From Sporomusa sphaeroides DSM 2875 (GTDB lineage Bacteria > Bacillota > Negativicutes > Sporomusales > Sporomusaceae), in the NCBI RefSeq assembly GCF_001941975.2, contig NZ_CP146991.1:1055501-1119500 (forward strand): a stretch of 64,000 nt of DNA. Reading direction: 5' to 3'. A program made the translations under genes and the position numbers. Numbering within the stretch: the first letter of the stretch is position 1; every line of letters begins with the position of its first letter. Of this stretch, positions 1 to 64,000 are shown in pieces. The notes beneath the pieces are model-generated. The model did not search any database, was not told the DNA's origin, and saw only the letters and a list, made by a program, of their open reading frames with translations.

Positions 1-748
1 AGAAGGACTTGTGCGCAATGCCCTGTATGGGATTGCGACAGCCAAAGCCTGCGGCGTGGCTGAACCGACAGTGGGCCTCCTCAATATTGACGGAGCGCGC
101 CAGGCGGAAATCCAGCTGCAAAAACTGCAAAACAGCGGCTATCCCATCCGGTTTGCCGCTTCAGGGCGAAGCGACGGCGGCGCTGTAATGCGGGGCAACG
201 ACCTCCTCATGGGTTCCTGCGACGTTATGGTCGCCGACTCCCTGACAGGCAACATCTTAATGAAAATGTTCTCCTCCTACAGCACCGGCGGCAGCTACGA
301 ATCGGTCGGCTACGGCTACGGACCGGGCATGGGCGAAAACATCGACAAGCTCATCCTTATCGTATCCCGTGCGTCCGGTGCGCCGGTAGTCAAAGGCGCC
401 ATAGAATTTGCCGCCGAACTGGTTCGCGGCGACTACAAGAGCGTATTTGCGGCAGAACTCAAAGCAGCCAAACAAGCCGGGCTGGATGCCCTCTTTGCCG
501 GCTGCCGGGCCCAAAAACAAGCCGGAGAAGCCACCGAAGCGGTGGTGCAGCCGCCGAAAGAAGTAGTGACGGCAGAAATTCACGGCATTGAAATTTTGGA
601 CTTGGAAGATGCCGTACAGGCCTTATGGAAAGAAAAGATCTATGCCGAAAGCGGCATGGGTTGTACCGGACCGGTAGTTCTGCTGGCAGAAGCAAAAGTA
701 GAACAGGCCAGAAGTATCTTGATTGCCAAAGGCTATATCGGCGAGTAA
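1..748 (+). CDS. grdD: Glycine/sarcosine/betaine reductase component C, beta subunit GrdD (3' part)
   Basis: The gene enters from outside the window, so only its C-terminal ~248 residues are seen (reading frame from base 2). GrdC and GrdD form component C, which takes the carboxymethyl group from selenoprotein A and releases acetyl phosphate. The visible part is nearly identical to the C-terminal two thirds of the complete grdD at 21976-23139, including the glycine-rich SVGYGYGPGMGEN stretch and the conserved ending ESGMGCTGPV. selA follows 27 bases downstream. The missing start is an artefact of the window edge, not a truncation. GrdC is expected just upstream. Confidence 0.93.
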   Translation, partial: EGLVRNALYGIATAKACGVAEPTVGLLNIDGARQAEIQLQKLQNSGYPIRFAASGRSDGGAVMRGNDLLMGSCDVMVADSLTGNILMKMFSSYSTGGSYESVGYGYGPGMGENIDKLILIVSRASGAPVVKGAIEFAAELVRGDYKSVFAAELKAAKQAGLDALFAGCRAQKQAGEATEAVVQPPKEVVTAEIHGIEILDLEDAVQALWKEKIYAESGMGCTGPVVLLAEAKVEQARSILIAKGYIGE

Positions 749-775
749 CAACCACTTGTACAGGGAGGCCCTTCC

Positions 776-2170
776 ATGACGAAGCAGCAGCGCCTGCGTA
801 CCTTACCTAAGATGGATGACCTGTTGCAGGTCATTGAAAACCAAGCCGGCGACCTGCCGCGCAGCCTGATTAAGTCGGTCATCCAGGACGAACTGGCCTG
901 CTATCGCCAGCGCCTGCTGACCGGAGCTGCCGACCGCTGCGACCAGGAGGAACTGCTTGCCGGAATCCGGTTGGAACTGGGGCGCCAGTCACAGCCCCAC
1001 CTGCGGGGTGTCATCAATGCCACCGGTGTCATTCTCCACACCAATCTGGGCCGGGCCAGGCTGTCGGACGAATGCCAAGCCATGCTGGTCGGTGTAGGCT
1101 GCAAGTATTCCAATCTGGAATACGATCTGGCTGACGGCAGCCGGGGCTCACGGTATCAGCATGTGGAAGACTTGCTCATTCGCCTGACAGGTGCCGAAGC
1201 CGCCCTGGTTGTGAATAACAACGCGGCAGCCGTGTATCTTGTGCTGGACTCCATTACCAAAGGCCGTGAGGTGGTAGTCTCGCGGGGGGAGTTAGTAGAA
1301 ATCGGCGGTTCCTTTCGTGTCCCCAACATTATGGCCGCAAGCGGCTGCAAGCTGGTGGAGGTGGGGACCACCAACAAAACGCACCCTGCCGACTATGAGG
1401 CTGCCATTTCCGAACAAACCGGCGCTTTGCTTAAGGTACACACCAGCAATTACAAGATTATCGGCTTTACCGCCGAGGTGGAAATGCGGGAATTGGCGCA
1501 AATCGCCCGGAAGCATCAACTGCCGTCCATCTATGATTTGGGCAGTGGTCTGATGGTGGATTTGACTTCATATGGAATACCCGGCGAGACAACGGTGGCA
1601 CAGTGTGTCAGCCAAGGGGCGGATTTGGTCTGCTTCAGCGGCGACAAGCTGCTGGGTGGTCCGCAGGCAGGCATTATTGTCGGCAAGTCAGCCTACATTA
1701 CTGCCATGAAGAAAAACCATCTGCTGCGGGCCTTGCGCATTGACAAGCTGACACTTACAGCGCTGGAGGCTACCTTGCGCCAGTATCTCGACCCGGCCAA
1801 AGCCGTGCAGTCCATCCCGACCTTGCGGATGATTGCCGAACCGGCGGCCGCTGTCCGGGAAAAGGCGGAGCGGCTGGCAGATTTACTTGCCAGAACCGGC
1901 TGCAACTGCAGCGTAGTGAAAAGCGCAGCCTGTGTGGGAGGCGGTTCCCTGCCGGCAGTGGAACTGGAATCGTATGCGGTCGCCATTCATCTGGAAGAGT
2001 TGTCACCCAACAGGCTGGAAAGCAAACTGCGGGAACATTGTGTTCCTATTATTGCGAGGATAACGGACGATTGTCTGCAACTGGATTTGCGTACAGTCGA
2101 GCCGGAAGAATTTGCCGATATCGTTCTTTGTGTGAAACAGATTATCAGTGATCTTCGGATAGAATTATAA
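776..2170 (+). CDS. selA: L-seryl-tRNA(Sec) selenium transferase SelA
   Basis: SelA is the PLP enzyme that converts Ser-tRNA(Sec) to Sec-tRNA(Sec) with selenophosphate, needed here to read the UGA codons of the grd genes. The 464-residue length is normal for the family. The N-terminal tRNA-binding part (RTLPKMDDLL) is followed by an aminotransferase-fold domain, with the likely PLP lysine at about residue 291 in SGDKLLGGPQAG. It lies between grdD and the reductase B subunit with short gaps, so it is probably co-transcribed with its client selenoproteins. A 22-codon remnant of a second selA lies at 23167. No selB, selD or selC was found in the window. Confidence 0.95.
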   Translation: MTKQQRLRTLPKMDDLLQVIENQAGDLPRSLIKSVIQDELACYRQRLLTGAADRCDQEELLAGIRLELGRQSQPHLRGVINATGVILHTNLGRARLSDECQAMLVGVGCKYSNLEYDLADGSRGSRYQHVEDLLIRLTGAEAALVVNNNAAAVYLVLDSITKGREVVVSRGELVEIGGSFRVPNIMAASGCKLVEVGTTNKTHPADYEAAISEQTGALLKVHTSNYKIIGFTAEVEMRELAQIARKHQLPSIYDLGSGLMVDLTSYGIPGETTVAQCVSQGADLVCFSGDKLLGGPQAGIIVGKSAYITAMKKNHLLRALRIDKLTLTALEATLRQYLDPAKAVQSIPTLRMIAEPAAAVREKAERLADLLARTGCNCSVVKSAACVGGGSLPAVELESYAVAIHLEELSPNRLESKLREHCVPIIARITDDCLQLDLRTVEPEEFADIVLCVKQIISDLRIEL

Positions 2171-2188
2171 TACGAAAGGACTGTTGAA

Positions 2189-3514
2189 ATGAAACTGGAT
2201 ATTGTGAATTTTCATGTTCGGGACATACAGTTCGGCGCTAAAACAGAATACGTCGACGGAATCCTGACAGTCAATAAAGAAGAAGCCCTGGCAGTAGTGC
2301 GGGAAGACAGCCACATCACCGAGGCTGAGCTGCACATCGTAAAGCCTGGCGACGAAGTTCGCCTGGTGCCGGTAAAAGAAGCAATTGAGCCTCGTCACCG
2401 TGTTGGCGGCGGTCCGGTGTTCCCCGGCGTAACCGGCAAACTGGTACAAGCCGGCAACGGCACCACCCACGCTCTCAAGGATATGAGTGTTCTGGTAGTG
2501 GGCAAGCATTGGGGCGGTTTCCAGGACGGCTTGATTGACATGGGGGGGGAAGGCGCTAAGTACACCCTGTTCTCAGAGCTGAAAAATCTGGTACTGGTAG
2601 CCGATACCGATGAAACCTTCGAACATAAAGAGCAGCAAAAGAAAAACCGTGCACTGCGTTGGGCCGGTATGCGCCTGGCAGAATACCTGGGTGCATGCAC
2701 AAAAGACTTGGCACCGGTAGAGACTGAAGTCTATGAGCTTCCTGCTATCACCAAGCGCGACAGCGCTTTAAACAAGCTGCCCAGTGTTGTCTTAGTACTG
2801 CAGCCACAGTCTCAGATGGAAGAAATGGGCTACAACGACCTCAACTACGGTTGGGACTGCAATCATATGCTGCCCACCTTTATGCATCCTAACGAAGTGC
2901 TGGATGGAGCCATGATTTCCGGTTCTTTCATGCCTTGCTCCTCGAAATGGTCCACCTATGATTTCCAAAACTTCCCGATGATCAAAAGACTGTATCAAGA
3001 GCATGGCAAGACCCTGAACTTCCTGGGAGTGATCATGTCCAACCTCAACGTGGCACTGGATCAGAAGGAACGCTCTGCCTTGTTTGTTGCTCAAATGGCA
3101 AAAAGCATAGGCGCAGACAGCGCGATTGTGGTTGAGGAAGGCTACGGCAACCCGGATGCTGACTTCACCGCTTGCATTGTTGCCCTGGAGAAAGCCGGTG
3201 TTAAGACCGTAGGTCTGACCAATGAGTGCACCGGACGGGATGGAGCAAGCCAGCCGCTGGTGTCTATGGACGAGATAGCTGATGCTATTGTTTCCTGCGG
3301 TAACGTATCCAGCCTGATTAAGCTGCCACCGATGAAAGTAGTATTGGGAGAACTGGAATCCCTTGCACGGGACGGTCTTTCCGGCGGTTGGAGCAATGAC
3401 GAGATATTAGGACCTTCAGTGAAACCTGACGGCTCTATTATCATGGAAAATAACGCTATGTTCTGCGGTGACCGGGTTGCTGGCTGGTCCACCAAGACCA
3501 TGAAGGAATTTTAA
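2189..3514 (+). CDS. Betaine- or sarcosine-type reductase component B, proprotein subunit (GrdI/GrdG-like)
   Basis: Member of the GrdE/GrdG/GrdI family (441 aa), the non-selenium subunit of substrate-specific component B, which binds the amine substrate. It is clearly paralogous to the GrdE at 15034-16317 (shared N-terminal LDI/LEI...DIQ, HPNEVLDGA, VSEEGYGNPD-like and TDEC/TNECTGRDG blocks). At the site where GrdE has SGNC it instead has SGSFMPCSSKW, so it belongs to a different substrate subtype. Context (selA, the partner selenoprotein 12 bases downstream) supports betaine or sarcosine rather than glycine. Betaine is favoured because Sporomusa species are known to use it, but the letter cannot be fixed from sequence alone. 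Start ATG has a good AAGGA site. Confidence 0.85.
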   Translation: MKLDIVNFHVRDIQFGAKTEYVDGILTVNKEEALAVVREDSHITEAELHIVKPGDEVRLVPVKEAIEPRHRVGGGPVFPGVTGKLVQAGNGTTHALKDMSVLVVGKHWGGFQDGLIDMGGEGAKYTLFSELKNLVLVADTDETFEHKEQQKKNRALRWAGMRLAEYLGACTKDLAPVETEVYELPAITKRDSALNKLPSVVLVLQPQSQMEEMGYNDLNYGWDCNHMLPTFMHPNEVLDGAMISGSFMPCSSKWSTYDFQNFPMIKRLYQEHGKTLNFLGVIMSNLNVALDQKERSALFVAQMAKSIGADSAIVVEEGYGNPDADFTACIVALEKAGVKTVGLTNECTGRDGASQPLVSMDEIADAIVSCGNVSSLIKLPPMKVVLGELESLARDGLSGGWSNDEILGPSVKPDGSIIMENNAMFCGDRVAGWSTKTMKEF

Positions 3515-3526
3515 GGAGGGAACAGT

Positions 3527-4846
3527 GTGAAAACAATCCTGTATCTTAACCAGTTCTTTGGGCAGATTGGCGGCGAGGAGCTTGCCGATCATGAGCCGGA
3601 GATCCGCGAAGGTGTTGTAGGACCTGCTATGGCACTTAATGCCGCGCTGGGTGCTGACATTGAAGTTACTCATACCATTATCTGCGGTGACAATTTTATC
3701 GGTTCCAACACCGAAGAAGCAATAAAGCGCATTCTGGGTTTCCTGGAAGATAAAGAGTTTGATATATTCTTTGCCGGTCCTGCCTTCCGCGCCGGACGTT
3801 ATGGCGCAGCCTGCGGTCATATCTGCTCTGCTGTACAGAAAAAATTCGGCGTTCCGGCTATTACTTCGATGAACGACGAAAACCCTGGCGTGGAAATGTA
3901 CAGAAAAGAAATGTACATCTTCAAGGGCGGCGCCAGTGCTGCGGCCATGAAAAAAGATGTAACCGCAATGGCTAACTTTGCCAAAAAACTGCTGGCTAAA
4001 GAACCCTTGCATTCGGCTGATGAAGAAGGCTATTTTGGCCGCGGCGTCCGTGAGCAGGTTTGGTTGAACCCGCCTGTGGCCGCTGTTGACCGGGTAATCG
4101 ACATGCTGTTGAAAAAAGTAAATGGCCAGCCGTACCAGTCAGAACTGCCTATTCCCAAATCTGAGCGCGCTCCGATTGCTCCCGCCATTTCGCCTGAGAA
4201 GCTGGCAACCATGAAAGTGGCGCTGGTTACCTCCGGTGGTATTGTGCCTGTCGGTAATCCTGACCGCATTCAATCCGCTTCTGCTACCAAGTGGGGCAAG
4301 TATGACGTTGAGAACCTGGACGATTTGAAAAAGGGCGAATTTATGACCATCCATGCCGGCTTTGACCCTGCTGCCGCCAACAATGACCCTGACGTTATTG
4401 TTCCGCTGGATGTACTGCAGGAGTATGCCAAAGAAGGAAAAATCGGCGGCGTATACAAGTTTTTTTATTCCACAGTCGGTACCGGCACCACGCAAGCTGA
4501 AGCCGCCCGGATGGGTAGAGAAATCGCACAGGAGCTAATCAGTGATGGCGTACAAGCTGCTATCCTGACCTCCACCTGAGGCACCTGCACACGTTGCGGT
4601 GCAACGATGACTAGAGAAATCGAACGGGCAGGGATTACCATTGTTCAGATGGCAAACCTGATTCCTGTAGCGAAAACCGTGGGCGTGAACCGTCTGGTTC
4701 CGACCATCTCCATTCCGTATCCGCTTGGCAATCCGTCCACTCCGAAGGAAGAGCAGCATAAGCTGCGCCGCCATCGCGTAGGCGTTGCCCTGGATGCCTT
4801 AACTACCCCGATTGAAGAGCCAACACTCTTTGAAGTAAAAATCTAA
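3527..4846 (+). CDS. Betaine- or sarcosine-type reductase component B selenoprotein (GrdH/GrdF-like), UGA-Sec
   Basis: Catalytic selenoprotein subunit of component B. The frame runs through a TGA at 4577-4579 (codon 351), which I read as selenocysteine in the motif U-GTC-TRC, giving 439 residues. Translation on both sides belongs to one family protein: the N-terminal LNQFFGQIGGE and IICGDNF motifs, and the C-terminal NRLVPTISIPYPLGNP block. The paralogue at 16343-17653 has UGA at the same codon. A perfect 6-bp hairpin starts 13 bases after the UGA. Start is GTG with GGAGGG upstream. VTHTIICGDN and the SMNDENPGVEM region differ from GrdB, matching the non-glycine subtype of the upstream gene. 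A naive annotation would split it into two ORFs. Confidence 0.9.
4592..4606 (+). promoter_or_regulatory. Candidate bacterial SECIS hairpin
   Basis: CGTTGCGGTGCAACG forms a 6-bp stem with a GGU loop starting 13 bases 3' of the UGA at 4577. The same 15 bases lie at the same distance from the UGA at 17393. This fits the bacterial SECIS layout (small hairpin just 3' of UGA, G in the loop), although the sequence also encodes conserved residues. Confidence 0.55.
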
Positions 4847-4858
4847 TTGATTGTCCTT

Positions 4859-4890
4859 ACACTCCGCCGGCAGCAATACCGGCGGAGTGT
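4859..4890 (+). terminator. Hairpin after the reductase operon (copy 1 of a repeated terminator)
   Basis: A 12-bp GC-rich stem (ACTCCGCCGG...CCGGCGGAGT) follows the selenoprotein stop. It lacks a strong U tract. The surrounding ~80 bases recur after the chemoreceptor at 12054 and after the selA remnant at 23235. Confidence 0.6.
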
Positions 4891-5002
4891 GTGGCATACA
4901 GGCAAAATATGTTCAGTATAATTACTTAGTCAAGCAATACAAAACAGGAAGCGGCTGCTTTGTGGCAGCGCTTGAGCAGAGTTTTACGGGGAGGTAGCAA
5001 AG

Positions 5003-5941
5003 ATGGAAATGAAACAATTGGAAGCGTTTGTCGCAGTGGTTCAATACAACAGCTTTTCCAAGGCAGCTGACATGATTTATTTGTCTCAGCCGACTATTAG
5101 CGCCCACATCAGTTCTCTGGAGAATGAGATCGGGGCACAGCTGTTGATACGCTCGACTAAGGCGGTTTATCCAACCCAGACAGGCAAAGAGTTGTTTCAC
5201 CGGGCCAAAAGCATCCTTGCACTGCGTGATGAGGCTATCAGCAGTGTCAGTAGGATTGACCGGGAAATGATTGGAGAAATCAGCATCTTAGCCTCTACCG
5301 TGCCTGCTCAGTTTCTGCTGCCGGAAATCATTACCGCCTTTCAAAAACAGTATCCCCGAATTGTGTTTCATATCCACCAGGCGGACAGCCAGCAAGTCGT
5401 GGAAGGGCTTTTGGGCTACAAGTATGATTTTGGTATAGTGGGCACAAGTGTCAATTCCCGTTGTTTGCTGACAGTTCCTTTCTATCATGACACACTGGTA
5501 TTGATTACCCCCAAATCGATGCCGGTTAACAAAGGGGCAATGTATCGCGACCTGCCGGCGTTTTTACGGCAGCAGCCTTTTGTGATGCGCGGGGACGGCT
5601 CCGGCACCCGTGTGGAAATGGAACAACTGCTGCATAAGCAAGGCATTTCTGTCCAGAATCTGAATATTGTAGCCTATTTTCATGACACCCAGAGCATTTT
5701 ATCGGCTGTGTCCCAGGGAATGGGAATATCCTTTGTTTCCAAAGTTGCGGCAGCTGCCTATGAAAAAACCGGACAAATCAAGGTATATGACCTTGGGCAG
5801 CAGGCATTCGCGCGTCAATTTCATCTTGTTTTTAAAAAAGAAGTGGTGTTATCGCCGGTTCAAAGGGTTTTTGTCGCATATCTGGAAAATTATTTTACTG
5901 GCAACATTACTGTATATTCCGAGCAAAGAGATTGCCGCTGA
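5003..5941 (+). CDS. Selenium-metabolism-type LysR family regulator, copy 1
   Basis: LysR-type transcriptional regulator (312 aa): N-terminal winged HTH (MKQLEAFVAVVQYNSFSKAA...SQPTISAHI, residues ~3-62) and a C-terminal substrate-binding domain. The N-terminal sequence resembles the LysR group that accompanies selenium genes. It is 95% or more similar to the copy at 23417. It probably controls the adjacent grd/selA or hyd genes (inference). The last ~17 codons and the following bases match an internal segment of the chemoreceptor genes in another reading frame, so its natural C-terminus appears to have been replaced by recombination. Confidence 0.88.
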   Translation: MEMKQLEAFVAVVQYNSFSKAADMIYLSQPTISAHISSLENEIGAQLLIRSTKAVYPTQTGKELFHRAKSILALRDEAISSVSRIDREMIGEISILASTVPAQFLLPEIITAFQKQYPRIVFHIHQADSQQVVEGLLGYKYDFGIVGTSVNSRCLLTVPFYHDTLVLITPKSMPVNKGAMYRDLPAFLRQQPFVMRGDGSGTRVEMEQLLHKQGISVQNLNIVAYFHDTQSILSAVSQGMGISFVSKVAAAAYEKTGQIKVYDLGQQAFARQFHLVFKKEVVLSPVQRVFVAYLENYFTGNITVYSEQRDCR

Positions 5942-5995
5942 AGCAATACCGCTGGGTAATATGCAGCGATAACGGAGTACCGGAGAAAACTTGCA

Positions 5996-6150
5996 TTTTA
6001 TCCGATGACTAACTCGCTCTAAGACTCCCAACTCTCCAGGTGGGAGTATACCCCTACGGGCACAGGCGAGCGACTAAGTCCCTGGATAAGGGCGACTAAC
6101 CTTCAGATGGGGTTAAAACCCCACCTGAAGCTAAGTCTACTTTATTTTGA
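5996..6150 (+). repeat. Dispersed ~155-bp structured repeat, copy 1
   Basis: Begins TTTTATCCGATGACTAACTC and contains several internal inverted repeats (CTCCCA...TGGGAG; CAGATGGGGTT...CCCCACCTG). An approximately 85% identical copy lies in opposite orientation at 12197-12353, and partial copies of its end are near 20254 and 50815. No ORF or transposase. It fills the gap between lysR and hydC. Confidence 0.7.
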
Positions 6151-6202
6151 TATGATTGTTGGGATAAAATTGGTATGCCAAAGAAAGGGTGAGTTGACAA
6201 GC

Positions 6203-6727
6203 ATGTGTTGTTCAAAAGTAACAAAAGACCAGGCAGTAGAAATTATAAAAAGATACGAGCAAGTATTAGCCATTATTAATAAATACGGAAAGGCTAAGGA
6301 GCAGCTGTTATCTATTTTGCTTGATGTTCAGGCAACTTCGGGAGAAAACTATGTAGCTGAAGAATGGGCGGAAGTTGTCGCCTGTCAATTAGATTTGCCA
6401 ATTAGCAAAGTTCATGATGTATTAACCTTTTATGCTATGTTCAGCATTGAACCGCGCGGCCGGTATGTCATTGAAATTTGCAAAAGCACACCCTGTCATG
6501 TAACCAAAGCCGATGCGGTTGTCGCCATGTTTGAAGCAGAATTAGGCATTAAGCTCGGCGAGACCACTCCTGACAATGAATTTACCCTGCTGCACACCAG
6601 CTGTGTGGGTGCCTGCGATATTGGTCCGGTAGCCAAAATCGGCGAAGAAGTCTATGGCAATCTGACCGCAGCCAAGGTAGCCGAAATTGTGGCAAGTTAC
6701 CGGGAGGCGAAAGCATGTCAAAAATAA
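6203..6727 (+). CDS. hydC: NAD-linked [FeFe] hydrogenase, NuoE-like [2Fe-2S] subunit HydC
   Basis: Thioredoxin-like [2Fe-2S] ferredoxin subunit (174 aa) of a trimeric hydrogenase. The four ligands are visible in CKSTPC and SCVGAC. The N-terminal helical part is typical of NuoE/HydC. Start ATG 6203 is preferred over an earlier in-frame start because AAAGGGTGA lies upstream and the extra N-terminal residues would be translated from repeat sequence. It overlaps hydB by 13 bases. With HydB and HydA it would form the cytoplasmic electron-confurcating/bifurcating or NAD(P)-linked hydrogenase that supplies reducing power from H2. Confidence 0.92.
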   Translation: MCCSKVTKDQAVEIIKRYEQVLAIINKYGKAKEQLLSILLDVQATSGENYVAEEWAEVVACQLDLPISKVHDVLTFYAMFSIEPRGRYVIEICKSTPCHVTKADAVVAMFEAELGIKLGETTPDNEFTLLHTSCVGACDIGPVAKIGEEVYGNLTAAKVAEIVASYREAKACQK

Positions 6728-8016
6728 ATAAACTGATTTCCGGCAATTGCGGTGTCATTTGCCCTGATTGTACTGAAGATTATGTAAAAGCCGGCGGCTA
6801 TCAAGGCCTCAAAAAAGCCTTTACCATGAAACCGGAAGATATTATCGGCGAAGTAAAAAAGGCCAAGCTCTTAGGGCGCGGCGGCGCCGCCTATCCGGCC
6901 GGTTCCAAATGGGAACAGCTGCTGGAAATTCCCGAGTTTCCCAAATATATTGTTATTAATGCCGATGAAGGGGAACCAGGCACCTTTAAGGATAAAATCC
7001 TCTTAGGCCAGGACCCGCTACGGGTAATTGAAGGCATGATTATTGCCGGTTATGTTTTCAACTCCCACGACGGCTACATTTATATTCGCGGTGAATACCG
7101 CGCCATTCAAAAGGTATTCCAAAGCGCCATCGACAACGCCGTCAAAGCCGGCTATCTGGGCAAAAACATCCTGGGCAGCGGCTTTGAATTCAACATCCAC
7201 ATCATGACCGGCGCCGGTGCCTATGTCTGCGGCGAAAACTCCGCCCTCTTAAACTCCATCGAAGGCAAGGCCGGCCGCCCGCGCATCAAACCGCCCCATC
7301 TGGCGGAAGTCGGCCTGTTCCTGCTGCCTACCCTGGTAAATAATGTGGAGTCCATTGCCAATATCCCGACCATTGTATTAGAGGGCGGCGACAAGTATTT
7401 AAGCTACGGCACCAAAGACAGCGGCGGCACCAAGCTCATCTGTCTGTCCGGTAATGTTGTTAACCGTGGTGTATACGAGATTCCGTTCGGCGTAAGCCTG
7501 CGGGATGCCATTTATGATCCTCAGCTGGGCGGCGGCATTCCTAACGGGAAAAAACTAAAATTCTTCCACCTGGGCGGTCAGTCCGGACCGATTGGCGGTG
7601 AAGCCCAGCTTGATACCCCATATTGCTATAAGGCGCTCAGAAACGCCGGATTAAGTGTTGGTTCCGGCGCCATTGTAGTTATGGATGAAGACGTGTGCGT
7701 GATTGATTATCTTAAAGGTGTAACCGAATTCTTCATCCATGAATCCTGTGGCAAATGTACCCCTTGCCGCGAAGGCAACAAACAAATTTATGCCATTCTC
7801 TGCAAAATCGCCGCAGGGGAAGCTGTGCAGGACGATCTTGTTATTCTCAAGCGCTTAATCGATACCATGACCATCGCTTCTTTCTGCGGTTTGGGCCAAT
7901 CGGCAGCTGTGGCCCTCAATACCTGCTGGAAACTCTTCAAAACCGAATTTGAAGATCATCTGCACAAGAAATGTCCGGCGCAAGTTTGTTTTACTGAACA
8001 GGAAAGAGGTGAGTAG
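6715..8016 (+). CDS. hydB: NAD-linked [FeFe] hydrogenase, NuoF-like flavoprotein subunit HydB
   Basis: FMN- and NAD(H)-binding subunit (433 aa). The nucleotide loop is GRGGAAYPAGSKW with NADEGEPGTFKD, the FMN region is GAGAYVCGENSALLNSIEG, and a C-terminal [4Fe-4S] site is ESCGKCTPCREG plus a later Cys in ASFCGLG. The subunit is shorter than Thermotoga HydB: it has no N-terminal NuoE-like domain and no C-terminal two-cluster ferredoxin extension. It is therefore the compact type seen in acetogens. Downstream hydA starts two bases after the stop. Confidence 0.92.
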   Translation: MSKINKLISGNCGVICPDCTEDYVKAGGYQGLKKAFTMKPEDIIGEVKKAKLLGRGGAAYPAGSKWEQLLEIPEFPKYIVINADEGEPGTFKDKILLGQDPLRVIEGMIIAGYVFNSHDGYIYIRGEYRAIQKVFQSAIDNAVKAGYLGKNILGSGFEFNIHIMTGAGAYVCGENSALLNSIEGKAGRPRIKPPHLAEVGLFLLPTLVNNVESIANIPTIVLEGGDKYLSYGTKDSGGTKLICLSGNVVNRGVYEIPFGVSLRDAIYDPQLGGGIPNGKKLKFFHLGGQSGPIGGEAQLDTPYCYKALRNAGLSVGSGAIVVMDEDVCVIDYLKGVTEFFIHESCGKCTPCREGNKQIYAILCKIAAGEAVQDDLVILKRLIDTMTIASFCGLGQSAAVALNTCWKLFKTEFEDHLHKKCPAQVCFTEQERGE

Positions 8017-8017
8017 T

Positions 8018-9763
8018 GTGGGTCATCATGCTTCAGATCCCAATAAAATCGTAAACATTACCATTGACGGGGTACCGGTATCGTGTCCTGAAACTACACT
8101 TATTCTGGATGCTGCCAAAATGGCGGGAATTGACATTCCGGTACTATGTTACCATCCTGACCTCAAAGTACGCGCTACCTGCCGTCTTTGTGTAGTTGAA
8201 CTTAAGGGACAGAAAAAACTTAAAACTGCGTGCAGCAATGAAGTCTGGGATGGGGCTGAGTTTATTACCAACAGCCCGGCGGTACGGCAGGCCAGAAAAG
8301 ATGTGCTGGAACTTATCCTGGCCGAACACCCGCAGGATTGTTTGCAATGTGTCAGAAACACCAACTGTGAACTCCAGCAACTGGCGCGGGATTTTGGTGT
8401 CAGCAAGCCGCTGTTTGCCAACCAGCCAAAACAAATTCCTATCGAAGATTCCAACGGGGTTATTGTCCGGGACATGGCTAAGTGTGTAAAATGCGGCCGT
8501 TGTGTGGAAATGTGCCAGGAGGTCCAGACCGTCGGCGCCATCAATACTGCCCATCGTTCGGTGGAATACGAAGTCACGACTGCTTTCGACCGGCCGCTGC
8601 AGGACAGCACTTGTATATATTGTGGACAATGCATTGCGGTCTGCCCGGTAGGCGCTTTGTATGAAAAGGATGACACGGAAAAAGTCTGGCAGGCGATTGG
8701 CGACAGTGATAAGCATGTAATCGTGCAGGTAGCTCCGGCCGTTCGTGTCGCTTTGGGTGAAGAATTCGGTTTGGAACCAGGCAGCATTACGACCGGCAAG
8801 CTGGTAGCCGCCTTGCGCCGTCTAGGGTTTGACAAAGTGTTTGACACCGACTTTGCTGCCGACGTAACTATCATGGAGGAAGGCAATGAACTGTTGGAGC
8901 GAATGAGCCATGGCGGTACCTTGCCGCTCATTACCTCCTGCAGCCCCGGTTGGATCAACTTTGTGGAGACCTTCTATCCGGACTTGCTGGACAATGTTTC
9001 CACCTGCAAATCGCCGCAGCAAATGTTTGGGGCCTTAGCCAAGAGCTATTACCCCGAAAAAGCAGGTATCGACGCCGCGAAGATCGTATCGGTGTCCATT
9101 ATGCCCTGCACGGCGAAAAAATATGAAAGTGCCCGACCGGAAATAAATAGCAGCGGGTACCGTGATGTGGATGTTGTTTTGACTACCCGTGAGCTGGCCA
9201 GGATGATTAAACAAGCCGGTTTTGACTTTAACAAATTAAGCAATGCCGAGTTTGATGCCCCGCTTGGTATCTCTACCGGCGCCGCTGTCATCTTCGGCAC
9301 CTCCGGCGGTGTTATGGAAGCCGCTCTCCGTACCGTCTACGAAGTAGTCACAGGCAAGGAACTGGCCAATGTCGATTTCGAAGGCGTGCGCGGCCTCACC
9401 GGCGTCAAGGAAGCGGAGGTTGACCTGGACGGCAAAAAGGTTAAAGTGGTCATTGCCAACGGCCTGAAAAATGCCCGGGTTATTTTAGACAAAATCCGCG
9501 CCGGCGAATGTGATTACCAGTTTGTTGAAATCATGTGCTGCCCTGGTGGCTGCATCGGCGGCGGCGGTCAGCCCTGGGGCACCACCCAGGCTACCAAGGA
9601 AGCCCGGATGGCCGGTCTATACCAGGCCGACCGCGAGCTGTCCATCAGACAGTCGCATAAAAATCCGGCGGTGAAGGCCCTGTATGATGAGTTCCTGGGT
9701 AAACCGTTAAGCCACAAATCCCACGAGCTTCTGCATACCCATTACCATCCCAAGCATAAGTAG
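8018..9763 (+). CDS. hydA: [FeFe] hydrogenase catalytic subunit HydA
   Basis: Catalytic subunit (581 aa from GTG 8018, chosen for its AGGAAAGAGGTGAG site; an in-frame start at 7949 lies inside hydB). Domain order: N-terminal [2Fe-2S] (CYHPDLK...CRLC), His-Cys type [4Fe-4S] (HPQDCLQCVRNTNC), two-cluster ferredoxin (CVKCGRCVEMC and CIYCGQCIAVC), then the H-cluster domain. The H-cluster motifs are TSCSPGW near residue 306, MPCTAKK near 361 and EIMCCPGGCIGGGG near 503. All ligands are present, so it should be active. A ~25-bp fragment of the last motif is found as a scar downstream of the second lysR. Confidence 0.95.
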   Translation: MGHHASDPNKIVNITIDGVPVSCPETTLILDAAKMAGIDIPVLCYHPDLKVRATCRLCVVELKGQKKLKTACSNEVWDGAEFITNSPAVRQARKDVLELILAEHPQDCLQCVRNTNCELQQLARDFGVSKPLFANQPKQIPIEDSNGVIVRDMAKCVKCGRCVEMCQEVQTVGAINTAHRSVEYEVTTAFDRPLQDSTCIYCGQCIAVCPVGALYEKDDTEKVWQAIGDSDKHVIVQVAPAVRVALGEEFGLEPGSITTGKLVAALRRLGFDKVFDTDFAADVTIMEEGNELLERMSHGGTLPLITSCSPGWINFVETFYPDLLDNVSTCKSPQQMFGALAKSYYPEKAGIDAAKIVSVSIMPCTAKKYESARPEINSSGYRDVDVVLTTRELARMIKQAGFDFNKLSNAEFDAPLGISTGAAVIFGTSGGVMEAALRTVYEVVTGKELANVDFEGVRGLTGVKEAEVDLDGKKVKVVIANGLKNARVILDKIRAGECDYQFVEIMCCPGGCIGGGGQPWGTTQATKEARMAGLYQADRELSIRQSHKNPAVKALYDEFLGKPLSHKSHELLHTHYHPKHK

Positions 9764-9771
9764 ATAAGCAG

Positions 9772-9849
9772 ATAAGCAGATAACCAGGTTATTAGGAGCA
9801 ACGCGACGCTATAAGCAGATAACCAAGTTATTAGGAGCAACGCGACGCT
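9772..9849 (+). repeat. 39-bp tandem repeat, two units
   Basis: Two adjacent 39-base units beginning ATAAGCAGATAACCA and ending AACGCGACGCT, differing at one base, directly after hydA. Two copies only, no spacers, so not a CRISPR. Confidence 0.85.
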
Positions 9850-9926
9850 AGAACTTGTGTGAATCGCTTAGTTCCGAGCGGAGCGAGGAACTTCCTTTCG
9901 CGGAACTTCCTATAACGATTGTGCTC

Positions 9927-9960
9927 AATAAGGACGGCTTGTTATACAGCCGTCCTTATT
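9927..9960 (+). terminator. Intrinsic terminator after hydCBA
   Basis: AATAAGGACGGCT pairs with AGCCGTCCTTATT (13 bp) around an 8-base loop. It lies between hydA and the chemoreceptor gene. The run after it is AT-rich rather than pure U. Confidence 0.7.
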
Positions 9961-10005
9961 GCTAAATAAAAGGAGAAAATCTTATAATTTAGAGGTGAAA
10001 AGCCT

Positions 10006-12054
10006 GTGAAGAGCATACGGACTTTTTTTATCCTTATCATTACCGGCATTACTCTACTGGTATTCAGTGTTCAGACCTATATTTCGTCAACGCAGGTCAA
10101 AGAGTATGCAGTAACTCAGCAAGAAGAAAAATTATTGACTCAGGCTCTGCAAGAAGCAACATCACTATATATTCCGATCAAAGAGATTTCCGACGAAGCT
10201 ATAACCCTGGGCAATATGATTACGACCATGCCGGAGTACCAGGAAGAGATTGTCCTTAGTTATATTAAGAAAAGCGTGCAGAAAAGCAAGTCCTTTGCCG
10301 GTGCCGGCGTGGCGTTTGAACCGTACGCCTATCAGCCGGATGTGAAAAATCATTTCCCGTACACGATGAAGGACAAAAACGGTATACCGGTTTTAACGTG
10401 GGAATACAGTGTAGTGGATTATCATGCTAAAGCATGGTATAAATTAGGTATCGGCTCGCAAAAGGCCATTGATTATTCAGAGCCGTATGTGGACCAAAGC
10501 GACTCGAATCTGATATGGGTAACCTGTGTTCATCCAATCGAAAAAAACGGTAAGCGCATTGGTGTGGCGGAAGCAGATTTCACTCTGGACATTTTTAAGC
10601 GGCAGCTGGCAGACATCCGTGTGGGGCAGAACGGTTATGCCTTCGCACTTACCCGGGCCGGTATGGTTATTGGCAACTATACCGGCAGTAAAACCGAGCA
10701 GATCCAAGACTTATCAGTAAAGCTCACAGAGGTGTCTGACAAGGAATGGCGGGCGCTGGGTGAAGCAGCGCTGCAAGCGAAGCAAGCGGGAATCATGCAA
10801 GTAAAAGATAATTACATTGTATACTCGCCGGTAGGCGATACCGGAATGACCCTGCTGTTGGTTTACCCGGCGGAGGAAGTCTTTGCCGGCTTGAACAGTC
10901 TGATGTATTCTAACCTGATATTGGTGACTGTCTCCATTCTCTTGTTTGTGTTCACGTTATCCTATTTTGTAAATCGGCGCATTGTCAACCCGATACGAAA
11001 GTTGTCTGAAACCGCCAACCGGGTGGCTGCAGGCGATCTTAGCGACATCGGGGAAACTCAGGCGGGCAAGGATGAGATCGGTCAGTTGGCAGCGGCCTTT
11101 GCCACTATGTCCGGCAACTTGCGCAGCCTGATGCTGCAGGTCATGCAATCTTCAGAGCAGCTGGCCTCTTCGTCGGAAGAACTGACGGCAAGTGCCGAGC
11201 AGTCGGCGCAAGGCGCAACCCAAACAGCCATGAGTATTACGGCGGTGGCCGCCGGTACCGAGCGGCAAACCGGCGCCGTTAACCAAGCTACAGCTATTGT
11301 TGATCGCATTGCAAACGAGATCAACCAGGTTGCCGACAATGTCGGCATAGTTGAGGCGACTTCCGGGAAAGCAGCAGGCGCTGCCAAAGAAGGGGGCGAG
11401 GCGGTCGAAGCAGCAGTGCGGCAAATGGTTACTATTGAGACCAAAGTGACCCATACCGCGCAGATTGTTGTTAAGCTGGGGGAACGCTCCAAAGAAATCG
11501 GGCAGATTGTCGATACCATTGCCGGTATTGCCAGTCAGACCAACCTCTTAGCCCTCAACGCCGCCATTGAGGCAGCCCGTGCCGGTGAACAAGGTCGCGG
11601 CTTTGCGGTAGTGGCTGAAGAAGTGCGCAAGCTGGCGGAACAGTCCCAGGAAGCCGCCAAGCAGATTGCCGGATTAATTGGTGAAATCCAGAGTGAGACT
11701 ACCAGTGCGGTTATGGCTATGGATGAGGGCACGCGTGAGGTAAAGATCGGGGCGGAAGTTGTCAATAACGCAGGTCTCGCCTTTGCCGAGATTGTGACAC
11801 TGTTTGATCAGGTATCAGAACAGGTGAGCAAAATTACCAATACGGTGCAGCGGGTTGCCGGTGGCAGCCAGGAAATTGTTGCCGCCGTAAAAGAAATTGA
11901 TGAAATAAACAAAGATACTGCCAGTCAAACCCAGACGGTTTCAGCGGTTACAGAGGAGCAGGCAGCCTCCATGGAAGAAATCGCTGCCGCCAGTGAGGCT
12001 TTGGCCCAAATGGCGGAAACATTGACTGGAGCCGTAAGCAGGTTCAAATTGTAG
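10006..12054 (+). CDS. Methyl-accepting chemotaxis protein with Cache sensor, copy 1
   Basis: Membrane chemoreceptor (682 aa). One N-terminal TM segment (residues ~7-25) is followed by a large extracytoplasmic double-Cache-type sensor (~30-290), a second TM (~300-325), a HAMP domain, and the signalling domain with the conserved tip [20 protein letters not shown]. Start is GTG after AGAGGTGAAAAG. It is nearly identical to the gene at 24423, with scattered substitutions mostly in the sensor. Its place beside the grd/hyd genes suggests taxis toward an amine or amino-acid substrate, which is inference. Confidence 0.93.
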
Positions 12055-12092
12055 TTGGGCTCTTTAAAGTAAAAATCTAATTGATTGTCATT

Positions 12093-12123
12093 GTACTCCG
12101 CCGGTATCAAGCCGGCGGAGTAC
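12093..12123 (+). terminator. Repeated terminator hairpin, copy 2
   Basis: GTACTCCGCCGG pairs with CCGGCGGAGTAC. It is preceded by the same AAAGTAAAAATCTAATTGAT stretch that follows the selenoprotein gene at 4833, so this end was acquired by recombination with the grd operon end. Confidence 0.6.
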
Positions 12124-12196
12124 GTGGCATACGGCAAAAAAGATATGCATATTTGAACAACTCTCCCATTCATGTTAAAATCAAGCTAGTTATTGT

Positions 12197-12353
12197 GATA
12201 AAGCAGACTTAGCTTTAGGTAGGGTTTTAACCCCATCTGAAGGTTAGTCGCTCTTATCCAGAGGCTTAGCCGCTCGCCTGTGCCCGCCGCAGGGGTAAAC
12301 TCTCACTTGTAGAAGATGGGAGTCTTAGAGCGGGTTAGCCATCGGATAAAAAA
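12197..12353 (-). repeat. Dispersed ~155-bp structured repeat, copy 2 (inverted)
   Basis: The reverse complement aligns end to end with 5996-6150 at roughly 85% identity (ends ATCGGATAAAA on the plus strand). With the terminator at 12093 it accounts for most of the 371-base gap before the regulator gene; nothing else is visible there. Confidence 0.7.
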
Positions 12354-12425
12354 ACGACATAATAGGGTTAATAATTTTCAGAAATATAAAAATATTTTCT
12401 TGGTGCTCATGGGAGGGGTATTGTT

Positions 12426-14282
12426 TTGAAGAAGGATGGCCCGGACATACTTAAACTTAAGGCAATTCAAGATTATATCCAACAGGTGGCAGATGCATTT
12501 TCAGTTGTACTTAATTACGAAGTTGCTATTGTAGATGTGTACTTAGAGGTCTTAGTGGGGACGGGAAAGTATCGAGATCAAATTGGCGTTGTTTATGATT
12601 TAGGGACAGTAAACTATCAAATGCGCTACACACCAAAAAGCTTTTTTGTTATCGATCCGCCAAATTGTAAACTATGTCAAAATTGTAAGTTGTTGAAGAC
12701 CTGTAAGGTGTTGGCAGGCTTGTTCTACCCGATAAAATTGGGAGATAAATTATTAGGCTCAATCTCATTATATGCTTTCGATGAAACGCAAAAAGAAAAT
12801 ATGTTAAAAGACTTTGTTAAACTTAAACTGTTCTTACAGCACCTGGTAGAATTAATTTCTGGAAAACTTAATGAACGGGTACTGTATGAACAATCGAAAA
12901 AAGCGGCTGAGCAATTCGATACCTTGATTAATTCTGTGCGTGAAGGCATTATGGCGGTTGATTATCAGGGAAAGATAACTCATGTCAACCGATCGGCCAC
13001 CGAGCTTCTGATGGTACCGGCTAACCTTATCAATGGACGGATGTTGGAAGACGTTTTTTCAGGGATTTCTCTACAGGTACTCATGAAAATGATTAAACCA
13101 TATATGGAACAAGATATATTTTATAAACATGGTCAAAAAACATTACACTTTATGAGCACGGCCACCGAAATAGAGTATGGAGGTTATATTAGCGGTTTCG
13201 TTCTTTCCCTTCGTTCAATCAAGGAAATGCGTAAATTAGCCGGGCGTTTTATCCGGGAGGAGCGCAAGTATACCTTTGACGGCATTCTTAGCCAAAATAC
13301 GGAAATTGTTGATATTAAAAAGAAAATGTGCACAGTGGCGAAAACCGATTCAACCGTCCTGATAACAGGTGAAAGCGGAACCGGTAAGGAACTTTTTGCC
13401 CATGCCATTCATCATGAAAGCCTGCGGCAGGAAGGTCCTTTTATTGTCGTAAATTGCGGGGCCATTCCGGAGAACCTGCTTGAAAGTGAGTTGTTTGGCT
13501 ATGAAGAAGGCGCATTCACCGGGGCGCGGCGTACCGGGAAGCCAGGAAAGTTTGAATTGGCTGATGGCGGAACCATATTCCTTGATGAGATCGGGGATAT
13601 GCCCTTGCAACTGCAAGTCAAACTATTGCGGGTGCTGCAGGAACGGATGATTGAACGAATAGGGGGGACTAAGCCATTACCTGTCGATGTCCGGGTTATT
13701 GCTGCCACTAATAAGAACTTGGAAGAAATGATAAACACTAACCAATTTCGCAGTGATCTATATTATCGTTTGAGTGTTATACCTTTCCATATTCCGCCTT
13801 TGCGGGAAAGAATGGAGGACTTGGAACTGCTCATTCACTGTTTCATCCAAAAATTCAATTTGATTTTTGGAAAGCAGGTTAAAGGTTATACCCATGAGGC
13901 ATTGGCGAAAATGCATGAGTACCCCTGGCCGGGTAATGTTCGGGAATTAGAGAATGCCATTGAGTATTCAACTAATGTTTGCCCTAATGCATTCATTGAC
14001 GCCAATTATCTGCCGAATCGAATTAGTAAGCATGGCCCTGCTTCACAATTGCTCCAACCTCACCGAATCAGTGAGCATAGCACTGCTTCACAACTGTCTC
14101 AACCGCAGGATAGTATTCAATCAATCGTGGATATGGAGAAAAATGCTATTATAGAAGCCCTAAAAAAGTTTGGCACAAGTAACCAAGCCAAAGAAAATAT
14201 AGCAAAGTCTTTGGGGATGGGCCGTTCCACCCTTTATCGAAAAATTAAAAAAATGGGTATAGAGGCAGAATTAATGGAATGA
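12426..14282 (+). CDS. Sigma-54-dependent enhancer-binding regulator with Cys-rich N-terminal sensor and PAS domain
   Basis: 618-residue bacterial enhancer-binding protein. The N-terminal sensor region carries a cysteine cluster ([13 protein letters not shown], residues ~80-92) that could hold a metal or Fe-S cluster. A PAS domain (~165-280) follows, then the AAA+ domain with Walker A GESGTGKE (~315), the sigma-54 contact loop GAFTGA (~362) and Walker [10 protein letters not shown], and a C-terminal Fis-type HTH. Start TTG is set by GGGAGGGG seven bases upstream. The next operon (glycine reductase) has sigma-54 promoters and paired palindromes, so this protein is its likely activator. The ligand is unknown. 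Confidence 0.92.
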
Positions 14283-14319
14283 ACAATGCATGACTATTAG
14301 TTCGCTACAAGGTATGAGT

Positions 14320-14355
14320 AAGGGCTTGCCTAATGAAGGCAGGTTCTTTTTTTAT
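14320..14355 (+). terminator. Intrinsic terminator after the sigma-54 activator
   Basis: A 12-bp stem (AAGGGCTTGCCT with AGGCAGGTTCTT, including G-U pairs) and a run of seven T. Confidence 0.85.
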
Positions 14356-14412
14356 TCTAAGATGAGATATTTAAATTAAATATCAAAATGGGACTTAATT
14401 TATACAATCATC

Positions 14413-14427
14413 GTCCCAAGATGGGAC
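14413..14427. promoter_or_regulatory. Palindromic activator site 1 (candidate UAS)
   Basis: GTCCCAAGATGGGAC, a perfect 6-bp inverted repeat with a 3-base centre. It lies 170 bases upstream of the -24/-12 element at 14585. A half site (TGGGAC) occurs at ~14389. Probable binding site of the sigma-54 activator encoded just upstream. Confidence 0.65.
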
Positions 14428-14584
14428 AGAAATTTAAGTTTTAAATTCATAAAACACAAACACCAACCAAAGCATATCCAGAGTATTTGGTACAGAATTG
14501 AGTACTCCTAAAATGCAGACACAAATTAACAATTTTTATTATATATATTATTATTTTCAAAAAAAAGAGTGTCTTGCGTAAAGT

Positions 14585-14600
14585 TGGCGCAAAAGTTGCG
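14585..14600 (+). promoter_or_regulatory. Sigma-54 promoter candidate, upstream copy
   Basis: TGGCGC-N5-TTGCG with the canonical 10-base distance between GG and GC. It belongs to the first copy of the duplicated regulatory module. Confidence 0.6.
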
Positions 14601-14737
14601 TTAACTTTATTATTGTATTTTTAAAATACAATGAAGGCTGTTTAAGTAAAATGATATTTTTCTGAGTTATGTATATCGAGTTATTTTATGCATATGCCAA
14701 AAATGAGTTTTGAAAATACTGATATAAATTAGTAATA

Positions 14738-14752
14738 GTCCTAAAATAGGAC
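14738..14752. promoter_or_regulatory. Palindromic activator site 2 (candidate UAS)
   Basis: GTCCTAAAATAGGAC, same spacing and similar sequence to site 1. It lies 161 bases upstream of the -12 end of the promoter at 14914, a normal distance for an enhancer. Confidence 0.65.
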
Positions 14753-14815
14753 AAAATTTCGTAGTTTTGCATACATAAAACACAAATACCAACCAAAACA
14801 CACATCCATAGTACT

Positions 14816-14831
14816 TGGTACAAAGATTGCA
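14816..14831 (+). promoter_or_regulatory. Weaker sigma-54-like element
   Basis: TGGTAC-N5-TTGCA with correct GG/GC spacing. The matching position in copy 1 (14488) has lost the GC, so it may be fortuitous. Confidence 0.35.
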
Positions 14832-14913
14832 TTACCTTTAAATACAGGCATTAAATGGATAAATTCTTTATATGTAGCAAAATTTTTCAAAAAAGAGTTT
14901 TGATACATGAATT

Positions 14914-14929
14914 TGGCACAAAATTTGCA
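14914..14929 (+). promoter_or_regulatory. Sigma-54 promoter of the glycine reductase operon
   Basis: TGGCAC-AAAAT-TTGCA is a perfect -24/-12 match. Transcription should start near 14941, about 93 bases before the grdE start. Confidence 0.85.
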
Positions 14930-15033
14930 ATAGTATAACTATACAACCTTTGTTGAGTATTTTCAGTTAGTTGCAGGAGCAGCAGGCATGGTAAAGACGT
15001 TAGAATTTCGGAATAAGAATAGGGGTGAATGTT

Positions 15034-16317
15034 TTGAAATTGGAAATTGGCCGGATTCATATTAAGGACATTCAGTTAGGCAGTGAGACTTCTGTAAAAG
15101 ACGGAGTGTTATGCGTTGATAAAGAGGGATTGATCGCCTTTCTGAAGCAAGACGAAAGAATTAAAGATATCAAGCTTGATGTAGCCAAGCCAGGTGAAAA
15201 AGTAAGAATCATCCCGGTAAAAGACGTAATTGAGCCTAGGGTAAAGGTGCAAGGCGGTATTAACGGCTTTCCGGGGATTACGGCCAAGCAGGCGCAGTGC
15301 GGCGACGGCAGAACCCATGTTTTATATGGTGCCGCAATTGTAACCGTGGGTGATATTGTTGGTTTTCAGGAAGGTGTTATTGATATGTGGGGCGAGGGGG
15401 CCAGGTGGACGCCCTTTTCCAAAACCTATAATTTAACAGTGGATATTCAGGTGGCAGAAGGCCTGCAGCCTCATATCCATGAAGAAACCGTCAGGGTTGC
15501 CGGGCTTAGGGCAGCAGAGTTTGTGGGCCTGGCCGGGAATGTAACCCCGGATGAGATACTTACCTTCGAACTTGGCAGTATTTTTGCAGAAACCGCCAAA
15601 TATCCTAATTTGCCCAGGGTGGTTTACGCGCAAATGAATATTACCCAGGGACTCTTACACGACACCTATATTTACGGTGTCAACCAGGCCAATATCCTGC
15701 CGACCCTGCTTCATCCCAATGAGGAATTGGATGGCGCGGTAGTCAGCGGCAACTGTGTTGCCGCCTGCGATAAGATTACGACATACCAGCACCAAAATAA
15801 TTCCGTGATCTATGACCTGTACGCCCAGCATGGCAAGGAAATTAATTTCTTAGGGGTCATCATGGTACCTGAACACACGACCCTGGCCGGGAAGGTGCGT
15901 GCCTCCGATTATACGGTAAAACTGGCGACCATGCTGGGTGCCGATGCCGTGATTGTATCAGAAGAAGGCTATGGCAATCCTGACTCCGACCTCTTAATGA
16001 TTTGTAAAAAGTGTGAGAAATCCGGTATTAAAACCGTTTTAATCACTGATGAATGTGCAGGCAGAGACGGTATGTCACAACCTTTGGCTGACACGGCAGC
16101 AGAGGCAGTGGCGGTAATTTCCGGAGGAAATGTCAGTCATGTGGTTACATTGCCGCCGGCAGATAAAGTTATCGGCAATAAGGCAGCCATTTCCGTATTA
16201 GCCGGTGGGTGGGAAGGCTCCTTACTGGAAGACGGCAGTTTGATGTGTGAGTTAAATGCCGTTATTGGCGCCACTTCAGAAATCGGCTTCCACAATGTAA
16301 CCTGCAGACTATATTAA
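15034..16317 (+). CDS. grdE: Glycine reductase component B, proprotein subunit GrdE
   Basis: Substrate-binding proprotein of glycine-specific component B (427 aa). The conserved SGNC motif in DGAVVSGNCVAACDK is where GrdE proteins are cleaved to expose a carbonyl (pyruvoyl-like) group that binds glycine as a Schiff base. The downstream order grdB, trxB, trxA, grdA, grdC, grdD is the classical glycine reductase set. Start TTG 15034 is chosen over GTG 15025 because AGGGGTG sits six bases upstream and the protein then begins MKLEIG, like its paralogue at 2189 (MKLDIV). Expression should come from the sigma-54 promoter at 14914. Confidence 0.9.
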   Translation: MKLEIGRIHIKDIQLGSETSVKDGVLCVDKEGLIAFLKQDERIKDIKLDVAKPGEKVRIIPVKDVIEPRVKVQGGINGFPGITAKQAQCGDGRTHVLYGAAIVTVGDIVGFQEGVIDMWGEGARWTPFSKTYNLTVDIQVAEGLQPHIHEETVRVAGLRAAEFVGLAGNVTPDEILTFELGSIFAETAKYPNLPRVVYAQMNITQGLLHDTYIYGVNQANILPTLLHPNEELDGAVVSGNCVAACDKITTYQHQNNSVIYDLYAQHGKEINFLGVIMVPEHTTLAGKVRASDYTVKLATMLGADAVIVSEEGYGNPDSDLLMICKKCEKSGIKTVLITDECAGRDGMSQPLADTAAEAVAVISGGNVSHVVTLPPADKVIGNKAAISVLAGGWEGSLLEDGSLMCELNAVIGATSEIGFHNVTCRLY

Positions 16318-16342
16318 CACTAACGAGAAAGGAGGGTATCTT

Positions 16343-17653
16343 ATGTCAGACAAGTTCAAAGTGCTCTACTATGTAAACCAATTCTTTGGCCAGGTAGGCG
16401 GTGAGGATCAGGCAGGCATGCCGCCGGAATTTAGAGCAGGCAAAATAGGTCCGGCCATGGGTTTTGAAGGCTTGCTCAAGGGTGAAGGAACAGTTACCGG
16501 CACCATTATTTGCGGTGATAACTATTTCAACGAGAGCAAGGAAGCCGCTATGGCAACTATTTTGCAGATGGTCAAAGAAGCTGCGCCGGATGTTTTTGTC
16601 GCCGGTCCGGCCTTTAATGCCGGACGGTACGGCGTAGCCTGCGCAGAGATTTCCAAAGCAGTTGCCGAGCAGCTGACCATTCCGGTAGTCACCGGCATGT
16701 ATGTGGAAAACCCCGGAGTGGATACCTGCAAAGCCGTCGCCTATGTGGTAAGTACCAGCGATAACGCCGGCGGCATGCGTAAAGCATTGCCCTTAATGGC
16801 GTCTCTCGCCTATAAGCTGGCAAAGGGGATTGAAATTGGTTCACCGGAAGCAGAAGGTTACATTGCCCGGGGTATGAGAAAAACTCTCTTTGTGGAAAAA
16901 AGAGGTTCTGAGCGGGCGGTGGAAATGCTCTTAGCGCGGCTGAAGGGTGAGCCGTTTGAAACCGAAATGCCGATGCCGGTTTTTGATGTAGTGGCTCCTG
17001 CCGCAGCCATTAAAGAGTTAAGCAAGGCCACCATTGCCTTGTGCACCACCGGCGGTATTGTTCCGGCGGGAAATCCGGACAAAATCCAATCAGCCAGCGC
17101 CCAAAAATGGGGCAAGTATGATGTCAGTGCAAGTAATGCCCTGGAAGCTCCCTGCTATTATACAACCCATGGCGGCTACGACCCCGTATATGCCAATGAG
17201 TTTCCAGACCGCGTCGCTCCTTTGGATATTTTAAAAGAATATGAAGCCGAAGGATATATTGGCAAGGTTTTCGACTGGTTTTATACCACCACCGGCACCG
17301 GCACTGCCGTAAGCAAATCAGTGGAATTTGGCACGGAAATCGGTGCAGAATTACAAGCTGCCGGAGTGGATGGTGTAATCCTGACATCCACCTGAGGCAC
17401 CTGTACACGTTGCGGTGCAACGATGGTAAAAGAAATCGAAAGATATGGCATTCCGATTGTTCATATGGCTACCATTACGACCATTAGCGAATCAGTCGGT
17501 GCCAACCGGATTGTTCCGACAGTTGCAATTCCTTATCCGGTGGGCAATCCGAAGTTTGATAAGGGCGAGGAACATGCTTTAAGAAAAACACTTGTTAAAA
17601 AGGCGCTGGATGCCTTGACTACGGACATTACCGAACCGACTCAGTTTGAGTAG
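16343..17653 (+). CDS. grdB: Glycine reductase component B selenoprotein GrdB, UGA-Sec
   Basis: Selenoprotein subunit of component B (436 aa with Sec). The TGA at 17393-17395 (codon 351) is followed in frame by GTCTRCGATM and the family C-terminus to TAG at 17653, exactly as in the paralogue at 3527. The selenolate attacks the bound glycine to give a carboxymethyl-selenoether that passes to GrdA. The N-terminal motif is VNQFFGQVGGEDQAG, and VVTGMYVENPGVD matches the glycine type. Start ATG follows AAAGGAGGG. It needs SelA from 776-2170 or elsewhere. Confidence 0.93.
17408..17422 (+). promoter_or_regulatory. Candidate bacterial SECIS hairpin in grdB
   Basis: Same 15 bases (CGTTGCGGTGCAACG) and same 13-base offset from UGA as in the paralogue at 4592. 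Confidence 0.55.
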
Positions 17654-17807
17654 CAAATACTGATATAGAGAAATTGGCGGTACTGTCTGTGAGCAATGCT
17701 AAGGAGGCTCAGACCTCCCAGACATTGTAAAACAGTTGCTGTTGTAATACATTGCCGGTCGTGATTAGCACAAAGATAATATTATGGATTAAAAAGGAGT
17801 TTCAGTA

Positions 17808-18296
17808 ATGGAACAAGACCAAAAAGTGTTTCAGGCATTTAATGAATTGAATATTTCATACCAGCTTTATCAACATCCGCCTGTATATACCGTAGAAGAA
17901 TGGGAGCAATATATTGGCGGCGAAGAGGGGGCTGTGTGCAAGAGTCTTTTTCTGCGGAACCCGAAAGGGGATAAGCATTTTCTTGTCATTGCCGATCATT
18001 CAACCACGATTGAGCTGAAGCTTCTGGCGAAACATCTGGCTGAAAAGCAGGTAAGTTTTGCTTCGGAAAAGCGGCTTGAACAATATCTTGGATTATCGCG
18101 AGGTGCGGTTTCTCCTTTTGGCTTATTGAACGATGGCAACCAGCAAGTGATTGTTGTGCTTGACGCAAAACTAAAAAGATATAATCGCCTGAAATTTCAT
18201 CCTAATATAAATACTGAAACTGTTACTATTTCTTATGGTGACTTGGAAAAATTCATTCAATGGCGTGGCAATAAGCAGATAGGTATTAATTTGTAG
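17808..18296 (+). CDS. YbaK/ProX-like aminoacyl-tRNA editing domain protein
   Basis: 162-residue stand-alone member of the YbaK/prolyl-tRNA-synthetase-associated editing family (N-terminal LYQHPPVYTVEE; CKSLFLRNPKG; SPFGLLND near the end), which deacylates mischarged tRNAs. It sits in the glycine reductase operon between grdB and trxB. A similar gene (PrdX) is found with D-proline reductase in Clostridia. It may protect against mischarged tRNA or act as a regulator of amino-acid fermentation; the substrate cannot be told from sequence. ATG with AAAAAGGAG upstream. The 155-base gap before it holds a small GGAGG...CCTCC hairpin only. Confidence 0.85.
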   Translation: MEQDQKVFQAFNELNISYQLYQHPPVYTVEEWEQYIGGEEGAVCKSLFLRNPKGDKHFLVIADHSTTIELKLLAKHLAEKQVSFASEKRLEQYLGLSRGAVSPFGLLNDGNQQVIVVLDAKLKRYNRLKFHPNINTETVTISYGDLEKFIQWRGNKQIGINL

Positions 18297-18399
18297 TCGA
18301 TTACCCTAATAACGCTGAGAAAATGGACAGGGACAAATTTACCGTCCGTCAGGGTGAGGAGCGGGTACTGCTGTAAATTAAAGAAGAGGGTGAACTATC

Positions 18400-19329
18400 A
18401 TGCAAATTTATGACATTATCATTATCGGCGGCGGTCCTGCAGGGCTTGCGGCAGGACTGTATGCCGGCCGGGCGCGGCTGAAGACTCTCCTAATTGAAAA
18501 AGATAAAGACGGCGGGCAGATTGTTATCACCTCCGAGGTAGAAAACTATCCCGGTTGCATGGAAGAAGAATCCGGCGTATCCTTAGTAGCTCGCATGACC
18601 CACCAAACCGAAAAGTTCGGTGTAGAACGCGCTCAGGATACCATTACCGCAGTCGACTTTTCCGGTGATGTCAAAGTGCTTAAAGGCAAAAAAAACGAAT
18701 ACCATGGCCGCAGTGTAATTATTGCTACCGGCGCATATCCTCGCCCCATTGGCTGCGAAGGCGAAAAAGGACTCATCGGTAAAGGCGTTTCCTATTGCGC
18801 CACCTGTGACGGCAACTTCTTTGAAGACATGGACATTTATGTGGTCGGCGGCGGCGATACTGCCGTAGAAGAAGCTATGTATCTGACTAAATTTGGTCGC
18901 AAAGTAACCATAGTCCATCGCCGGGATCAGCTGCGGGCTGCTAAATCCATTCAGGAGAAGGCGCTCAAAAATCCTAAAATCAATTTTATGTGGGATACTG
19001 TCATCACCCAATTAAAAGGCGACGGCTTGCTTGAATCCATGGTTATAAAGAATCTGAAAACCGGTGAGGAAACAGAGATTCAGGCTCCGGCAGAGGATGG
19101 CACCTTTGGGGTGTTCGGCTTTATCGGCTTTTTGCCTCAATCCAGCATATTCGAGGGAGCTATTACGCTGAAGGATGGTTACATACCGACCAATGAAAGA
19201 ATGGAAACCAATGTTCCCGGCGTATTTGCCGCCGGTGACATCCGGGTCAAAGATGTGCGCCAGGTTGTAACCGCCGCAGCAGACGGGGCGATAGCCGCTA
19301 TGATGGCGGAAAAATATTTAGAACAATAA
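18400..19329 (+). CDS. trxB: Thioredoxin reductase of the glycine reductase system
   Basis: FAD/NADPH-dependent thioredoxin reductase (309 aa). N-terminal FAD-binding [16 protein letters not shown], redox-active CATC ([11 protein letters not shown]), NADPH-binding [11 protein letters not shown]-terminal GVFAAGDIR. In glycine reductase systems it regenerates the thioredoxin that reduces the oxidised selenoprotein A after acetyl phosphate formation. It is followed directly by trxA. Confidence 0.95.
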
Positions 19330-19384
19330 GATTCGATTGCTCGATTGTTCGGCATATCGATACAACAAAAGGGAGAGTGTTGTT

Positions 19385-19702
19385 ATGTTAGTTGTTGACA
19401 AAGAGACATTTGAAACCGAAGTGCTTAAAGCAGAGGGCACTGTACTGGTAGACTTTTTCGGCGATGGCTGTGTACCTTGCCAGGCGTTGCTGCCTCACGT
19501 TGAAGCTCTTGAAAAAACCTACGGAAACAAAATCAAATTTACTAAACTCAATACCACAGGTGCCCGCCGTCTGGCCATCAGTCAAAAGATCATGGGCCTG
19601 CCGGTTATCGCTATCTATAAAGGCGGCGCCAAAGTGGAAGAATTGGTGAAAGAAGATGCTACCCCGGACAATGTGGAGCAAATGATTAAAAAATACATTT
19701 AA
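19385..19702 (+). CDS. trxA: Atypical thioredoxin of the glycine reductase system
   Basis: 105-residue thioredoxin with active site GCVPC instead of WCGPC. This substitution is known from thioredoxins that serve glycine reductase in amino-acid-fermenting clostridia. Start ATG 19385 follows GGGAGAG; an upstream in-frame start at 19337 would add 16 unlikely residues. It passes electrons from TrxB to GrdA. A small GGTCGCGG/CCGGGACC-type hairpin lies in the 81-base gap before grdA. Confidence 0.93.
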
Positions 19703-19783
19703 TTAGTTAGCGATTAAGCTATTTAGCGGTCGCGGTACCGCCGGGACCGTTTAAATAAAATTAAAATTAGGAGGAATCAGGCT

Positions 19784-20251
19784 ATGTTGCTGAAAGACAA
19801 AAAAGTCATTATTATCGGCGACAGGGACGGCATCCCCGGCCCCGCGATTGCACTTTGTGCGCAAACCGCAGGCGCGGATGTAGTATTCTCATCAACAGAA
19901 TGCTTTGTCTGAACTGCTGCGGGCGCTATGGACCTGGAAAACCAAAAGCGGGTTAAGGAATTCACGGAGGAATACGGTGCGGAAAACATCGTAATCCTGC
20001 TCGGCGCAGCCGAGGGAGAGGCGGCAGGTCTTGCAGCCGAAACCGTAACAGCCGGCGACCCCACTTTTGCAGGTCCTTTGGCGGGAGTCCAGTTGGGACT
20101 GAGAGTATACCATATGTGCGAGCCGGAAATGAAGGCCGAGGTAGACCCACAGGTATATGAAGAACAAATCAGTATGATGGAAATGGTTCTGGATATCGAC
20201 AGCATTGTTGATGAAATGAAATCCATTCGCGATCAATACTGCAAGTTCTAG
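19784..20251 (+). CDS. grdA: Selenoprotein A of glycine/betaine/sarcosine reductase, UGA-Sec
   Basis: Small common selenoprotein (155 aa with Sec) that carries the carboxymethyl group between components B and C. TGA at 19910-19912 (codon 43) lies in the redox motif CFVU, followed by [11 protein letters not shown], as expected for GrdA. The N-terminus [19 protein letters not shown] is standard. Start ATG with AGGAGG. It is the only grdA in the window, so it probably serves both reductase loci unless another copy lies upstream of base 1. A usual gene call would report only the part from 19928. Confidence 0.95.
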
Positions 20252-20432
20252 GGTTTTATCCGATGGCTAATTCCGATTGATAAGTTTTATTTCCATGTAT
20301 TGCTAAGATAAGCCGTATCACTATCACTTCACGCGAGTGACAGGAGGAATGTGCGGGCGGTAAGAGAGAGGATTACATAGTAGGCCTTATCTTTTAGCGC
20401 CCGTTTAATCTTTAGACGAAAGGGTGTTTCCT

Positions 20433-21971
20433 ATGTACAGTGTACTCAAAGGGGCGAGCTACTTTCTGGCACATACGCCAGACATGGTTGTTCATAATGG
20501 TACGACCCAAACTACTGAAAAGAGAGTAAAACCTGATTCCGATTATCTGAAAGAAATCGTACATGGCCTGCGTGACTATGAGGCGTGTGCAGCTTATCCG
20601 CCCAATCAGGTTTATATCGGTAATATGACACCCGATGAACTGGCAGAGCTGCCTATGCCTTGGTATGACAAGCGCGTGGAAGCAAAGCGCCAGGGTACGT
20701 TCGGGGAAATCATGCCACAGGATGAATTTATCGGCATGATGAAAATCTGTGATGTATTTGACCTGGTCAAGCTGAATGAAAATTTCAGCAAGGCTGTTAA
20801 GGCGAAGCTGGAAGCCCACCCGTTGGTGGACAACGCGCTGCTTGCCGGCCTGGACAAGTATGCCGGAGCAGCGGAAATTGCCGAGTTGGTAAAAAACGCC
20901 GGGGCTGAGCCTATTTATCTGCATGGCGAAGCAATCGGCTGCGTGAAGGCTGCTCATGATATTGACGATTCCCTGTCAGCTCATGTCATTTTTGAAAACC
21001 TGGTTTCCAAGGCATCCTGTGTAGTATCTGTTCTGCATTTAATCCACCAGAACGGTGTGAAAAAAGAAGAAGTAGAATATGTAATTGAGTGCTCCGAGGA
21101 AGCTTGCGGTGACATGAATCAGCGTGGCGGCGGCAATTTTGCCAAAGCTGCAGCCGAAATGGCAGGACTCATCAATGCCACCGGCAGTGATGTGCGCGGT
21201 TTCTGCGCCGGTCCTACCCATGCGCTGGTACAGGCGGCCTCTTTGGTTAAGGCAGGAGTCTTTAAACATGTGGTAGTAGCCGCAGGTGGTTCCACAGCCA
21301 AGCTGGGGATGAACGGCAAAGACCATCTGAAAAAAGGCTTGCCCATATTGGAGGATTGTGTGGCAGGATTCGCGGTGCTGATATCGGAGAATGACGGTGT
21401 CAGTCCTGAACTCAATACCGATATTCTTGGCCGTCACACTGTGGGAACCGGCTCAGCACCGCAAAATGTCATTTCTTCATTGACTTTTGCTGCTTTGGAG
21501 AAGGCGGGCCTTAAGCTGACCGATGTGGACAAATACTCGGTGGAAATGCAGAATCCTGATATCACTAAACCTGCCGGTGCGGGCAATGTGCCGGAAGCCA
21601 ACTACAAAATGATTGGTGCGCTGGCTGCTATGAAGGGTCAAATCCAGAAAACGGAGTTAAATTCCTTCGTAGAAAAGCACGGCATGACCGGTTGGGCGCC
21701 AACACAAGGTCATATTCCTTCCGGTGTTCCGTATCTTGGTTTTGCACGTCAGGAAATGCTGGCGGAAAGGATAGAGCGCGCTATGTTCGTCGGCAAGGGA
21801 AGTCTGTTCTTAGGACGCATGACCAACCTGTTTGACGGTATTTCCTTTGTGCTGCAGAAAAATAGCGGTACAAACCGGGCGGACGGGATTACCGAAGCCC
21901 GGGTGCAGCAGCTGATTGCCGCGTCCCTGCGGGAGTTTGCCGGGCACCTTGCCGGAAAGCTGGAGGAGTAG
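20433..21971 (+). CDS. grdC: Glycine reductase component C, alpha subunit GrdC
   Basis: 512-residue thiolase/ketoacyl-synthase-like subunit of component C. It forms an acetyl-thioester from the carboxymethyl group of GrdA and, with GrdD, releases acetyl phosphate. The N-terminus MYSVLKGASYFLAHTPDM is characteristic, and a likely catalytic cysteine is in VLHLI...ECSEEACGD. ATG 20433 is preferred over GTG 20424 because AAAGGG is correctly spaced. The 181-base gap upstream has the end of a dispersed repeat and short inverted repeats. The stop is four bases before grdD. Confidence 0.94.
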   Translation: MYSVLKGASYFLAHTPDMVVHNGTTQTTEKRVKPDSDYLKEIVHGLRDYEACAAYPPNQVYIGNMTPDELAELPMPWYDKRVEAKRQGTFGEIMPQDEFIGMMKICDVFDLVKLNENFSKAVKAKLEAHPLVDNALLAGLDKYAGAAEIAELVKNAGAEPIYLHGEAIGCVKAAHDIDDSLSAHVIFENLVSKASCVVSVLHLIHQNGVKKEEVEYVIECSEEACGDMNQRGGGNFAKAAAEMAGLINATGSDVRGFCAGPTHALVQAASLVKAGVFKHVVVAAGGSTAKLGMNGKDHLKKGLPILEDCVAGFAVLISENDGVSPELNTDILGRHTVGTGSAPQNVISSLTFAALEKAGLKLTDVDKYSVEMQNPDITKPAGAGNVPEANYKMIGALAAMKGQIQKTELNSFVEKHGMTGWAPTQGHIPSGVPYLGFARQEMLAERIERAMFVGKGSLFLGRMTNLFDGISFVLQKNSGTNRADGITEARVQQLIAASLREFAGHLAGKLEE

Positions 21972-21975
21972 CGTT

Positions 21976-23139
21976 ATGGCGGATAAAGAGATCAACCGTA
22001 TCATTGCCGACACCTTTCTCAAGCTGGCGGATACACTGGAAAACGGTGCTCAGGCTCCCCGGGCCGTTATCGCCCTTACCGCCCTTGGCAGTGAGCATGG
22101 TGAGGACGAACTTTACCAAGCTGCGGCTATGGCAGCCAAGCAGGGAATACAGGTGAAGGTCATCGGCACGAAGCCTGCGAACGCTCCCGGTGTGGAAACA
22201 GTGAGCATTTCGACGGAAGAAGAGGGGCATGAAGCACTGGAAAGCCTGTTAGACAGCGGGGCTGCCCAGGGCGGCGTAACCATGCATTACCCGTTTCCCA
22301 TCGGGGTTTCCACGGTAGGTCGTGTTATTACACCAGCCAAGGGGAAGGCGATGTATATTGCCACCACCACCGGCACAACAGCTCTTGACCGGGTAGAGGG
22401 ACTTGTGCGCAATGCCCTGTATGGTATTGCCACAGCCAAAGCCTGCGGTGTGGCTGAACCGACGGTGGGCCTCTTAAATATTGATGGGGCACGTCAGGCG
22501 GAACTACAGCTGCTGAAGCTGGCGACCAATGGCTATCCTATCCGGTTTGCCACTTCAGGCAGAAGTGACGGCGGTGTTATCATGCGGGGCAACGATCTTT
22601 TGAGGGGTTCTTGTGATGTAATGGTCACCGATTCACTGACAGGCAACATTCTTATGAAATTATTTTCCTCATACCATACCGGCGGCAACTATGAATCTGT
22701 CGGTTACGGCTACGGGCCGGGTATGGGAGAAAACTTCGATAAGCTAATCCTGATCGTGTCCCGTGCTTCCGGTGCTCCTGTAGTCCAAGGAGCCATTGAA
22801 TTTGCGGCCGAGCTGGCTGGCGGCGACTACCAACGCGTCTTTGCGACAGAGCTTAAGGCGGCCAAACAGGCCGGACTTGACGCTGTGTTAGCCGGCTGCC
22901 GGGTGCAAAAGCAACCGGTAGAAGTGTCTAAGGCCGCAGCGCCGCCGAAAGAAGTGGTGACCGCGGAAATCCACGGCATCGAAATTTTGGACTTGGAGGA
23001 CGCCGTACAGGCTTTGTGGAAGGAAAACATCTATGCTGAAAGCGGCATGGGTTGTACCGGACCGGTAGTTCTGATCTCTGAGGCAAAAGTGGAACAGGCC
23101 AAGGGCATTTTATTGAGCAAAGGGTATATCGGCGAATAA
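21976..23139 (+). CDS. grdD: Glycine reductase component C, beta subunit GrdD
   Basis: 387-residue partner of GrdC; the phosphotransacetylase-like subunit (PlsX/phosphate acyltransferase fold) that forms acetyl phosphate. Start ATG 21976 follows GGAGGAGTAG at the end of grdC; a longer in-frame ORF from 21916 would overlap grdC by 56 bases. The C-terminal two thirds match the partial copy at 1-748 almost base for base. It ends the intact glycine reductase operon and is followed by a selA remnant where copy 1 has a full selA. Confidence 0.93.
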   Translation: MADKEINRIIADTFLKLADTLENGAQAPRAVIALTALGSEHGEDELYQAAAMAAKQGIQVKVIGTKPANAPGVETVSISTEEEGHEALESLLDSGAAQGGVTMHYPFPIGVSTVGRVITPAKGKAMYIATTTGTTALDRVEGLVRNALYGIATAKACGVAEPTVGLLNIDGARQAELQLLKLATNGYPIRFATSGRSDGGVIMRGNDLLRGSCDVMVTDSLTGNILMKLFSSYHTGGNYESVGYGYGPGMGENFDKLILIVSRASGAPVVQGAIEFAAELAGGDYQRVFATELKAAKQAGLDAVLAGCRVQKQPVEVSKAAAPPKEVVTAEIHGIEILDLEDAVQALWKENIYAESGMGCTGPVVLISEAKVEQAKGILLSKGYIGE

Positions 23140-23166
23140 TAACAGCTCGTGCAAGGAGGCCTTTCC

Positions 23167-23235
23167 ATGACGAAGCAGCAAAGCCTGCGTACTTTACCTA
23201 AGATGGATGACCTTTTGCGGGTCATAGAAAGTTAA
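23167..23235 (+). pseudogene. selA: selA remnant (first 22 codons)
   Basis: With its ribosome site (CAAGGAGGCCT) it matches the start of selA at 776 (MTKQQ.LRTLPKMDDLL.VIE), then hits a TAA. About ten bases later the sequence switches to the region that follows the grd selenoprotein gene at 4827. Everything between selA codon ~24 and the last codons of grdH/F has therefore been deleted in this copy. Confidence 0.9.
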
Positions 23236-23275
23236 AGCGGCAATCTTTGAAGTAAAAATCTAATTGATTGTCCTT

Positions 23276-23308
23276 ACACTCCGTCGGCGGCAATACCGGC
23301 GGAGTGTG
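23276..23308 (+). terminator. Repeated terminator hairpin, copy 3
   Basis: ACACTCCGTCGG...CCGGCGGAGTGT, preceded by CTTTGAAGTAAAAATCTAAT exactly as at 4827-4850. It now terminates the glycine reductase operon after the deletion. Confidence 0.6.
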
Positions 23309-23416
23309 TGGCATACAGGAAAGTATGTTCAGTACGATTACTTAGTCTAGCAATACAGAACGAGGAAGCGGCTGTTCTGTGCAGCACTTGAGCAGAGTTT
23401 ACGGGAGGTAGCAAAG

Positions 23417-24358
23417 ATGGAAATGAAACAATTGGAAGCATTTGTCGCAGTGGTTCAATACAACAGCTTTTCCAAGGCCGCCGACATGATCTATTTGTCT
23501 CAGCCGACCATTAGCGCCCATATCAGTTCTCTGGAGAATGAGATCGGGGCGCAGCTGTTGATACGTTCGACTAAGGCGGTTTATCCAACCCAGACAGGCA
23601 AAGAGTTGTTTCACCGGGCCAAAAGCATCCTTGCCCTGCGCGATGAGGCTATCAGCAGTGTCAGTAGGATTGACCGGGAATTGATGGGAGAAATCAGCAT
23701 CTTAGCCTCTACCGTGCCTGCTCAGTTTTTGCTGCCGGAAATCATTACCGCCTTTCAAAAACAGTATCCCCGTATCGTGTTTCATATCCACCAGGCGGGC
23801 AGCCAGCAAGTCGTGGAAGGGCTTTTGGGATACCGGTATGATTTTGGTATAGTGGGCACAAGCGTCAATTCCCGTTGTTTGCTGACAGTTCCTTTCTATC
23901 ATGACAGACTGGTGCTGATTATCCCCAAATCGATGCCGGTTAACAAAGGGGCGATGTATCGCGACCTGCCGGCGTTTTTACGGCAACAGCCTTTTGTGAT
24001 GCGCGGGGACGGCTCCGGCACCCGTGTGGAAATGGAACAACTGCTGTATAAGCAGGGCATTTCTGTCCAGAATCTGAATATTGTGGCCTATTTTCATGAC
24101 ACCCAGAGCATTTTATCGGCTGTGTCCCAGGGAATGGGAATATCCTTTGTTTCCAAAGTTGCGGCAACTGCCTATGAAAAAACCGGGCAAATCAAGGTAT
24201 ATAACCTTGAGCAGCAGGCATTCACGCGGCAATTTCATCTTGTTTTTAAAAAAGAAGTGGTGTTATCGCCGGTCCAAAGGGTATTTGTCACTTATCTGGA
24301 AAATTATTTTGCTAATGGAAACATTGCTGTATATTCTGAGCAAAGAGATTGCCGCTAA
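23417..24358 (+). CDS. Selenium-metabolism-type LysR family regulator, copy 2
   Basis: 313-residue near-duplicate of the LysR protein at 5003 (same HTH; scattered changes such as D/G, K/R, T/I in the effector domain). The upstream region (CTTAGTC.AGCAATAC) is also duplicated. Its last codons coincide with the same recombined chemoreceptor-like segment. Divergence is mostly conservative, so both copies are probably functional. It follows the glycine reductase block as copy 1 follows the betaine/sarcosine block. Confidence 0.88.
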   Translation: MEMKQLEAFVAVVQYNSFSKAADMIYLSQPTISAHISSLENEIGAQLLIRSTKAVYPTQTGKELFHRAKSILALRDEAISSVSRIDRELMGEISILASTVPAQFLLPEIITAFQKQYPRIVFHIHQAGSQQVVEGLLGYRYDFGIVGTSVNSRCLLTVPFYHDRLVLIIPKSMPVNKGAMYRDLPAFLRQQPFVMRGDGSGTRVEMEQLLYKQGISVQNLNIVAYFHDTQSILSAVSQGMGISFVSKVAATAYEKTGQIKVYNLEQQAFTRQFHLVFKKEVVLSPVQRVFVTYLENYFANGNIAVYSEQRDCR

Positions 24359-24381
24359 AATCATGTGCTGTCCCGGCGGTG
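24357..24381 (+). pseudogene. hydA fragment (deletion scar)
   Basis: AAAATCATGTGCTGTCCCGG matches the sequence encoding EIMCCPGG in hydA (9529-9553). The next bases match the region just before the first chemoreceptor (9975). The hyd genes were once present between lysR and the chemoreceptor here. Confidence 0.7.
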
Positions 24382-24422
24382 AAAGCCCTGAGAAAATCTT
24401 ATAATTTAGAGGAGAGAAGCCT

Positions 24423-26471
24423 GTGAAGAGCATACGGACTTTTTTTATCCTTATCATTACCGGCATTACGCTACTGGTCTTTGGTATTCAGACCTATATT
24501 TCGTCAACGCAGGTCAAAGAGTATGCGGTAACTCAGCAAGAAGAAAAATTATTGACTCAGGCTCTGCAAGAAGCAACATCACTATATATTCCGATCAAAG
24601 AGATTTCCGACGAAGCTATAACCCTGGGCAATATGATTACAACCATGCCGGAGTACCAGGAAGAGATTGTCCTTAGTTATATTAAGAAAAGCGTGCAGAA
24701 AAGTAAGTCCTTTGCCGGTGCCGGCATGGCGTTTGAGCCGTACGCCTATCAGCCGGATGTGAAAAATCATTACCCGTACATGATGAAGGACAAAAACGGT
24801 ATACCGGTTTTAACGTGGGAATACAGTGTAGTGGATTATCATGCTAAAGCGTGGTATAAATTAGGTATCGGCTTGCAAAAGACAGTTGATTACTCAGAAC
24901 CGTATGTGGACCAAAGCGACCCTAATCTGATCTGGGTAACCTGTGTTCATCCAATCGATAAAAACGGTAAGCGCATTGGCGTGGCGGAAGCAGATTTCAC
25001 TCTGGACATTTTTAAGCGGCAGCTGGCAGACATCCGTGTGGGGCAGAACGGTTATGCCTTCGCGCTTACCCGGGCCGGTATGGTTATTGGCAACTATACC
25101 GGCAGTAAAACCGAGCAGATCCAGGACTTATCAGTAAAGCTCACAGAGGTGTCTGACAAGGAATGGCGGGCGCTGGGTGAAGCAGCGCTGCATGCGAAGC
25201 AAGCGGGAATCATGCAAGTAAAAGATAATTACATTGTATACTCGCCGGTAGGCGATACCGGAATGACCCTGCTGTTGGTTTACCCGGCGGAGGAAGTCTT
25301 TGCCGGCTTGAACAGCCTGATGTATTCTAACCTGATATTGGTGACTGTCTCCATTCTCCTGTTTGTGTTCACGTTATCCTATTTTGTAAATCGGCGCATT
25401 GTCAACCCTATACGAAAATTGTCTGAAACTGCCAACCGGGTGGCTGCAGGCGATCTTAGCGACATCGGGGAAACCCAGGCGGGCAAGGATGAGATCGGTC
25501 AGTTGGCAGCGGCCTTTGCCACTATGTCCGGCAACTTGCGCAGCCTGATGGTGCAGGTCATGCAATCTTCAGAGCAGCTGGCCTCTTCGTCGGAAGAACT
25601 GACGGCAAGTGCCGAGCAGTCGGCGCAAGGCGCAACCCAAACGGCCATGAGTATTACGGCGGTGGCCGCCGGTACCGAGCGGCAAACCGGCGCCGTTAAC
25701 CAAGCTACAGCTATTGTTGATCGCATTGCAAACGAGATCAACCAGGTTGCCGACAATGTCGGCATAGTTGAGGCGACTTCCGGGAAAGCAGCAGGCGCTG
25801 CCCAAGAAGGGGGCGAGGCGGTCGAAGCAGCAGTGCGGCAAATGGTTACTATTGAGACCAAAGTGACCCATACCGCGCAGATTGTTGTTAAGCTGGGGGA
25901 ACGCTCCAAAGAAATCGGCCAGATTGTCGATACCATTGCCGGTATTGCCAGTCAGACCAACCTCTTAGCCCTCAACGCCGCCATTGAGGCAGCCCGTGCC
26001 GGTGAACAGGGGCGCGGCTTTGCGGTAGTGGCCGAAGAAGTGCGCAAGCTGGCGGAACAGTCCCAGGAAGCCGCCAAACAGATTGCCGGACTAATTGGCG
26101 AAATCCAGAGTGAGACTACCAGTGCGGTTATGGCCATGGATGAGGGCACGCGTGAGGTAAAGATCGGGGCGGAAGTTGTCAATAATGCAGGTCTTGCCTT
26201 TGCCGAGATAGTGACACTGTTTGATCAGGTATCAGACCAGGTGAGCAAAATTACCAATACGGTGCAGCGTGTTGCCGGTGGCAGCCAGGATATAGTTACG
26301 GCCGTAAAAGAAATTGATGAAATAAACAAAGATACTGCCAGTCAAACCCAGACGGTTTCAGCGGTTACGGAGGAGCAGGCAGCCTCCATGGAAGAAATCG
26401 CTGCCGCCAGTGAGGCTTTGGCCCAAATGGCGGAAACCTTGACTGGGGCTGTAAGCAGGTTCAAATTGTAG
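24423..26471 (+). CDS. Methyl-accepting chemotaxis protein with Cache sensor, copy 2
   Basis: 682-residue near-identical copy of the chemoreceptor at 10006: same TM-Cache-TM-HAMP-signalling layout. The few substitutions include changes in the sensor (AGMAFEP, NHYPYMM, GLQKTVDYS), which could shift ligand preference. The signalling tip is identical. Start GTG with AGAGGAGAGAAG. A strong terminator follows. Confidence 0.93.
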   Translation: MKSIRTFFILIITGITLLVFGIQTYISSTQVKEYAVTQQEEKLLTQALQEATSLYIPIKEISDEAITLGNMITTMPEYQEEIVLSYIKKSVQKSKSFAGAGMAFEPYAYQPDVKNHYPYMMKDKNGIPVLTWEYSVVDYHAKAWYKLGIGLQKTVDYSEPYVDQSDPNLIWVTCVHPIDKNGKRIGVAEADFTLDIFKRQLADIRVGQNGYAFALTRAGMVIGNYTGSKTEQIQDLSVKLTEVSDKEWRALGEAALHAKQAGIMQVKDNYIVYSPVGDTGMTLLLVYPAEEVFAGLNSLMYSNLILVTVSILLFVFTLSYFVNRRIVNPIRKLSETANRVAAGDLSDIGETQAGKDEIGQLAAAFATMSGNLRSLMVQVMQSSEQLASSSEELTASAEQSAQGATQTAMSITAVAAGTERQTGAVNQATAIVDRIANEINQVADNVGIVEATSGKAAGAAQEGGEAVEAAVRQMVTIETKVTHTAQIVVKLGERSKEIGQIVDTIAGIASQTNLLALNAAIEAARAGEQGRGFAVVAEEVRKLAEQSQEAAKQIAGLIGEIQSETTSAVMAMDEGTREVKIGAEVVNNAGLAFAEIVTLFDQVSDQVSKITNTVQRVAGGSQDIVTAVKEIDEINKDTASQTQTVSAVTEEQAASMEEIAAASEALAQMAETLTGAVSRFKL

Positions 26472-26490
26472 TTGGCTGAATAGATACAGA

Positions 26491-26537
26491 AAAGACTGGG
26501 CAATTAAGGTATATAAGACCTTGATTGCCCAGTCTTG
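26491..26537 (+). terminator. Strong intrinsic terminator after chemoreceptor copy 2
   Basis: AAGACTGGGCAAT(TAAGGT) pairs with (ACCTTG)ATTGCCCAGTCTT, ~19 bp, then TGTTA. The rest of the 212-base gap has a possible TATAAT at ~26637 before the GntR gene and nothing else. Confidence 0.85.
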
Positions 26538-26683
26538 TTAAAAAAGCAATGGTATTATTGTCTCTTTCCGAAGCCTTTTCTTACCGATATAGGGAAATGC
26601 CGCTGGAACCGCTCTGTACAGAACGGGCATAGTGCGGTATAATACAATATGTAAAATTTCTGAAAAGATGGTGAATCCAAGGC

Positions 26684-27358
26684 ATGGAAATTATGCCGGC
26701 ATACGAGAAAAAAAGTCTGAGCGATATAGTTGTTGCTTATGTGAAAAGTAAAATTTTGTCCGGTGCATTGAAAAGCGGTGATAAACTGATTGAGGCGGAT
26801 ATTTCCAGCGAGTTAAACACCAGCCGCGCCCCTGTACGCGAAGCGATGCGAATTCTGAACGAACAGGGGATTATTTCTTTTTCGCCGAGAAGAGGTAATC
26901 AGGTTCTGGAATTGAGTCCTAAAGAGGTTCTCGAGGTATTTGAGGTACGCATCTCGCTTGAAATTCAGATATTGCATGTACTTGTCACCCAAGATAAGCT
27001 GCAGGAGAACGATTACCAGGAATTGTACAATCTGACGCGGGAGATGAAAAATGGCGAAGGACGATGTAGTAACGATGAGGAGCGTGTATCCTTGTTGAAT
27101 ACATTGGATTTATCTTTTCACCGTTATTTGTGGAATGCTTCTGAAAGCAGCCGGCGTGCGCAGATTCTGGAGGGTTTGTTTTACCAGCTTTTGATTGTTA
27201 TGAACCAAGATATTGTAACACTGGGTACCTTTGAGGAGAAGGCACAGGAGCATTTGCGGATTCTTAACGCCTTGAAAACCAAACAGTCGCCGCTGGTGTT
27301 GGACGAATTCATGAGGCATATGCACAATTATGTTGACGCAATGTTTACCAAACAATAA
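26684..27358 (+). CDS. GntR/FadR family transcriptional regulator
   Basis: 224-residue regulator: N-terminal winged HTH (LSDIVVAYVKSKILSGALKSGDKL...SRAPVREAMRIL) and a C-terminal all-helical FCD ligand-binding domain. FCD proteins sense small organic acids or sugar acids. It stands alone between the reductase block and the spore cluster, so its target is not evident. The following 232 bases hold only short AT-rich sequence and the terminator at 27547. Confidence 0.88.
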   Translation: MEIMPAYEKKSLSDIVVAYVKSKILSGALKSGDKLIEADISSELNTSRAPVREAMRILNEQGIISFSPRRGNQVLELSPKEVLEVFEVRISLEIQILHVLVTQDKLQENDYQELYNLTREMKNGEGRCSNDEERVSLLNTLDLSFHRYLWNASESSRRAQILEGLFYQLLIVMNQDIVTLGTFEEKAQEHLRILNALKTKQSPLVLDEFMRHMHNYVDAMFTKQ

Positions 27359-27546
27359 ATAAGCCAATAAGGCTGTTTAAGCATGCTTATTTTTTTTTAT
27401 CCCAACAGAAAACATAATTTTTTAAGAACAGGATAAGAGCAGCATCGACTTGTACCATAGCCATAGGCTTGGTGCAAGTCGTGTTTCTTAATGCGGAAAT
27501 ATAGATTAATCACATATGCGCAAGGGTTAAATAAAAGATATAAACA

Positions 27547-27570
27547 AAGCTGGAACGAAAGTTCCAGCTT
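27547..27570 (-). terminator. Terminator of the spoVA-type operon
   Basis: AAGCTGGAAC-GAAA-GTTCCAGCTT, 10-bp stem with a GAAA/TTTC loop, followed on the minus strand by TTGTTTA. Confidence 0.75.
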
Positions 27571-27590
27571 GTTCATGTTCCGGGCTGAGC

Positions 27591-27797
27591 TTATTGCTGT
27601 TTGTATTGGGGTTCCTGCTTTTCAACATATTTTTGTCTTTGCTGTAATGTTTCAACGGCATTATCAAGTGTTGTTGCCAGTTGCTCAAAGGTTTGTTTTG
27701 CTTGCTGGTCTTGCGTTTCCAATGAAAATGTCTTCATCGTAGCTGCGGCATTTTGCACTGTGGCGATGGCCTGAGTCATCTGAGTACCTACTGTCAT
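27591..27797 (-). CDS. DUF1657 family protein (spore cluster), copy C
   Basis: 68-residue helical protein (MTVGTQMTQAIATVQNAAAT... EPQYKQQ). DUF1657 genes accompany mobile-type spoVA operons. It is the last gene of the minus-strand spore operon. It shares TFSLETQ with the tail of the DUF421 protein at 29771 and the EPQYK ending with the copy at 30716. Molecular role unknown. AGGAGGTGAAG precedes the start. Confidence 0.85.
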   Translation of the reverse strand: MTVGTQMTQAIATVQNAAATMKTFSLETQDQQAKQTFEQLATTLDNAVETLQQRQKYVEKQEPQYKQQ

Positions 27798-27908
27798 CTT
27801 TCTTCACCTCCTTTTACAGCAGTGCATGTACCTGTTGCTTAACCTGTGTTAAGACTCCCGGCTGCTGTAAATGGGAGGTTAGCCCACAGGCACGAATAAA
27901 TGGTTGAC

Positions 27909-28265
27909 TTAGCCCTTTGGCTTACAGAGTAAGGCTGCCAGGAACCCGAAAATAATGGCCGCTGAAATGCCGGCGCTGGTAACTTTAAAAATGCCGGTCA
28001 ACACGCCGACAAGACCGGTTTTTTCCGCCTCCTGCAGGGCACCTTTTACCAGTTGATTGCCAAAACTGCTTATCGGAACCGATGCTCCCGCACCGGCAAA
28101 TTTAATTAAATCGTCATATACGCCAAAGCCGCCTAACACAGCTCCGGTCACTACCAGCGCAACCATGGTGTGCGCCGGCGTTAGCTTCAGTCCATCCATC
28201 AGGAGTTGTCCAATTACGCAGATTGTTCCACCAACGACAAATGCTAAAATAAACTTTTCCAACAT
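27909..28265 (-). CDS. spoVAE: Stage V sporulation protein AE (SpoVAE/SpoVAEb type)
   Basis: 118-residue membrane protein with about three TM helices and the family motif GGFGVYDDLIKFAGAGASVPISSFGNQL. Part of the inner-membrane SpoVA channel that moves dipicolinic acid into and out of spores. It follows spoVAD with a 10-base gap. The 111 bases downstream contain a weak relative of the dispersed repeat (AGACTCCC...GGGAGG). Confidence 0.93.
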   Translation of the reverse strand: MLEKFILAFVVGGTICVIGQLLMDGLKLTPAHTMVALVVTGAVLGGFGVYDDLIKFAGAGASVPISSFGNQLVKGALQEAEKTGLVGVLTGIFKVTSAGISAAIIFGFLAALLCKPKG

Positions 28266-28275
28266 AAGCCTCCTG

Positions 28276-29277
28276 TTACATTTCTATTGCTACCGCATGG
28301 GCAACACAGGGTATGCTTTCTTTTTGCTGATATGACATGGGGGAGAGCAAAGCGCCTGTGGCGATGACCAGAATCCGGTTCAATTCCCCCCGGCGCATGC
28401 GGTTTAAAAGGTGGCCGAACGTAGTTGTGGCAACACAGGCGCAGCCACTGCCGCCGGCGATAACCGGCTGGTCTTCTTTGTACATTAACAGACCGCAGTC
28501 GGTGAATTTTTCCACCGGGATATCCAGGCCGTGTTTGGTAAGCAGATCGCCGGCAATCCGGTGACCAACCTTGCCCAGGTCGCCGGTGGTAATCAGGTCA
28601 TAGTGATTGGGGGATATGTTCAGATCCCGGAAATGGGCTTGGATGGTGTCAACGGCAGCCGGAGCCATGGCGGCACCCATGTTAAAAGGATCGGAAAGCC
28701 CCATGTCAATTACCCGCCCAATTGTAGAGGCGATAACTCGCGGGCCTTCCCCTTGTTTAGCGACAACGGCGGCACCGGCTCCGGTCACAGTCCACTGGGC
28801 AGTCGGCGGTTTTTGTGCACCATATTCGGTAGGATAACGGTATTGTTTTTCCGAGGCGGCATTGTGGCTGGATGTACCGACAAGTGCATTCTGGGCGAAA
28901 CCGCCGTCAATAATCGCCGAGGCCAGGGAAAGGCCTTCCATCGAACTGGAACAGGCGCCATAAATACCCAAATAGGGAACGGCAAGGGTTCGGGCGGTAA
29001 AGCTGCTGGGCATAATCTGGTTAATCAGATCGCCGCTGAAAAAAAACTGGATATCTTCTTTTTTAAGCCCAGCCTTCTTAATTGCCGTTTCGCAAGCTTG
29101 CTCCAACAGTAGTTTTTCGGCTTGCTCATAGCTGTCCTGACCAAGCCAGATATCACCGTGCAGCAGGTCGAAATCGCCTGCCAGATTGCCCTGGGCCTCA
29201 AAAGGCCCGCCGATAGCCGCCGAAGCAATGATTGCCGGTTTAGACGGAAAAATCCATGTTTGATGACCTTGCAGCAT
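28276..29277 (-). CDS. spoVAD: Stage V sporulation protein AD (SpoVAD)
   Basis: 333-residue soluble SpoVA subunit with a thiolase-like fold; SpoVAD binds dipicolinic acid. Typical N-terminus GHQTWIFPSKPAIIASAAIGGPFEAQG, CSSSMEGLSLAS (thiolase-like Cys region), and C-terminal GGSGCACVATTTFGHLLNRM. It directly abuts spoVAC (stop and start adjacent). The set lacks spoVAA, spoVAB and spoVAF, as in mobile spoVA2mob operons. Confidence 0.95.
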   Translation of the reverse strand: MLQGHQTWIFPSKPAIIASAAIGGPFEAQGNLAGDFDLLHGDIWLGQDSYEQAEKLLLEQACETAIKKAGLKKEDIQFFFSGDLINQIMPSSFTARTLAVPYLGIYGACSSSMEGLSLASAIIDGGFAQNALVGTSSHNAASEKQYRYPTEYGAQKPPTAQWTVTGAGAAVVAKQGEGPRVIASTIGRVIDMGLSDPFNMGAAMAPAAVDTIQAHFRDLNISPNHYDLITTGDLGKVGHRIAGDLLTKHGLDIPVEKFTDCGLLMYKEDQPVIAGGSGCACVATTTFGHLLNRMRRGELNRILVIATGALLSPMSYQQKESIPCVAHAVAIEM

Positions 29278-29757
29278 TTACATTCCACCTAACGATGTTA
29301 TGAGTACCCGCACAATGGCGACAACAAAAGCGGAAAAGACGCCAAATACCAGAACCGGTCCGGCGATTTTAAACATGTTGCCGCCGACACCCAGTACAAA
29401 CCCCTCACTTTTATGGTCAAGGGCGGCTGAGGTAATAGTATTGGCAAACCCTGTAACCGGCACTGCGCTCCCGGCACCGCCCCATTGAGCGATGTGATCA
29501 TATACTCCGATACTGGTAAGGATCACGGAAAGCAAAATCATAATAGCCACCGTCGGATCGCCGGCTGTCTTTTCATCAAAATTAAAATAGGTCATAAAAA
29601 ACAACTGTACTCCCTGGCCTATCGTACAGATAATGCCGCCGACAATAAAAGCGCGAATGCAGTTTTTGAATAGGGGACGCTGCGGCTCCCGCGCGCGGGC
29701 AAAGTCCTGGTACTGCTGCTGGGCGGGAGTCAGCTTCTTGCGTTTGATACTTGACAA
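29278..29757 (-). CDS. spoVAC: Stage V sporulation protein AC (SpoVAC)
   Basis: 159-residue membrane subunit, a mechanosensitive-channel-like component of the SpoVA complex. The N-terminal cytoplasmic KKLTPAQQQYQDFARAREP is followed by ~4 TM segments, with GVYDHIAQWGGAGSAVPVTGFAN parallel to the SpoVAE motif. ATG follows AAGGTGGA. It lies 13 bases downstream of the DUF421 gene. Confidence 0.94.
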   Translation of the reverse strand: MSSIKRKKLTPAQQQYQDFARAREPQRPLFKNCIRAFIVGGIICTIGQGVQLFFMTYFNFDEKTAGDPTVAIMILLSVILTSIGVYDHIAQWGGAGSAVPVTGFANTITSAALDHKSEGFVLGVGGNMFKIAGPVLVFGVFSAFVVAIVRVLITSLGGM

Positions 29758-29770
29758 TATAATCCACCTT

Positions 29771-30628
29771 CTAACGCAATAAATATGGTTTAAGCTTAGC
29801 CATAAGGCGGCTTATCTGTTTCGCATGCTCAGCATACATTTGTTTAGCAGCCTCATTCTGGGTTTCCAGTGAAAAGGTTGTAAGGTCGGCCTGCACTTTT
29901 TCAAAGTTTGCATACAGCATTTCCTTGATTTTGGGTTGCGGCAGTTGGACCGAGTCATCAAACAAATCGAGGTACAAATCACCGGAAGAGTCTACTTGTC
30001 CGACAAAAACATTATCCAGCGATACCCCTATTGTCTCCAGTTGGATGCCCAGCCATTCGGTGTTAAAGCCTAAAGACGCGAGCGGCTCAGGCAATATGTT
30101 GCCGTCAAGGATGACTGTCTGCGGTTCTGCCAGAGGGGCTGTTTTTATCCCCAGATCATGCGCCGCTACAGGCTTTTTGTCAGATTTCATAAATACACTG
30201 ATGTCACCGGTATCTTCCATTACCGCAAATTCTACATCTGCCAGATTAAAAGCATTTTTGGAACGAAGCTCCCGCAGCAGTTCTTCGCCGGTTAGCCTTG
30301 TTTGCAGGAGATTTTCCTCCATAATTTTTCCATGCTTGACTAACACCGTTTCCTTTCCATTGACCAGGTCATGAACCCATTTGCTTTTAAGGGACAAATA
30401 ATCCAAAGCTATCGGCAGCAGCACCCAGACACTAAGCGCAACAAGTCCGATGGCAGGCCTGGTAAGCTGTAAGGATATGGCGGCGGCAATTACTGCCGCT
30501 GCTATGTAACATACAAACCGAAACGGCGTTATCCGGGCAAGATTTCTCTTTCCCATCACCCTGGTCAAAAGCAGCAGCAAAAAGAATAACGAAACTGAAC
30601 TAAGTAATATCTGTAGCCATGCCTGCAT
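29771..30628 (-). CDS. DUF421 (YetF-like) membrane protein with C-terminal DUF1657-like domain
   Basis: 285 residues. Residues ~1-90 hold three TM helices (RVMGKRNLARITPFRFVCYI), residues ~95-215 the soluble YetF domain (VLVKHGKIMEENLLQTRLT), and residues ~235-285 a helical tail (TTFSLETQNEAAKQMYAEHA) that resembles the stand-alone DUF1657 proteins of the same operon. Such DUF421/DUF1657 proteins are part of the spoVA2mob operons linked to high spore heat resistance in Bacillus. The fused tail suggests DUF421 and DUF1657 act together at the spore membrane (inference). Confidence 0.88.
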   Translation of the reverse strand: MQAWLQILLSSVSLFFLLLLLTRVMGKRNLARITPFRFVCYIAAAVIAAAISLQLTRPAIGLVALSVWVLLPIALDYLSLKSKWVHDLVNGKETVLVKHGKIMEENLLQTRLTGEELLRELRSKNAFNLADVEFAVMEDTGDISVFMKSDKKPVAAHDLGIKTAPLAEPQTVILDGNILPEPLASLGFNTEWLGIQLETIGVSLDNVFVGQVDSSGDLYLDLFDDSVQLPQPKIKEMLYANFEKVQADLTTFSLETQNEAAKQMYAEHAKQISRLMAKLKPYLLR

Positions 30629-30715
30629 TGTTTAATCTCCTGACTAGTACCTTGCGTCACTTATAATTTGAAGTTAAATAACTGTAGAATTCAAGTGGTT
30701 AGACGACGCAAAGTT

Positions 30716-30922
30716 CTAATTTCCTTTATATTGTGGTTCCTGATACTCTAATGTCTGCAATCTTCTTTCAAGGTCATTAATAATTATCCCGGTAGCTGCC
30801 AGGGCTTCCTTGTAGACTAACTTGGTTTCTTCATCCCGTGTCTGCGCTGTATAGAGTCTTAATGTACCCTGAGTACCTTTTAAAGTAGCTAATGTCTGTT
30901 TGACTTGAGAAGCAACTGTCAT
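30716..30922 (-). CDS. DUF1657 family protein (spore cluster), copy A
   Basis: 68-residue first gene of the minus-strand spore operon (MTVASQVKQTLATLKGTQGT...EYQEPQYKGN). Predicted two-helix hairpin, no TM or signal peptide. GGAGGTACTTCAA precedes the ATG. A sigma-G-type promoter lies 20 bases upstream of the start. Confidence 0.85.
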   Translation of the reverse strand: MTVASQVKQTLATLKGTQGTLRLYTAQTRDEETKLVYKEALAATGIIINDLERRLQTLEYQEPQYKGN

Positions 30923-30943
30923 TTGAAGTACCTCCGTTTACCA

Positions 30944-30973
30944 TAGTATGGTTACTTTTAGCAAGGTTAATTC
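30944..30973 (-). promoter_or_regulatory. Sigma-G-type forespore promoter of the spoVA-type operon
   Basis: On the minus strand GAATT-N18-CATACTA, close to the Bacillus sigma-G consensus (GHATR, 17-18, CATNNTA). Fits the forespore expression of spoVA genes. A CATTATA at 31005-31011 on the plus strand may be the -10 of the divergent DUF421 gene, but it has no clear -35. Confidence 0.65.
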
Positions 30974-31084
30974 AGTAAAATAGGCTGAAAAATTTTACCC
31001 GGGACATTATAAACAAGCGGAGGATATCTTCCTTGTCCTTTGCGCACCCTATAGCACATATGGGTTTGTAAAGGAGGCAGCACC

Positions 31085-31804
31085 ATGGAATGGCAGGAAT
31101 TTATTCGCGATACGTGGCAGACGACACTGGTATTCTTAGGACTGCTGGTTTTAACCCGGGTACTTGGTAAGACGCAGGTCGGACAACTGACATACTATGA
31201 ATACATCAGCGGCATTACCATCGGCTCGCTTGCTGCCAACATAGCGGCAGCTGACGCCGATAAAGTGTGGAACCATTATTATGATCTTATTTTATTTGTG
31301 GCACTCACCTATGCCGTATCGCTTATTACCGTCAAAAGCCGTCCTCTCAGGAAGTTAATTGACGGCTCGCCCACAATCGTAATCGAAAATGGAAAGATTA
31401 TTGAAGAAAATATGGGGCACCTGCGCTATGACCTGGATGAACTGCATGGACAATTGCGCGAACAGGGGGTCTTAGACCCTGCCGAAGTACAATACGCAAT
31501 TTTAGAAACCACAGGCAAGTTAAGTGTAATAAAAAAGACTGACAATCAGCCTGTGACGAAAAGTGATTTTAATATTCACCTGCCTGATCCGGTTTTCCCG
31601 GTGGAATTCATTATGGACGGGGTAGTCATTGAGCATAATTTACGAAAAAAGCACCGATCACAAGCCTGGCTGGAGGAGGAATTAGCCAAGCAAGATATCA
31701 CCGATATTTCTGAGGTAACCTATGCCGGCATTGATTCTAAAGGACAGCTGTTTATCAATCGCAAAACCCCGTCAAATTATAGTAAAAAAAATAGTGACAA
31801 TTAA
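31085..31804 (+). CDS. DUF421 (YetF-like) membrane protein, divergent copy
   Basis: 239 residues; N-terminal TM helices (TRVLGKTQVGQLTYYEYISGITIGSLAA) and soluble YetF domain (VIENGKIIEENMGHLRYDLDELHGQLR). It lacks the DUF1657-like tail of the paralogue at 29771. It is transcribed away from the spore operon and shares its 162-base upstream region. Probably a second spore-membrane component. AAAGGAGGC precedes ATG. Confidence 0.87.
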   Translation: MEWQEFIRDTWQTTLVFLGLLVLTRVLGKTQVGQLTYYEYISGITIGSLAANIAAADADKVWNHYYDLILFVALTYAVSLITVKSRPLRKLIDGSPTIVIENGKIIEENMGHLRYDLDELHGQLREQGVLDPAEVQYAILETTGKLSVIKKTDNQPVTKSDFNIHLPDPVFPVEFIMDGVVIEHNLRKKHRSQAWLEEELAKQDITDISEVTYAGIDSKGQLFINRKTPSNYSKKNSDN

Positions 31805-31813
31805 TTTTCCGGA

Positions 31814-32233
31814 TTAATCGCTGCACAATATTATCAGACCGATGGTGACAATAAGCGCTCCGATAAGCTGGCGCAAAGACAACGGCTGACTCAAAAATAC
31901 GTTGCCCAAGACCATCGTTACCAGCGGCGCACAGGACATGAGTACAGCAATCTCATAAACATCGCCTTTTTGGAGTGCGTAAAAATACGCCAATTCGCCC
32001 AGGACGGCCGCTAAGACGGCTTCCATCCCGACCATGAGCCAGCTGGATAATGATAATGCCGTAAACCCGACAGGGGTTTTGGTAAGGAGCAGCCAGATAC
32101 TGATAAGACCGGTGGCGATGAAAGTCCTGATTACCAGCGTGGTGACAGGATTGATATTGTGAAGGGCTGATTTGCCGAACAATGGCGCTGAACCCAGGCA
32201 GAGAACGGCCAGAAAGGCATATAAGAATACCAA
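31814..32233 (-). CDS. Single-domain EamA/DMT family transporter
   Basis: 139 residues, about four to five TM helices, one EamA unit (PLFGKSALHNINPVTTLVIRTFIATG; C-terminal SQPLSLRQLIGALIVTIGLIIL). Half the size of two-domain EamA transporters, so it must dimerise. Such half-size proteins occur with spore and DUF421 genes. Substrate unknown. Convergent with the DUF421 gene. Confidence 0.85.
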   Translation of the reverse strand: MVFLYAFLAVLCLGSAPLFGKSALHNINPVTTLVIRTFIATGLISIWLLLTKTPVGFTALSLSSWLMVGMEAVLAAVLGELAYFYALQKGDVYEIAVLMSCAPLVTMVLGNVFLSQPLSLRQLIGALIVTIGLIILCSD

Positions 32234-32393
32234 AATAACCCTCCTAATTATGCTGTTTTAAAAAGTATATGCCCGGAGACGGCAACTAACGCTTGTTTTG
32301 AACAGCAATGGCACATAGTTCCACTTATAATTACCTGTGGTCTGTAAAACAATAGTAAATGGAACCTTAACTATCAATGAGGAGGCTGGTATT

Positions 32394-32600
32394 ATGACGG
32401 TAAAAAAAGATCTGGAGAAGGCTCTGGCTGCTGCGGAAGCCGCTAAAGGCACGTATGCTACCTTTGCTACATCTACTGACGATTCCGGTGCGCAGACCAT
32501 GTTTGAACAAATGTCCCAGGATATGGAGCGGCATATTGCCCAACTCAATAGCCGTGTAAGCTCTACCTCAGAAACTAAATTGGCTAATCAGCAAGAATAA
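32394..32600 (+). CDS. DUF1657 family protein, copy B
   Basis: 68-residue helical protein (MTVKKDLEKALAAAEAAKGTYATFA...), starting MTV like the other two copies but without the EPQYK ending. ATG 32394 is chosen for GAGGAGG 12 bases upstream; a longer frame from 32337 is unlikely. It lies outside the operon but completes the cluster. A strong terminator follows. Confidence 0.8.
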   Translation: MTVKKDLEKALAAAEAAKGTYATFATSTDDSGAQTMFEQMSQDMERHIAQLNSRVSSTSETKLANQQE

Positions 32601-32605
32601 TGAAG

Positions 32606-32632
32606 CAAGGAGGTAGTTCACCTACCTCCTTG
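32606..32632 (+). terminator. Intrinsic terminator after DUF1657 copy B
   Basis: CAAGGAGGTAG-TTCAC-CTACCTCCTTG, a perfect 11-bp stem followed by TTAATG. Confidence 0.8.
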
Positions 32633-32666
32633 TTAATGCAAATTAAAATATAATAGGGTGAGACAG

Positions 32667-33611
32667 ATGGCGGTTAAGGTCGGCATTCCTCAAGCATTGC
32701 TCTATCATGAGTTCGGCAGCTTGTGGCTGGATTTTTTTCAGAATATCGGAGTAGCGGCAGTTCTCTCCGGTGAAACCAATAAACAAATAATAGACCGGGG
32801 GATGGCGCTGGCCATTGATGAATCCTGTATACCTTTGAAGGTTTACTTAGGCCATACGGCGTCCTTACTGGACACCTGCAGTCATATATTCGTACCTCGT
32901 ATCGCCCAGTATTACCCCGATAATCATCTGTGCGCCAAGCTGGCCGGTTTACCGGATATTGTGCAAAATACCTTTAGGCTGGTTAAGGAAAAGATAATTA
33001 GTCCCAATATCGAGGATAGGTCTGCTGCTACAACCTTACAGGCAATTCAGACTATCTGCCAGCCGTTAGGGGTATCTACTATTGACGGGCAGCAGGCGTA
33101 TTATAAGACTCTTAAAAATTGGCAGAAGGCTATCCCGCCCGGGCTCAGCCAGCCGCCCAGGCCTAAAATTGCGGTGATTGGCCATAGTTACATAATCAAT
33201 GATGTTTTTTTCAATAGTGATATTAAGAGAAAACTTAAATCCCAGGCAGTGGATATTATCACCCCGGCTGATTTGCCAAACAAAATACTTTACGAAGAAG
33301 CTAAAGAGTACCGGCAGGATATCTATTGGCAATTATCGCTAAAACTTGCCGGTGCTGTCCGGCATTTCTGCCGGCAAGCCGATATTGCCGGTATCATTTT
33401 AGTGACAAGTTTTGGCTGCGGTCCCGATTCGCTTGTTAACGAATATCTGGAGCATCATATTCTTAAGCCAGGCAATAAACCTTATCTGCTGCTGACTATT
33501 GATGAACATACCGGCAGCGCCGGGCTTATTACGCGAGTGGAAGCGTTCTGGGATATAGTGGAAAGGATGTTAAAGCTTGAAGGTAAGTTATCCCCACATG
33601 GGCTATCTTAG
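32667..33611 (+). CDS. Acyl-CoA dehydratase activase-related protein (DUF2229-like), first of pair
   Basis: 314 residues. Resembles the region that follows the ASKHA activase in large YjiL-type 2-hydroxyacyl-CoA dehydratase activases (GIPQALLYHEFGSLWLDFFQNIG; conserved Cys in DESCIPLKVYLGH; C-terminal SFGCGPDSLVNEYLEHH...DEHTGSAGLITRVEAF). It has no ATPase domain itself. The Cys residues could bind an Fe-S cluster. ATG 32667 has AGGGTGAG upstream. It overlaps the next gene by 35 bases, indicating coupled translation. Confidence 0.8.
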   Translation: MAVKVGIPQALLYHEFGSLWLDFFQNIGVAAVLSGETNKQIIDRGMALAIDESCIPLKVYLGHTASLLDTCSHIFVPRIAQYYPDNHLCAKLAGLPDIVQNTFRLVKEKIISPNIEDRSAATTLQAIQTICQPLGVSTIDGQQAYYKTLKNWQKAIPPGLSQPPRPKIAVIGHSYIINDVFFNSDIKRKLKSQAVDIITPADLPNKILYEEAKEYRQDIYWQLSLKLAGAVRHFCRQADIAGIILVTSFGCGPDSLVNEYLEHHILKPGNKPYLLLTIDEHTGSAGLITRVEAFWDIVERMLKLEGKLSPHGLS

Positions 33612-34656
33612 CCTACCGGTCTATCATTTACTGACAAACCTTGGTGTTGAGGTTGTTGCAGCTCCGCCAATCTCCAAAAAAACGGTAGACTTAGGTTCGC
33701 TGCATTCGCCGGAAGGGGCATGTCTGCCCTACAAGATCACTATGGGTAATTTTTTGGAGAGTATTGACCAGGGGGCCGACACCTTCGTGACTGTATGTGG
33801 TGCCGGAAAATGCCGTCTGGGTTTTTATCATGCCATTCAACAGCTTCAGCTCTCCAAGCTCAAACCCGTGGAGTTTTGCACCATCGATGTCGATCATCTT
33901 TTTACCGGGTTATATCACTGTTTACAACAGCTGGCCCCTCAGGCCGGCCGTTTGGCAATACTAAAACAACTGGCTATAACGATAAAAATGCTGAAAGCAC
34001 TTGATGACATAAACAGTGCCAAAAATTTCTATGGCTCACGGTCGGATGAGCCTGATCGAATCATTGACATAGCCGCCGGCTCTGCCGGCAAGTTTATGGA
34101 TTGCCGGACTTTCAGAGATATTAAGATTAAGCGGGAGCAAGTTATTGAATCAATAAAACTGCTGGGAGAAGCTGCCGGCAGCCAGCCGCCGAAGGTTGGC
34201 TTAGTCGGGGAATTCTATTTGCTGCTGGAACCGTATGTCAACCATCAAGTGGAAAATGTACTGGTTAAACAAGGGGTGGAAGTTAACAAATTTATTAATA
34301 CCGGTGAATGGGTCTATGCCAATACGTTATTGAGCTTCCTGGGGTTATATAGTGAGGAAAAGGCATACCGGCAGCAGGCAAAACCGTATCTTAACCATCA
34401 TGTTGGCGGTGAAGGGCTGAAGTCGGTAGGCAGCGCGTTATGGTGTGCCCGGCATGGTTATGACGGGATTATCCACATATATCCCTTTGGTTGTATGCCT
34501 GAACAGGTAGCCCAGTACGCACTCAAAAATATTGCCCAGGACCTGGAGGTGCCGTTACTGTCATTAAGTGTTGATGAACACTCCAGCGATGTTGGGGTTC
34601 TTACCAGACTGGAGGCTTTTGTCGACTGTATTAAACGCAAGAAAAAAGGTAAGTAA
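33577..34656 (+). CDS. Acyl-CoA dehydratase activase-related protein (DUF2229-like), second of pair
   Basis: 359 residues, start TTG with GGAAAGG upstream. Same family as its neighbour but a different segment. Cys motifs are SPEGACLPYKITMGNF and VTVCGAGKCRLGFYH, and the C-terminal part is YPFGCMPEQVAQYALK...SVDEHSSDVGVLTRLEAF. The last is the signature also found at the end of the fused protein at 58068 (DYSASDQGQLKTRLEAF). The pair may be a split electron-transfer or dehydratase-like complex. No substrate can be assigned. Confidence 0.78.
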   Translation: MKVSYPHMGYLSLPVYHLLTNLGVEVVAAPPISKKTVDLGSLHSPEGACLPYKITMGNFLESIDQGADTFVTVCGAGKCRLGFYHAIQQLQLSKLKPVEFCTIDVDHLFTGLYHCLQQLAPQAGRLAILKQLAITIKMLKALDDINSAKNFYGSRSDEPDRIIDIAAGSAGKFMDCRTFRDIKIKREQVIESIKLLGEAAGSQPPKVGLVGEFYLLLEPYVNHQVENVLVKQGVEVNKFINTGEWVYANTLLSFLGLYSEEKAYRQQAKPYLNHHVGGEGLKSVGSALWCARHGYDGIIHIYPFGCMPEQVAQYALKNIAQDLEVPLLSLSVDEHSSDVGVLTRLEAFVDCIKRKKKGK

Positions 34657-34700
34657 AACGGCAGCGTATTCCTTGTAAAGGTATATGCTGCCGTTTTTTA
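34656..34700 (+). terminator. Intrinsic terminator after the activase-related pair
   Basis: AACGGCAGCGTAT...ATATGCTGCCGTT followed by TTTTT. On the minus strand it also lies just beyond the permease gene end. Confidence 0.75.
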
Positions 34701-34734
34701 GTAACTCTTATTTTAGCTTGCCTGTAATTTTGCC

Positions 34735-35478
34735 TTATTTTCGCCAGCGCAGCAGATAACCGGTAAAACGCCGGTATAAGGTCATTAGTGACAGGACAAC
34801 TGTGCCGATGACAATGATGCCGGCGACTACCCGGGGGTAGTCGGCAAAGTCGGAAAAGTATTTTACATACCAGCCTAGGCCGCTGGTGGCGCCAATCATT
34901 TCGGCGGCCGTAAGCAGGATAAAGGCCAACACCATACTGATGACGCCGCCGCTGACAATATGTGGCATAGCTCCGGGCAGCAGAATGTTAATCAGCATGG
35001 ATTTCCTGCCGACACCGATGGTCCTGGCCGAATCGACAATCCCCTTTTCCAGCGCCTCCACACCGGCTATTGTATTCATAAATAATGGCCAAAAGGCGCC
35101 GATAAATATGATAAAGACGGAGGATTGCGTAAATGTCGGCAAGATGGCAATGGCATAAGGAATATAGACAATGGGCGGAATGGGGCCGAGAACATTGGTA
35201 ACCGGTTCAATAGCCAGGCGCAGCCGCCGGTTCCAGCCGACAATCAGTCCCAGTGGGACGGCCAGGATTACAGCCAGGAAGTAACCCCAAAATAATAGCT
35301 TGAGGGAACTGCCCAGACTTTGCAAAAATACCTGGCGATCTTCGACCAGCAGGCTAAGGACCTGCAGGGGCTGGGGAAATAGCTGGGGGTCAAGCAGTTT
35401 TAACCAGGCAGTGCTTAACTGCCAGAGGAACAGGATGGCAATACCCAGCGCCAGGCGGTCACGGCTGGTTTGGCTCAT
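34735..35478 (-). CDS. ABC transporter permease, nitrate/sulfonate/taurine type
   Basis: 247-residue SsuC/TauC-like permease with ~6 TM helices and the cytoplasmic EAA loop (VEALEKGIVDSARTIGVGRKSMLINILLPGAMPHIVSGG). Last gene of the minus-strand operon that starts at 41941. It overlaps the ATPase gene by 4 bases. The imported substrate is unknown; methyltransferase and RACE genes in the same operon suggest a methylated or sulfur-containing compound. Confidence 0.9.
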   Translation of the reverse strand: MSQTSRDRLALGIAILFLWQLSTAWLKLLDPQLFPQPLQVLSLLVEDRQVFLQSLGSSLKLLFWGYFLAVILAVPLGLIVGWNRRLRLAIEPVTNVLGPIPPIVYIPYAIAILPTFTQSSVFIIFIGAFWPLFMNTIAGVEALEKGIVDSARTIGVGRKSMLINILLPGAMPHIVSGGVISMVLAFILLTAAEMIGATSGLGWYVKYFSDFADYPRVVAGIIVIGTVVLSLMTLYRRFTGYLLRWRK

Positions 35479-36284
35479 ATGCCGGCGCCTCCTTCCACTT
35501 GCTGAAGCTCTTCGAGGATTTCTTTTTGCAGCAGTGACAGAATCTCATTGCGCAGTTCCACATAACGGGGGTCTTGCACCAGGAAAAAACGCCGCCGGGG
35601 CCGGGAGAATGGAACAGCAACGGTTTTCAGCACTCTGCCGGGCCCGGGAGTGAATACCGCAATCCGGTCGGCAAGGTATAGCGCTTCGTCGATATCGTGG
35701 GTAACCAGCAAGATGGTTTTTTGGGTGCCGTTTGCCGCCCAAAGCTGGAGCAGCAAATCTTGTAAGCTTACCCGGTTTTTGGCATCTACGGCGCCAAAGG
35801 GTTCATCCAGCAGATAGACGGGAGCATCCAGGGCAAAAGCCCTGGCGATGGCTACCCGCTGACGCATGCCGCCGGAGAGCTCTGACGGGTATTTGTGGAT
35901 GTAGCTGCTTAATCCGACCATGTCGAGCAGTTTTTTTGCTTCCTGCCGCGCTGCTTTGCCTGTTGCCTGGCAGGATTCTTTGAGGGCAAAGATAATATTA
36001 TCAAGGGCTGTCATCCAGGGGAACAGAGAATAGTCCTGAAATACTACCGCCCTATCGGGGCCGGGAGCCAAAATCGGGTTGTCATTCAGGGTAAGCAGGC
36101 CGCTTGTAGCCGGTGTCAGCCCGGCCAAAAGCCCGATTGTCGAGCTTTTGCCGCAGCCACTGGGGCCGACGACTGCCAGAAATTCACCCTGTTCAATGGC
36201 TAGTGACAAATCGGCAATGGCCGGACGGTCATCGCCTGGATAAGTAAGCGACACAGAGTCTAGTTTTAATAAAGCCACAAGCAT
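35475..36284 (-). CDS. ABC transporter ATPase, nitrate/sulfonate/taurine type
   Basis: 269-residue SsuB/TauB-like ATPase. Walker [10 protein letters not shown], signature LSGGMRQR, Walker B VYLLDEPFGAVD, H-loop VTHDIDEA. Partner of the permease at 34735 and the lipoprotein at 36318. It may also energise the permeases at 56272 and 57228, which have no ATPase gene within the window. Confidence 0.93.
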   Translation of the reverse strand: MLVALLKLDSVSLTYPGDDRPAIADLSLAIEQGEFLAVVGPSGCGKSSTIGLLAGLTPATSGLLTLNDNPILAPGPDRAVVFQDYSLFPWMTALDNIIFALKESCQATGKAARQEAKKLLDMVGLSSYIHKYPSELSGGMRQRVAIARAFALDAPVYLLDEPFGAVDAKNRVSLQDLLLQLWAANGTQKTILLVTHDIDEALYLADRIAVFTPGPGRVLKTVAVPFSRPRRRFFLVQDPRYVELRNEILSLLQKEILEELQQVEGGAGI

Positions 36285-36317
36285 TCTCCTTCCGTTTAAA
36301 CGTCGGCGGGGAACCGG

Positions 36318-37406
36318 TTACAGATTGTTTGCCGCAAAGTCTTTGGCAAGCTGCTGGTAGGTGGCGTTTTGCGGTTCACGCTGTATTAACTGATCAAGTG
36401 CCGTTTTGTAGATGTCGCTGTTAACATGTTTGCTGATATCAATATCGCTTTGAATATAGCCGGCGGTTTTCATGGCTTCCCAGAAAGCAGTGAAGCGTTT
36501 TTTATCAGGATCAGGAATGCTGTGGATGTGACCGCTGTAGGTGGCTTTTTCGAGCAGCTCTTTATCTAACTTGACATATTTACTGATGATATCCAGGGTT
36601 TCGGCATGGTTGTTAAGATAGAAGTCATAGGCGCGGATGCTGGCGCGGGAGTAGCGGATATAAGCCTCTTGATTGGTTTTAAGTTTGTCTTCGAGGGCGA
36701 CTACCCGGCAGCAGACATGTCCGTCCATATGCTGTGCCGACCAGGAAACAATTTTTAGTCCTTGTTTTTCAGCCATTTCCGAAAAGGGAACCCACACCAG
36801 GCCGGCATCTGCCGCGCCTTTTTTTACGGCCTCAAGTACGGCTGCCGGCGAATCAAGTTCCTGGATGGTTACTTGGTTTTTCCAGTCAATACCGGCTTGG
36901 GACATAGCTGACCGCCAGACAGCATCACCGGTTGCCAGGCGAACGGTGGCTACCTTTTTGCCGACAAAACTCTGCACAGAAGCATATTGTTCTGCATTTT
37001 CCGGTTTGGTTACAATGGCATGGCCTTCGCTTTGCATACCGCCAATATTGACAAAGGGTGTTCCTTTGGCAATAAAGACCTGAGGCGCTGAGGTGCCGAA
37101 AGAACCGGCGTCCAGTTTACCGGCTTTGATGGCGTTTAAGCCTTCCCCGGAATTGGTAAACTGGAAGAGTTCGACGTCAAGCCCTTCCTGCTCGTAAAAT
37201 CCTTTTTCCTTGGCCACAAAATATAATACATGGCCAACAGCCGGCAAATAACCAATGTTAAACTTGATTTTATCAGCCGGCACTGCTGATTGTGCACTGG
37301 CAGGCGCGTTTGCCTGCTGCGTTTTTTGCTGACCGCAGCCTGCTGCCAGCAGGCTGAAAACAAGGGAAACGATGAGACCGGTTAGTAGCAGCCGATGTTT
37401 AAACAC
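36318..37406 (-). CDS. ABC transporter substrate-binding lipoprotein, NMT1/SsuA type
   Basis: 362 residues with a lipoprotein signal peptide (LLAAGCGQQ; Cys ~24) and an NMT1/SsuA-like binding domain (FNIGYLPAVGHVLYFVAKEKGFYEQEGLDVEL). It binds the unknown substrate outside the cell and delivers it to the permease at 34735. It follows the DUF1847 gene with a 6-base gap. Confidence 0.92.
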   Translation of the reverse strand: MFKHRLLLTGLIVSLVFSLLAAGCGQQKTQQANAPASAQSAVPADKIKFNIGYLPAVGHVLYFVAKEKGFYEQEGLDVELFQFTNSGEGLNAIKAGKLDAGSFGTSAPQVFIAKGTPFVNIGGMQSEGHAIVTKPENAEQYASVQSFVGKKVATVRLATGDAVWRSAMSQAGIDWKNQVTIQELDSPAAVLEAVKKGAADAGLVWVPFSEMAEKQGLKIVSWSAQHMDGHVCCRVVALEDKLKTNQEAYIRYSRASIRAYDFYLNNHAETLDIISKYVKLDKELLEKATYSGHIHSIPDPDKKRFTAFWEAMKTAGYIQSDIDISKHVNSDIYKTALDQLIQREPQNATYQQLAKDFAANNL

Positions 37407-37412
37407 AAATAA

Positions 37413-38090
37413 TCACTCCTTTTCTTCCTGTAAAAGCCGTTTATAATAGAACCCGCTGGTATAGAGGGCTGCCGCCGGATTATGGCCTAACACCCGGTCT
37501 TTGGTTATGAGAGTGGTAACCGGGGCGGCAGAGTGTTTGATGAACAGGGAATCATGGCCGACACACAGGCCGACGACCACGTTAAGGTCAGTTCCGGCTT
37601 GGTTTAACAGGCGGGCCTGAAGCACAGGATTGCAGAGCGCTTCATGGCAGCCTTGCTGTACTTTATACTCGGGCGGTACACCGATTTCTGTCTTGTCAAG
37701 CGAACCAACCTTGCAGATGACACTGTAGCTTTCAAGCCCCTTAGCGGCAAGTACCCGGCTGAATACCCGGGTTTCGTCCATGAGGCCGATGCAAGTGGCG
37801 ATACCAAGTTTTTTGGCGCCAATTCTTTTGGCGAAAGCGATGATTTCCTCTACCCGCGTAAGTTTGCCGTAATACAAGCCCTCAATTTCAGCTGCCGCCA
37901 GAGCCATCCGGCGGTCAGGTCCTGCTTCGGTATAGGCGGTTTTTGACTGTTCTATTTCGGCGTTAATATCGGCAGCGCCGCGTGATGTTACACTTAAACA
38001 AAATTCGGGAAACCGCTTATCGCGGCGATAGCAGTTGAGCTGGCGGCAGTCGGCGCAGCTAAGCCGGTCAAGCTCGTTAGGCTGGCTCAT
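37413..38090 (-). CDS. DUF1847 family metal-binding protein
   Basis: 225 residues. N-terminal Cys-rich segment (LSCADCRQLNCYRRDKRFPEFCL) and further conserved Cys/His (GIATCIGLMDE, QQGCHEALCNP, GLCVGHDSLFIKHS), typical of DUF1847 proteins, thought to bind metal or Fe-S. Enzymatic role not known. It is embedded between the RACE gene and the binding lipoprotein, so it probably acts in the corrinoid methyl-transfer pathway. Confidence 0.85.
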   Translation of the reverse strand: MSQPNELDRLSCADCRQLNCYRRDKRFPEFCLSVTSRGAADINAEIEQSKTAYTEAGPDRRMALAAAEIEGLYYGKLTRVEEIIAFAKRIGAKKLGIATCIGLMDETRVFSRVLAAKGLESYSVICKVGSLDKTEIGVPPEYKVQQGCHEALCNPVLQARLLNQAGTDLNVVVGLCVGHDSLFIKHSAAPVTTLITKDRVLGHNPAAALYTSGFYYKRLLQEEKE

Positions 38091-38103
38091 AAAATGTACC
38101 TCC

Positions 38104-39825
38104 TTAGAAATTTAGGCAGTTAACAAAGGTTTTATCAAAGTCGCTATAGGTGGCCAGTTCTAAAACCTTTGCCTGTTTCACCAGGGCGGCCGCTTTTTTG
38201 CGGGAATCCCGGTTTAATAGCAGTGCCTGACCGCCTGTTTTGGCCGTGTTACCCAGAAAATCAATTTTACCCTTAAATGCTTCAGGCAGCATACCGATGT
38301 TAATCAGGCTGTCGGCGTTAAGGTGAAAACCAAAAGAACCGGCAATAAATACGCGGTCAACTCGGGCAGCGCTTAGTCCGCTGGCAGCGAGCAGGCATTC
38401 AATGCCGGCGCGGATAGCGCCTTTGGCAAGCTGTACCTGGCGAATATCCTTTTGCGACAGATAAACCGACGGGTAGATAGCGAAAATGGTTTTGCCATTT
38501 TCTTTTTTCAATTGCCGCTGCAGTGGATGGGCCAGGTTATTTTCAGCTCCGGCAAATTTTCCGGTCTTATTTATTAGCTTGGCTCTGACAAGTTCACCGA
38601 CAATGTCCAGTAATCCGCTGCCGCAGATGCCGACAGCCGGGCGACCGGCGATGGTCTTGATGGCTGCCGAACCGTCGTGCTCTATTTTGAATTTTTCAAT
38701 GGCTCCAGGGGCGGCTCTCATGCCGCAGGCAATGTTCATACCCTCAAAGGCCGGCCCGGCAGCCGTTGAAGTTACCGACAGGCGTCCGTTATCTGCCAAG
38801 GCCATTTCGCCGTTGGTGCCGATATCAACAAACAAAGTAGTGCCTTTAAGGTTAGCCAAATCGGCGGCTAACATCCCGGCAGTTATATCTGCTCCGACAT
38901 AGGCTGACATAACAGGCGGTAAATAAAGCTGTGCAAAGGGGGCGGTATGCAGGCCGAGACCTGCCGCCTGGTGGCAGCTGTCGCCCCACAGCACGGGAAT
39001 ATAGGGATATTTGCCGAGTGAAGCCGGGTCGGTCTTCAGCGCCAGATGGAGCATGCAGGTATTGCCGCTGAAGACGACTTCGTAGAGGGTATGTTGAGTA
39101 AGGCCTGTATCTTGCAATAAGCCGTCGAGCATGGCATTGATGGCAGCGATAATGTCATGATGCAGGGTGGACAAACCCTCGGCGGTTGCGCCCATTTTAA
39201 TGCGGGACAAAACATCCTGAGCGTGCAGGCTTTGGGGATTGAGCGCCGAGGCGGTAGCCAGCTCCCGGCCGGTAGTCAGGTCAAACAGCGCGGCTACCAG
39301 CGTAGTTGTGCCAATGTCAACAACCAGGCCGTGGGCTACGCGCACGGAATTTCCCGGCTCTGTCCCCAGTATCGACTTACCGGCCAGTACTGCTGTTTGA
39401 TTCACAGCCGGCATATACTGTTTCCTGATAACCGGATCAAGAGCTACGTCCAGATGATGACCCTGACTGAGTATCTGAACAGCGGTTTTGTCCTGGCGTT
39501 CCAGCAGAACGATATCGATAACGGTATCGGCAGCAGTGTTAGCCTGAATTTCCGTCATGCAGCCAAGAAAAATGCCTTCCTTTACTTCCGCAGGCGTCAG
39601 ACTGTGATGACAGCCTGCCGGAAGACGGATAGCAGTAAGGGCGGCGGCGGGAATGCGTACCTTGCATTTGCCGCAGGTTCCGGTACCGTTGCACGGTGAT
39701 TCGACCAGGGCGCCTGCCGCCCTGGCAGCAGCAAGAACGGTAATATTCTCCGTCGCCTCAAAGCAAACAGGCGCAGAAGGGAGTTTGTTTTCCTGATGGA
39801 AACGTAACAGGGCCATAGCCATCAC
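38104..39825 (-). CDS. Reductive activator of corrinoid-dependent enzymes (RACE; ASKHA domain)
   Basis: 573 residues. N-terminal [2Fe-2S] ferredoxin domain (Cys45, Cys51, Cys54 and Cys near 88), linker, then an ASKHA ATPase domain of the DUF4445 type (VDIGTTTLVAALFDL, FVDIGTNGEMAL, VGICGSGLLDIVGEL, VFIAGSFGFHL). RACE proteins reduce inactive Co(II) corrinoid back to Co(I) at the cost of ATP. Its probable client is the corrinoid protein at 46770. It overlaps the upstream methyltransferase by 4 bases. Confidence 0.92.
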   Translation of the reverse strand: MMAMALLRFHQENKLPSAPVCFEATENITVLAAARAAGALVESPCNGTGTCGKCKVRIPAAALTAIRLPAGCHHSLTPAEVKEGIFLGCMTEIQANTAADTVIDIVLLERQDKTAVQILSQGHHLDVALDPVIRKQYMPAVNQTAVLAGKSILGTEPGNSVRVAHGLVVDIGTTTLVAALFDLTTGRELATASALNPQSLHAQDVLSRIKMGATAEGLSTLHHDIIAAINAMLDGLLQDTGLTQHTLYEVVFSGNTCMLHLALKTDPASLGKYPYIPVLWGDSCHQAAGLGLHTAPFAQLYLPPVMSAYVGADITAGMLAADLANLKGTTLFVDIGTNGEMALADNGRLSVTSTAAGPAFEGMNIACGMRAAPGAIEKFKIEHDGSAAIKTIAGRPAVGICGSGLLDIVGELVRAKLINKTGKFAGAENNLAHPLQRQLKKENGKTIFAIYPSVYLSQKDIRQVQLAKGAIRAGIECLLAASGLSAARVDRVFIAGSFGFHLNADSLINIGMLPEAFKGKIDFLGNTAKTGGQALLLNRDSRKKAAALVKQAKVLELATYSDFDKTFVNCLNF

Positions 39826-40871
39826 ACCCTTTCGCCAGGGGAATGCGCCTTAACCGTTTGGGTCATGGCCTGGATATTGGCCAGGGGGCTGGAGGTACTT
39901 AGACCGCAGGCCGGCGCGATGATATTAATGCCTTGGGTGATAAGGTTTTTGGTTTGCAGGGACACCTTGTCCACAGTGCTTAATTCCAATAGGTAGGTGC
40001 TGATATTTCCCATTGTAGTAAGTTCAGGAAACTCAGCTTTAAGGTGTTTTAAGTTGACCATGGCATCGGTGCTGATGGCGTTGGCCCTAATACCGGGAAT
40101 CAGGGGTTTTACGCTATTTAAATTGCCGCAGACATGGAGGATAACGGGAACACCCTTTTGGTGCACTGCGTCAATAAGCTTATTGATGTAGGGTACAGCA
40201 TACTCGCCAAACATCTTAGGTCCAAGAATTTCACCTGTCGCCGTAGGATCCCCAATGGCAATTACGGCAGCACCGTGGTCAATTAACTTGTGGGCAAAGC
40301 CAATCAAGAGCTCAGTTACATACTGGAAAACGCGATGTGCGGCAGACGGGTCCCGGCGTAAATCTTTCAGGAACGGTATGGGATCGACAATGGAAGCCGC
40401 GGTGCTTACCGGGCCGGTCAGGCTGCCGATAACGGGAATGTCCGGATATTGTCCGGCTAGGATAGCGGTTGCCTGGCAGACTACCGGTATCCGGCCGGAA
40501 TTGAGCATGGCAGGGATGTCCTTGTACTCTACCCGGGCGGCGGCGGCAAAGGTCTCGCGGCTTATTTTAGGTTCACACGCTAACGTACCTAAATCAATTT
40601 CGCTTCCCAATACCTCGGCTTCTACGGTCATGCAAAAGGGCAAACCGAAGTTTTCAAATCCCGTAAGCTGGTGTACGGCATAAGCCAGGTTTGCCATTAA
40701 AGCCGCAGCAGAGTGGGCGGCAGGCAAAGTTTGGCCGCTGCTGTTCATAACCTCGACAATGGCGGCATTCATCATGCCGCCGGGGCAGATGACCGGAGGG
40801 CGGTCTGTTGATTGCCGGTTTAACACGGCCAGCAAGCGCTCTTTTTCCGTAAAAACTGTCATTTTGACCAC
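39822..40871 (-). CDS. MtaA/CmuA-type methyltransferase (uroporphyrinogen decarboxylase fold), copy 2
   Basis: 349 residues of the UroD-fold methylcobamide methyltransferase family. Zinc ligands are probably in HVCGN near residue 245 with a later Cys in PACGLSTSSP. Catalyses methyl transfer between a corrinoid protein and a thiol or similar acceptor in MtaA/MtbA; the acceptor here is not known since the organism has no reason to use coenzyme M. It overlaps the neighbouring paralogue by 13 bases. Confidence 0.88.
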   Translation of the reverse strand: MVKMTVFTEKERLLAVLNRQSTDRPPVICPGGMMNAAIVEVMNSSGQTLPAAHSAAALMANLAYAVHQLTGFENFGLPFCMTVEAEVLGSEIDLGTLACEPKISRETFAAAARVEYKDIPAMLNSGRIPVVCQATAILAGQYPDIPVIGSLTGPVSTAASIVDPIPFLKDLRRDPSAAHRVFQYVTELLIGFAHKLIDHGAAVIAIGDPTATGEILGPKMFGEYAVPYINKLIDAVHQKGVPVILHVCGNLNSVKPLIPGIRANAISTDAMVNLKHLKAEFPELTTMGNISTYLLELSTVDKVSLQTKNLITQGINIIAPACGLSTSSPLANIQAMTQTVKAHSPGERV

Positions 40872-41941
40872 CTCTGTTCCAGAAGATCAAGTTTTTCTTT
40901 GGTGATGGGATAGCCGATTTCGCGTGTGGCGGCAAGCATGGCATCAATATTGGCGAAAGGTGTTTCTGTAGGCAGACTGCAGCCGGAAGCGACAATATAA
41001 CCCTTAGGATTATCATAGGCCTCACGGACACCGCTGAGTACAGCCAGTCGAACAGCAGCCGGGGAACCCTGCAGCATGATTTCTGATGGCTGGACATTCC
41101 CCATCAGACGCAGTTTGTGCCCTACTTTTGTTTTGGCTTCAGATAAGCTGGCGGCATTGTCGATACTGATGCAATCGGCGCCGGCCTCGGCCATCTGTTC
41201 CCACACCTTGGCGGTTTTGCCGCAGATATGCAGCGTTACCGGCTTGCCGCGGGAATGAATATAATCAATCAATTGCTTCAGATAAGGAAAGGAAAATTCC
41301 CTGAACTTCTGGGGGCTGATGATGGTTGAAGAGGACATGGGATCAGTCAGGCTGGGGGTACAGCCGGTATCGATGATGGCTTTGGCGTAGTTGAGGCAGG
41401 TTTCCAGTGACAGGCGGCATAAATAATGCACGGCGTCGGGATTTTTGCCGACAAGGCGGGCCAGGTTTTCGGCCCCGATCAGAAAGGAAGCGTTGGTAAA
41501 CGGGCAGGTGAGCGCTCCGGTAACTGTCACTTCTTTACCTACTTCGGCTATGGCGATTTTCATGGCTTCCAACTGGTGGGGAAGGTTGCCGTCCCGGTAA
41601 GGGTCGGCCGGTGTCAGGCGGTCAAGCTGGCTTATATCGGTAATGGCCGGCTGGTCAAGATAGGCTGTTTCATCCTCCGGATAACGGACGCGGGCGCCCA
41701 TGGCTTCGGCCTGACCATACAGGTCGGTAAATATGCGGATAATATCATAGCCAAACCGGCGGTAAGCAGTAATTTGTGCTTGTGCCAGTAATTTTCCGTT
41801 GGCCGGCAGTTCACCGACTTTGACCCCAATTACCCGGGCCGCTGTATTGCCGACAATCGGGACGCACGGCAGACGGTCAACAGGGTTTCCCAGATTGTAG
41901 GCCGTCAGCCGCTCAATGGGTGTCATCTGATCTTGGATCAT
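40859..41941 (-). CDS. MtaA/CmuA-type methyltransferase (uroporphyrinogen decarboxylase fold), copy 1
   Basis: 360 residues; first gene of the minus-strand operon. Zinc-binding motif HICGKT with SGCSLPTETPFANI near the C-terminus. Paralogous to 39822 and 45686. Preceded by leader A and a near-consensus promoter. AGGAGGTACAACTT lies before ATG. Three different methyltransferases of this fold around one corrinoid protein suggest separate methyl-donor and methyl-acceptor steps. Confidence 0.9.
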   Translation of the reverse strand: MIQDQMTPIERLTAYNLGNPVDRLPCVPIVGNTAARVIGVKVGELPANGKLLAQAQITAYRRFGYDIIRIFTDLYGQAEAMGARVRYPEDETAYLDQPAITDISQLDRLTPADPYRDGNLPHQLEAMKIAIAEVGKEVTVTGALTCPFTNASFLIGAENLARLVGKNPDAVHYLCRLSLETCLNYAKAIIDTGCTPSLTDPMSSSTIISPQKFREFSFPYLKQLIDYIHSRGKPVTLHICGKTAKVWEQMAEAGADCISIDNAASLSEAKTKVGHKLRLMGNVQPSEIMLQGSPAAVRLAVLSGVREAYDNPKGYIVASGCSLPTETPFANIDAMLAATREIGYPITKEKLDLLEQRWSK

Positions 41942-42113
41942 AAGTTGTACCTCCTTTTTTTGGTCTAACAGCAGTTATCAGTTTTGTGCGCCGGCACCAG
42001 ACCCGTCATACCACGCTGCGCCGCTGGCGCTTACCGTCCGCTTATGCATAACGGCCGCCCGCGCCTCAGCAATGTTGGCAGCGGCAAGAACCGCACCAGC
42101 GGGTCAGGCCGGG

Positions 42114-42175
42114 CAAAATAAAAGAAGGCCAAAAGAAACGCTGGTTTCTTTTGGCCTTCAGTATGTCTGATCAGC
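42114..42175 (-). promoter_or_regulatory. Hairpin-terminator leader motif, copy A
   Basis: Minus strand: GC-UGA-UCAG-ACAUA-CUGA-AGGCC, then a ~15-bp stem (AAGGCCAAAAGAAA with TTTCTTTTGGCCTT) and U-rich TTTTATTTT. It lies in the 5' leader of the methyltransferase operon at 41941. The ~170 bases between it and the ATG are GC-rich with no other recognised signal. Confidence 0.8.
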
Positions 42176-42199
42176 CGGTGCAATTCATGTATTGTGGCA

Positions 42200-42229
42200 A
42201 TTATATGATGAAAAGTAAAATAGTGTCAA
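42200..42229 (-). promoter_or_regulatory. Sigma-A promoter for leader A
   Basis: Minus strand TTGACA-N18-TATAAT. The start point would be ~25 bases before the leader hairpin. Confidence 0.85.
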
Positions 42230-42270
42230 GGTTAATTTTATAAAAAAATCAATTAATTTCCTTTTAGGCA

Positions 42271-42300
42271 TTGACACCTATTTAGGCGGTATGCTAATAT
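42271..42300 (+). promoter_or_regulatory. Sigma-A promoter for leaders B and C
   Basis: TTGACA-N18-TAATAT with an extended TGC before the -10. Divergent to the promoter at 42200. Confidence 0.85.
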
Positions 42301-42329
42301 GAGCCTAATATTTGAGTGGTATTCATGCG

Positions 42330-42390
42330 CTGACCGGAACACCGGAGGCAATCGTTAGCTGTTTAACCAGCTTAGGATTGCCTCTTTTTG
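42330..42390 (+). promoter_or_regulatory. Hairpin-terminator leader motif, copy B
   Basis: UGA-CCGG-AACA-CCGG-AGGC, then terminator GAGGCAATC...GATTGCCTC-TTTTT with an inner GCTG/CAGC stem. First of two tandem copies before the nitrogenase-like operon. Confidence 0.8.
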
Positions 42391-42437
42391 TTTTTGAACG
42401 GTTCGTTATGAAAGCCAATTCAATAGGCGCGCAATTG

Positions 42438-42507
42438 CTGACTGGGAGCAGCCGGAGGCAACCGATTTTCCGCTTGTAGCGAAATAGGTTGTCTCTTTAA
42501 TTTTTTT
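42438..42507 (+). promoter_or_regulatory. Hairpin-terminator leader motif, copy C
   Basis: UGA-CUGG-GAGCAG-CCGG-AGGC, then GAGGCAACC...GGTTGTCTC and a broken U run. Second tandem copy; its U tract runs straight into the ribosome site of the DUF2325 gene. Confidence 0.8.
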
Positions 42508-42522
42508 GAAGGAGATGAGAAT

Positions 42523-42807
42523 ATGACGGCTTTGGTTATTGGCGCAGATTATTTGGGTGGCATGGAACAAAAAATGCGGGATATGGGAATAACTGAAATC
42601 GCTCATATTACCGGACGAAACCCCGGAGAGGTAAAACGAATGCATATACCCAAAGCAGCGGCTTTCGTCCTGGTTTTTACCGACTATATCAATCACAATA
42701 TGGCCAAGGTGGTTAAAAGTCATGCTAAAGCTCAGTCCGTTCCGCTGGTCTATGCCAAACGGTCCTGGTCGGCTGTTGAACACAAGCTGGTCGGGCTTGG
42801 GCTATAA
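42523..42807 (+). CDS. DUF2325 family protein
   Basis: 94 residues (MTALVIGADYLGGMEQKMRDMGITEIAHITGR...; FTDYINHNMAKVV; YAKRSWSAVEHKL), a complete DUF2325 domain with a Rossmann-like start. Function of the family is unknown. It opens the nitrogenase-like/corrinoid operon and lies 15 bases before the NifD-like gene. GAAGGAGATGAG precedes ATG. Confidence 0.85.
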   Translation: MTALVIGADYLGGMEQKMRDMGITEIAHITGRNPGEVKRMHIPKAAAFVLVFTDYINHNMAKVVKSHAKAQSVPLVYAKRSWSAVEHKLVGLGL

Positions 42808-42822
42808 GGGAGAGGTGAAACA

Positions 42823-44310
42823 ATGAGTCATTTTGCATTAAAGGAGCCGCCGCGCCGGGAAGACAGACTGAATGCCTGCATTGCCCACGGGGCGACACTT
42901 GGCGAAGTCGCCGGCCGGCGGCAGCGCTGCTGTTTGCCTGCCAGTGAGCGCAGTTTTACCCAAAACTCCATTTGCCTGCTATTGCCGGCCCTGGGTACTA
43001 TGAACAGTATACCAAACAGTGTGGTGCTGATGCATGGCGGCCTGGGCTGCGGCTCTTCCTGCCATGGCGGCAATGCCGCCGTACGTGGTGGCAATATGCA
43101 GCGCTGGGGTGTGGTAAAAGATGGTACGTGGCTGTCTACCGGTTTGACCGAAGCCGATGTTATCAGCGGCGGCGAACCCAAGCTGGCTGAGGCTATTGTT
43201 GAGGCCGACAGGCGGTATCGGCCTGCGGTTATTTTTGTGGTATCCAGTTGTGTCCCAGGCATTATCGGTGATGATGTGGACGGCGTAGTGGAACAGACGC
43301 AGCCTGAGGTCAAGGCCAAACTATTGCCGGTACACTGTGAGGGTTTCAAAACTAAAATCTGGGCTACCGCTTATGATGCCGTATACCATGCCATTGGCCG
43401 GACACTGCTGCCTGAAACCAAGGCAGAAATTGCGCCAGGAAAGCCGGGCAAGACGGTCAACCTGATGAATATGTCTTCCATGGGGCGGGTAGATGAACTT
43501 GAGCTGGAGCGTTTGCTAAAGGCCTTAGGACTGGCGGTTAACATTTTCCCCGTTTTTGCTGACCCCGCCGGTATGCAGCGTATGGCTGAAGCCGATTTAT
43601 CCATTAGTACTTGTCCAACACATGACGACTATATGCTTAACCATTTAAAAGAAAAGTATCAGGTGCCGTTCATTCTTAAACATATGCCGATAGGCATTGA
43701 TAATACCGGTAAATGGCTGCAGGATGTGGCCGGTTTTTTTGGCCTTGGTCCGGAGGCGAAGGAACTGATTGCGCAAGAAGAAGCAGAACTTGCAGCAGCG
43801 CTCAAACCGCTCAAGCCAATGTTTGCCGGCAAGAAGGCGTTTAGCAGTGCCGGCGAGTTTCGAGCTCTTTCCACCGCGCTGCTGCTCGCTGAGCTGGGTT
43901 TTGAGGTCGTGGGTATCCGGGCTTTTCACCATGATGAATTTGCCGAGGTAGAATACGAGAAGCTGGTGCGGTTAACCGGGCAGGAGTATCCGTTAAACAT
44001 TGCCAATTGCCAGCCTTTTGAGGAAGCCAATCTGTTACGCAAAATACAGCCTGATATCTTTCTCGGGCATATGAACGGCAACAGTACGGCGGCTAAACTG
44101 GGCATTCCCACCCATGTCATTTATAATACCGGTTTGCATTATGTTGGCTACCGGGGAGCCTATGAACTGGCCAGACGGTTATACCGTCAATTGAAAAACC
44201 CCCGTTTTAACGCCAATCTCAGCCGTTATACCAGTTTGCCTTACCAGGAATCCTGGTACCGGCAAAATCCCTTTAAATATATTGTAACGGCAGGTGGTGA
44301 CAGCGAATGA
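42823..44310 (+). CDS. Nitrogenase component 1-like protein, NifD-type subunit
   Basis: 495 residues of the oxidoreductase/nitrogenase component 1 family. Cys51, Cys76 (HGGLGCGSSC) and Cys143 (VVSSCVPGIIGDD) are spaced 25 and 67, close to the P-cluster ligands of NifD (Cys62/88/154). Cys264 (STCPTHDDYM..HLKEKY) is 121 residues after Cys143, the same distance as from NifD Cys154 to the FeMo-cofactor ligand Cys275, and its flank aligns with NifD. The His442 region is only loosely kept (THVIYNTGLHYVGYRGAYELARR). So both a P-like cluster and a cofactor-like site are plausible. It is not true NifD; the substrate is unknown. It overlaps the next gene by 4 bases. Confidence 0.85.
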   Translation: MSHFALKEPPRREDRLNACIAHGATLGEVAGRRQRCCLPASERSFTQNSICLLLPALGTMNSIPNSVVLMHGGLGCGSSCHGGNAAVRGGNMQRWGVVKDGTWLSTGLTEADVISGGEPKLAEAIVEADRRYRPAVIFVVSSCVPGIIGDDVDGVVEQTQPEVKAKLLPVHCEGFKTKIWATAYDAVYHAIGRTLLPETKAEIAPGKPGKTVNLMNMSSMGRVDELELERLLKALGLAVNIFPVFADPAGMQRMAEADLSISTCPTHDDYMLNHLKEKYQVPFILKHMPIGIDNTGKWLQDVAGFFGLGPEAKELIAQEEAELAAALKPLKPMFAGKKAFSSAGEFRALSTALLLAELGFEVVGIRAFHHDEFAEVEYEKLVRLTGQEYPLNIANCQPFEEANLLRKIQPDIFLGHMNGNSTAAKLGIPTHVIYNTGLHYVGYRGAYELARRLYRQLKNPRFNANLSRYTSLPYQESWYRQNPFKYIVTAGGDSE

Positions 44311-45659
44311 GCGACTACAATTTTATTGAGCGGCCTCGTTATACCTGCGCTCTGGGCGGTGCTATCGCTGCCGTGAGCGCTTTGCCCAAGGCGGTGCCGA
44401 TATTGCATGCGCCGCCAGGCTGTGCCGGCAATTTTGCCTGGACGCAGGCAGGAGGAGCAGGCCTGCAGGTTGGTGGCTATTGCGGCGGACTGAGTATCCC
44501 CGGCTCTAATATTCAGGAACGCGAGGTTGTCTTTGGCGGAGCGGAACGGCTGGCAGAAGAGGTCAGACATACCCTGGAGCTTATGCGGGGCGATTTGTAT
44601 GTTATTTTGACCAGTTGTGTCACTGAGGTCATCGGCGACGATATTGGTTCGGTAGTCAGGCCTCTGCAGGAGCAAAGTGTTCCTATTTTCTTTGCTGAAA
44701 CCGGCGGATTTCGCGGCAATTCCTACCAGGGCTATGATTTGGTGCTGCAGAGCTTATTCAAAGACTTTGTCGTGAAAACCGGGAAAAAACAGCCGCGATC
44801 AGTAAATTTGTGGGGAATTACCCCGTTTATCGATGTTTTCTGGCGCGGCAATATCGAAAACATTCGCCGGCTGCTGGAAAAGCTGGAACTGACGGTAAAC
44901 AGCTTTTTTACAGTAGATGACAGTGTAGACGGAATCCGCGCAGCTGGCGGCGCAGCCTTGAATATCGTGGTGTCGGAGGTTTTTGGCTTAGGTGCTGCCC
45001 GGCTGGCGCAGGAGGTCCATGATACCCCTTATTTGTCCACGCCGCTGCCGGTAGGGCCTGCGGCTACCAATGAATTTTTGCGGCAGGTAGGAGAGGCGTT
45101 GGACTTAGACCCGGCACTGGTGGAAGAGGTTATCCAATATGAAAATAAACGCTATTACAGCTTATTGGAACCACTTGCCGATTGTTTTAATGATCTGGAT
45201 TTACAGCGGTATGCCGTTATTATTGGCGATACCAATTATGCGGTGGCGCTCACCCGCTTCCTGGGCGACGATTTGGGCTGGTTGCCGGAAGTTGTCGGTA
45301 TCACAGATATTTTGGATGAAGAACAACAAGCGAGCATTACCGGCCGGTTGAGCAAGCTGGACAGCGGTTTGTCCCCGAACTTGATTTTTCATACCGATGG
45401 CAGCGCTATTGCCGCAGCGGTGCGCGAGCATTGGGCCGGGAGTCAGTCTCAGGCCGGCAAATATGCCAATCCCCTCAATCCGTCCTTTGTTATTGGCAGC
45501 GCCCTTGACCGGGAATTAGCCAGGGAACTGGGAGCCGGGCATCTGAGCGTAAGTTTTCCGGTGGCTAACCGGGCGGTTATCGGCAGGGGATATACCGGGT
45601 ATAATGGTGGTTTAACTCTTATTGAGGATTTAATCAGCACAATTATTGCCGGCAGGTAA
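44307..45659 (+). CDS. Nitrogenase component 1-like protein, NifK-type subunit
   Basis: 450 residues, partner of the NifD-like protein. Cys14, Cys39 (HAPPGCAGNF) and Cys104 (LTSCVTEVIGDD) occupy the NifK P-cluster ligand positions (first spacing 25, as in NifK Cys70/95). GDTNYAV and the C-terminal VSFPVANRAVIGRGYTGYNGGLTLIEDL match the component 1 fold. No NifH-type reductase is encoded in the window, so the electron donor must be elsewhere or one of the ASKHA activases (inference). Confidence 0.85.
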   Translation: MSDYNFIERPRYTCALGGAIAAVSALPKAVPILHAPPGCAGNFAWTQAGGAGLQVGGYCGGLSIPGSNIQEREVVFGGAERLAEEVRHTLELMRGDLYVILTSCVTEVIGDDIGSVVRPLQEQSVPIFFAETGGFRGNSYQGYDLVLQSLFKDFVVKTGKKQPRSVNLWGITPFIDVFWRGNIENIRRLLEKLELTVNSFFTVDDSVDGIRAAGGAALNIVVSEVFGLGAARLAQEVHDTPYLSTPLPVGPAATNEFLRQVGEALDLDPALVEEVIQYENKRYYSLLEPLADCFNDLDLQRYAVIIGDTNYAVALTRFLGDDLGWLPEVVGITDILDEEQQASITGRLSKLDSGLSPNLIFHTDGSAIAAAVREHWAGSQSQAGKYANPLNPSFVIGSALDRELARELGAGHLSVSFPVANRAVIGRGYTGYNGGLTLIEDLISTIIAGR

Positions 45660-45685
45660 TGATGTGGGAGGAGATGAGGGGAACT

Positions 45686-46768
45686 ATGTTGCCTAAGGAC
45701 AGAATCCTCTATGCGTTACAGGTTAAAAGCAGTGCACCGTCTGAGCAGCCAGTGCTGCCGGCAGCACTTCTGTCCGGCGGAACCTGGGCATTCAGACAAA
45801 AGGGTCTGACATTGCAGGAAGTGCTTGAAAAGCCGGAGCTGGGTGTATCCGCCATTATTACCATTAACCAATGCATTCAGTCTGACATTGTTTGGCCAGG
45901 GTCCGGCTACCATAACCTGCTTGCGCATATCTTTGGCGGCAGAATTAAATTCCGGCCGCAGGGAAATATTGATGTGATTGAGCCGGCGTTTGCCAAAGTC
46001 ACGGAGGCATACCGGCTTGACTTGAGCCGCATCGACAGTCATGAGTGGATTTGCGCTATCCGCACGATAATTTCGCAGGTTAACAGACAAATCGGTAATT
46101 CTGTGCTGGTCGGAACTTCCGGTTGGGGGCCGTTCACGCTGGCTGGGCAGTTTTACGGCGTAGAAAAGCTAATGTCAGGTTTATATAAAGACAAAGCAGG
46201 TACACATGCCTTGCTTGAAGTCATGACAGCGGTTTGCATTGCCTACCTGGCGCCGGCTATTGACCGGGGAGCCGGCATAGTATCGGTTGCTGAACCCACT
46301 GCATCAGGAGACCTTATTTCACTCAGCCATTTTGAAGAGTTCGCCGCCCCGTACATTAAGAAGGTTAACGAAGAATTGAAGAACAGGGGAGCGTATACCG
46401 CTTTGCATATTTGCGGCAATATTAAAGACCGTGTAAGTCTGGCGCCTCTGATGGGTGTTGATGTATTATCTGTTGACTATAAGGTGGATTTGGCGCTGGC
46501 ACAACAGCGGCTGGCAGGACAAACGGCGTTAGCCGGCAACGTAAATCCTCTGCTGCTTAAAGACGGCTCAGCGGCTGAAGTGGTGCAGGCCGCTAAACAA
46601 TGCATTCAGCAAGCCGGCCGGGGAGCTAACTATATTCTCATGCCCGGATGTGATATTCCGCCCGGCGTTCCCTTAGTTAATGCAGTGGCATTTTTAGGTG
46701 CCGGCCGGGGAGAGGAAGACACTTCGCGCGTGGAATTAAGTAATGTTAAATATCATAGGAGGGCTTGA
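45686..46768 (+). CDS. MtaA-type methyltransferase (uroporphyrinogen decarboxylase fold), copy 3
   Basis: 360 residues from ATG 45686 (GAGGGG upstream; in-frame starts at 45659 and 45674 are alternatives). UroD-fold methyltransferase with zinc motif HICGN and MPGCDIPPGVP. It lies between the NifK-like gene and the corrinoid-protein gene, one base before the latter. It probably exchanges a methyl group with that corrinoid protein. This proximity joins the nitrogenase-like pair and methyl transfer in one operon. Confidence 0.9.
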   Translation: MLPKDRILYALQVKSSAPSEQPVLPAALLSGGTWAFRQKGLTLQEVLEKPELGVSAIITINQCIQSDIVWPGSGYHNLLAHIFGGRIKFRPQGNIDVIEPAFAKVTEAYRLDLSRIDSHEWICAIRTIISQVNRQIGNSVLVGTSGWGPFTLAGQFYGVEKLMSGLYKDKAGTHALLEVMTAVCIAYLAPAIDRGAGIVSVAEPTASGDLISLSHFEEFAAPYIKKVNEELKNRGAYTALHICGNIKDRVSLAPLMGVDVLSVDYKVDLALAQQRLAGQTALAGNVNPLLLKDGSAAEVVQAAKQCIQQAGRGANYILMPGCDIPPGVPLVNAVAFLGAGRGEEDTSRVELSNVKYHRRA

Positions 46769-46769
46769 A

Positions 46770-47426
46770 ATGGCGGCAAATAAGGAAGACCTATTCAGAA
46801 AACTATCAGATGCTGTTGTGGATATGGATGAGAATTTGGCGGTAAGTGTGGCACAGGAGATTATCGCAGAGAAATTTGATGCCTATGAAGCTGTTGAAAA
46901 AGGTCTGTCAAACGGGATGGACCGGGCGGGAGTACTATTTGAGGAAGAGGAGTACTTTATCCCTGAATTGCTGCTATGCTCTGATGCCATGTATGCCGGA
47001 CTTGATGTGCTCAAAGGACATATCAAAGTTGCCGGGCAAGGTGAGAAACGAAAAATAGTTATAGGGGTGGTAGAAGGTGATACCCATGACATCGGCAAGA
47101 ACCTGGTAAAAATCATGCTGGAGACATCAGGCTTCGAAGTCTATGACCTGGGCAGAGATATTGCGCCGCTGGCTTTCGTGGAAAAGGCCAAAGAAGTGAA
47201 TGCCGACATTATTGCCATGGCAACACTCATGACCACTACCATGGAGGGAATGGCCGCAGTTGTCGAGATTCTGCAGGCTCAGAACCTTAAAGACAGCTAT
47301 AAAGTCATTGTTGGCGGTGGACCCATTTCACAGAGCTTTGCCGATAAAATCGGGGCCGATGGCTATGCTGTTAACGCCGCCGACGCGGTAAGACTTTCCC
47401 GGCGGCTTTTGGGAATGGCCGGGTAA
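46770..47426 (+). CDS. Methyltransferase cognate corrinoid protein (MtbC/MttC type)
   Basis: 218 residues. N-terminal helical cap domain (~1-85) and C-terminal cobalamin-binding Rossmann domain with the base-off/His-on motif GDTHDIGKNLV (His ~105), plus GGGPISQSFADKIGADGYA. It carries the methyl group on cobalt between methyltransferases. AGGAGGG lies six bases before ATG 46770. It is the only corrinoid protein in the window, so it should serve the methyltransferases on both strands and the RACE protein at 38104. Confidence 0.94.
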   Translation: MAANKEDLFRKLSDAVVDMDENLAVSVAQEIIAEKFDAYEAVEKGLSNGMDRAGVLFEEEEYFIPELLLCSDAMYAGLDVLKGHIKVAGQGEKRKIVIGVVEGDTHDIGKNLVKIMLETSGFEVYDLGRDIAPLAFVEKAKEVNADIIAMATLMTTTMEGMAAVVEILQAQNLKDSYKVIVGGGPISQSFADKIGADGYAVNAADAVRLSRRLLGMAG

Positions 47427-47459
47427 AAAGTAATCATATATAAATATAATGTTGATTGG

Positions 47460-47516
47460 TTGATTAGTATTGACTAAAGGCCGGAGTAGTCCGTCAGGGA
47501 ACTCCGGCCTTTTATT
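47460..47516 (+). promoter_or_regulatory. Hairpin-terminator leader motif, copy J
   Basis: UGA-UUAG-UAUUGA-CUAA-AGGCC, then AAGGCCGGAGT...ACTCCGGCCTT-TTATTT. The UUAG/CUAA stem is a covariation relative to UCAG/CUGA. No clear separate promoter; it may end the corrinoid operon and control read-through into the small membrane genes. Confidence 0.72.
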
Positions 47517-47540
47517 TATAGCAGAGAGGAGGCTTAAAGC

Positions 47541-47711
47541 ATGAGCTTAGAAAGATTTTTTATTGGTGCGCTGGTTGTATTTTTATTAGGCCTTGGAGTT
47601 TTATACAGTGGGTTAAACAGAGCGCCATTCAGGGACCATAATCCGGGCAGCCATCACCCCCATACCCATTCGGTGCTGCCGGCTGCCGCCGGCGACAGCT
47701 GCCGGGTGTGA
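47541..47711 (+). CDS. Small His-rich membrane protein (unknown)
   Basis: 56 residues: N-terminal TM helix (FFIGALVVFLLGLGVLYSG) then a His-rich tail (HNPGSHHPHTHS) ending with a single Cys. AGAGGAGGC lies upstream. A metal-related role is possible but not shown. It lies 26 bases before the DUF4418 gene and after leader J. Confidence 0.7.
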   Translation: MSLERFFIGALVVFLLGLGVLYSGLNRAPFRDHNPGSHHPHTHSVLPAAAGDSCRV

Positions 47712-47736
47712 AAAATAATAGAGGAGTTGATGGAGA

Positions 47737-48168
47737 TTGAAAGGTTATAAAGCACTGGCCTGGAGCGCTATTTTAATAAGCCTTGTGCTGCTGGTACTGC
47801 CCAGAGGTATACCGATTTGCACCGGATTAGCGGGAGCGGGCAGCCCGATGCGGTGCCATTACGCCTACCAGGCTGAGTTTCTCGTGACTCTGCTGGCACT
47901 TATCCTGGCCGTTTCCTTGTTAGTGTTACGTACAACCGAGGCGCAGGCATTAAGCGGATTTGTCATTTTATTGGCAGGTATTATTATTGTTATCCTGCCG
48001 CTGCCCTGGGTCATCGGGATTTGCACTCATGGCGGAGCTTGCCTTAAAACAGCCTTTTTCACAACAATTGGCGGCAGCTTGCTCAGCCTGGCGGGGGCCG
48101 CAATTATCTGGCTTACCCGCAAAAACAAGGAAGTTAAGCAAACAGACGAAGGGAAGCCTAACAGCTAA
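47737..48168 (+). CDS. DUF4418 family membrane protein
   Basis: 143 residues with ~4 TM helices, paired Cys (GIPICTGLAGAGSPMRCHYAYQAE; GICTHGGACLKTAF) characteristic of DUF4418. Start TTG with GAGGAG ten bases upstream. Function unknown; DUF4418 genes often lie near ABC-type membrane systems. Co-transcribed with the 56-residue protein. Confidence 0.8.
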   Translation: MKGYKALAWSAILISLVLLVLPRGIPICTGLAGAGSPMRCHYAYQAEFLVTLLALILAVSLLVLRTTEAQALSGFVILLAGIIIVILPLPWVIGICTHGGACLKTAFFTTIGGSLLSLAGAAIIWLTRKNKEVKQTDEGKPNS

Positions 48169-48301
48169 CAAAGTGTAAGGCCATTGAGTAACCTCAGAAC
48201 AGGGAGAATCGGTATGATTCTCCCTGGTGTATTTACTGACTGATGGGGTATCTACATAGATAAAAGAAAGACTTCAAGCGTTTACCAGTAGCAAGTACAT
48301 G

Positions 48302-48330
48302 TTGAATATTTTGGAAAACCATGGTATACT
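48302..48330 (+). promoter_or_regulatory. Sigma-A promoter for leader D
   Basis: TTGAAT-N17-TATACT, ~20 bases before leader D. Confidence 0.75.
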
Positions 48331-48349
48331 ATATACTATAAAAGTTAGG

Positions 48350-48408
48350 TTGATCAGAAGACTGAAGGCCGAGCGGTAGTATCCGCTTGCTTTCAGTCTT
48401 TTTTTATT
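48350..48408 (+). promoter_or_regulatory. Hairpin-terminator leader motif, copy D
   Basis: UGA-UCAG-AAGA-CUGA-AGGCC. The terminator stem (GACTGAAGGC.CGAGCGG with CCGCTTGCTTTCAGTC) takes in the CUGA strand, so hairpin and full terminator are mutually exclusive. U run TTTTTTT follows. Confidence 0.8.
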
Positions 48409-48431
48409 TTTAAAAGAGGAGGAGTCTATAT

Positions 48432-48497
48432 ATGGCCGCCAATGAAATGGAGTTTTCCGGACAAATTGCGTTACTATGCATTGCAACAACAAACTAA
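48432..48497 (+). CDS. 21-residue open frame between two leaders (possible leader peptide or gene relic)
   Basis: MAANEMEFSGQIALLCIATTN from ATG 48432, with a strong AGAGGAGGAG site seven bases upstream. It lies between leaders D and E. The good ribosome site argues that it is translated; the length suggests a leader peptide or the start of a gene whose remainder was deleted. No homology recognised. Confidence 0.4.
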   Translation: MAANEMEFSGQIALLCIATTN

Positions 48498-48536
48498 TCT
48501 GGTATTTCCCCAAAACGTATCAAAATATGTTAAAAG

Positions 48537-48595
48537 CCAATCAGAAAACTGAAGGCTGAAGCCATCGCTGCGATGCTTTAGCCTTCTTTATTTTC
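48537..48595 (+). promoter_or_regulatory. Hairpin-terminator leader motif, copy E
   Basis: A-UCAG-AAAA-CUGA-AGGC (the UGA before the stem is AA here), then GAAGGCTGAAGCCATCG/CGATGCTTTAGCCTTC and TTTATTTT. Upstream of the chemoreceptor at 48679. Confidence 0.75.
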
Positions 48596-48678
48596 GAGTT
48601 AACCCATATCCATACTGAACTGTAAAAAAATATTGCTTTCGGAGAAGACAGTTATCTATAAAAGGAGGTTGTAAGCAT

Positions 48679-50709
48679 ATGAAAATATTTTTTCAAACAA
48701 GAAATATTGTCAGCTTTTTTAGTAAGGCGGGTAAAGCCGGGATTAAGTTAAAATTAATTTTGATTGCAGTATTACTTACTCTGTTTGCTGTAGTGGCTAC
48801 CTTGGTACCTGCACTTTTTTTATTTACTCAATATAATAATACGATTGCTGCTGAACAGGTGCAGGCAGGAATGAAAGGACTTACCATCACACTAAAAGAT
48901 TATCAGAAAAACGCGTTGAATTTTGGTGCTGTTATGGCCAGTCATCCGGGTGTTATCAAAGGCATTAAAGACAAAGATGCACTTACGATTTTAGAGCAGC
49001 TGGGGCCGCTGCTATCGCGGGCCAATATTGACTTTGCCACAATAACTGATGAGACAGGAACGGTTATTGTCCGGACTCATGACCAGAAAAGAGGTGATAG
49101 TGTAGTAACTCAGGATAATATTAAGAATGCTCTTAAAGGCGTGGCCTATGCTGCTATTGAATCGGGAACAGTAGTGAAGTTTTCCGCCCGGGCAGGAACT
49201 CCGGTAAAAGATGAAGCTGGCCGGATTGTTGGGGTCATTTCGGCAGGATATTATATTAGTAATGATCTTGTTGTCGATCGAATCAAGGAGGCGTTTGGTA
49301 CAGATGTAACTCTCTTCTTAGGAGATGAGCGGGTGGCCACTACCATTATGAGAGACGGTCAGCGAATGTTAGGGAGTAAATTAGATGAAGAAATTGCCAG
49401 TAAGGTACTTAAGGACAGGCAAGAGTATGTTGGTACAGTTGCGGTGGCCGGCATTCCTTATATTACAGCTTATAAACCGCTAATGGGGCCGGAAGATAAG
49501 CCGATGGGAGCATTGTTTGTCGGCAAAAACATGGAAACACTTAATGCAGCCAGAGATAAAGTTGTCCTGTTTGTTGGTGGAATTTCCCTGCTGGTACTGA
49601 TTAGCGTGAGTATTATTGCTGTTGTTATCTCTAATAAAATGACAAGCCCCATCCGGAATTTGGTTTTGGCGACCGAACGGGTAGCCGGCGGGAATCTGAC
49701 GAATTTTGTCGAGGTAGCTTCCAAAGATGAAATCGGTACATTGGCGCAAGGCTTTAACCAAATGATCGAACGCCTGAAATCACTTATTGCCAACGTTAAT
49801 TCTTCAGCCGGGATATTGACCGCAGCGTCGCATACACTTAAAGAAAATGGCGAGCAGTCTGCACAAGCCGTTAATCAGGTGGCAGCCACTATTGATGATA
49901 TGGCGCGTGGTGCAGAGGAACAGCGTGCAGCGGTTGAGGAAACTGCCAGCGTCATAGAACAGCTTGTAATTGCCCTGCAACAGGTAGCGGCCAATGCAAA
50001 TGACGCAGCGGTAAGGTCGAGCAAAACTACTGACGCGGCGCAGCAAGGCAGTAAAGCTGTTGCCGATGCGCTAAATCAGATGAATGCTATTGAAATATCG
50101 GTTGTTAATTCGGCCGCAGAGCTTGCTAAACTTGGTGAAAGGTCTACAGAAATAGGAAGTATCGTTGATGCCATCTCCGGAATTGCCGGACAGACAAACT
50201 TATTAGCTTTGAACGCTGCTATCGAGGCGGCCAGAGCGGGAGAGCAGGGCCGTGGTTTCGCAGTTGTGGCAGAGGAAGTGCGGAAACTTGCCGAACAGTC
50301 CCAGGAAGCCGCCAAACAGATTGCCGCTTTAATTGGGGAGATTCAAAGGGATACGGATAAAACCGTGGCAGCTATGAATAACAGCACGCACGAAGTCAAG
50401 GTAGGAGCCGGGGTTGTGGCTTCGGCAGGGCAGGTATTTAACGATATCTTAGTGTTAGTTACAGAGGTAGCCGGTCAGGTTAATCAAATAGCTGCTGCCA
50501 GTCAGCAAATGGTCAATGGCAGTCAACAAATAGTACAATCCACCAATCAAATAAATCAGGTAAGTAACGAAGCGGCAAGTCAGGCGCAAACCGTCTCCGC
50601 CTCAATAGAAGAACAATCGGCAGTACTGGAGGAATTGGCCGTTTCCAGCCAGACGCTTACGGCAATGGCTCAAGAACTGCAGCTTGCGGTTAGTAAATTT
50701 AAAATATAG
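48679..50709 (+). CDS. Methyl-accepting chemotaxis protein with single-Cache-type sensor
   Basis: 676 residues. TM1 ~24-50, extracytoplasmic Cache domain ([21 protein letters not shown]...[24 protein letters not shown]), TM2 ~295-317, HAMP, and signalling domain with [21 protein letters not shown] different sensor from the pair at 10006/24423. It lies downstream of leaders D and E, so taxis to the substrate of this island may be co-regulated with its use (inference). AAAGGAGG precedes ATG. Confidence 0.92.
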
Positions 50710-50814
50710 ATTCAGCTGAGTTCCTGCTGCAGCTTTAAAACATGAGCAGCAGCTGCAGGGTGGTCAGGAAAGAATAAGTGGCAGCCAATGAAGTAAGGCA
50801 GTTGCTTAGGTGGA

Positions 50815-50882
50815 GTTTAAATCCAGCTTAAAGCAACTGCCGTTCTTATCCAGGCACTTAGAGCGGGTTAGTACCGGATAAA
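50815..50882 (-). repeat. Partial copy of the dispersed structured repeat
   Basis: Contains CTTATCCAGGCACTTAGAGCGGGTTAG-type sequence ending in CCGGATAAA, resembling the end of the repeat at 12197-12353. Adjacent inverted repeat GTTGCTTAGG...TTAAAGCAAC. Confidence 0.5.
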
Positions 50883-50903
50883 CAGGGCCTTTCAAGGCAT
50901 AGA

Positions 50904-50940
50904 AAGGGGCATGTTGAAACTTTCATTTCAACATGCCCCT
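50904..50940. terminator. Bidirectional intrinsic terminator
   Basis: AGGGGCATGTTGAAA pairs with TTTCAACATGCCCCT, followed by ATTTTT on plus and TTTC on minus. It ends both the chemoreceptor and the amino-acid importer operons. Confidence 0.85.
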
Positions 50941-50959
50941 ATTTTTCGGCTGACAAGGA

Positions 50960-51835
50960 TTACAGTTTTCCACCTTCGATGACAATGTCTTCCGGATTAA
51001 TGGAATCACCGTAAACAGGTTTTAAGGTTGCCTCATAAGCTTTGTGGATAAAGTTTTCTTTAGCAAGGGCTTCGATGTCTTTATTAATCCAGTCAAGCAG
51101 GTCTTTGTTACCTTTCTTAACTGCCGGAGCAATGGTATCAAGACTGCCCAGTGTTGAAATGCCTACCGTAAAACCGGCGTTTTCTTTGGCCCAGGCGAAT
51201 AATAAGGTATTATCCTGTGACAACGCAACACCGCGTTTATCTTTTAGTGCTTCAAAGGCTTGGGTGATCTGGTCGAATTTTAACAGTTCAACCTCCGGGT
51301 GATGTTTGGTGAAATAGGTTTCAGCAGTGGTACCTTTGATAATAATCAGCTTTTTGCCTTTTAATTGCTCAACAGAGGTAATGGGTGCGTCTTTTGCTGA
51401 AACTACACCAATGGCAACTTTCATGTACGGGTGGGCAAAATCAACCTTTTGCTTTCTTTCTTCCGTGACGGTAAAGTTAGCTAAAACAATGTCAACCTTG
51501 TTGGTTTGCAAATACTCCACTCTGCTGGCCGGCTCAAGCAATACGAACTCGATTTTATTTTCATCACCTAGCAGGTCCTTGGCAAGTCTCTTGGCGATGT
51601 ATACATCAAAGCCCTGATTTTTGCCATTGGCATCGACAAAACCGAAAGGAGGTTTGTCGCCGAAGATGCCGATTTTAATGGTACCGCGTTTTTTGATTTC
51701 CTCAACACTGCTCTTATTTGCTGTTTGTGTACCTTCCTGTTTAGCGTCTGTTGAGGTAGATGAGCCGCATCCGGCCAGGATTCCGACTAAGAATAGGGTA
51801 CCGAAGACTAACGCAATAATTTTCCTTACGTTCAC
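50960..51835 (-). CDS. Polar amino-acid ABC transporter substrate-binding lipoprotein (cystine/cysteine-like)
   Basis: 291 residues, lipoprotein signal (LVGILAGCGSS) and SBP family 3 domain (GTIKIGIFGDKPPFGFVDANGKNQGFDVYIAKRLAKDLLG; ASRVEYLQTNKVDIVLANFTVTEERK). The sequence style is closest to cysteine/cystine binding proteins, but the ligand is not certain. Last gene of the operon starting at 53950, behind leader F. Confidence 0.9.
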   Translation of the reverse strand: MNVRKIIALVFGTLFLVGILAGCGSSTSTDAKQEGTQTANKSSVEEIKKRGTIKIGIFGDKPPFGFVDANGKNQGFDVYIAKRLAKDLLGDENKIEFVLLEPASRVEYLQTNKVDIVLANFTVTEERKQKVDFAHPYMKVAIGVVSAKDAPITSVEQLKGKKLIIIKGTTAETYFTKHHPEVELLKFDQITQAFEALKDKRGVALSQDNTLLFAWAKENAGFTVGISTLGSLDTIAPAVKKGNKDLLDWINKDIEALAKENFIHKAYEATLKPVYGDSINPEDIVIEGGKL

Positions 51836-51864
51836 GATAGATCATCCTTTCATTTTACCTTATT

Positions 51865-52593
51865 TTAATACTGGAATATATTTAAAAATTGCCGGGCACG
51901 CTCAGTCCTGGGATTAGAAAAGAATTCATCCGGCGTGGCGGTTTCACATATTTTCCCGGCATCGATAAATACGATCCGGTCAGCTACCGCTTTGGCAAAC
52001 CCCATTTCGTGGGTCACAATGACCATAGTCATTCCCTGTCTGGCAAGGCCTAAGATAACATCCAGCACCTCGCGTACCATCTCAGGGTCAAGGGCAGCGG
52101 TAACTTCATCAAAGAGCATAATTTCGGGATTCATGCACAAGGCGCGCACAATGGCAATTCGCTGCTTCTGTCCGCCGGAAAGCTGACGGGGATAGGAATC
52201 CTGCCGGTCAAGCAAGCCCACCCTGTCCAATAATTGCCGGGCTTGTTCCACCGCCTCCTTTTTTTCTCTTTTTTGCACTTTTAAAGGACCGAGAAGAATG
52301 TTTTCCAAAACTGTCATATGGGGAAACAAATCATAATTTTGGAAAACCATGCCGATTTGCTGGCGGATTTCCTGCCAATTTGCATCTTTGCCGGCAATGT
52401 TCTTACCTGAAAGCTTGATTTCACCTCCTTGAATAGCTTCGAGGCCGTTAAGACATCTAAGCAGGGTACTCTTGCCACAGCCTGACGGTCCTAAAATGAC
52501 AACAACTTCGCCTTTATGAATGGTAAGATCAATATTGTCCAATACCGTTACCTGGTTGTCGTAGGTCTTATGCAATCCCTTTATTTCAAGCAA
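51865..52593 (-). CDS. Polar amino-acid ABC transporter ATPase
   Basis: 242 residues (GlnQ/TcyC type): Walker [10 protein letters not shown], signature LSGGQKQR, Walker [16 protein letters not shown]-loop VTHEMGFA. It powers the permeases at 52627 and 53285. An in-frame start further upstream is not needed. Confidence 0.94.
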
Positions 52594-52626
52594 AGCCTGA
52601 GTAGTTTCTTTGATAATAATGCACCC

Positions 52627-53304
52627 CTAACTTTCCCATTTGGTTTCTAATTTTTTGGATAATCTTGACAGAGGATAGCAAATAATGAAGTACAGCAAGA
52701 AGATGAAACCATATACCCAGAAGGAAGCGGTAGGTGCTTGTAAAAGTGACCTTTCAATAATCTGCTGCCCAACTTTCACGACATCAATAACACCAATCAT
52801 AACGACCAGCGAAGTGGTTTTGATCATTCTTGTCGATAAATTCATCGCACCAGGCAGCAGACGCCGTACGGCTTGCGGTATTAGCACATAGCGGTAAAGT
52901 CCCCAGAAACTAAGGCCAAGCGCCTTGCCTGATTCGATTTGATGTTTTGGCAAAGATTCTAAAGCGCCTCGCACGATGTCACTCATTTCGGCAGCGCCCC
53001 ACAGGCTGAATACCAGAACGGCAACCAGCTCACCATCTAAATGGATATCCAGTAAAACGGTAACGCCAAAATAAACGATGAACAGCCAGACCAGAATGGG
53101 TATGATCCGAAAGACTTCCAGATACAGCCGGCATAGCCAGCGGATAATATTTGATTTTGATGTCCTGACTAAACCAAGGATTATCCCGAAAAACGAGCCA
53201 AGGATAATGGAGATAAACGCGATCCGGGCTGTTATTAATAAACCGCCGAACAAGCGTTGCATATTAATTCCTTCAAACAGAACTTCAATTCCCGAATTCA
53301 GCAT
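52627..53304 (-). CDS. Polar amino-acid ABC transporter permease 2
   Basis: 225-residue HisM/GlnP-type permease, ~5 TM helices, EAA loop IESGKALGLSFWGLYRYVLIPQAVRRLLPG. Overlaps the upstream permease gene by 20 bases. Confidence 0.92.
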   Translation of the reverse strand: MLNSGIEVLFEGINMQRLFGGLLITARIAFISIILGSFFGIILGLVRTSKSNIIRWLCRLYLEVFRIIPILVWLFIVYFGVTVLLDIHLDGELVAVLVFSLWGAAEMSDIVRGALESLPKHQIESGKALGLSFWGLYRYVLIPQAVRRLLPGAMNLSTRMIKTTSLVVMIGVIDVVKVGQQIIERSLLQAPTASFWVYGFIFLLYFIICYPLSRLSKKLETKWES

Positions 53305-53950
53305 AACGTACTCTCCTTTCCAGCCAGGACAAAAAGACAGATAACGGCAGCAGCAGAATGAGATAAGCTACGATCAGCATTAGCAGTGATTCGAAGGTCT
53401 GATAATACATTCCGATCAGATCCTGCGTTAAGTGCATAAGCTCCGGTATAGCGATGACGCCGACAATCGAGGTTTCTTTTAATAAAAATATACAGTTTGC
53501 GCCCAAGGAGGGCAGGGTTACCGAAAATGCCTGCGGTAAAATGACATAGCGGATGAGCTGCATATTGGAAAGCCCGATACTAAGGCCTGATTCAATTTGT
53601 GACTTGCTTACCGATTGGATGCCGGCGCGAAATGCTTCTGCCATATAACTGCCACCCAAAAACGACAAGCCGACAATGGCGCAAGTCTGTTCGCTCAGCA
53701 TAAACCCTAGTTTTGTCACTCCGTAGTACAAGAAAAATAACTGAATGAGCAATGGAGTATTACGGGAAACCTCTATATAAGCCCGCACCAATGGTTCCAG
53801 TCCTTTGGTCTTATAATATAAGACAATACTGCAAAGCAGCCCAATGAATAAAGAGGCGGCTATCCCGGCGAAAGCCAGCTTTAGGGTTAGCCAGGCTGCC
53901 TTTTCATATAACGGCAAACTGCTGATGATGAATTCCCAATTAATATTCAT
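53285..53950 (-). CDS. Polar amino-acid ABC transporter permease 1
   Basis: 221-residue HisM/GlnP-type permease, EAA loop IESGLSIGLSNMQLIRYVILPQAFSVTLPSLG. First gene of the importer operon. It has leader F and a consensus promoter upstream, on the opposite strand from the NifX-like/threonine-synthase operon. Confidence 0.92.
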   Translation of the reverse strand: MNINWEFIISSLPLYEKAAWLTLKLAFAGIAASLFIGLLCSIVLYYKTKGLEPLVRAYIEVSRNTPLLIQLFFLYYGVTKLGFMLSEQTCAIVGLSFLGGSYMAEAFRAGIQSVSKSQIESGLSIGLSNMQLIRYVILPQAFSVTLPSLGANCIFLLKETSIVGVIAIPELMHLTQDLIGMYYQTFESLLMLIVAYLILLLPLSVFLSWLERRVRYAEFGN

Positions 53951-53991
53951 GAATGTACCACTCTTTTCTGTTTCGCGTTACTTGTCTGCCA

Positions 53992-54055
53992 AACAAAAAA
54001 AGACCAAGTTCCTTTAAAAATAAAGAAACTTTGGCCTTCAGTATATCTGATCAGC
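53992..54055 (-). promoter_or_regulatory. Hairpin-terminator leader motif, copy F
   Basis: Minus strand GC-UGA-UCAG-AUAUA-CUGA-AGGCC, then AAGGCCAAAGTTTCTTTA with TAAAGGAACTTGGTCTT and a seven-U run. Same 23-base core as copy A except one base. Confidence 0.82.
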
Positions 54056-54076
54056 ACATATATGTATTTTTTTAAA

Positions 54077-54105
54077 AGTATAGCCCAACTAAAAGTGTAT
54101 GTCAA
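54077..54105 (-). promoter_or_regulatory. Sigma-A promoter for leader F
   Basis: Minus strand TTGACA-N17-TATACT. Confidence 0.85.
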
Positions 54106-54118
54106 GGGTATTTTTACA

Positions 54119-54147
54119 TTGACATCCTTTGCATTTGGGTCTACAAT
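54119..54147 (+). promoter_or_regulatory. Sigma-A promoter for leader G
   Basis: TTGACA-N17-TACAAT; its -35 lies 13 bases from the -35 of the divergent promoter. Confidence 0.85.
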
Positions 54148-54173
54148 AAATACAAAATATAAGTGACTATTTG

Positions 54174-54232
54174 TTGACTGGATAAACCGGAGACAGATTT
54201 TTCCTTTGAGGAAAGATCTGTCTTTTTATGTT
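54174..54232 (+). promoter_or_regulatory. Hairpin-terminator leader motif, copy G
   Basis: UGA-CUGG-AUAAA-CCGG-AGAC, then AGACAGATTTTTCC with GGAAAGATCTGTCT and TTTTT. Upstream of the NifX-like gene. Confidence 0.8.
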
Positions 54233-54272
54233 TCTTAGACTTACTGCCAAATAAAGTGCGAGGTGATAAAAC

Positions 54273-54638
54273 ATGGCCAAAGTAGCGGTTGCCAGTACCG
54301 ATGGGGTAAGCATCAATGAGCATTTTGGCAGGGCAAAAGAGTTTTGGATTTATGAGGTAAATGAGCAAGGAACATACCATTTGCTTGAACGCCGGGAGGT
54401 TTTGCCGGCAATACAAACTGATCATAAGCATACTGCCGGTTATGCTGTTGAGCTGCTTGCCGATATTGAGGCGGTACTCATCGCCCGCATTGGCCCGCAG
54501 GCCGAAGTGGAACTGCTGGCAAAAGGAGTGTTTGCTTTGGAAATTACCGGGCCGGTTGATAAAGCATTGGTATCGTATGGTAAAAGAGGCAAGTATATTC
54601 GCAGCAAGCTTGTCCGCAGCCCGGTTGAAGGCAGTTAA
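54273..54638 (+). CDS. NifX/NafY-like iron-molybdenum-cofactor-binding domain protein
   Basis: 121 residues of the dinitrogenase iron-molybdenum cofactor biosynthesis (NifX/NifB C-terminal) family: KVAVASTDGVSINEHFGRAKEFWIYEV and DIEAVLIARIGPQAEVELLAKGVFALE. These small proteins bind or carry metal clusters. In this window it may serve the NifD/K-like proteins at 42823-45659, with which it shares the leader motif. AGGTGATAAAAC precedes ATG. Confidence 0.88.
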   Translation: MAKVAVASTDGVSINEHFGRAKEFWIYEVNEQGTYHLLERREVLPAIQTDHKHTAGYAVELLADIEAVLIARIGPQAEVELLAKGVFALEITGPVDKALVSYGKRGKYIRSKLVRSPVEGS

Positions 54639-54671
54639 TTGTCTTAAAATTTAGAAGGAGTTGGTGTAGTA

Positions 54672-55874
54672 ATGTATATGTCTCATCTGGAATGCCCTAA
54701 ATGTAGCGCTAAACATGATCCCCATAAAATTACTCAGTTGTGCCCTGAATGCGGCGCACCGCTATTAGTTAGATATGATTTAAACAAGGTAAAAGCGAAT
54801 TTGAAAAAAGAAGACTTAGTCAGCCGTAAGCCGGATTTATGGCGGTATCGTGAATTGCTGCCGCTTGTTGACGATAAGTATAAAGTGACTCTCGGTGAGG
54901 GAATGACCCCGCTGCTTGCGCTTGATAAGCTGGGCAACAAGCTGGGCGTTGAACTCTATTTGAAAGATGAGGGTATTATCCCCAGCGGCACCTTCAAATC
55001 ACGCGGTGCAGCAGTAGGTGTTTCAAGGGCCAAAGAATTGGGAGTAAAATCTCTGGCGATGCCGACAAATGGCAATGCCGGCGCTTCCTGGGCAATCTAT
55101 TCGGCAAAGGCGGATATTGATGCGTATATCGTTATGCCGGTGGATGCCCCTGCGATTACCCGCAATGAATGTGCAATTGCCGGTGCCAAGTTATATTTAG
55201 TAAACGGATTAATCAGTGATGCCGGTAAAATTGTCGGCCGGGCTGTGGCGAAATTAGGCTGTATGGATGCTTCCACCCTGAAAGAACCGTATCGTATTGA
55301 GGGCAAAAAGACCATGGGCCTGGAGATTGCCGAGCAGCTAAACTGGGAAGTGCCTGACGTTATCTTGTACCCAACCGGTGGCGGTGTTGGTCTGATTGGC
55401 ATCTATAAAGCCTTCCGCGAATTGCAGCAGCTTGGCTGGATTGGCGACAAAATGCCCCGGATGGTGGCTGTTCAGGCAGAGGGTTGTGCGCCTATCGTTA
55501 AAGCCTGGGAAGAGAAAAAGACGGCATCCGAATTCTGGAACAACGCGTCAACCGTTGCTTTCGGTATTACAGTACCCAAAGCCCTGGGGGATTTTCTGGT
55601 TCTTGACGCCATCTATCAGACCAACGGCTGTGCTGTTGCGGTTACTGATGAAGCCATACTCAAAGATCAGGCCGAATTGGCAGCGGCGGAAGGGGCGTTT
55701 GTTTGCCCGGAAGGTGCGGCAAACTATACCGCCGCAAAAAAGCTGCGTGAGAGCGGCTGGATTAAACCTGGTGAGAAGGTGGTTCTGCTCAATACCGGTG
55801 CCGGTTTGAAGTATCCTGATACCGTTCAGGTGGCTGTGCCTGTGCTTGAGCCGGAGCAAGACATTCCAGTATGA
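54672..55874 (+). CDS. Threonine synthase-like PLP enzyme
   Basis: 400 residues. N-terminal zinc-ribbon (LECPKCSAKH...LCPECGAPLL), then a fold-type II PLP domain with Lys in GTFKSRGAA and the glycine-rich PTGGGVGLIG. It looks like thrC (O-phosphohomoserine to threonine). Close relatives make cysteate from phosphoserine, so location in this island leaves another phospho-amino-acid beta-replacement possible. It lies 33 bases after the NifX-like gene, under leader G. Confidence 0.82.
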   Translation: MYMSHLECPKCSAKHDPHKITQLCPECGAPLLVRYDLNKVKANLKKEDLVSRKPDLWRYRELLPLVDDKYKVTLGEGMTPLLALDKLGNKLGVELYLKDEGIIPSGTFKSRGAAVGVSRAKELGVKSLAMPTNGNAGASWAIYSAKADIDAYIVMPVDAPAITRNECAIAGAKLYLVNGLISDAGKIVGRAVAKLGCMDASTLKEPYRIEGKKTMGLEIAEQLNWEVPDVILYPTGGGVGLIGIYKAFRELQQLGWIGDKMPRMVAVQAEGCAPIVKAWEEKKTASEFWNNASTVAFGITVPKALGDFLVLDAIYQTNGCAVAVTDEAILKDQAELAAAEGAFVCPEGAANYTAAKKLRESGWIKPGEKVVLLNTGAGLKYPDTVQVAVPVLEPEQDIPV

Positions 55875-55930
55875 ACAGATGAGCTTCTTTTTGAGAAGAA
55901 CAAATAATTACAAAGATAACATTTTATCTA

Positions 55931-55959
55931 TTGACACAGCTGGAACAATATGTTAGTAT
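55931..55959 (+). promoter_or_regulatory. Sigma-A promoter for leaders H and I
   Basis: TTGACA-N17-TAGTAT, ~50 bases before leader H. The stretch between contains CTCC...GGAG inverted repeat. Confidence 0.75.
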
Positions 55960-56010
55960 TGGTTCCACAGATATGGCACTCCTCGTTTCTGGAGCCATTA
56001 TAAGTTTGGC

Positions 56011-56070
56011 GCTGATCAGATAGCAAACTGAAGGCCAAAGTTCATAACATGAACTTTGGCCTTTTATATT
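56011..56070 (+). promoter_or_regulatory. Hairpin-terminator leader motif, copy H
   Basis: GC-UGA-UCAG-AUAGCAAA-CUGA-AGGCC, then AAGGCCAAAGTTCAT with ATGAACTTTGGCCTT and TTATATTT. Confidence 0.82.
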
Positions 56071-56163
56071 TCAGCAAAGAGGCGGGTAACCGAATGCCTG
56101 ATAGCATTAGGCTGGCAAATCCGGTATGGGGTTGACAATAGTATAAGGAAACACATGGATAAG

Positions 56164-56215
56164 TTGACCGGTTAATAAGCTGGAGACGCACATACGCGTT
56201 TTCAGCTTTTTATTT
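56164..56215 (+). promoter_or_regulatory. Hairpin-terminator leader motif, copy I
   Basis: UGA-CCGG-UUAAUAAG-CUGG-AGAC. The terminator AAGCTGGAGACGC pairs perfectly with GCGTTTTCAGCTT and includes the CUGG strand, so the two structures exclude each other. A TTGACA at 56132 has only a poor -10. Copies H and I fill most of the 397-base gap before the permease gene. Confidence 0.8.
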
Positions 56216-56271
56216 ATGCTATTGCTATAGCAAATAGCAGGTAAAGTTCATTTTAAGGAGGTGTGGTTTAG

Positions 56272-57129
56272 ATGATTGAATATGTAGTCAGTAATTTCCG
56301 CAGAGCGTATCGGGCTAAATGGGAGGCGAAGCCCAAGCCAGGCCGGTTTTCCAGAATACCGCTTGCGCCAGTAGTAAATATATTGGAAAAAACCATTGGT
56401 ATTATCCTGGTGGTGCTTATCTGGGAACTTACCCCTCGCCTGGAACTTATTGATCCATTTCTTCTGCCGCCCTTTAGTGAGGTAATCCATAGTTTGTTTA
56501 ATTTAGTTATGACCGGAGAAATCTTTAAACATTTTTCCATTAGTATTACCCGCTCGGCTGCCGGTTTTTTTATTGGCATCGGGATAGCCATTCCCCTGGG
56601 AATTTTCATGGGATGGTATACCAAGCTGGAGGAAGTGGTAGATCCTTTGGTGCAGGCTTGCCGTAATTCTTCTGTATTGGCTCTATATCCGGTCTTTTTA
56701 TTGCTCTTTGGCATTGGGGAGGTTTCTAAAATGGCCATTATTATCTGGGGAACCATTTGGCCGTCTCTGCTTAATACTATTTCCGGCGTAAAAAATACCG
56801 ATCCGCTTTTGATCAAGGCAGCCCGTTCTATGGGCGTATCTAAGCTGACGCTGCTATATAAGGTAATTGCACCGGCAGCGCTGCCCTCAATATTAACCGG
56901 TGTCAGACTGAGTGCGGCCAGTTCGATTTTAGTATTGGTGGCCGCCGAAATGATTGGCGCTAATGCAGGCCTGGGATTCATGATTTTTTACTTTGAAGAA
57001 CGGTATGCGGTACCCGAGATGTATGCGGGTATCATTACCATGTCGCTTTTCGGTGTTACCGTCAATTATTTGCTGGTCGCCTTAGAGAAACGCCTGACAG
57101 GCTGGAAAGAAAAAGTGGCTAATGAATGA
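56272..57129 (+). CDS. ABC transporter permease, nitrate/sulfonate type, 1
   Basis: 285 residues, ~6 TM helices, EAA loop VKNTDPLLIKAARSMGVSKLTLLYKVIAPAALPSILTG. First gene of the 2-hydroxyacyl-CoA-dehydratase-like operon, behind tandem leaders H and I. Paralogous to the next permease (56-60% by eye). AAGGAGGTGTGG precedes ATG. Confidence 0.92.
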   Translation: MIEYVVSNFRRAYRAKWEAKPKPGRFSRIPLAPVVNILEKTIGIILVVLIWELTPRLELIDPFLLPPFSEVIHSLFNLVMTGEIFKHFSISITRSAAGFFIGIGIAIPLGIFMGWYTKLEEVVDPLVQACRNSSVLALYPVFLLLFGIGEVSKMAIIIWGTIWPSLLNTISGVKNTDPLLIKAARSMGVSKLTLLYKVIAPAALPSILTGVRLSAASSILVLVAAEMIGANAGLGFMIFYFEERYAVPEMYAGIITMSLFGVTVNYLLVALEKRLTGWKEKVANE

Positions 57130-57227
57130 GGCTGGCTGCAACCTGTCAGCGCTTTTGGCAGACAGGTGGTGTGTTGGCGAAAGCGCAAGTTAAGCCAGCG
57201 GTTGCAGAGAAAAAAGGAGGTGAAATC

Positions 57228-58010
57228 GTGGTAAATGCATACCGGGAAAAAGGGTGGAAAATCCTGAAAAGGGTAATTGCTATTGGCTTTATTGTTGCGA
57301 TATGGCAGGTATTGCCATCAACAGGAGTGATTGATCCCCGCAGCTTACCCGCCTTTAGTGCTGTTATTCAAGGACTGCTGGAACTTATCTTGTCAGGTGA
57401 ATTGCTTACCCATGCGCTGGCAAGTTTTCAACGTTCGCTTATGGGATTTTTTGTGGCAGTTAGCCTGGCCATTCCGCTGGGGATTTTTATGGGATGGTTT
57501 AAACGGGTAGAAAAAATTGTCGACCCGTTGATGCAAATCTGCCGGAATACGGCGACACTGGCGTTGTATCCAGTATTTATCCTGGTTTTTGGATTAGGCG
57601 AAGTATCTAAAATCGGCATTATATTTTGGGGCTCTATCTGGCCGATTTTGATTAATACCATCGAGGGAGTTAAAACCGTTGACCCTTTGCTGGTAAAGGC
57701 GGCACGCTCCATGGCTATGTCCCGGCTGGGTTTGTTTATTCATGTTATATTACCGGCAGCCGTACCGTCCATTCTTACCGGACTCAGAATTAGCGCCACC
57801 CGCTCGCTCATTATATTAGTGGCGGCAGAAATGCTGGGTGCCAGCGCCGGACTGGGTTTTTTAATCTTTGATGCCCAGCACAAATATCAGCCGGAAAAAA
57901 TGTATGCCGGCATTTTGGTACTAATGATGCTGGGGATGTCGGTCAACTATCTGATTGTAACCCTGGAAAGCTATCTTACCCGCTGGAAAGGCACGGCGGA
58001 AACTGCCTAA
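57228..58010 (+). CDS. ABC transporter permease, nitrate/sulfonate type, 2
   Basis: 260 residues from GTG 57228, chosen because AAAAAGGAGGTGA lies five bases upstream and the protein then begins at the usual family position. A longer frame from ATG 57126 overlaps the previous stop and cannot be ruled out. EAA loop VKTVDPLLVKAARSMAMSRLGLFIHVILPAAVPSILTG. Two unlike permeases suggest a heterodimeric channel. No ATPase gene lies in this operon within the window. Confidence 0.9.
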   Translation: MVNAYREKGWKILKRVIAIGFIVAIWQVLPSTGVIDPRSLPAFSAVIQGLLELILSGELLTHALASFQRSLMGFFVAVSLAIPLGIFMGWFKRVEKIVDPLMQICRNTATLALYPVFILVFGLGEVSKIGIIFWGSIWPILINTIEGVKTVDPLLVKAARSMAMSRLGLFIHVILPAAVPSILTGLRISATRSLIILVAAEMLGASAGLGFLIFDAQHKYQPEKMYAGILVLMMLGMSVNYLIVTLESYLTRWKGTAETA

Positions 58011-58067
58011 TGGCGGAGAAATGCCGGCCTTGGACAGCAAACCAATCAAACGAAGGAGCGAATACCT

Positions 58068-60116
58068 ATGAAAATAGAGGAAGTAATTGATCAAACCCTA
58101 ATTCCTGCTATTACCGGAGCCACGGTGGTGGGAATCGATATTGGCTCAAGGACAGGTAAAGCGGTATTATTCACCGGCGGTGAATTATTTACTGCCCAAA
58201 CCCCCACCGGCATCGACATGCAGGAAACCTCGGATGAACTATTGGCAGAATTGCTGGAGGTATCCGGCCTGAAACGGGCGGATATCAGCTATATCGTCGG
58301 TACCGGCTATGGCCGGGTAGCTATGCATTTCCCGGAAATACCCCACCAGATTGTGACCGAAATTTCCTGCCATGCCATGGGAGCGCATTACCTTAATGCC
58401 GGGATTAAAACCATTATTGATATTGGCGGCCAGGACTCCAAGGGCATTAAAGTCGATCCAGAAACAGGCCGGGTGGTAGAATTCGTCATGAACGACAAAT
58501 GTGCCGCCGGTACCGGCCGCTTCCTGGAAAAAGTAGCTCAGCTCTTAGACCTGGATTTAAGTGAGCTGGGAAAGGTTGCACTTGAAGCCACTAAGCCGTC
58601 AGAAATCAGCAGCCAGTGCGTGGTGTTTGCCGAATCGGAAGTAATCTCGCTCAGAGCCAAAGGCGCTACGCAGGAAGACATTGCCGCCGGTATTCACCTG
58701 GCTACCGCCCGGCGGGTGCGCAACCTGTTAAGCCGTATCGGACTTGAACCGGGGCTGGCTTTCTCCGGTGGTGTTTCTAACAATGTCGGCATGAAAAAAG
58801 CCATTGAAGATCTGCTGGAACATCCTATCAGCGAATTTAAACTGGACGCCATATATGCCGGTGCCCTGGGGGCCGCTGTACATGCGCAGCATTATCTGGC
58901 GGCAGGAGGGCGCGACAGCCAGGAAAGCGGCAGTGGTTTTTCGCTGGAGCTGACTGAACTGGAAAACCGGATAGCCAAGCAGCAGGAGACCATTATTACC
59001 GGTGCCGACGGGAAAAAGAAAGTGGGTTATCTGTGCACTTATACACCGCTGGAACTCATTAATGCGGCTGGTGTGAATCAAGTAAGACTGTTTAAGATGG
59101 GCAACACCGAAGTGGTTGCCAGTGGCGAGCAAATCACCCAAAGCGTATTCTGCGATTTCACCAAGAGCATTCTGGGAGCATTCAAAGAAGGGGATCCTTT
59201 ATATAAATCCCTGGATAAAGTGTATACCTTCTATACCTGCGACTGCATAAAGAAGGTAGGCGAAGCCATCGGGGACTTCTTTACACCGGCCGATATCTAC
59301 ATCCTGCCCCGCCTGCGGCATAAAGAGTCCTCGCGGGGATATTACCGGACTGAGATTTTAAATTTCAAGGAAGACCTGGAAAAACTGTCCGGCCATACCA
59401 TAACCGAGGAAGAAGTGCGGGAACAAATTAAAATCTATAACCAAGTACGGGCGGTATTAAAGCAAATTTCGGATTTGCGCAAACGGGATAACCCGCCGCT
59501 CAAAGGCAAGGATTTCCTGGATCTGATTAAAGCCTATTACTACTTACCGCCTGAAGAACTGCTGATTTTGTACCAGGAGCTGTATGACACCCTGTCTGCC
59601 GTGCCTGACCAAGGGGCGAAACCCATCAGGCTGATGATGGCGGGGGGGATTGTAGCCGACGGCGACCGGCGCCTCCTGGAACTCATCGAAGATACTGTAG
59701 GGGCCAGGGTAGTCATCGAAGACCATTGCACCGGCTCCCGCAATGTAAGTTTCCAGATTAGCGAGGCAGGGGACCCCTATCAGGCCTTAGCCGAAGGGTA
59801 TCTGGACCAATCACCTTGCACCCGGATGAAACCGCTGCAGGAAAGGGTTATCATTTCCGGTGATTTGGCACAGGAGTATAAGGCAGACGGGATTCTGTAT
59901 GTGTATCTCAAATTCTGCCCGTGCTATGGTCAGATCAAGCATGAGTTTTTCCGGCATTATCAAAAACTCGGCATACCGGTTTTGGAAGTGCCGATAGACT
60001 ATTCGGCCAGTGATCAGGGACAGCTCAAAACCAGACTGGAAGCCTTTATCGAGGTGTTGGGCGAAAGAGGAGGCGTTACCACCGGGGCAGGACGGAAAAA
60101 TTTCCAGTCGGCGTAA
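58068..60116 (+). CDS. Fused ASKHA activase / 2-hydroxyacyl-CoA-dehydratase-like protein
   Basis: 682 residues. Residues ~1-275 form a CoA-dehydratase activase (ASKHA ATPase): GIDIGSRTGKAVLF, DIGGQDSKGI, and [4Fe-4S] ligands Cys145 (NDKCAAGTGRF) and Cys184 (SSQCVVFAESEV), 39 apart as in HgdC. Residues ~310-680 resemble the HgdB/BcrC dehydratase-type subunit, with cluster-type cysteines in YLCTYTPLELI, VFCDFTKS, YTCDCIKK, DHCTGSRN and KFCPCYGQI. Joining ATP-driven reductase and acceptor in one chain is unusual. It probably delivers low-potential electrons to the proteins at 62127 and 63376. Confidence 0.85.
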   Translation: MKIEEVIDQTLIPAITGATVVGIDIGSRTGKAVLFTGGELFTAQTPTGIDMQETSDELLAELLEVSGLKRADISYIVGTGYGRVAMHFPEIPHQIVTEISCHAMGAHYLNAGIKTIIDIGGQDSKGIKVDPETGRVVEFVMNDKCAAGTGRFLEKVAQLLDLDLSELGKVALEATKPSEISSQCVVFAESEVISLRAKGATQEDIAAGIHLATARRVRNLLSRIGLEPGLAFSGGVSNNVGMKKAIEDLLEHPISEFKLDAIYAGALGAAVHAQHYLAAGGRDSQESGSGFSLELTELENRIAKQQETIITGADGKKKVGYLCTYTPLELINAAGVNQVRLFKMGNTEVVASGEQITQSVFCDFTKSILGAFKEGDPLYKSLDKVYTFYTCDCIKKVGEAIGDFFTPADIYILPRLRHKESSRGYYRTEILNFKEDLEKLSGHTITEEEVREQIKIYNQVRAVLKQISDLRKRDNPPLKGKDFLDLIKAYYYLPPEELLILYQELYDTLSAVPDQGAKPIRLMMAGGIVADGDRRLLELIEDTVGARVVIEDHCTGSRNVSFQISEAGDPYQALAEGYLDQSPCTRMKPLQERVIISGDLAQEYKADGILYVYLKFCPCYGQIKHEFFRHYQKLGIPVLEVPIDYSASDQGQLKTRLEAFIEVLGERGGVTTGAGRKNFQSA

Positions 60117-60149
60117 GGATAATGCCGGAAATAGAAGGAGTGAACAAAA

Positions 60150-61031
60150 ATGACAAAAATAGTGGATGTTATTGATAAAAAACTGGTTTCTACTTTTACC
60201 AATGATGTAGTTATTGGTATGGACATTGGTTCCCGTACCGGCAAAGCCGTCTTGCTTGCTGAAGGCAAGCTGTACACCGCCATTACACCAACTGCTGTAT
60301 TTACCCAGCAAACTGCCGACAAACTGTTTGCTGTCCTACTGAAACAGACCGGCTTGAAACATTCGGATATTCAGTATATTGTCGGTACGGGGTATGGCCG
60401 GATATCGCTTAATTTTGGTGATATTCCCAACAAAATTGTGACAGAAATCTCTTGCCATGCCATGGGGGCTCATGTGCTCAATGCCAATGTAAGGTCTATT
60501 GTCGACATTGGCGGACAAGACTCAAAGGCGATTCGGGTAGACCCCAAAAACGGCAAAGTAGTGGAGTTCATTATGAATGACAAATGTGCCGCCGGTACCG
60601 GACGGTTTTTGGAAAAAGTAGCCCAGTTGCTGGATCTGACAACAGAAGAATTGGGGCATGAAGCGCTCAAAGCCACCAAACCGTCAGATATCAGCAGCCA
60701 GTGTGTAGTATTTGCCGAATCGGAAGTTATCTCGCTGAAAGCCAAAGGCGAAAAGCGGGCCGATATTGCCGCCGGTATTCATATTGCCACCGCCCGACGC
60801 ATTCGCAACCTATTTAACCGGATTGGGCTGGAGCCGGATTTAGTATTTACCGGCGGGGTATCCAATAATGCCGGCATGAAAAAGGCGGTAGAGGAAGTAT
60901 TAGGCCATGCCATTAGTGAAGTCAGGTTAGATACCATTTATGCCGGGGCGCTGGGCGGAGCCGTTATTGCGCAAAAAAATCTGGCACTGGCAAGTGCTGA
61001 AAAAGAAGAATTATCAGCTTCGGCCAGTTAA
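60150..61031 (+). CDS. Stand-alone ASKHA activase (HgdC/BadF/BadG type)
   Basis: 293 residues, strongly similar to the N-terminal half of the preceding fusion (GMDIGSRTGKAVLL, NDKCAAGTGRFLEKVAQLLDL, SSQCVVFAESEVISLKAKG). Homodimeric ATPase that places one [4Fe-4S] cluster between subunits and injects electrons into a dehydratase- or double-cubane-type partner. AGAAGGAGTG precedes ATG. The operon thus has two activases, perhaps for two different partners. Confidence 0.93.
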   Translation: MTKIVDVIDKKLVSTFTNDVVIGMDIGSRTGKAVLLAEGKLYTAITPTAVFTQQTADKLFAVLLKQTGLKHSDIQYIVGTGYGRISLNFGDIPNKIVTEISCHAMGAHVLNANVRSIVDIGGQDSKAIRVDPKNGKVVEFIMNDKCAAGTGRFLEKVAQLLDLTTEELGHEALKATKPSDISSQCVVFAESEVISLKAKGEKRADIAAGIHIATARRIRNLFNRIGLEPDLVFTGGVSNNAGMKKAVEEVLGHAISEVRLDTIYAGALGGAVIAQKNLALASAEKEELSASAS

Positions 61032-61068
61032 CAACAGCAGGCAAGCAAACACATATGGGGGCGTTGAA

Positions 61069-62088
61069 ATGAATACTCAGTTAAAAAGCAATCGGCAAAC
61101 AAGGATGATTATTACTATCGTACTTTTGGCACTGTCACTATCTGTGTTTGGCTGCTCGAACAAGCAGGAGACGCAACCGACCGCCGGCTCAGGTAAGCAG
61201 CCTGATATCATAAGAGTTCCCAGCCCCGGCGATATAACCCGGCCGGATATCTATATGATTGCGGAAGAACTAGGCTATTTTGCCGAAGAAGGCATTCAGC
61301 TTGAATACGTGGGGAAGGTACCGTCGCCACAGTTAGTTGCATCAGTAGTCGCCGGCAAGATTGATGTCGGTGCCGCGCATATTAACAGAACGATTGCCGG
61401 TATTTCGGCAGGTGCCAAGATCAAAGCCGTGGTAGCCGGCACCGAGACTACCCGGGAAATACCGCATATGGTGTATGTGACTTTAGACAATAGTCCGGTG
61501 AAAAGTGCTCAGGATATGGTAGGCAAAAAAGTCGGTATTCCCACCATTGGCGGCTGCAACGAGTACACCCCCTATGCCTATCTGAAACAAAACGGCATAG
61601 ACTCACCGAAAGGCAAGATTGAAGTCATTGTTATGCCGGAAGCAAATCTTGAGCAAGCCTTGCGGCAAGGTAACATTGATGTAGCCGGTTTTCACAAAAA
61701 CCCCGGTTTTTTATTAGCACGCGGCGGTCTCAAAGTACTGTTTACCGACTATGATGTTTTTGGCACAGTTGGCGGTAACACGCCTTTCTATTTCTCGGAA
61801 AAATTCATCAAAGAAAAACCTGATGTGGTCAGGCGTTTTGTCAAGGCGGTGGCTAAGGCCAATGACTGGGCTGACACCAATCAACAACAGGCTATTGATA
61901 TTACGGTAAAAAGAGCCAAGGTTGATCCCAAATTACTGCGCACCGGTTATTTTGCTCCTAAAGGTCTCATTCAACCGGAAACGGCCGGTATCTGGATTGA
62001 TTTATTGAAAGAATTCGGTGAAATAAAAAATGATGTGAAACCGGAGCAGATTTTTACCAACGAATTTAATCCATACGCCCAGAAATAG
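61069..62088 (+). CDS. ABC transporter substrate-binding lipoprotein, NMT1/SsuA type
   Basis: 339 residues from ATG 61069, with signal peptide and lipobox (LSLSVFGCSN). Binding domain RVPSPGDITRPDIYMIAEELGYFAEEGIQLEYVGKV. The usual ligand classes of the family are nitrate, sulfonates and small aromatic or thiamine-precursor compounds. Partner of the permeases at 56272 and 57228. Its presence inside the dehydratase-like operon implies that the imported compound is the reductase substrate. Confidence 0.9.
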   Translation: MNTQLKSNRQTRMIITIVLLALSLSVFGCSNKQETQPTAGSGKQPDIIRVPSPGDITRPDIYMIAEELGYFAEEGIQLEYVGKVPSPQLVASVVAGKIDVGAAHINRTIAGISAGAKIKAVVAGTETTREIPHMVYVTLDNSPVKSAQDMVGKKVGIPTIGGCNEYTPYAYLKQNGIDSPKGKIEVIVMPEANLEQALRQGNIDVAGFHKNPGFLLARGGLKVLFTDYDVFGTVGGNTPFYFSEKFIKEKPDVVRRFVKAVAKANDWADTNQQQAIDITVKRAKVDPKLLRTGYFAPKGLIQPETAGIWIDLLKEFGEIKNDVKPEQIFTNEFNPYAQK

Positions 62089-62126
62089 TTTTAACAACAG
62101 ATGCTTGGGAAAGCGAGGAATACATC

Positions 62127-63335
62127 ATGGATATTGAGGACATTCAAAGTCCAAGAGATTATCTCATCTACAGTAAAGAGGAAGTTCATCACTATTCACC
62201 GGCTATCGGCAAGCTGTTAGACTTGTCCACCTCTTATGTTTATGATGCCGAGAAGGCCTATGCGGAGGGAAAAATTAACGCCGTTTGGTCCCGGGCGAGC
62301 GGCTGGGAGATTCCGCTGGCCTATGCTTCCGATATTATTCCCGTGGCTTATAGTGAGATGGGCCGGTTAAGTGACCTGGAATCAGTCACAATTGCTGAAG
62401 ACTACTATCAGTTTCCACAAGAAACCTGCTCAATGGTAAAGTGCACGGTTGGTCAGTGGCACAAACGCCGTGGCACTGGTATCAAAAGGATTATTGGCGC
62501 CAGTGTGGCCTGCGAACCTTATAATCTGGCCTGGGAACTAATGAGAAAGGAGGACTATGATGTTCATGCCATTGATGTGGTTTACCGGGCCCCTGGCGTA
62601 AAAGGGGAGCGGCTGGAACAGTTAGTACAGTTCCTGATTGAACAAATTTACGAAACAGCCCAGTGGCTGACAGGCAGTAAAGAGATCAATGAAGACAAAT
62701 TAAAAATTGAGATTCTGCGCAAGAACCGCTTGATTGCCAAAGTCCGGAAAGTGCTGGAACTCAGGCTAAAACACCCTTATTATATGCGCAGCCTTCCTTC
62801 CATCTATCTGCTCACAGGCTTAAATACCTATTTTGGCAAACCGGCCGAATACGAGGCCGTGCTGGATGACTTGATCAGGGAACTGGAGACAGCGCCTGTT
62901 AATCAGCGCGACCTGGATAAAGTCATTCCCCTGGTTTGGGTCGGCAGTGCCGGACAGGAATTTGGCATTTATGAAGCCATTGATCAGGCCGGCGGTGCAT
63001 TGCTCGGTTTCCGGGGCTATCCTTTTAACAATTATGATGAAACATTGCCGCCGGTAGAGGCATTAGCCCGCCATGTGCTGGGAAATCAGGAAGCCGGAGC
63101 TTCCATTTATGTACAAAAAGTTATTGAACAGGAACTGAAAAAAGTGAAAGCCAGAGGGCTGGTTCTCTACGGTTATCTTGGCTGCTCTTATGGCAGTGTT
63201 GCCAGGGAAATGTGGCGGGACTATTTTCATAAAAAGGGCTTCCCTAGTATCAACATTGAAGGCACCTTCCAGGTAGGGCCACCTACAGGGCAAATTCTGA
63301 CAAGAATCAGAGCCTTCGTCGAAATGCTGGCCTAG
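62127..63335 (+). CDS. 2-hydroxyacyl-CoA dehydratase / double-cubane-cluster-protein-like subunit 1
   Basis: 402 residues of the HgdA/B-BcrB/C family (COG1775). Conserved cysteines in QETCSMVKCTVGQWH (~100 and 105), GASVACEPYNLAW (~129) and YLGCSYGSVAREMW near the C-terminus are suited to bind a [4Fe-4S] or [8Fe-9S] double-cubane cluster. With ASKHA activases adjacent it could be a dehydratase, an acyl-CoA reductase or a DCCP-type reductase of a small molecule. No CoA transferase or ligase lies nearby, which favours a non-CoA substrate. Confidence 0.83.
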   Translation: MDIEDIQSPRDYLIYSKEEVHHYSPAIGKLLDLSTSYVYDAEKAYAEGKINAVWSRASGWEIPLAYASDIIPVAYSEMGRLSDLESVTIAEDYYQFPQETCSMVKCTVGQWHKRRGTGIKRIIGASVACEPYNLAWELMRKEDYDVHAIDVVYRAPGVKGERLEQLVQFLIEQIYETAQWLTGSKEINEDKLKIEILRKNRLIAKVRKVLELRLKHPYYMRSLPSIYLLTGLNTYFGKPAEYEAVLDDLIRELETAPVNQRDLDKVIPLVWVGSAGQEFGIYEAIDQAGGALLGFRGYPFNNYDETLPPVEALARHVLGNQEAGASIYVQKVIEQELKKVKARGLVLYGYLGCSYGSVAREMWRDYFHKKGFPSINIEGTFQVGPPTGQILTRIRAFVEMLA

Positions 63336-63375
63336 ACGGGAAGATTATAAAATACCTTGATCAAGGAGGATGGTT

Positions 63376-64000
63376 GTGGAGATAGAAGACATTCAAAGCC
63401 AGCGTGAGTATGTTGATTATTGTAAAAAGGTGCATAGCTATTCGCCGGCTGTCAACAAGCTATTGGATCTGTCTGAGGCATATGTGCCTGATGCGGAAAA
63501 GGCGTACCGGGAGGGACGGAAGAAAGCCGTTTGGAGCAACGCCTATGGCTGGGAAGTACCGGTGATTTATGCCTGCGATACCATCCCGGTAGCCTTTAGT
63601 GAGATGGGGCGGTTGAGCGATAAAGAGGTTATGCTGATTGCTGAAGACTATTACCAGTTTCCGGCAGAAACCTGCTCTATGGTGAAATGTACGGTAGGGC
63701 AGTGGCATCTGCGGCGCAACACCAGTACCATCAACCGCATTCTCGGCAATAGCTCGGCCTGCGAACCCTACAATCTGGCCTGGGAGATCATGAAACGGGA
63801 AGGCTATGATGTGTATAACAATGACGTGGTCTACCGCGGACCTACGGTGGCAGGCAAACGTCTGGAGGATTTGGTGCAGTTTTTCATTGAGCAGATCTAT
63901 GATGTGGCCGAATGGCTTACCGGCAGCCGGAAAATTGACGAAGATAAGCTCAGATTTGAAATTCAGCGCAAAAATCGCCTGCTGAATAAGCTAAGGACGG
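63376..64000 (+). CDS. 2-hydroxyacyl-CoA dehydratase / double-cubane-cluster-protein-like subunit 2 (5' part)
   Basis: Starts at GTG 63376 (AAGGAGGATG upstream) and runs off the window after ~208 codons with no stop. Closely similar to the preceding protein (EIEDIQSQREYVDY; AETCSMVKCTVGQWHLRRN; NSSACEPYNLAWE), so it arose by tandem duplication. The pair may form a heterodimer, as in HgdA/HgdB. The incomplete 3' end is due to the window edge. Confidence 0.85.
   Translation, partial: MEIEDIQSQREYVDYCKKVHSYSPAVNKLLDLSEAYVPDAEKAYREGRKKAVWSNAYGWEVPVIYACDTIPVAFSEMGRLSDKEVMLIAEDYYQFPAETCSMVKCTVGQWHLRRNTSTINRILGNSSACEPYNLAWEIMKREGYDVYNNDVVYRGPTVAGKRLEDLVQFFIEQIYDVAEWLTGSRKIDEDKLRFEIQRKNRLLNKLRT

Follow-up and report, generated by a model that had tools for sequence, protein, structure and literature searches.

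Class I benzoyl-CoA reductases (BzdNOPQ, MbdONPQ and BcrABCD) contain two ASKHA modules, a double-cubane subunit and a same-fold subunit with a three-cysteine [4Fe-4S] cluster. The locus described here appears to encode counterparts of each: one fused and one free ASKHA module, a predicted double-cubane domain carrying the same six cysteines, and same-fold proteins, here called HgdX, that retain the three cysteines of the [4Fe-4S] cluster. The catalytic subunit of class I enzymes has Glu65 and His131; in HgdX the Glu is invariant, the His position is occupied by Y or F, and there is an extra invariant cysteine. The locus also differs from class I systems in that activase and double-cubane domain share one polypeptide, there is more than one subunit of the catalytic type, CoA genes are absent, the neighbors are transporter, nitrogenase-like (Nfl) and CysK genes, and equivalog cut-offs are missed. 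DCCP/DCCP-R of Carboxydothermus hydrogenoformans is likewise driven by ATP through an ASKHA protein, and DCCP reduces acetylene, azide and hydrazine. However, DCCP is a homodimer whose activase is a separate protein and which lacks a single-cluster partner, unlike the fusion system. The (R)-2-hydroxyisocaproyl-CoA dehydratase HadBC/HadI shares the HgdX fold and the activase family, but its setting differs in that no CoA-transferase gene is near the present locus and the cluster ligands of the partner subunit are different.

Two nitrogenase-like enzymes are already known to cleave C-S bonds: the methylthio-alkane reductase MarBHDK and the isethionate reductase IsrBHDK, the second of which works with sulfonate-type transporters in anaerobic sulfur assimilation. 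The nitrogenase-like enzymes known so far work with NifH homologues. As in Mar, sulfur-assimilation genes are near the present locus, and Nfl D/K retain the MarD ligands of both the P-cluster and the [Fe8S9C] cluster, yet no Mar system described in the literature compared has an ASKHA/HGD reductase and multiple substrate-binding proteins (SBPs) in the operon. Isr with its Ssu importer resembles the locus in pairing a nitrogenase-like enzyme with a sulfonate-type ABC importer; in contrast, IsrD lacks the large-cluster Cys/His, both of which are present in Nfl D here, and Isr has no HGD/ASKHA reductase. A search of the open-access literature returned no published description of an HGD/ASKHA plus nitrogenase-like operon. 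Our analysis suggests that a rare ATP-powered reductase with a fused activase, inherited together with cysteine synthase, nitrogenase-like proteins and importers of the sulfonate type, may provide an undescribed oxygen-free route for drawing sulfur from organic compounds.

Layout and extent of the locus

The window analyzed was a 64,000-nucleotide stretch of the Sporomusa sphaeroides DSM 2875 genome. The operon begins near its end and continues beyond it, in the order two permease genes, the ASKHA-double-cubane fusion, a free ASKHA gene, SBP1, HgdX1, HgdX2 and SBP2; the parts inside the window are all on the + strand:

55931..56220, + strand: leader with a promoter-like TTGACA, then two terminator-like hairpins with a conserved motif ahead of each
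56272..57129, + strand: ABC permease 1 (NitT/TauT type), PF00528 95 bits; TauC/SsuC/SaoP-like, below cut-offs
57126..58010, + strand: ABC permease 2 (NitT/TauT type), PF00528 101 bits
58068..60116, + strand: ASKHA activase plus double-cubane-type HGD domain, 682 aa; PF01869 at 21-273, PF06050 at 323-664
60150..61031, + strand: free ASKHA activase, 293 aa; PF01869, TIGR00241 above cut-off
61072..62088, + strand: SBP1 lipoprotein (SsuA/NMT1 family), PF09084 106 bits
62127..63335, + strand: HgdX1, HGD protein, 402 aa; PF06050 107 bits
63370..64000 (window end), + strand: HgdX2, HGD-D profile; about 405 aa in the genome

The sequence-only reading had listed two permeases, a lipoprotein, the 682-aa ASKHA fusion, a second ASKHA and two HgdA/B-like genes; all were present, and profiles confirmed their families. 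When the operon was extended beyond 64 kb into the genome, HgdX2 was complete with a normal end (genome C1, about 1118870-1120088) and was followed by SBP2 and then a GGDEF gene. The mechanical open reading frame of SBP1 opens at 60940, and its likely ATG is at 61072. The free and fused ASKHA modules were 67% identical, and HgdX2 was 67-68% identical to HgdX1.

The fusion was kept at 75-91% identity and with conserved synteny in other genera, which excludes a chance association. Uninterrupted fusions were confined to HgdX-bearing genomes among 100 relatives, many of which are incomplete, non-independent MAGs. Carriers of the system include acetogens as well as Deltaproteobacterial MAGs of apparent termite-gut origin.

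The leader was conserved 5' of permease 1 in relatives. Its promoter-like element consists of TTGACA at 55931 and TAGTAT 17 bases further, and positions 55962-56068 gave a fold z of -5.0. Motif 1 (about 56012-56036) and motif 2 (56163-56188) were nearly single-copy, with zero matches in controls; motif 1 also preceded SBP genes and one MetY/MetB-like gene. The leader matched no Rfam family and no known riboswitch.

The fused activase and its HgdX partners

The architecture of the reductase is well supported at the level of sequence. Counterparts of all six BzdN [8Fe-9S] cluster cysteines (C36/73/100/263/293/327) were present in 17/17 fusions. Among solved structures, DCCP came closest to the fused HGD domain, followed by BzdN; the fusion formed its own clade in the HGD tree and scored 237 bits against the double-cubane cluster protein model NF040772, not reaching the cut-off of 350. 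The AF2 model of the fusion had a pLDDT of 52 and was left out of the evidence. The genome also carries an additional, separate DCCP-like gene with an activase.

The AF2 model of HgdX1 had a pLDDT of 84.9 and was predicted to adopt the fold of the HAD/BCR/DCCP superfamily, with Z scores of 26-35 over 352-380 residues and 6.5 for the next unrelated family; the best likenesses of the model included HadC (Z 35), and the nearest solved relative by sequence was DCCP. C101, C106, C129, C353 and E77 were invariant in 42/42 sequences, the cysteines being the three canonical [4Fe-4S] ligands and one extra. E77 aligned with the Glu of MbdO, and Y or F stood at the position of BzdO His131. The extra cysteine, C106, might occupy and so close the otherwise open site of the cluster. 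The second-cubane cysteines were absent from the alignment of 42 HgdX sequences, and HgdX1 reached only 53.5 bits against NF040772 (cut-off 350). HgdX as a double-cubane protein was ruled out because these cysteines are missing. The double-cubane-like label given in the sequence-only reading therefore held for the fused domain and had to be withdrawn for the tandem proteins, which form a separate single-cluster clade with multiple copies beside SBP genes. BzdO, HadB, BcrB and three fusion rows were absent from the HGD tree and several reference rows were long branches; use of the tree was therefore restricted to the clades of HgdX and of the fusion, and deeper placement was disregarded. Taken together, tandem HgdX proteins in a separate clade and without second-cubane cysteines point to a division of labor like that of BzdN and BzdO, and HgdX1 is proposed as the catalytic subunit.

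Neighboring genes and the transporter

In 10/13 informative clusters, which ranged from Sporomusa to Deltaproteobacteria, Nfl D/K genes of the methylthio-alkane-reductase type lay within or adjoining the operon; the linkage was looser in 2, and none were near in 1 (L047). About 3% of random 20-kb stretches would be expected to hold Nfl D/K. In S. sphaeroides itself both Nfl pairs lie outside the operon, at distances of 13 and 16 kb; this and the cluster L047 count against the proposed sulfur role. PF00148 was present in 77/100 relatives, so co-occurrence at the genome level was uninformative and adjacency alone was used. C50, C75, C143, C270 and H423 were present in every Nfl D sequence covering these positions, that is, the P-cluster cysteines and the [Fe8S9C] Cys/His of MarD were all kept. 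CysK was the immediate neighbor of Nfl D/K in KB1, G006, G061, L070, L071 and L078, six genomes or loci in all, and KB1 had MetY in addition. CysK is a housekeeping gene, and its presence may reflect mere sulfur responsiveness.

The operon has no ABC ATPase gene, which is explained by a cognate ATPase encoded elsewhere, at about 1154.9-1155.8 kb of the genome, behind nifH-nifB-cysK and 35 kb downstream. This ATPase was 61-69% identical to those inside homologous operons, whereas the other ATPases of the genome that were tested were 38-51% identical. The conserved partnership with Nfl D/K, cysteine synthase and nifH-nifB-ATPase points to sulfur assimilation. The SBP scores fell below the sulfonate-family cut-offs (SBP1, 98 bits against the SsuA family model, cut-off 163.5), so any organosulfur ligand is tentative. 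The numbers of HgdX and SBP genes varied between clusters and correlated, and isolated HgdX+SBP pairs also occurred; the core is therefore probably common to all, with each pair serving as a module for its own substrate. These multi-copy modules and the Nfl, cysteine synthase and nifH-nifB-ATPase partners lay mostly outside the window that was available to the sequence-only reading.

Proposed pathway and alternatives

We think it somewhat probable that this ATP-driven two-stage iron-sulfur reductase helps anaerobic sulfur scavenging from imported organic compounds; the sulfur role, drawn from gene context, is held with moderate confidence. The SBPs and permease pair, whose families were assigned from sequence, would import small organosulfur anions, energized by the ATPase behind nifH-nifB-cysK. 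The fused and free ASKHA modules would hydrolyze ATP and drive electrons of low potential into the [8Fe-9S] double cubane of the fusion, much as the two activases of class I benzoyl-CoA reductase probably do for BzdN. The double cubane would pass electrons to HgdX, whose predicted three-cysteine cluster, as in BzdO/HadB, may reduce or activate the substrate; HgdX+SBP pairs would be exchangeable. Mar-type Nfl D/K would belong to this pathway too, probably cleaving C-S bonds, and the sulfide or thiol would be trapped by CysK, joined in one genome by MetY. A more specific proposal is speculative and we consider it unlikely: that ASKHA/double-cubane/HgdX and Nfl D/K form one pathway or complex, with two unrelated ATP-driven injectors in series or ASKHA feeding Nfl directly, and that several imported compounds are desulfurized, each with its own SBP and HgdX.

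Alternatively, the same reductase could act on an imported substrate that is no sulfur compound, such as a small unsaturated molecule or a compound of nitrogen or phosphorus. The Nfl, CysK and HGD genes would then have no more in common than a regulon for low potential or nutrient stress. NitT/TauT importers serve many different ligands, and the SBPs are only distantly SsuA-like; the substrates of DCCP and the cluster without Nfl are also consistent with this scenario. It is nevertheless rather unlikely given the six cases of CysK directly adjoining Nfl D/K, MetY in KB1, nifH-nifB-cysK-ATPase in the S. sphaeroides genome and the Mar-type ligands of Nfl.

The ASKHA/double-cubane core could instead donate electrons to Nfl D/K, replacing or assisting NifH, with HgdX as a non-catalytic adaptor or carrier. 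The operon linkage is tight, no NifH gene adjoins the Nfl D/K pairs of these operons, and the extra conserved cysteine could close the HgdX cluster. However, a NifH gene is near by in the S. sphaeroides genome (1151.5 kb) and NifH homologues serve the known nitrogenase-like enzymes. HgdX+SBP pairs that stand alone with no Nfl in their vicinity (L065 and L076) fit a substrate-facing role, and the double cubane already has a partner in the benzoyl-CoA reductase architecture, making this scenario quite improbable.

A genome-wide profile search found neither a CoA transferase nor a CoA ligase less than 150 kb away, extending what had been seen in the window alone; the nearest AMP-binding gene was about 195 kb off, the nearest CoA_transf_3 more than 270 kb and CoA_trans more than 900 kb. 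Subunit models stayed below their cut-offs (HadC 112/700 bits, BzdN 95/453.8, BcrC 85/421, bzdQ 201/380). It is thus highly improbable, despite the shared fold and activase families, that the locus encodes a conventional 2-hydroxyacyl-CoA dehydratase or aryl-CoA reductase lying beside a transporter by accident, a CoA-dependent dehydratase being rejected on the strength of these scores, the absent CoA genes and the separate, multi-copy HgdX clade next to SBP genes. Grouping with acyl-CoA dehydratases and a downstream CoA transferase, named beforehand as evidence against the sequence-only reading, were looked for and not found; its ASKHA-driven double-cubane-type reductase, tied to an importer and lacking CoA-activation genes, is supported.

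Little is settled about how strict anaerobes draw sulfur from sulfonates or from organosulfur compounds of other kinds. Organosulfur monooxygenases depend on O2. The first nitrogenase-like answers to anaerobic use came with Mar in 2020 and Isr in 2024. If the proposed sulfur-scavenging role is correct, a second class of ATP-driven reductase would join anaerobic organosulfur chemistry, and double-cubane proteins would gain a physiological role besides aryl-CoA reduction. The question would also be directly testable, since the ligand of an SBP should identify what the HgdX paired with it acts on.

Gene content of the operon and its fusion protein

The genes named in the sequence-only reading were all confirmed as real by sequence and family profiles. 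Following the operon beyond 64 kb, a check proposed in that reading, showed that SBP2, a substrate-binding lipoprotein gene 63% identical to SBP1, follows HgdX2 and ends the operon; a GGDEF gene comes next. As that reading had stated, there were no CoA-activation genes near the operon. Synteny of the cluster is kept across two phyla.

C1:1055501-1119500, the window on its own contig (genome 5.0 Mb; same genus as Sporomusa sp. KB1)
Fusion residues 21-273, ASKHA activase
Fusion residues 323-664, HGD domain

The nearest solved relative of the HGD domain of the fusion was the double-cubane cluster protein (DCCP), with BzdN of class I benzoyl-CoA reductase second. The [8Fe-9S] cluster of BzdN is ligated by C36/73/100/263/293/327 (PMC11971306). 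By alignment, the counterparts of these six cysteines are C323/362/391/554/584/617, conserved in 17/17 fusions; the partner of C100, C391 or C393, was paired by alignment position. Among 100 relatives, full-length uninterrupted fusions numbered 7 genes in 6 genomes (S. sphaeroides included), and HgdX was present in all 6. Weaker homologues in other genomes (34-38% identity) are separate genes, because stop codons interrupt their span. A fusion of this kind therefore seems diagnostic for the system.

HgdX proteins and a proposed division of labor

The HgdX family matches HGD-D, and profiles gave no good match to any named HGD subfamily. Against the PDB, the family profile returned DCCP (E 4e-16), HadC (4e-6), and MbdO (0.01). 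The AF2 model was good (pLDDT 84.9, pTM 0.88) and fits the HAD/BCR/DCCP fold (Z 26-35; next unrelated family 6.5), and clade support in the tree was 100/99. The proximal-cluster cysteines C101, C129, and C353 are conserved in 42/42 HgdX sequences, C106 is a fourth invariant cysteine, and second-cubane cysteines were absent from the HgdX rows compared in the alignment. HgdX E77 aligned to a MbdO Glu, which we take, by position, to be the counterpart of BzdO Glu65; the position of BzdO His131 is Y or F in HgdX.

In class I benzoyl-CoA reductase, electrons are stored in the double-cubane subunit and the substrate is reduced by the [4Fe-4S]-OH2 subunit (PMC11971306). By analogy, and judging from ligands and gene set, the fusion would serve as activase and electron store, the free ASKHA as a second activase, and HgdX as the catalytic subunit. 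From the conserved cysteines we infer double-cubane chemistry for the fusion and single-cluster chemistry for HgdX.

Elsewhere in the genome, a separate DCCP-like protein and activase (L001:473-3318, C1 about 996-999 kb) lie directly behind an ABC permease, by eye of phosphonate (PhnE) type, forming another transport-linked double-cubane locus.

Distribution and nitrogenase-like neighbors

Scanning about 85,000 species gave 21 loci, in Sporomusa, Pelosinus, Syntrophomonadaceae, Peptococcaceae, Pelotomaculum, and Deltaproteobacterial and Desulfuromonadales MAGs; by record names, many MAGs apparently come from termite guts. Counting fusion-bearing clusters with enough flank (four others, cut off, were left out), nitrogenase-like (Nfl) D/K genes lie within the operon or next to it in KB1, genomes G006 and G045, G009 locus 1, and loci L062, L063, L070, L071, L073, and L078. 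Looser cases are S. sphaeroides, with Nfl D/K 13 and 16 kb away, and G061, where they share a second contig with perm1-perm2-HgdX; none lie near G009 locus 2 (L047). The S. sphaeroides genome has six PF00148 loci, and by estimate about 3% of random 20-kb stretches of it would touch one. The order at L070 and L071 is ATPase, perm1, perm2, fusion, HgdX(n), ASKHA, SBP(n), NflK, NflD, CysK. In KB1 and G006, perm1 and perm2 flank one NflD-NflK pair; another pair lies downstream and is followed by CysK and, in KB1, also by a nitroreductase-like gene and MetY.

The best solved relative of Nfl D was 9fmg/9d9u chain A (218 bits; runner-up 124), which we identify as MarD because the alignment shows the Cys270-like and His429-like residues described for MarD. 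Nfl D retains three P-cluster-type cysteines and both [Fe8S9C]-cluster ligands, C270 and H423, whereas IsrD is without these ligands. MarHDK cleaves C-S bonds (PMC12552129), and use of isethionate as sulfur source requires IsrBHDK (PMC11423573).

Other nitrogenase-like genes were also observed. At L054 in KB1, several more Nfl D and K genes line up with CysK and MetY, making a nitrogenase-like hot spot; they are about 31-35% identical to the operon-borne Nfl. The window holds a second D/K pair (42823-44310 and 44307-45659); its neighbors (35475-47426) are a Tau/Sao-type ATPase, an SBP, DUF1847, a RACo-like activator, MtaA/UroD-like methyltransferases, and a corrinoid protein, a set like type I mlp gene clusters (PMC10418091). 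A NifX-like protein (PF02579, dinitrogenase iron-molybdenum cofactor family; 54273-54638) lies 2 kb upstream of the operon, and a relative 36% identical to it sits beside the G061 cluster.

Likely transporter ATPase, leader, and proposed substrate modules

L103 from 2533 (genome 1151.5-1155.8 kb), nifH-nifB-cysK-ATPase
L103:9159-9256, minus strand, SAM riboswitch
L103:2533-9256 (genome about 1151.5-1158.3 kb), region spanning both

The ATPase behind cysK is 61-69% identical to ATPases within homologous clusters, versus 38-51% for the other S. sphaeroides ATPases tested, and is likely the cognate ATPase of the operon's transporter. On these identities, the gene for the transporter's ATPase therefore appears to be a shared one, lying in a cluster for cysteine synthase and nitrogenase cofactor. 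Just past this cluster, the riboswitch precedes a cystathionine gamma-lyase/synthase-family gene.

The leader ahead of perm1 has a promoter-like site, two terminator-like hairpins, and conserved motifs that are nearly single-copy per genome; a reversed-pattern control gave no match, nor did the leader copy in the window match Rfam. Motif 1 also occurs, with a terminator, ahead of SBP genes and a MetY/MetB-like gene at L112 (G008:C105:33793), L118, and L120, and together they could be an undescribed sulfur-responsive attenuator. An orphan motif 2 at L106 (G008:C105:55556), in a congener without HgdX, adjoins a permease-like gene, the one that also borders the KB1 cluster; this is probably loss of the cluster, as after deletion. 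Just upstream of the leader lies a threonine-synthase-family gene (window 54672-55874; PRK08197, 655 bits, cut-off 303).

Each cluster has 1 to about 6 HgdX genes and 1-5 SBP genes, and the numbers correlate (r 0.81; 13 non-independent loci, counted from neighborhoods). HgdX paralogues within one cluster are 62-86% identical and have all the invariant residues in common. Stand-alone HgdX+SBP pairs occur at L065, L075, and L076; in two cases (G107, G105) the genome has its core on a different contig. The varied, correlated counts and the stand-alone pairs thus suggest that HgdX+SBP pairs are interchangeable substrate modules for a common core. Substrates would accordingly be modular, and we lean slightly toward a role of the system in sulfur assimilation.
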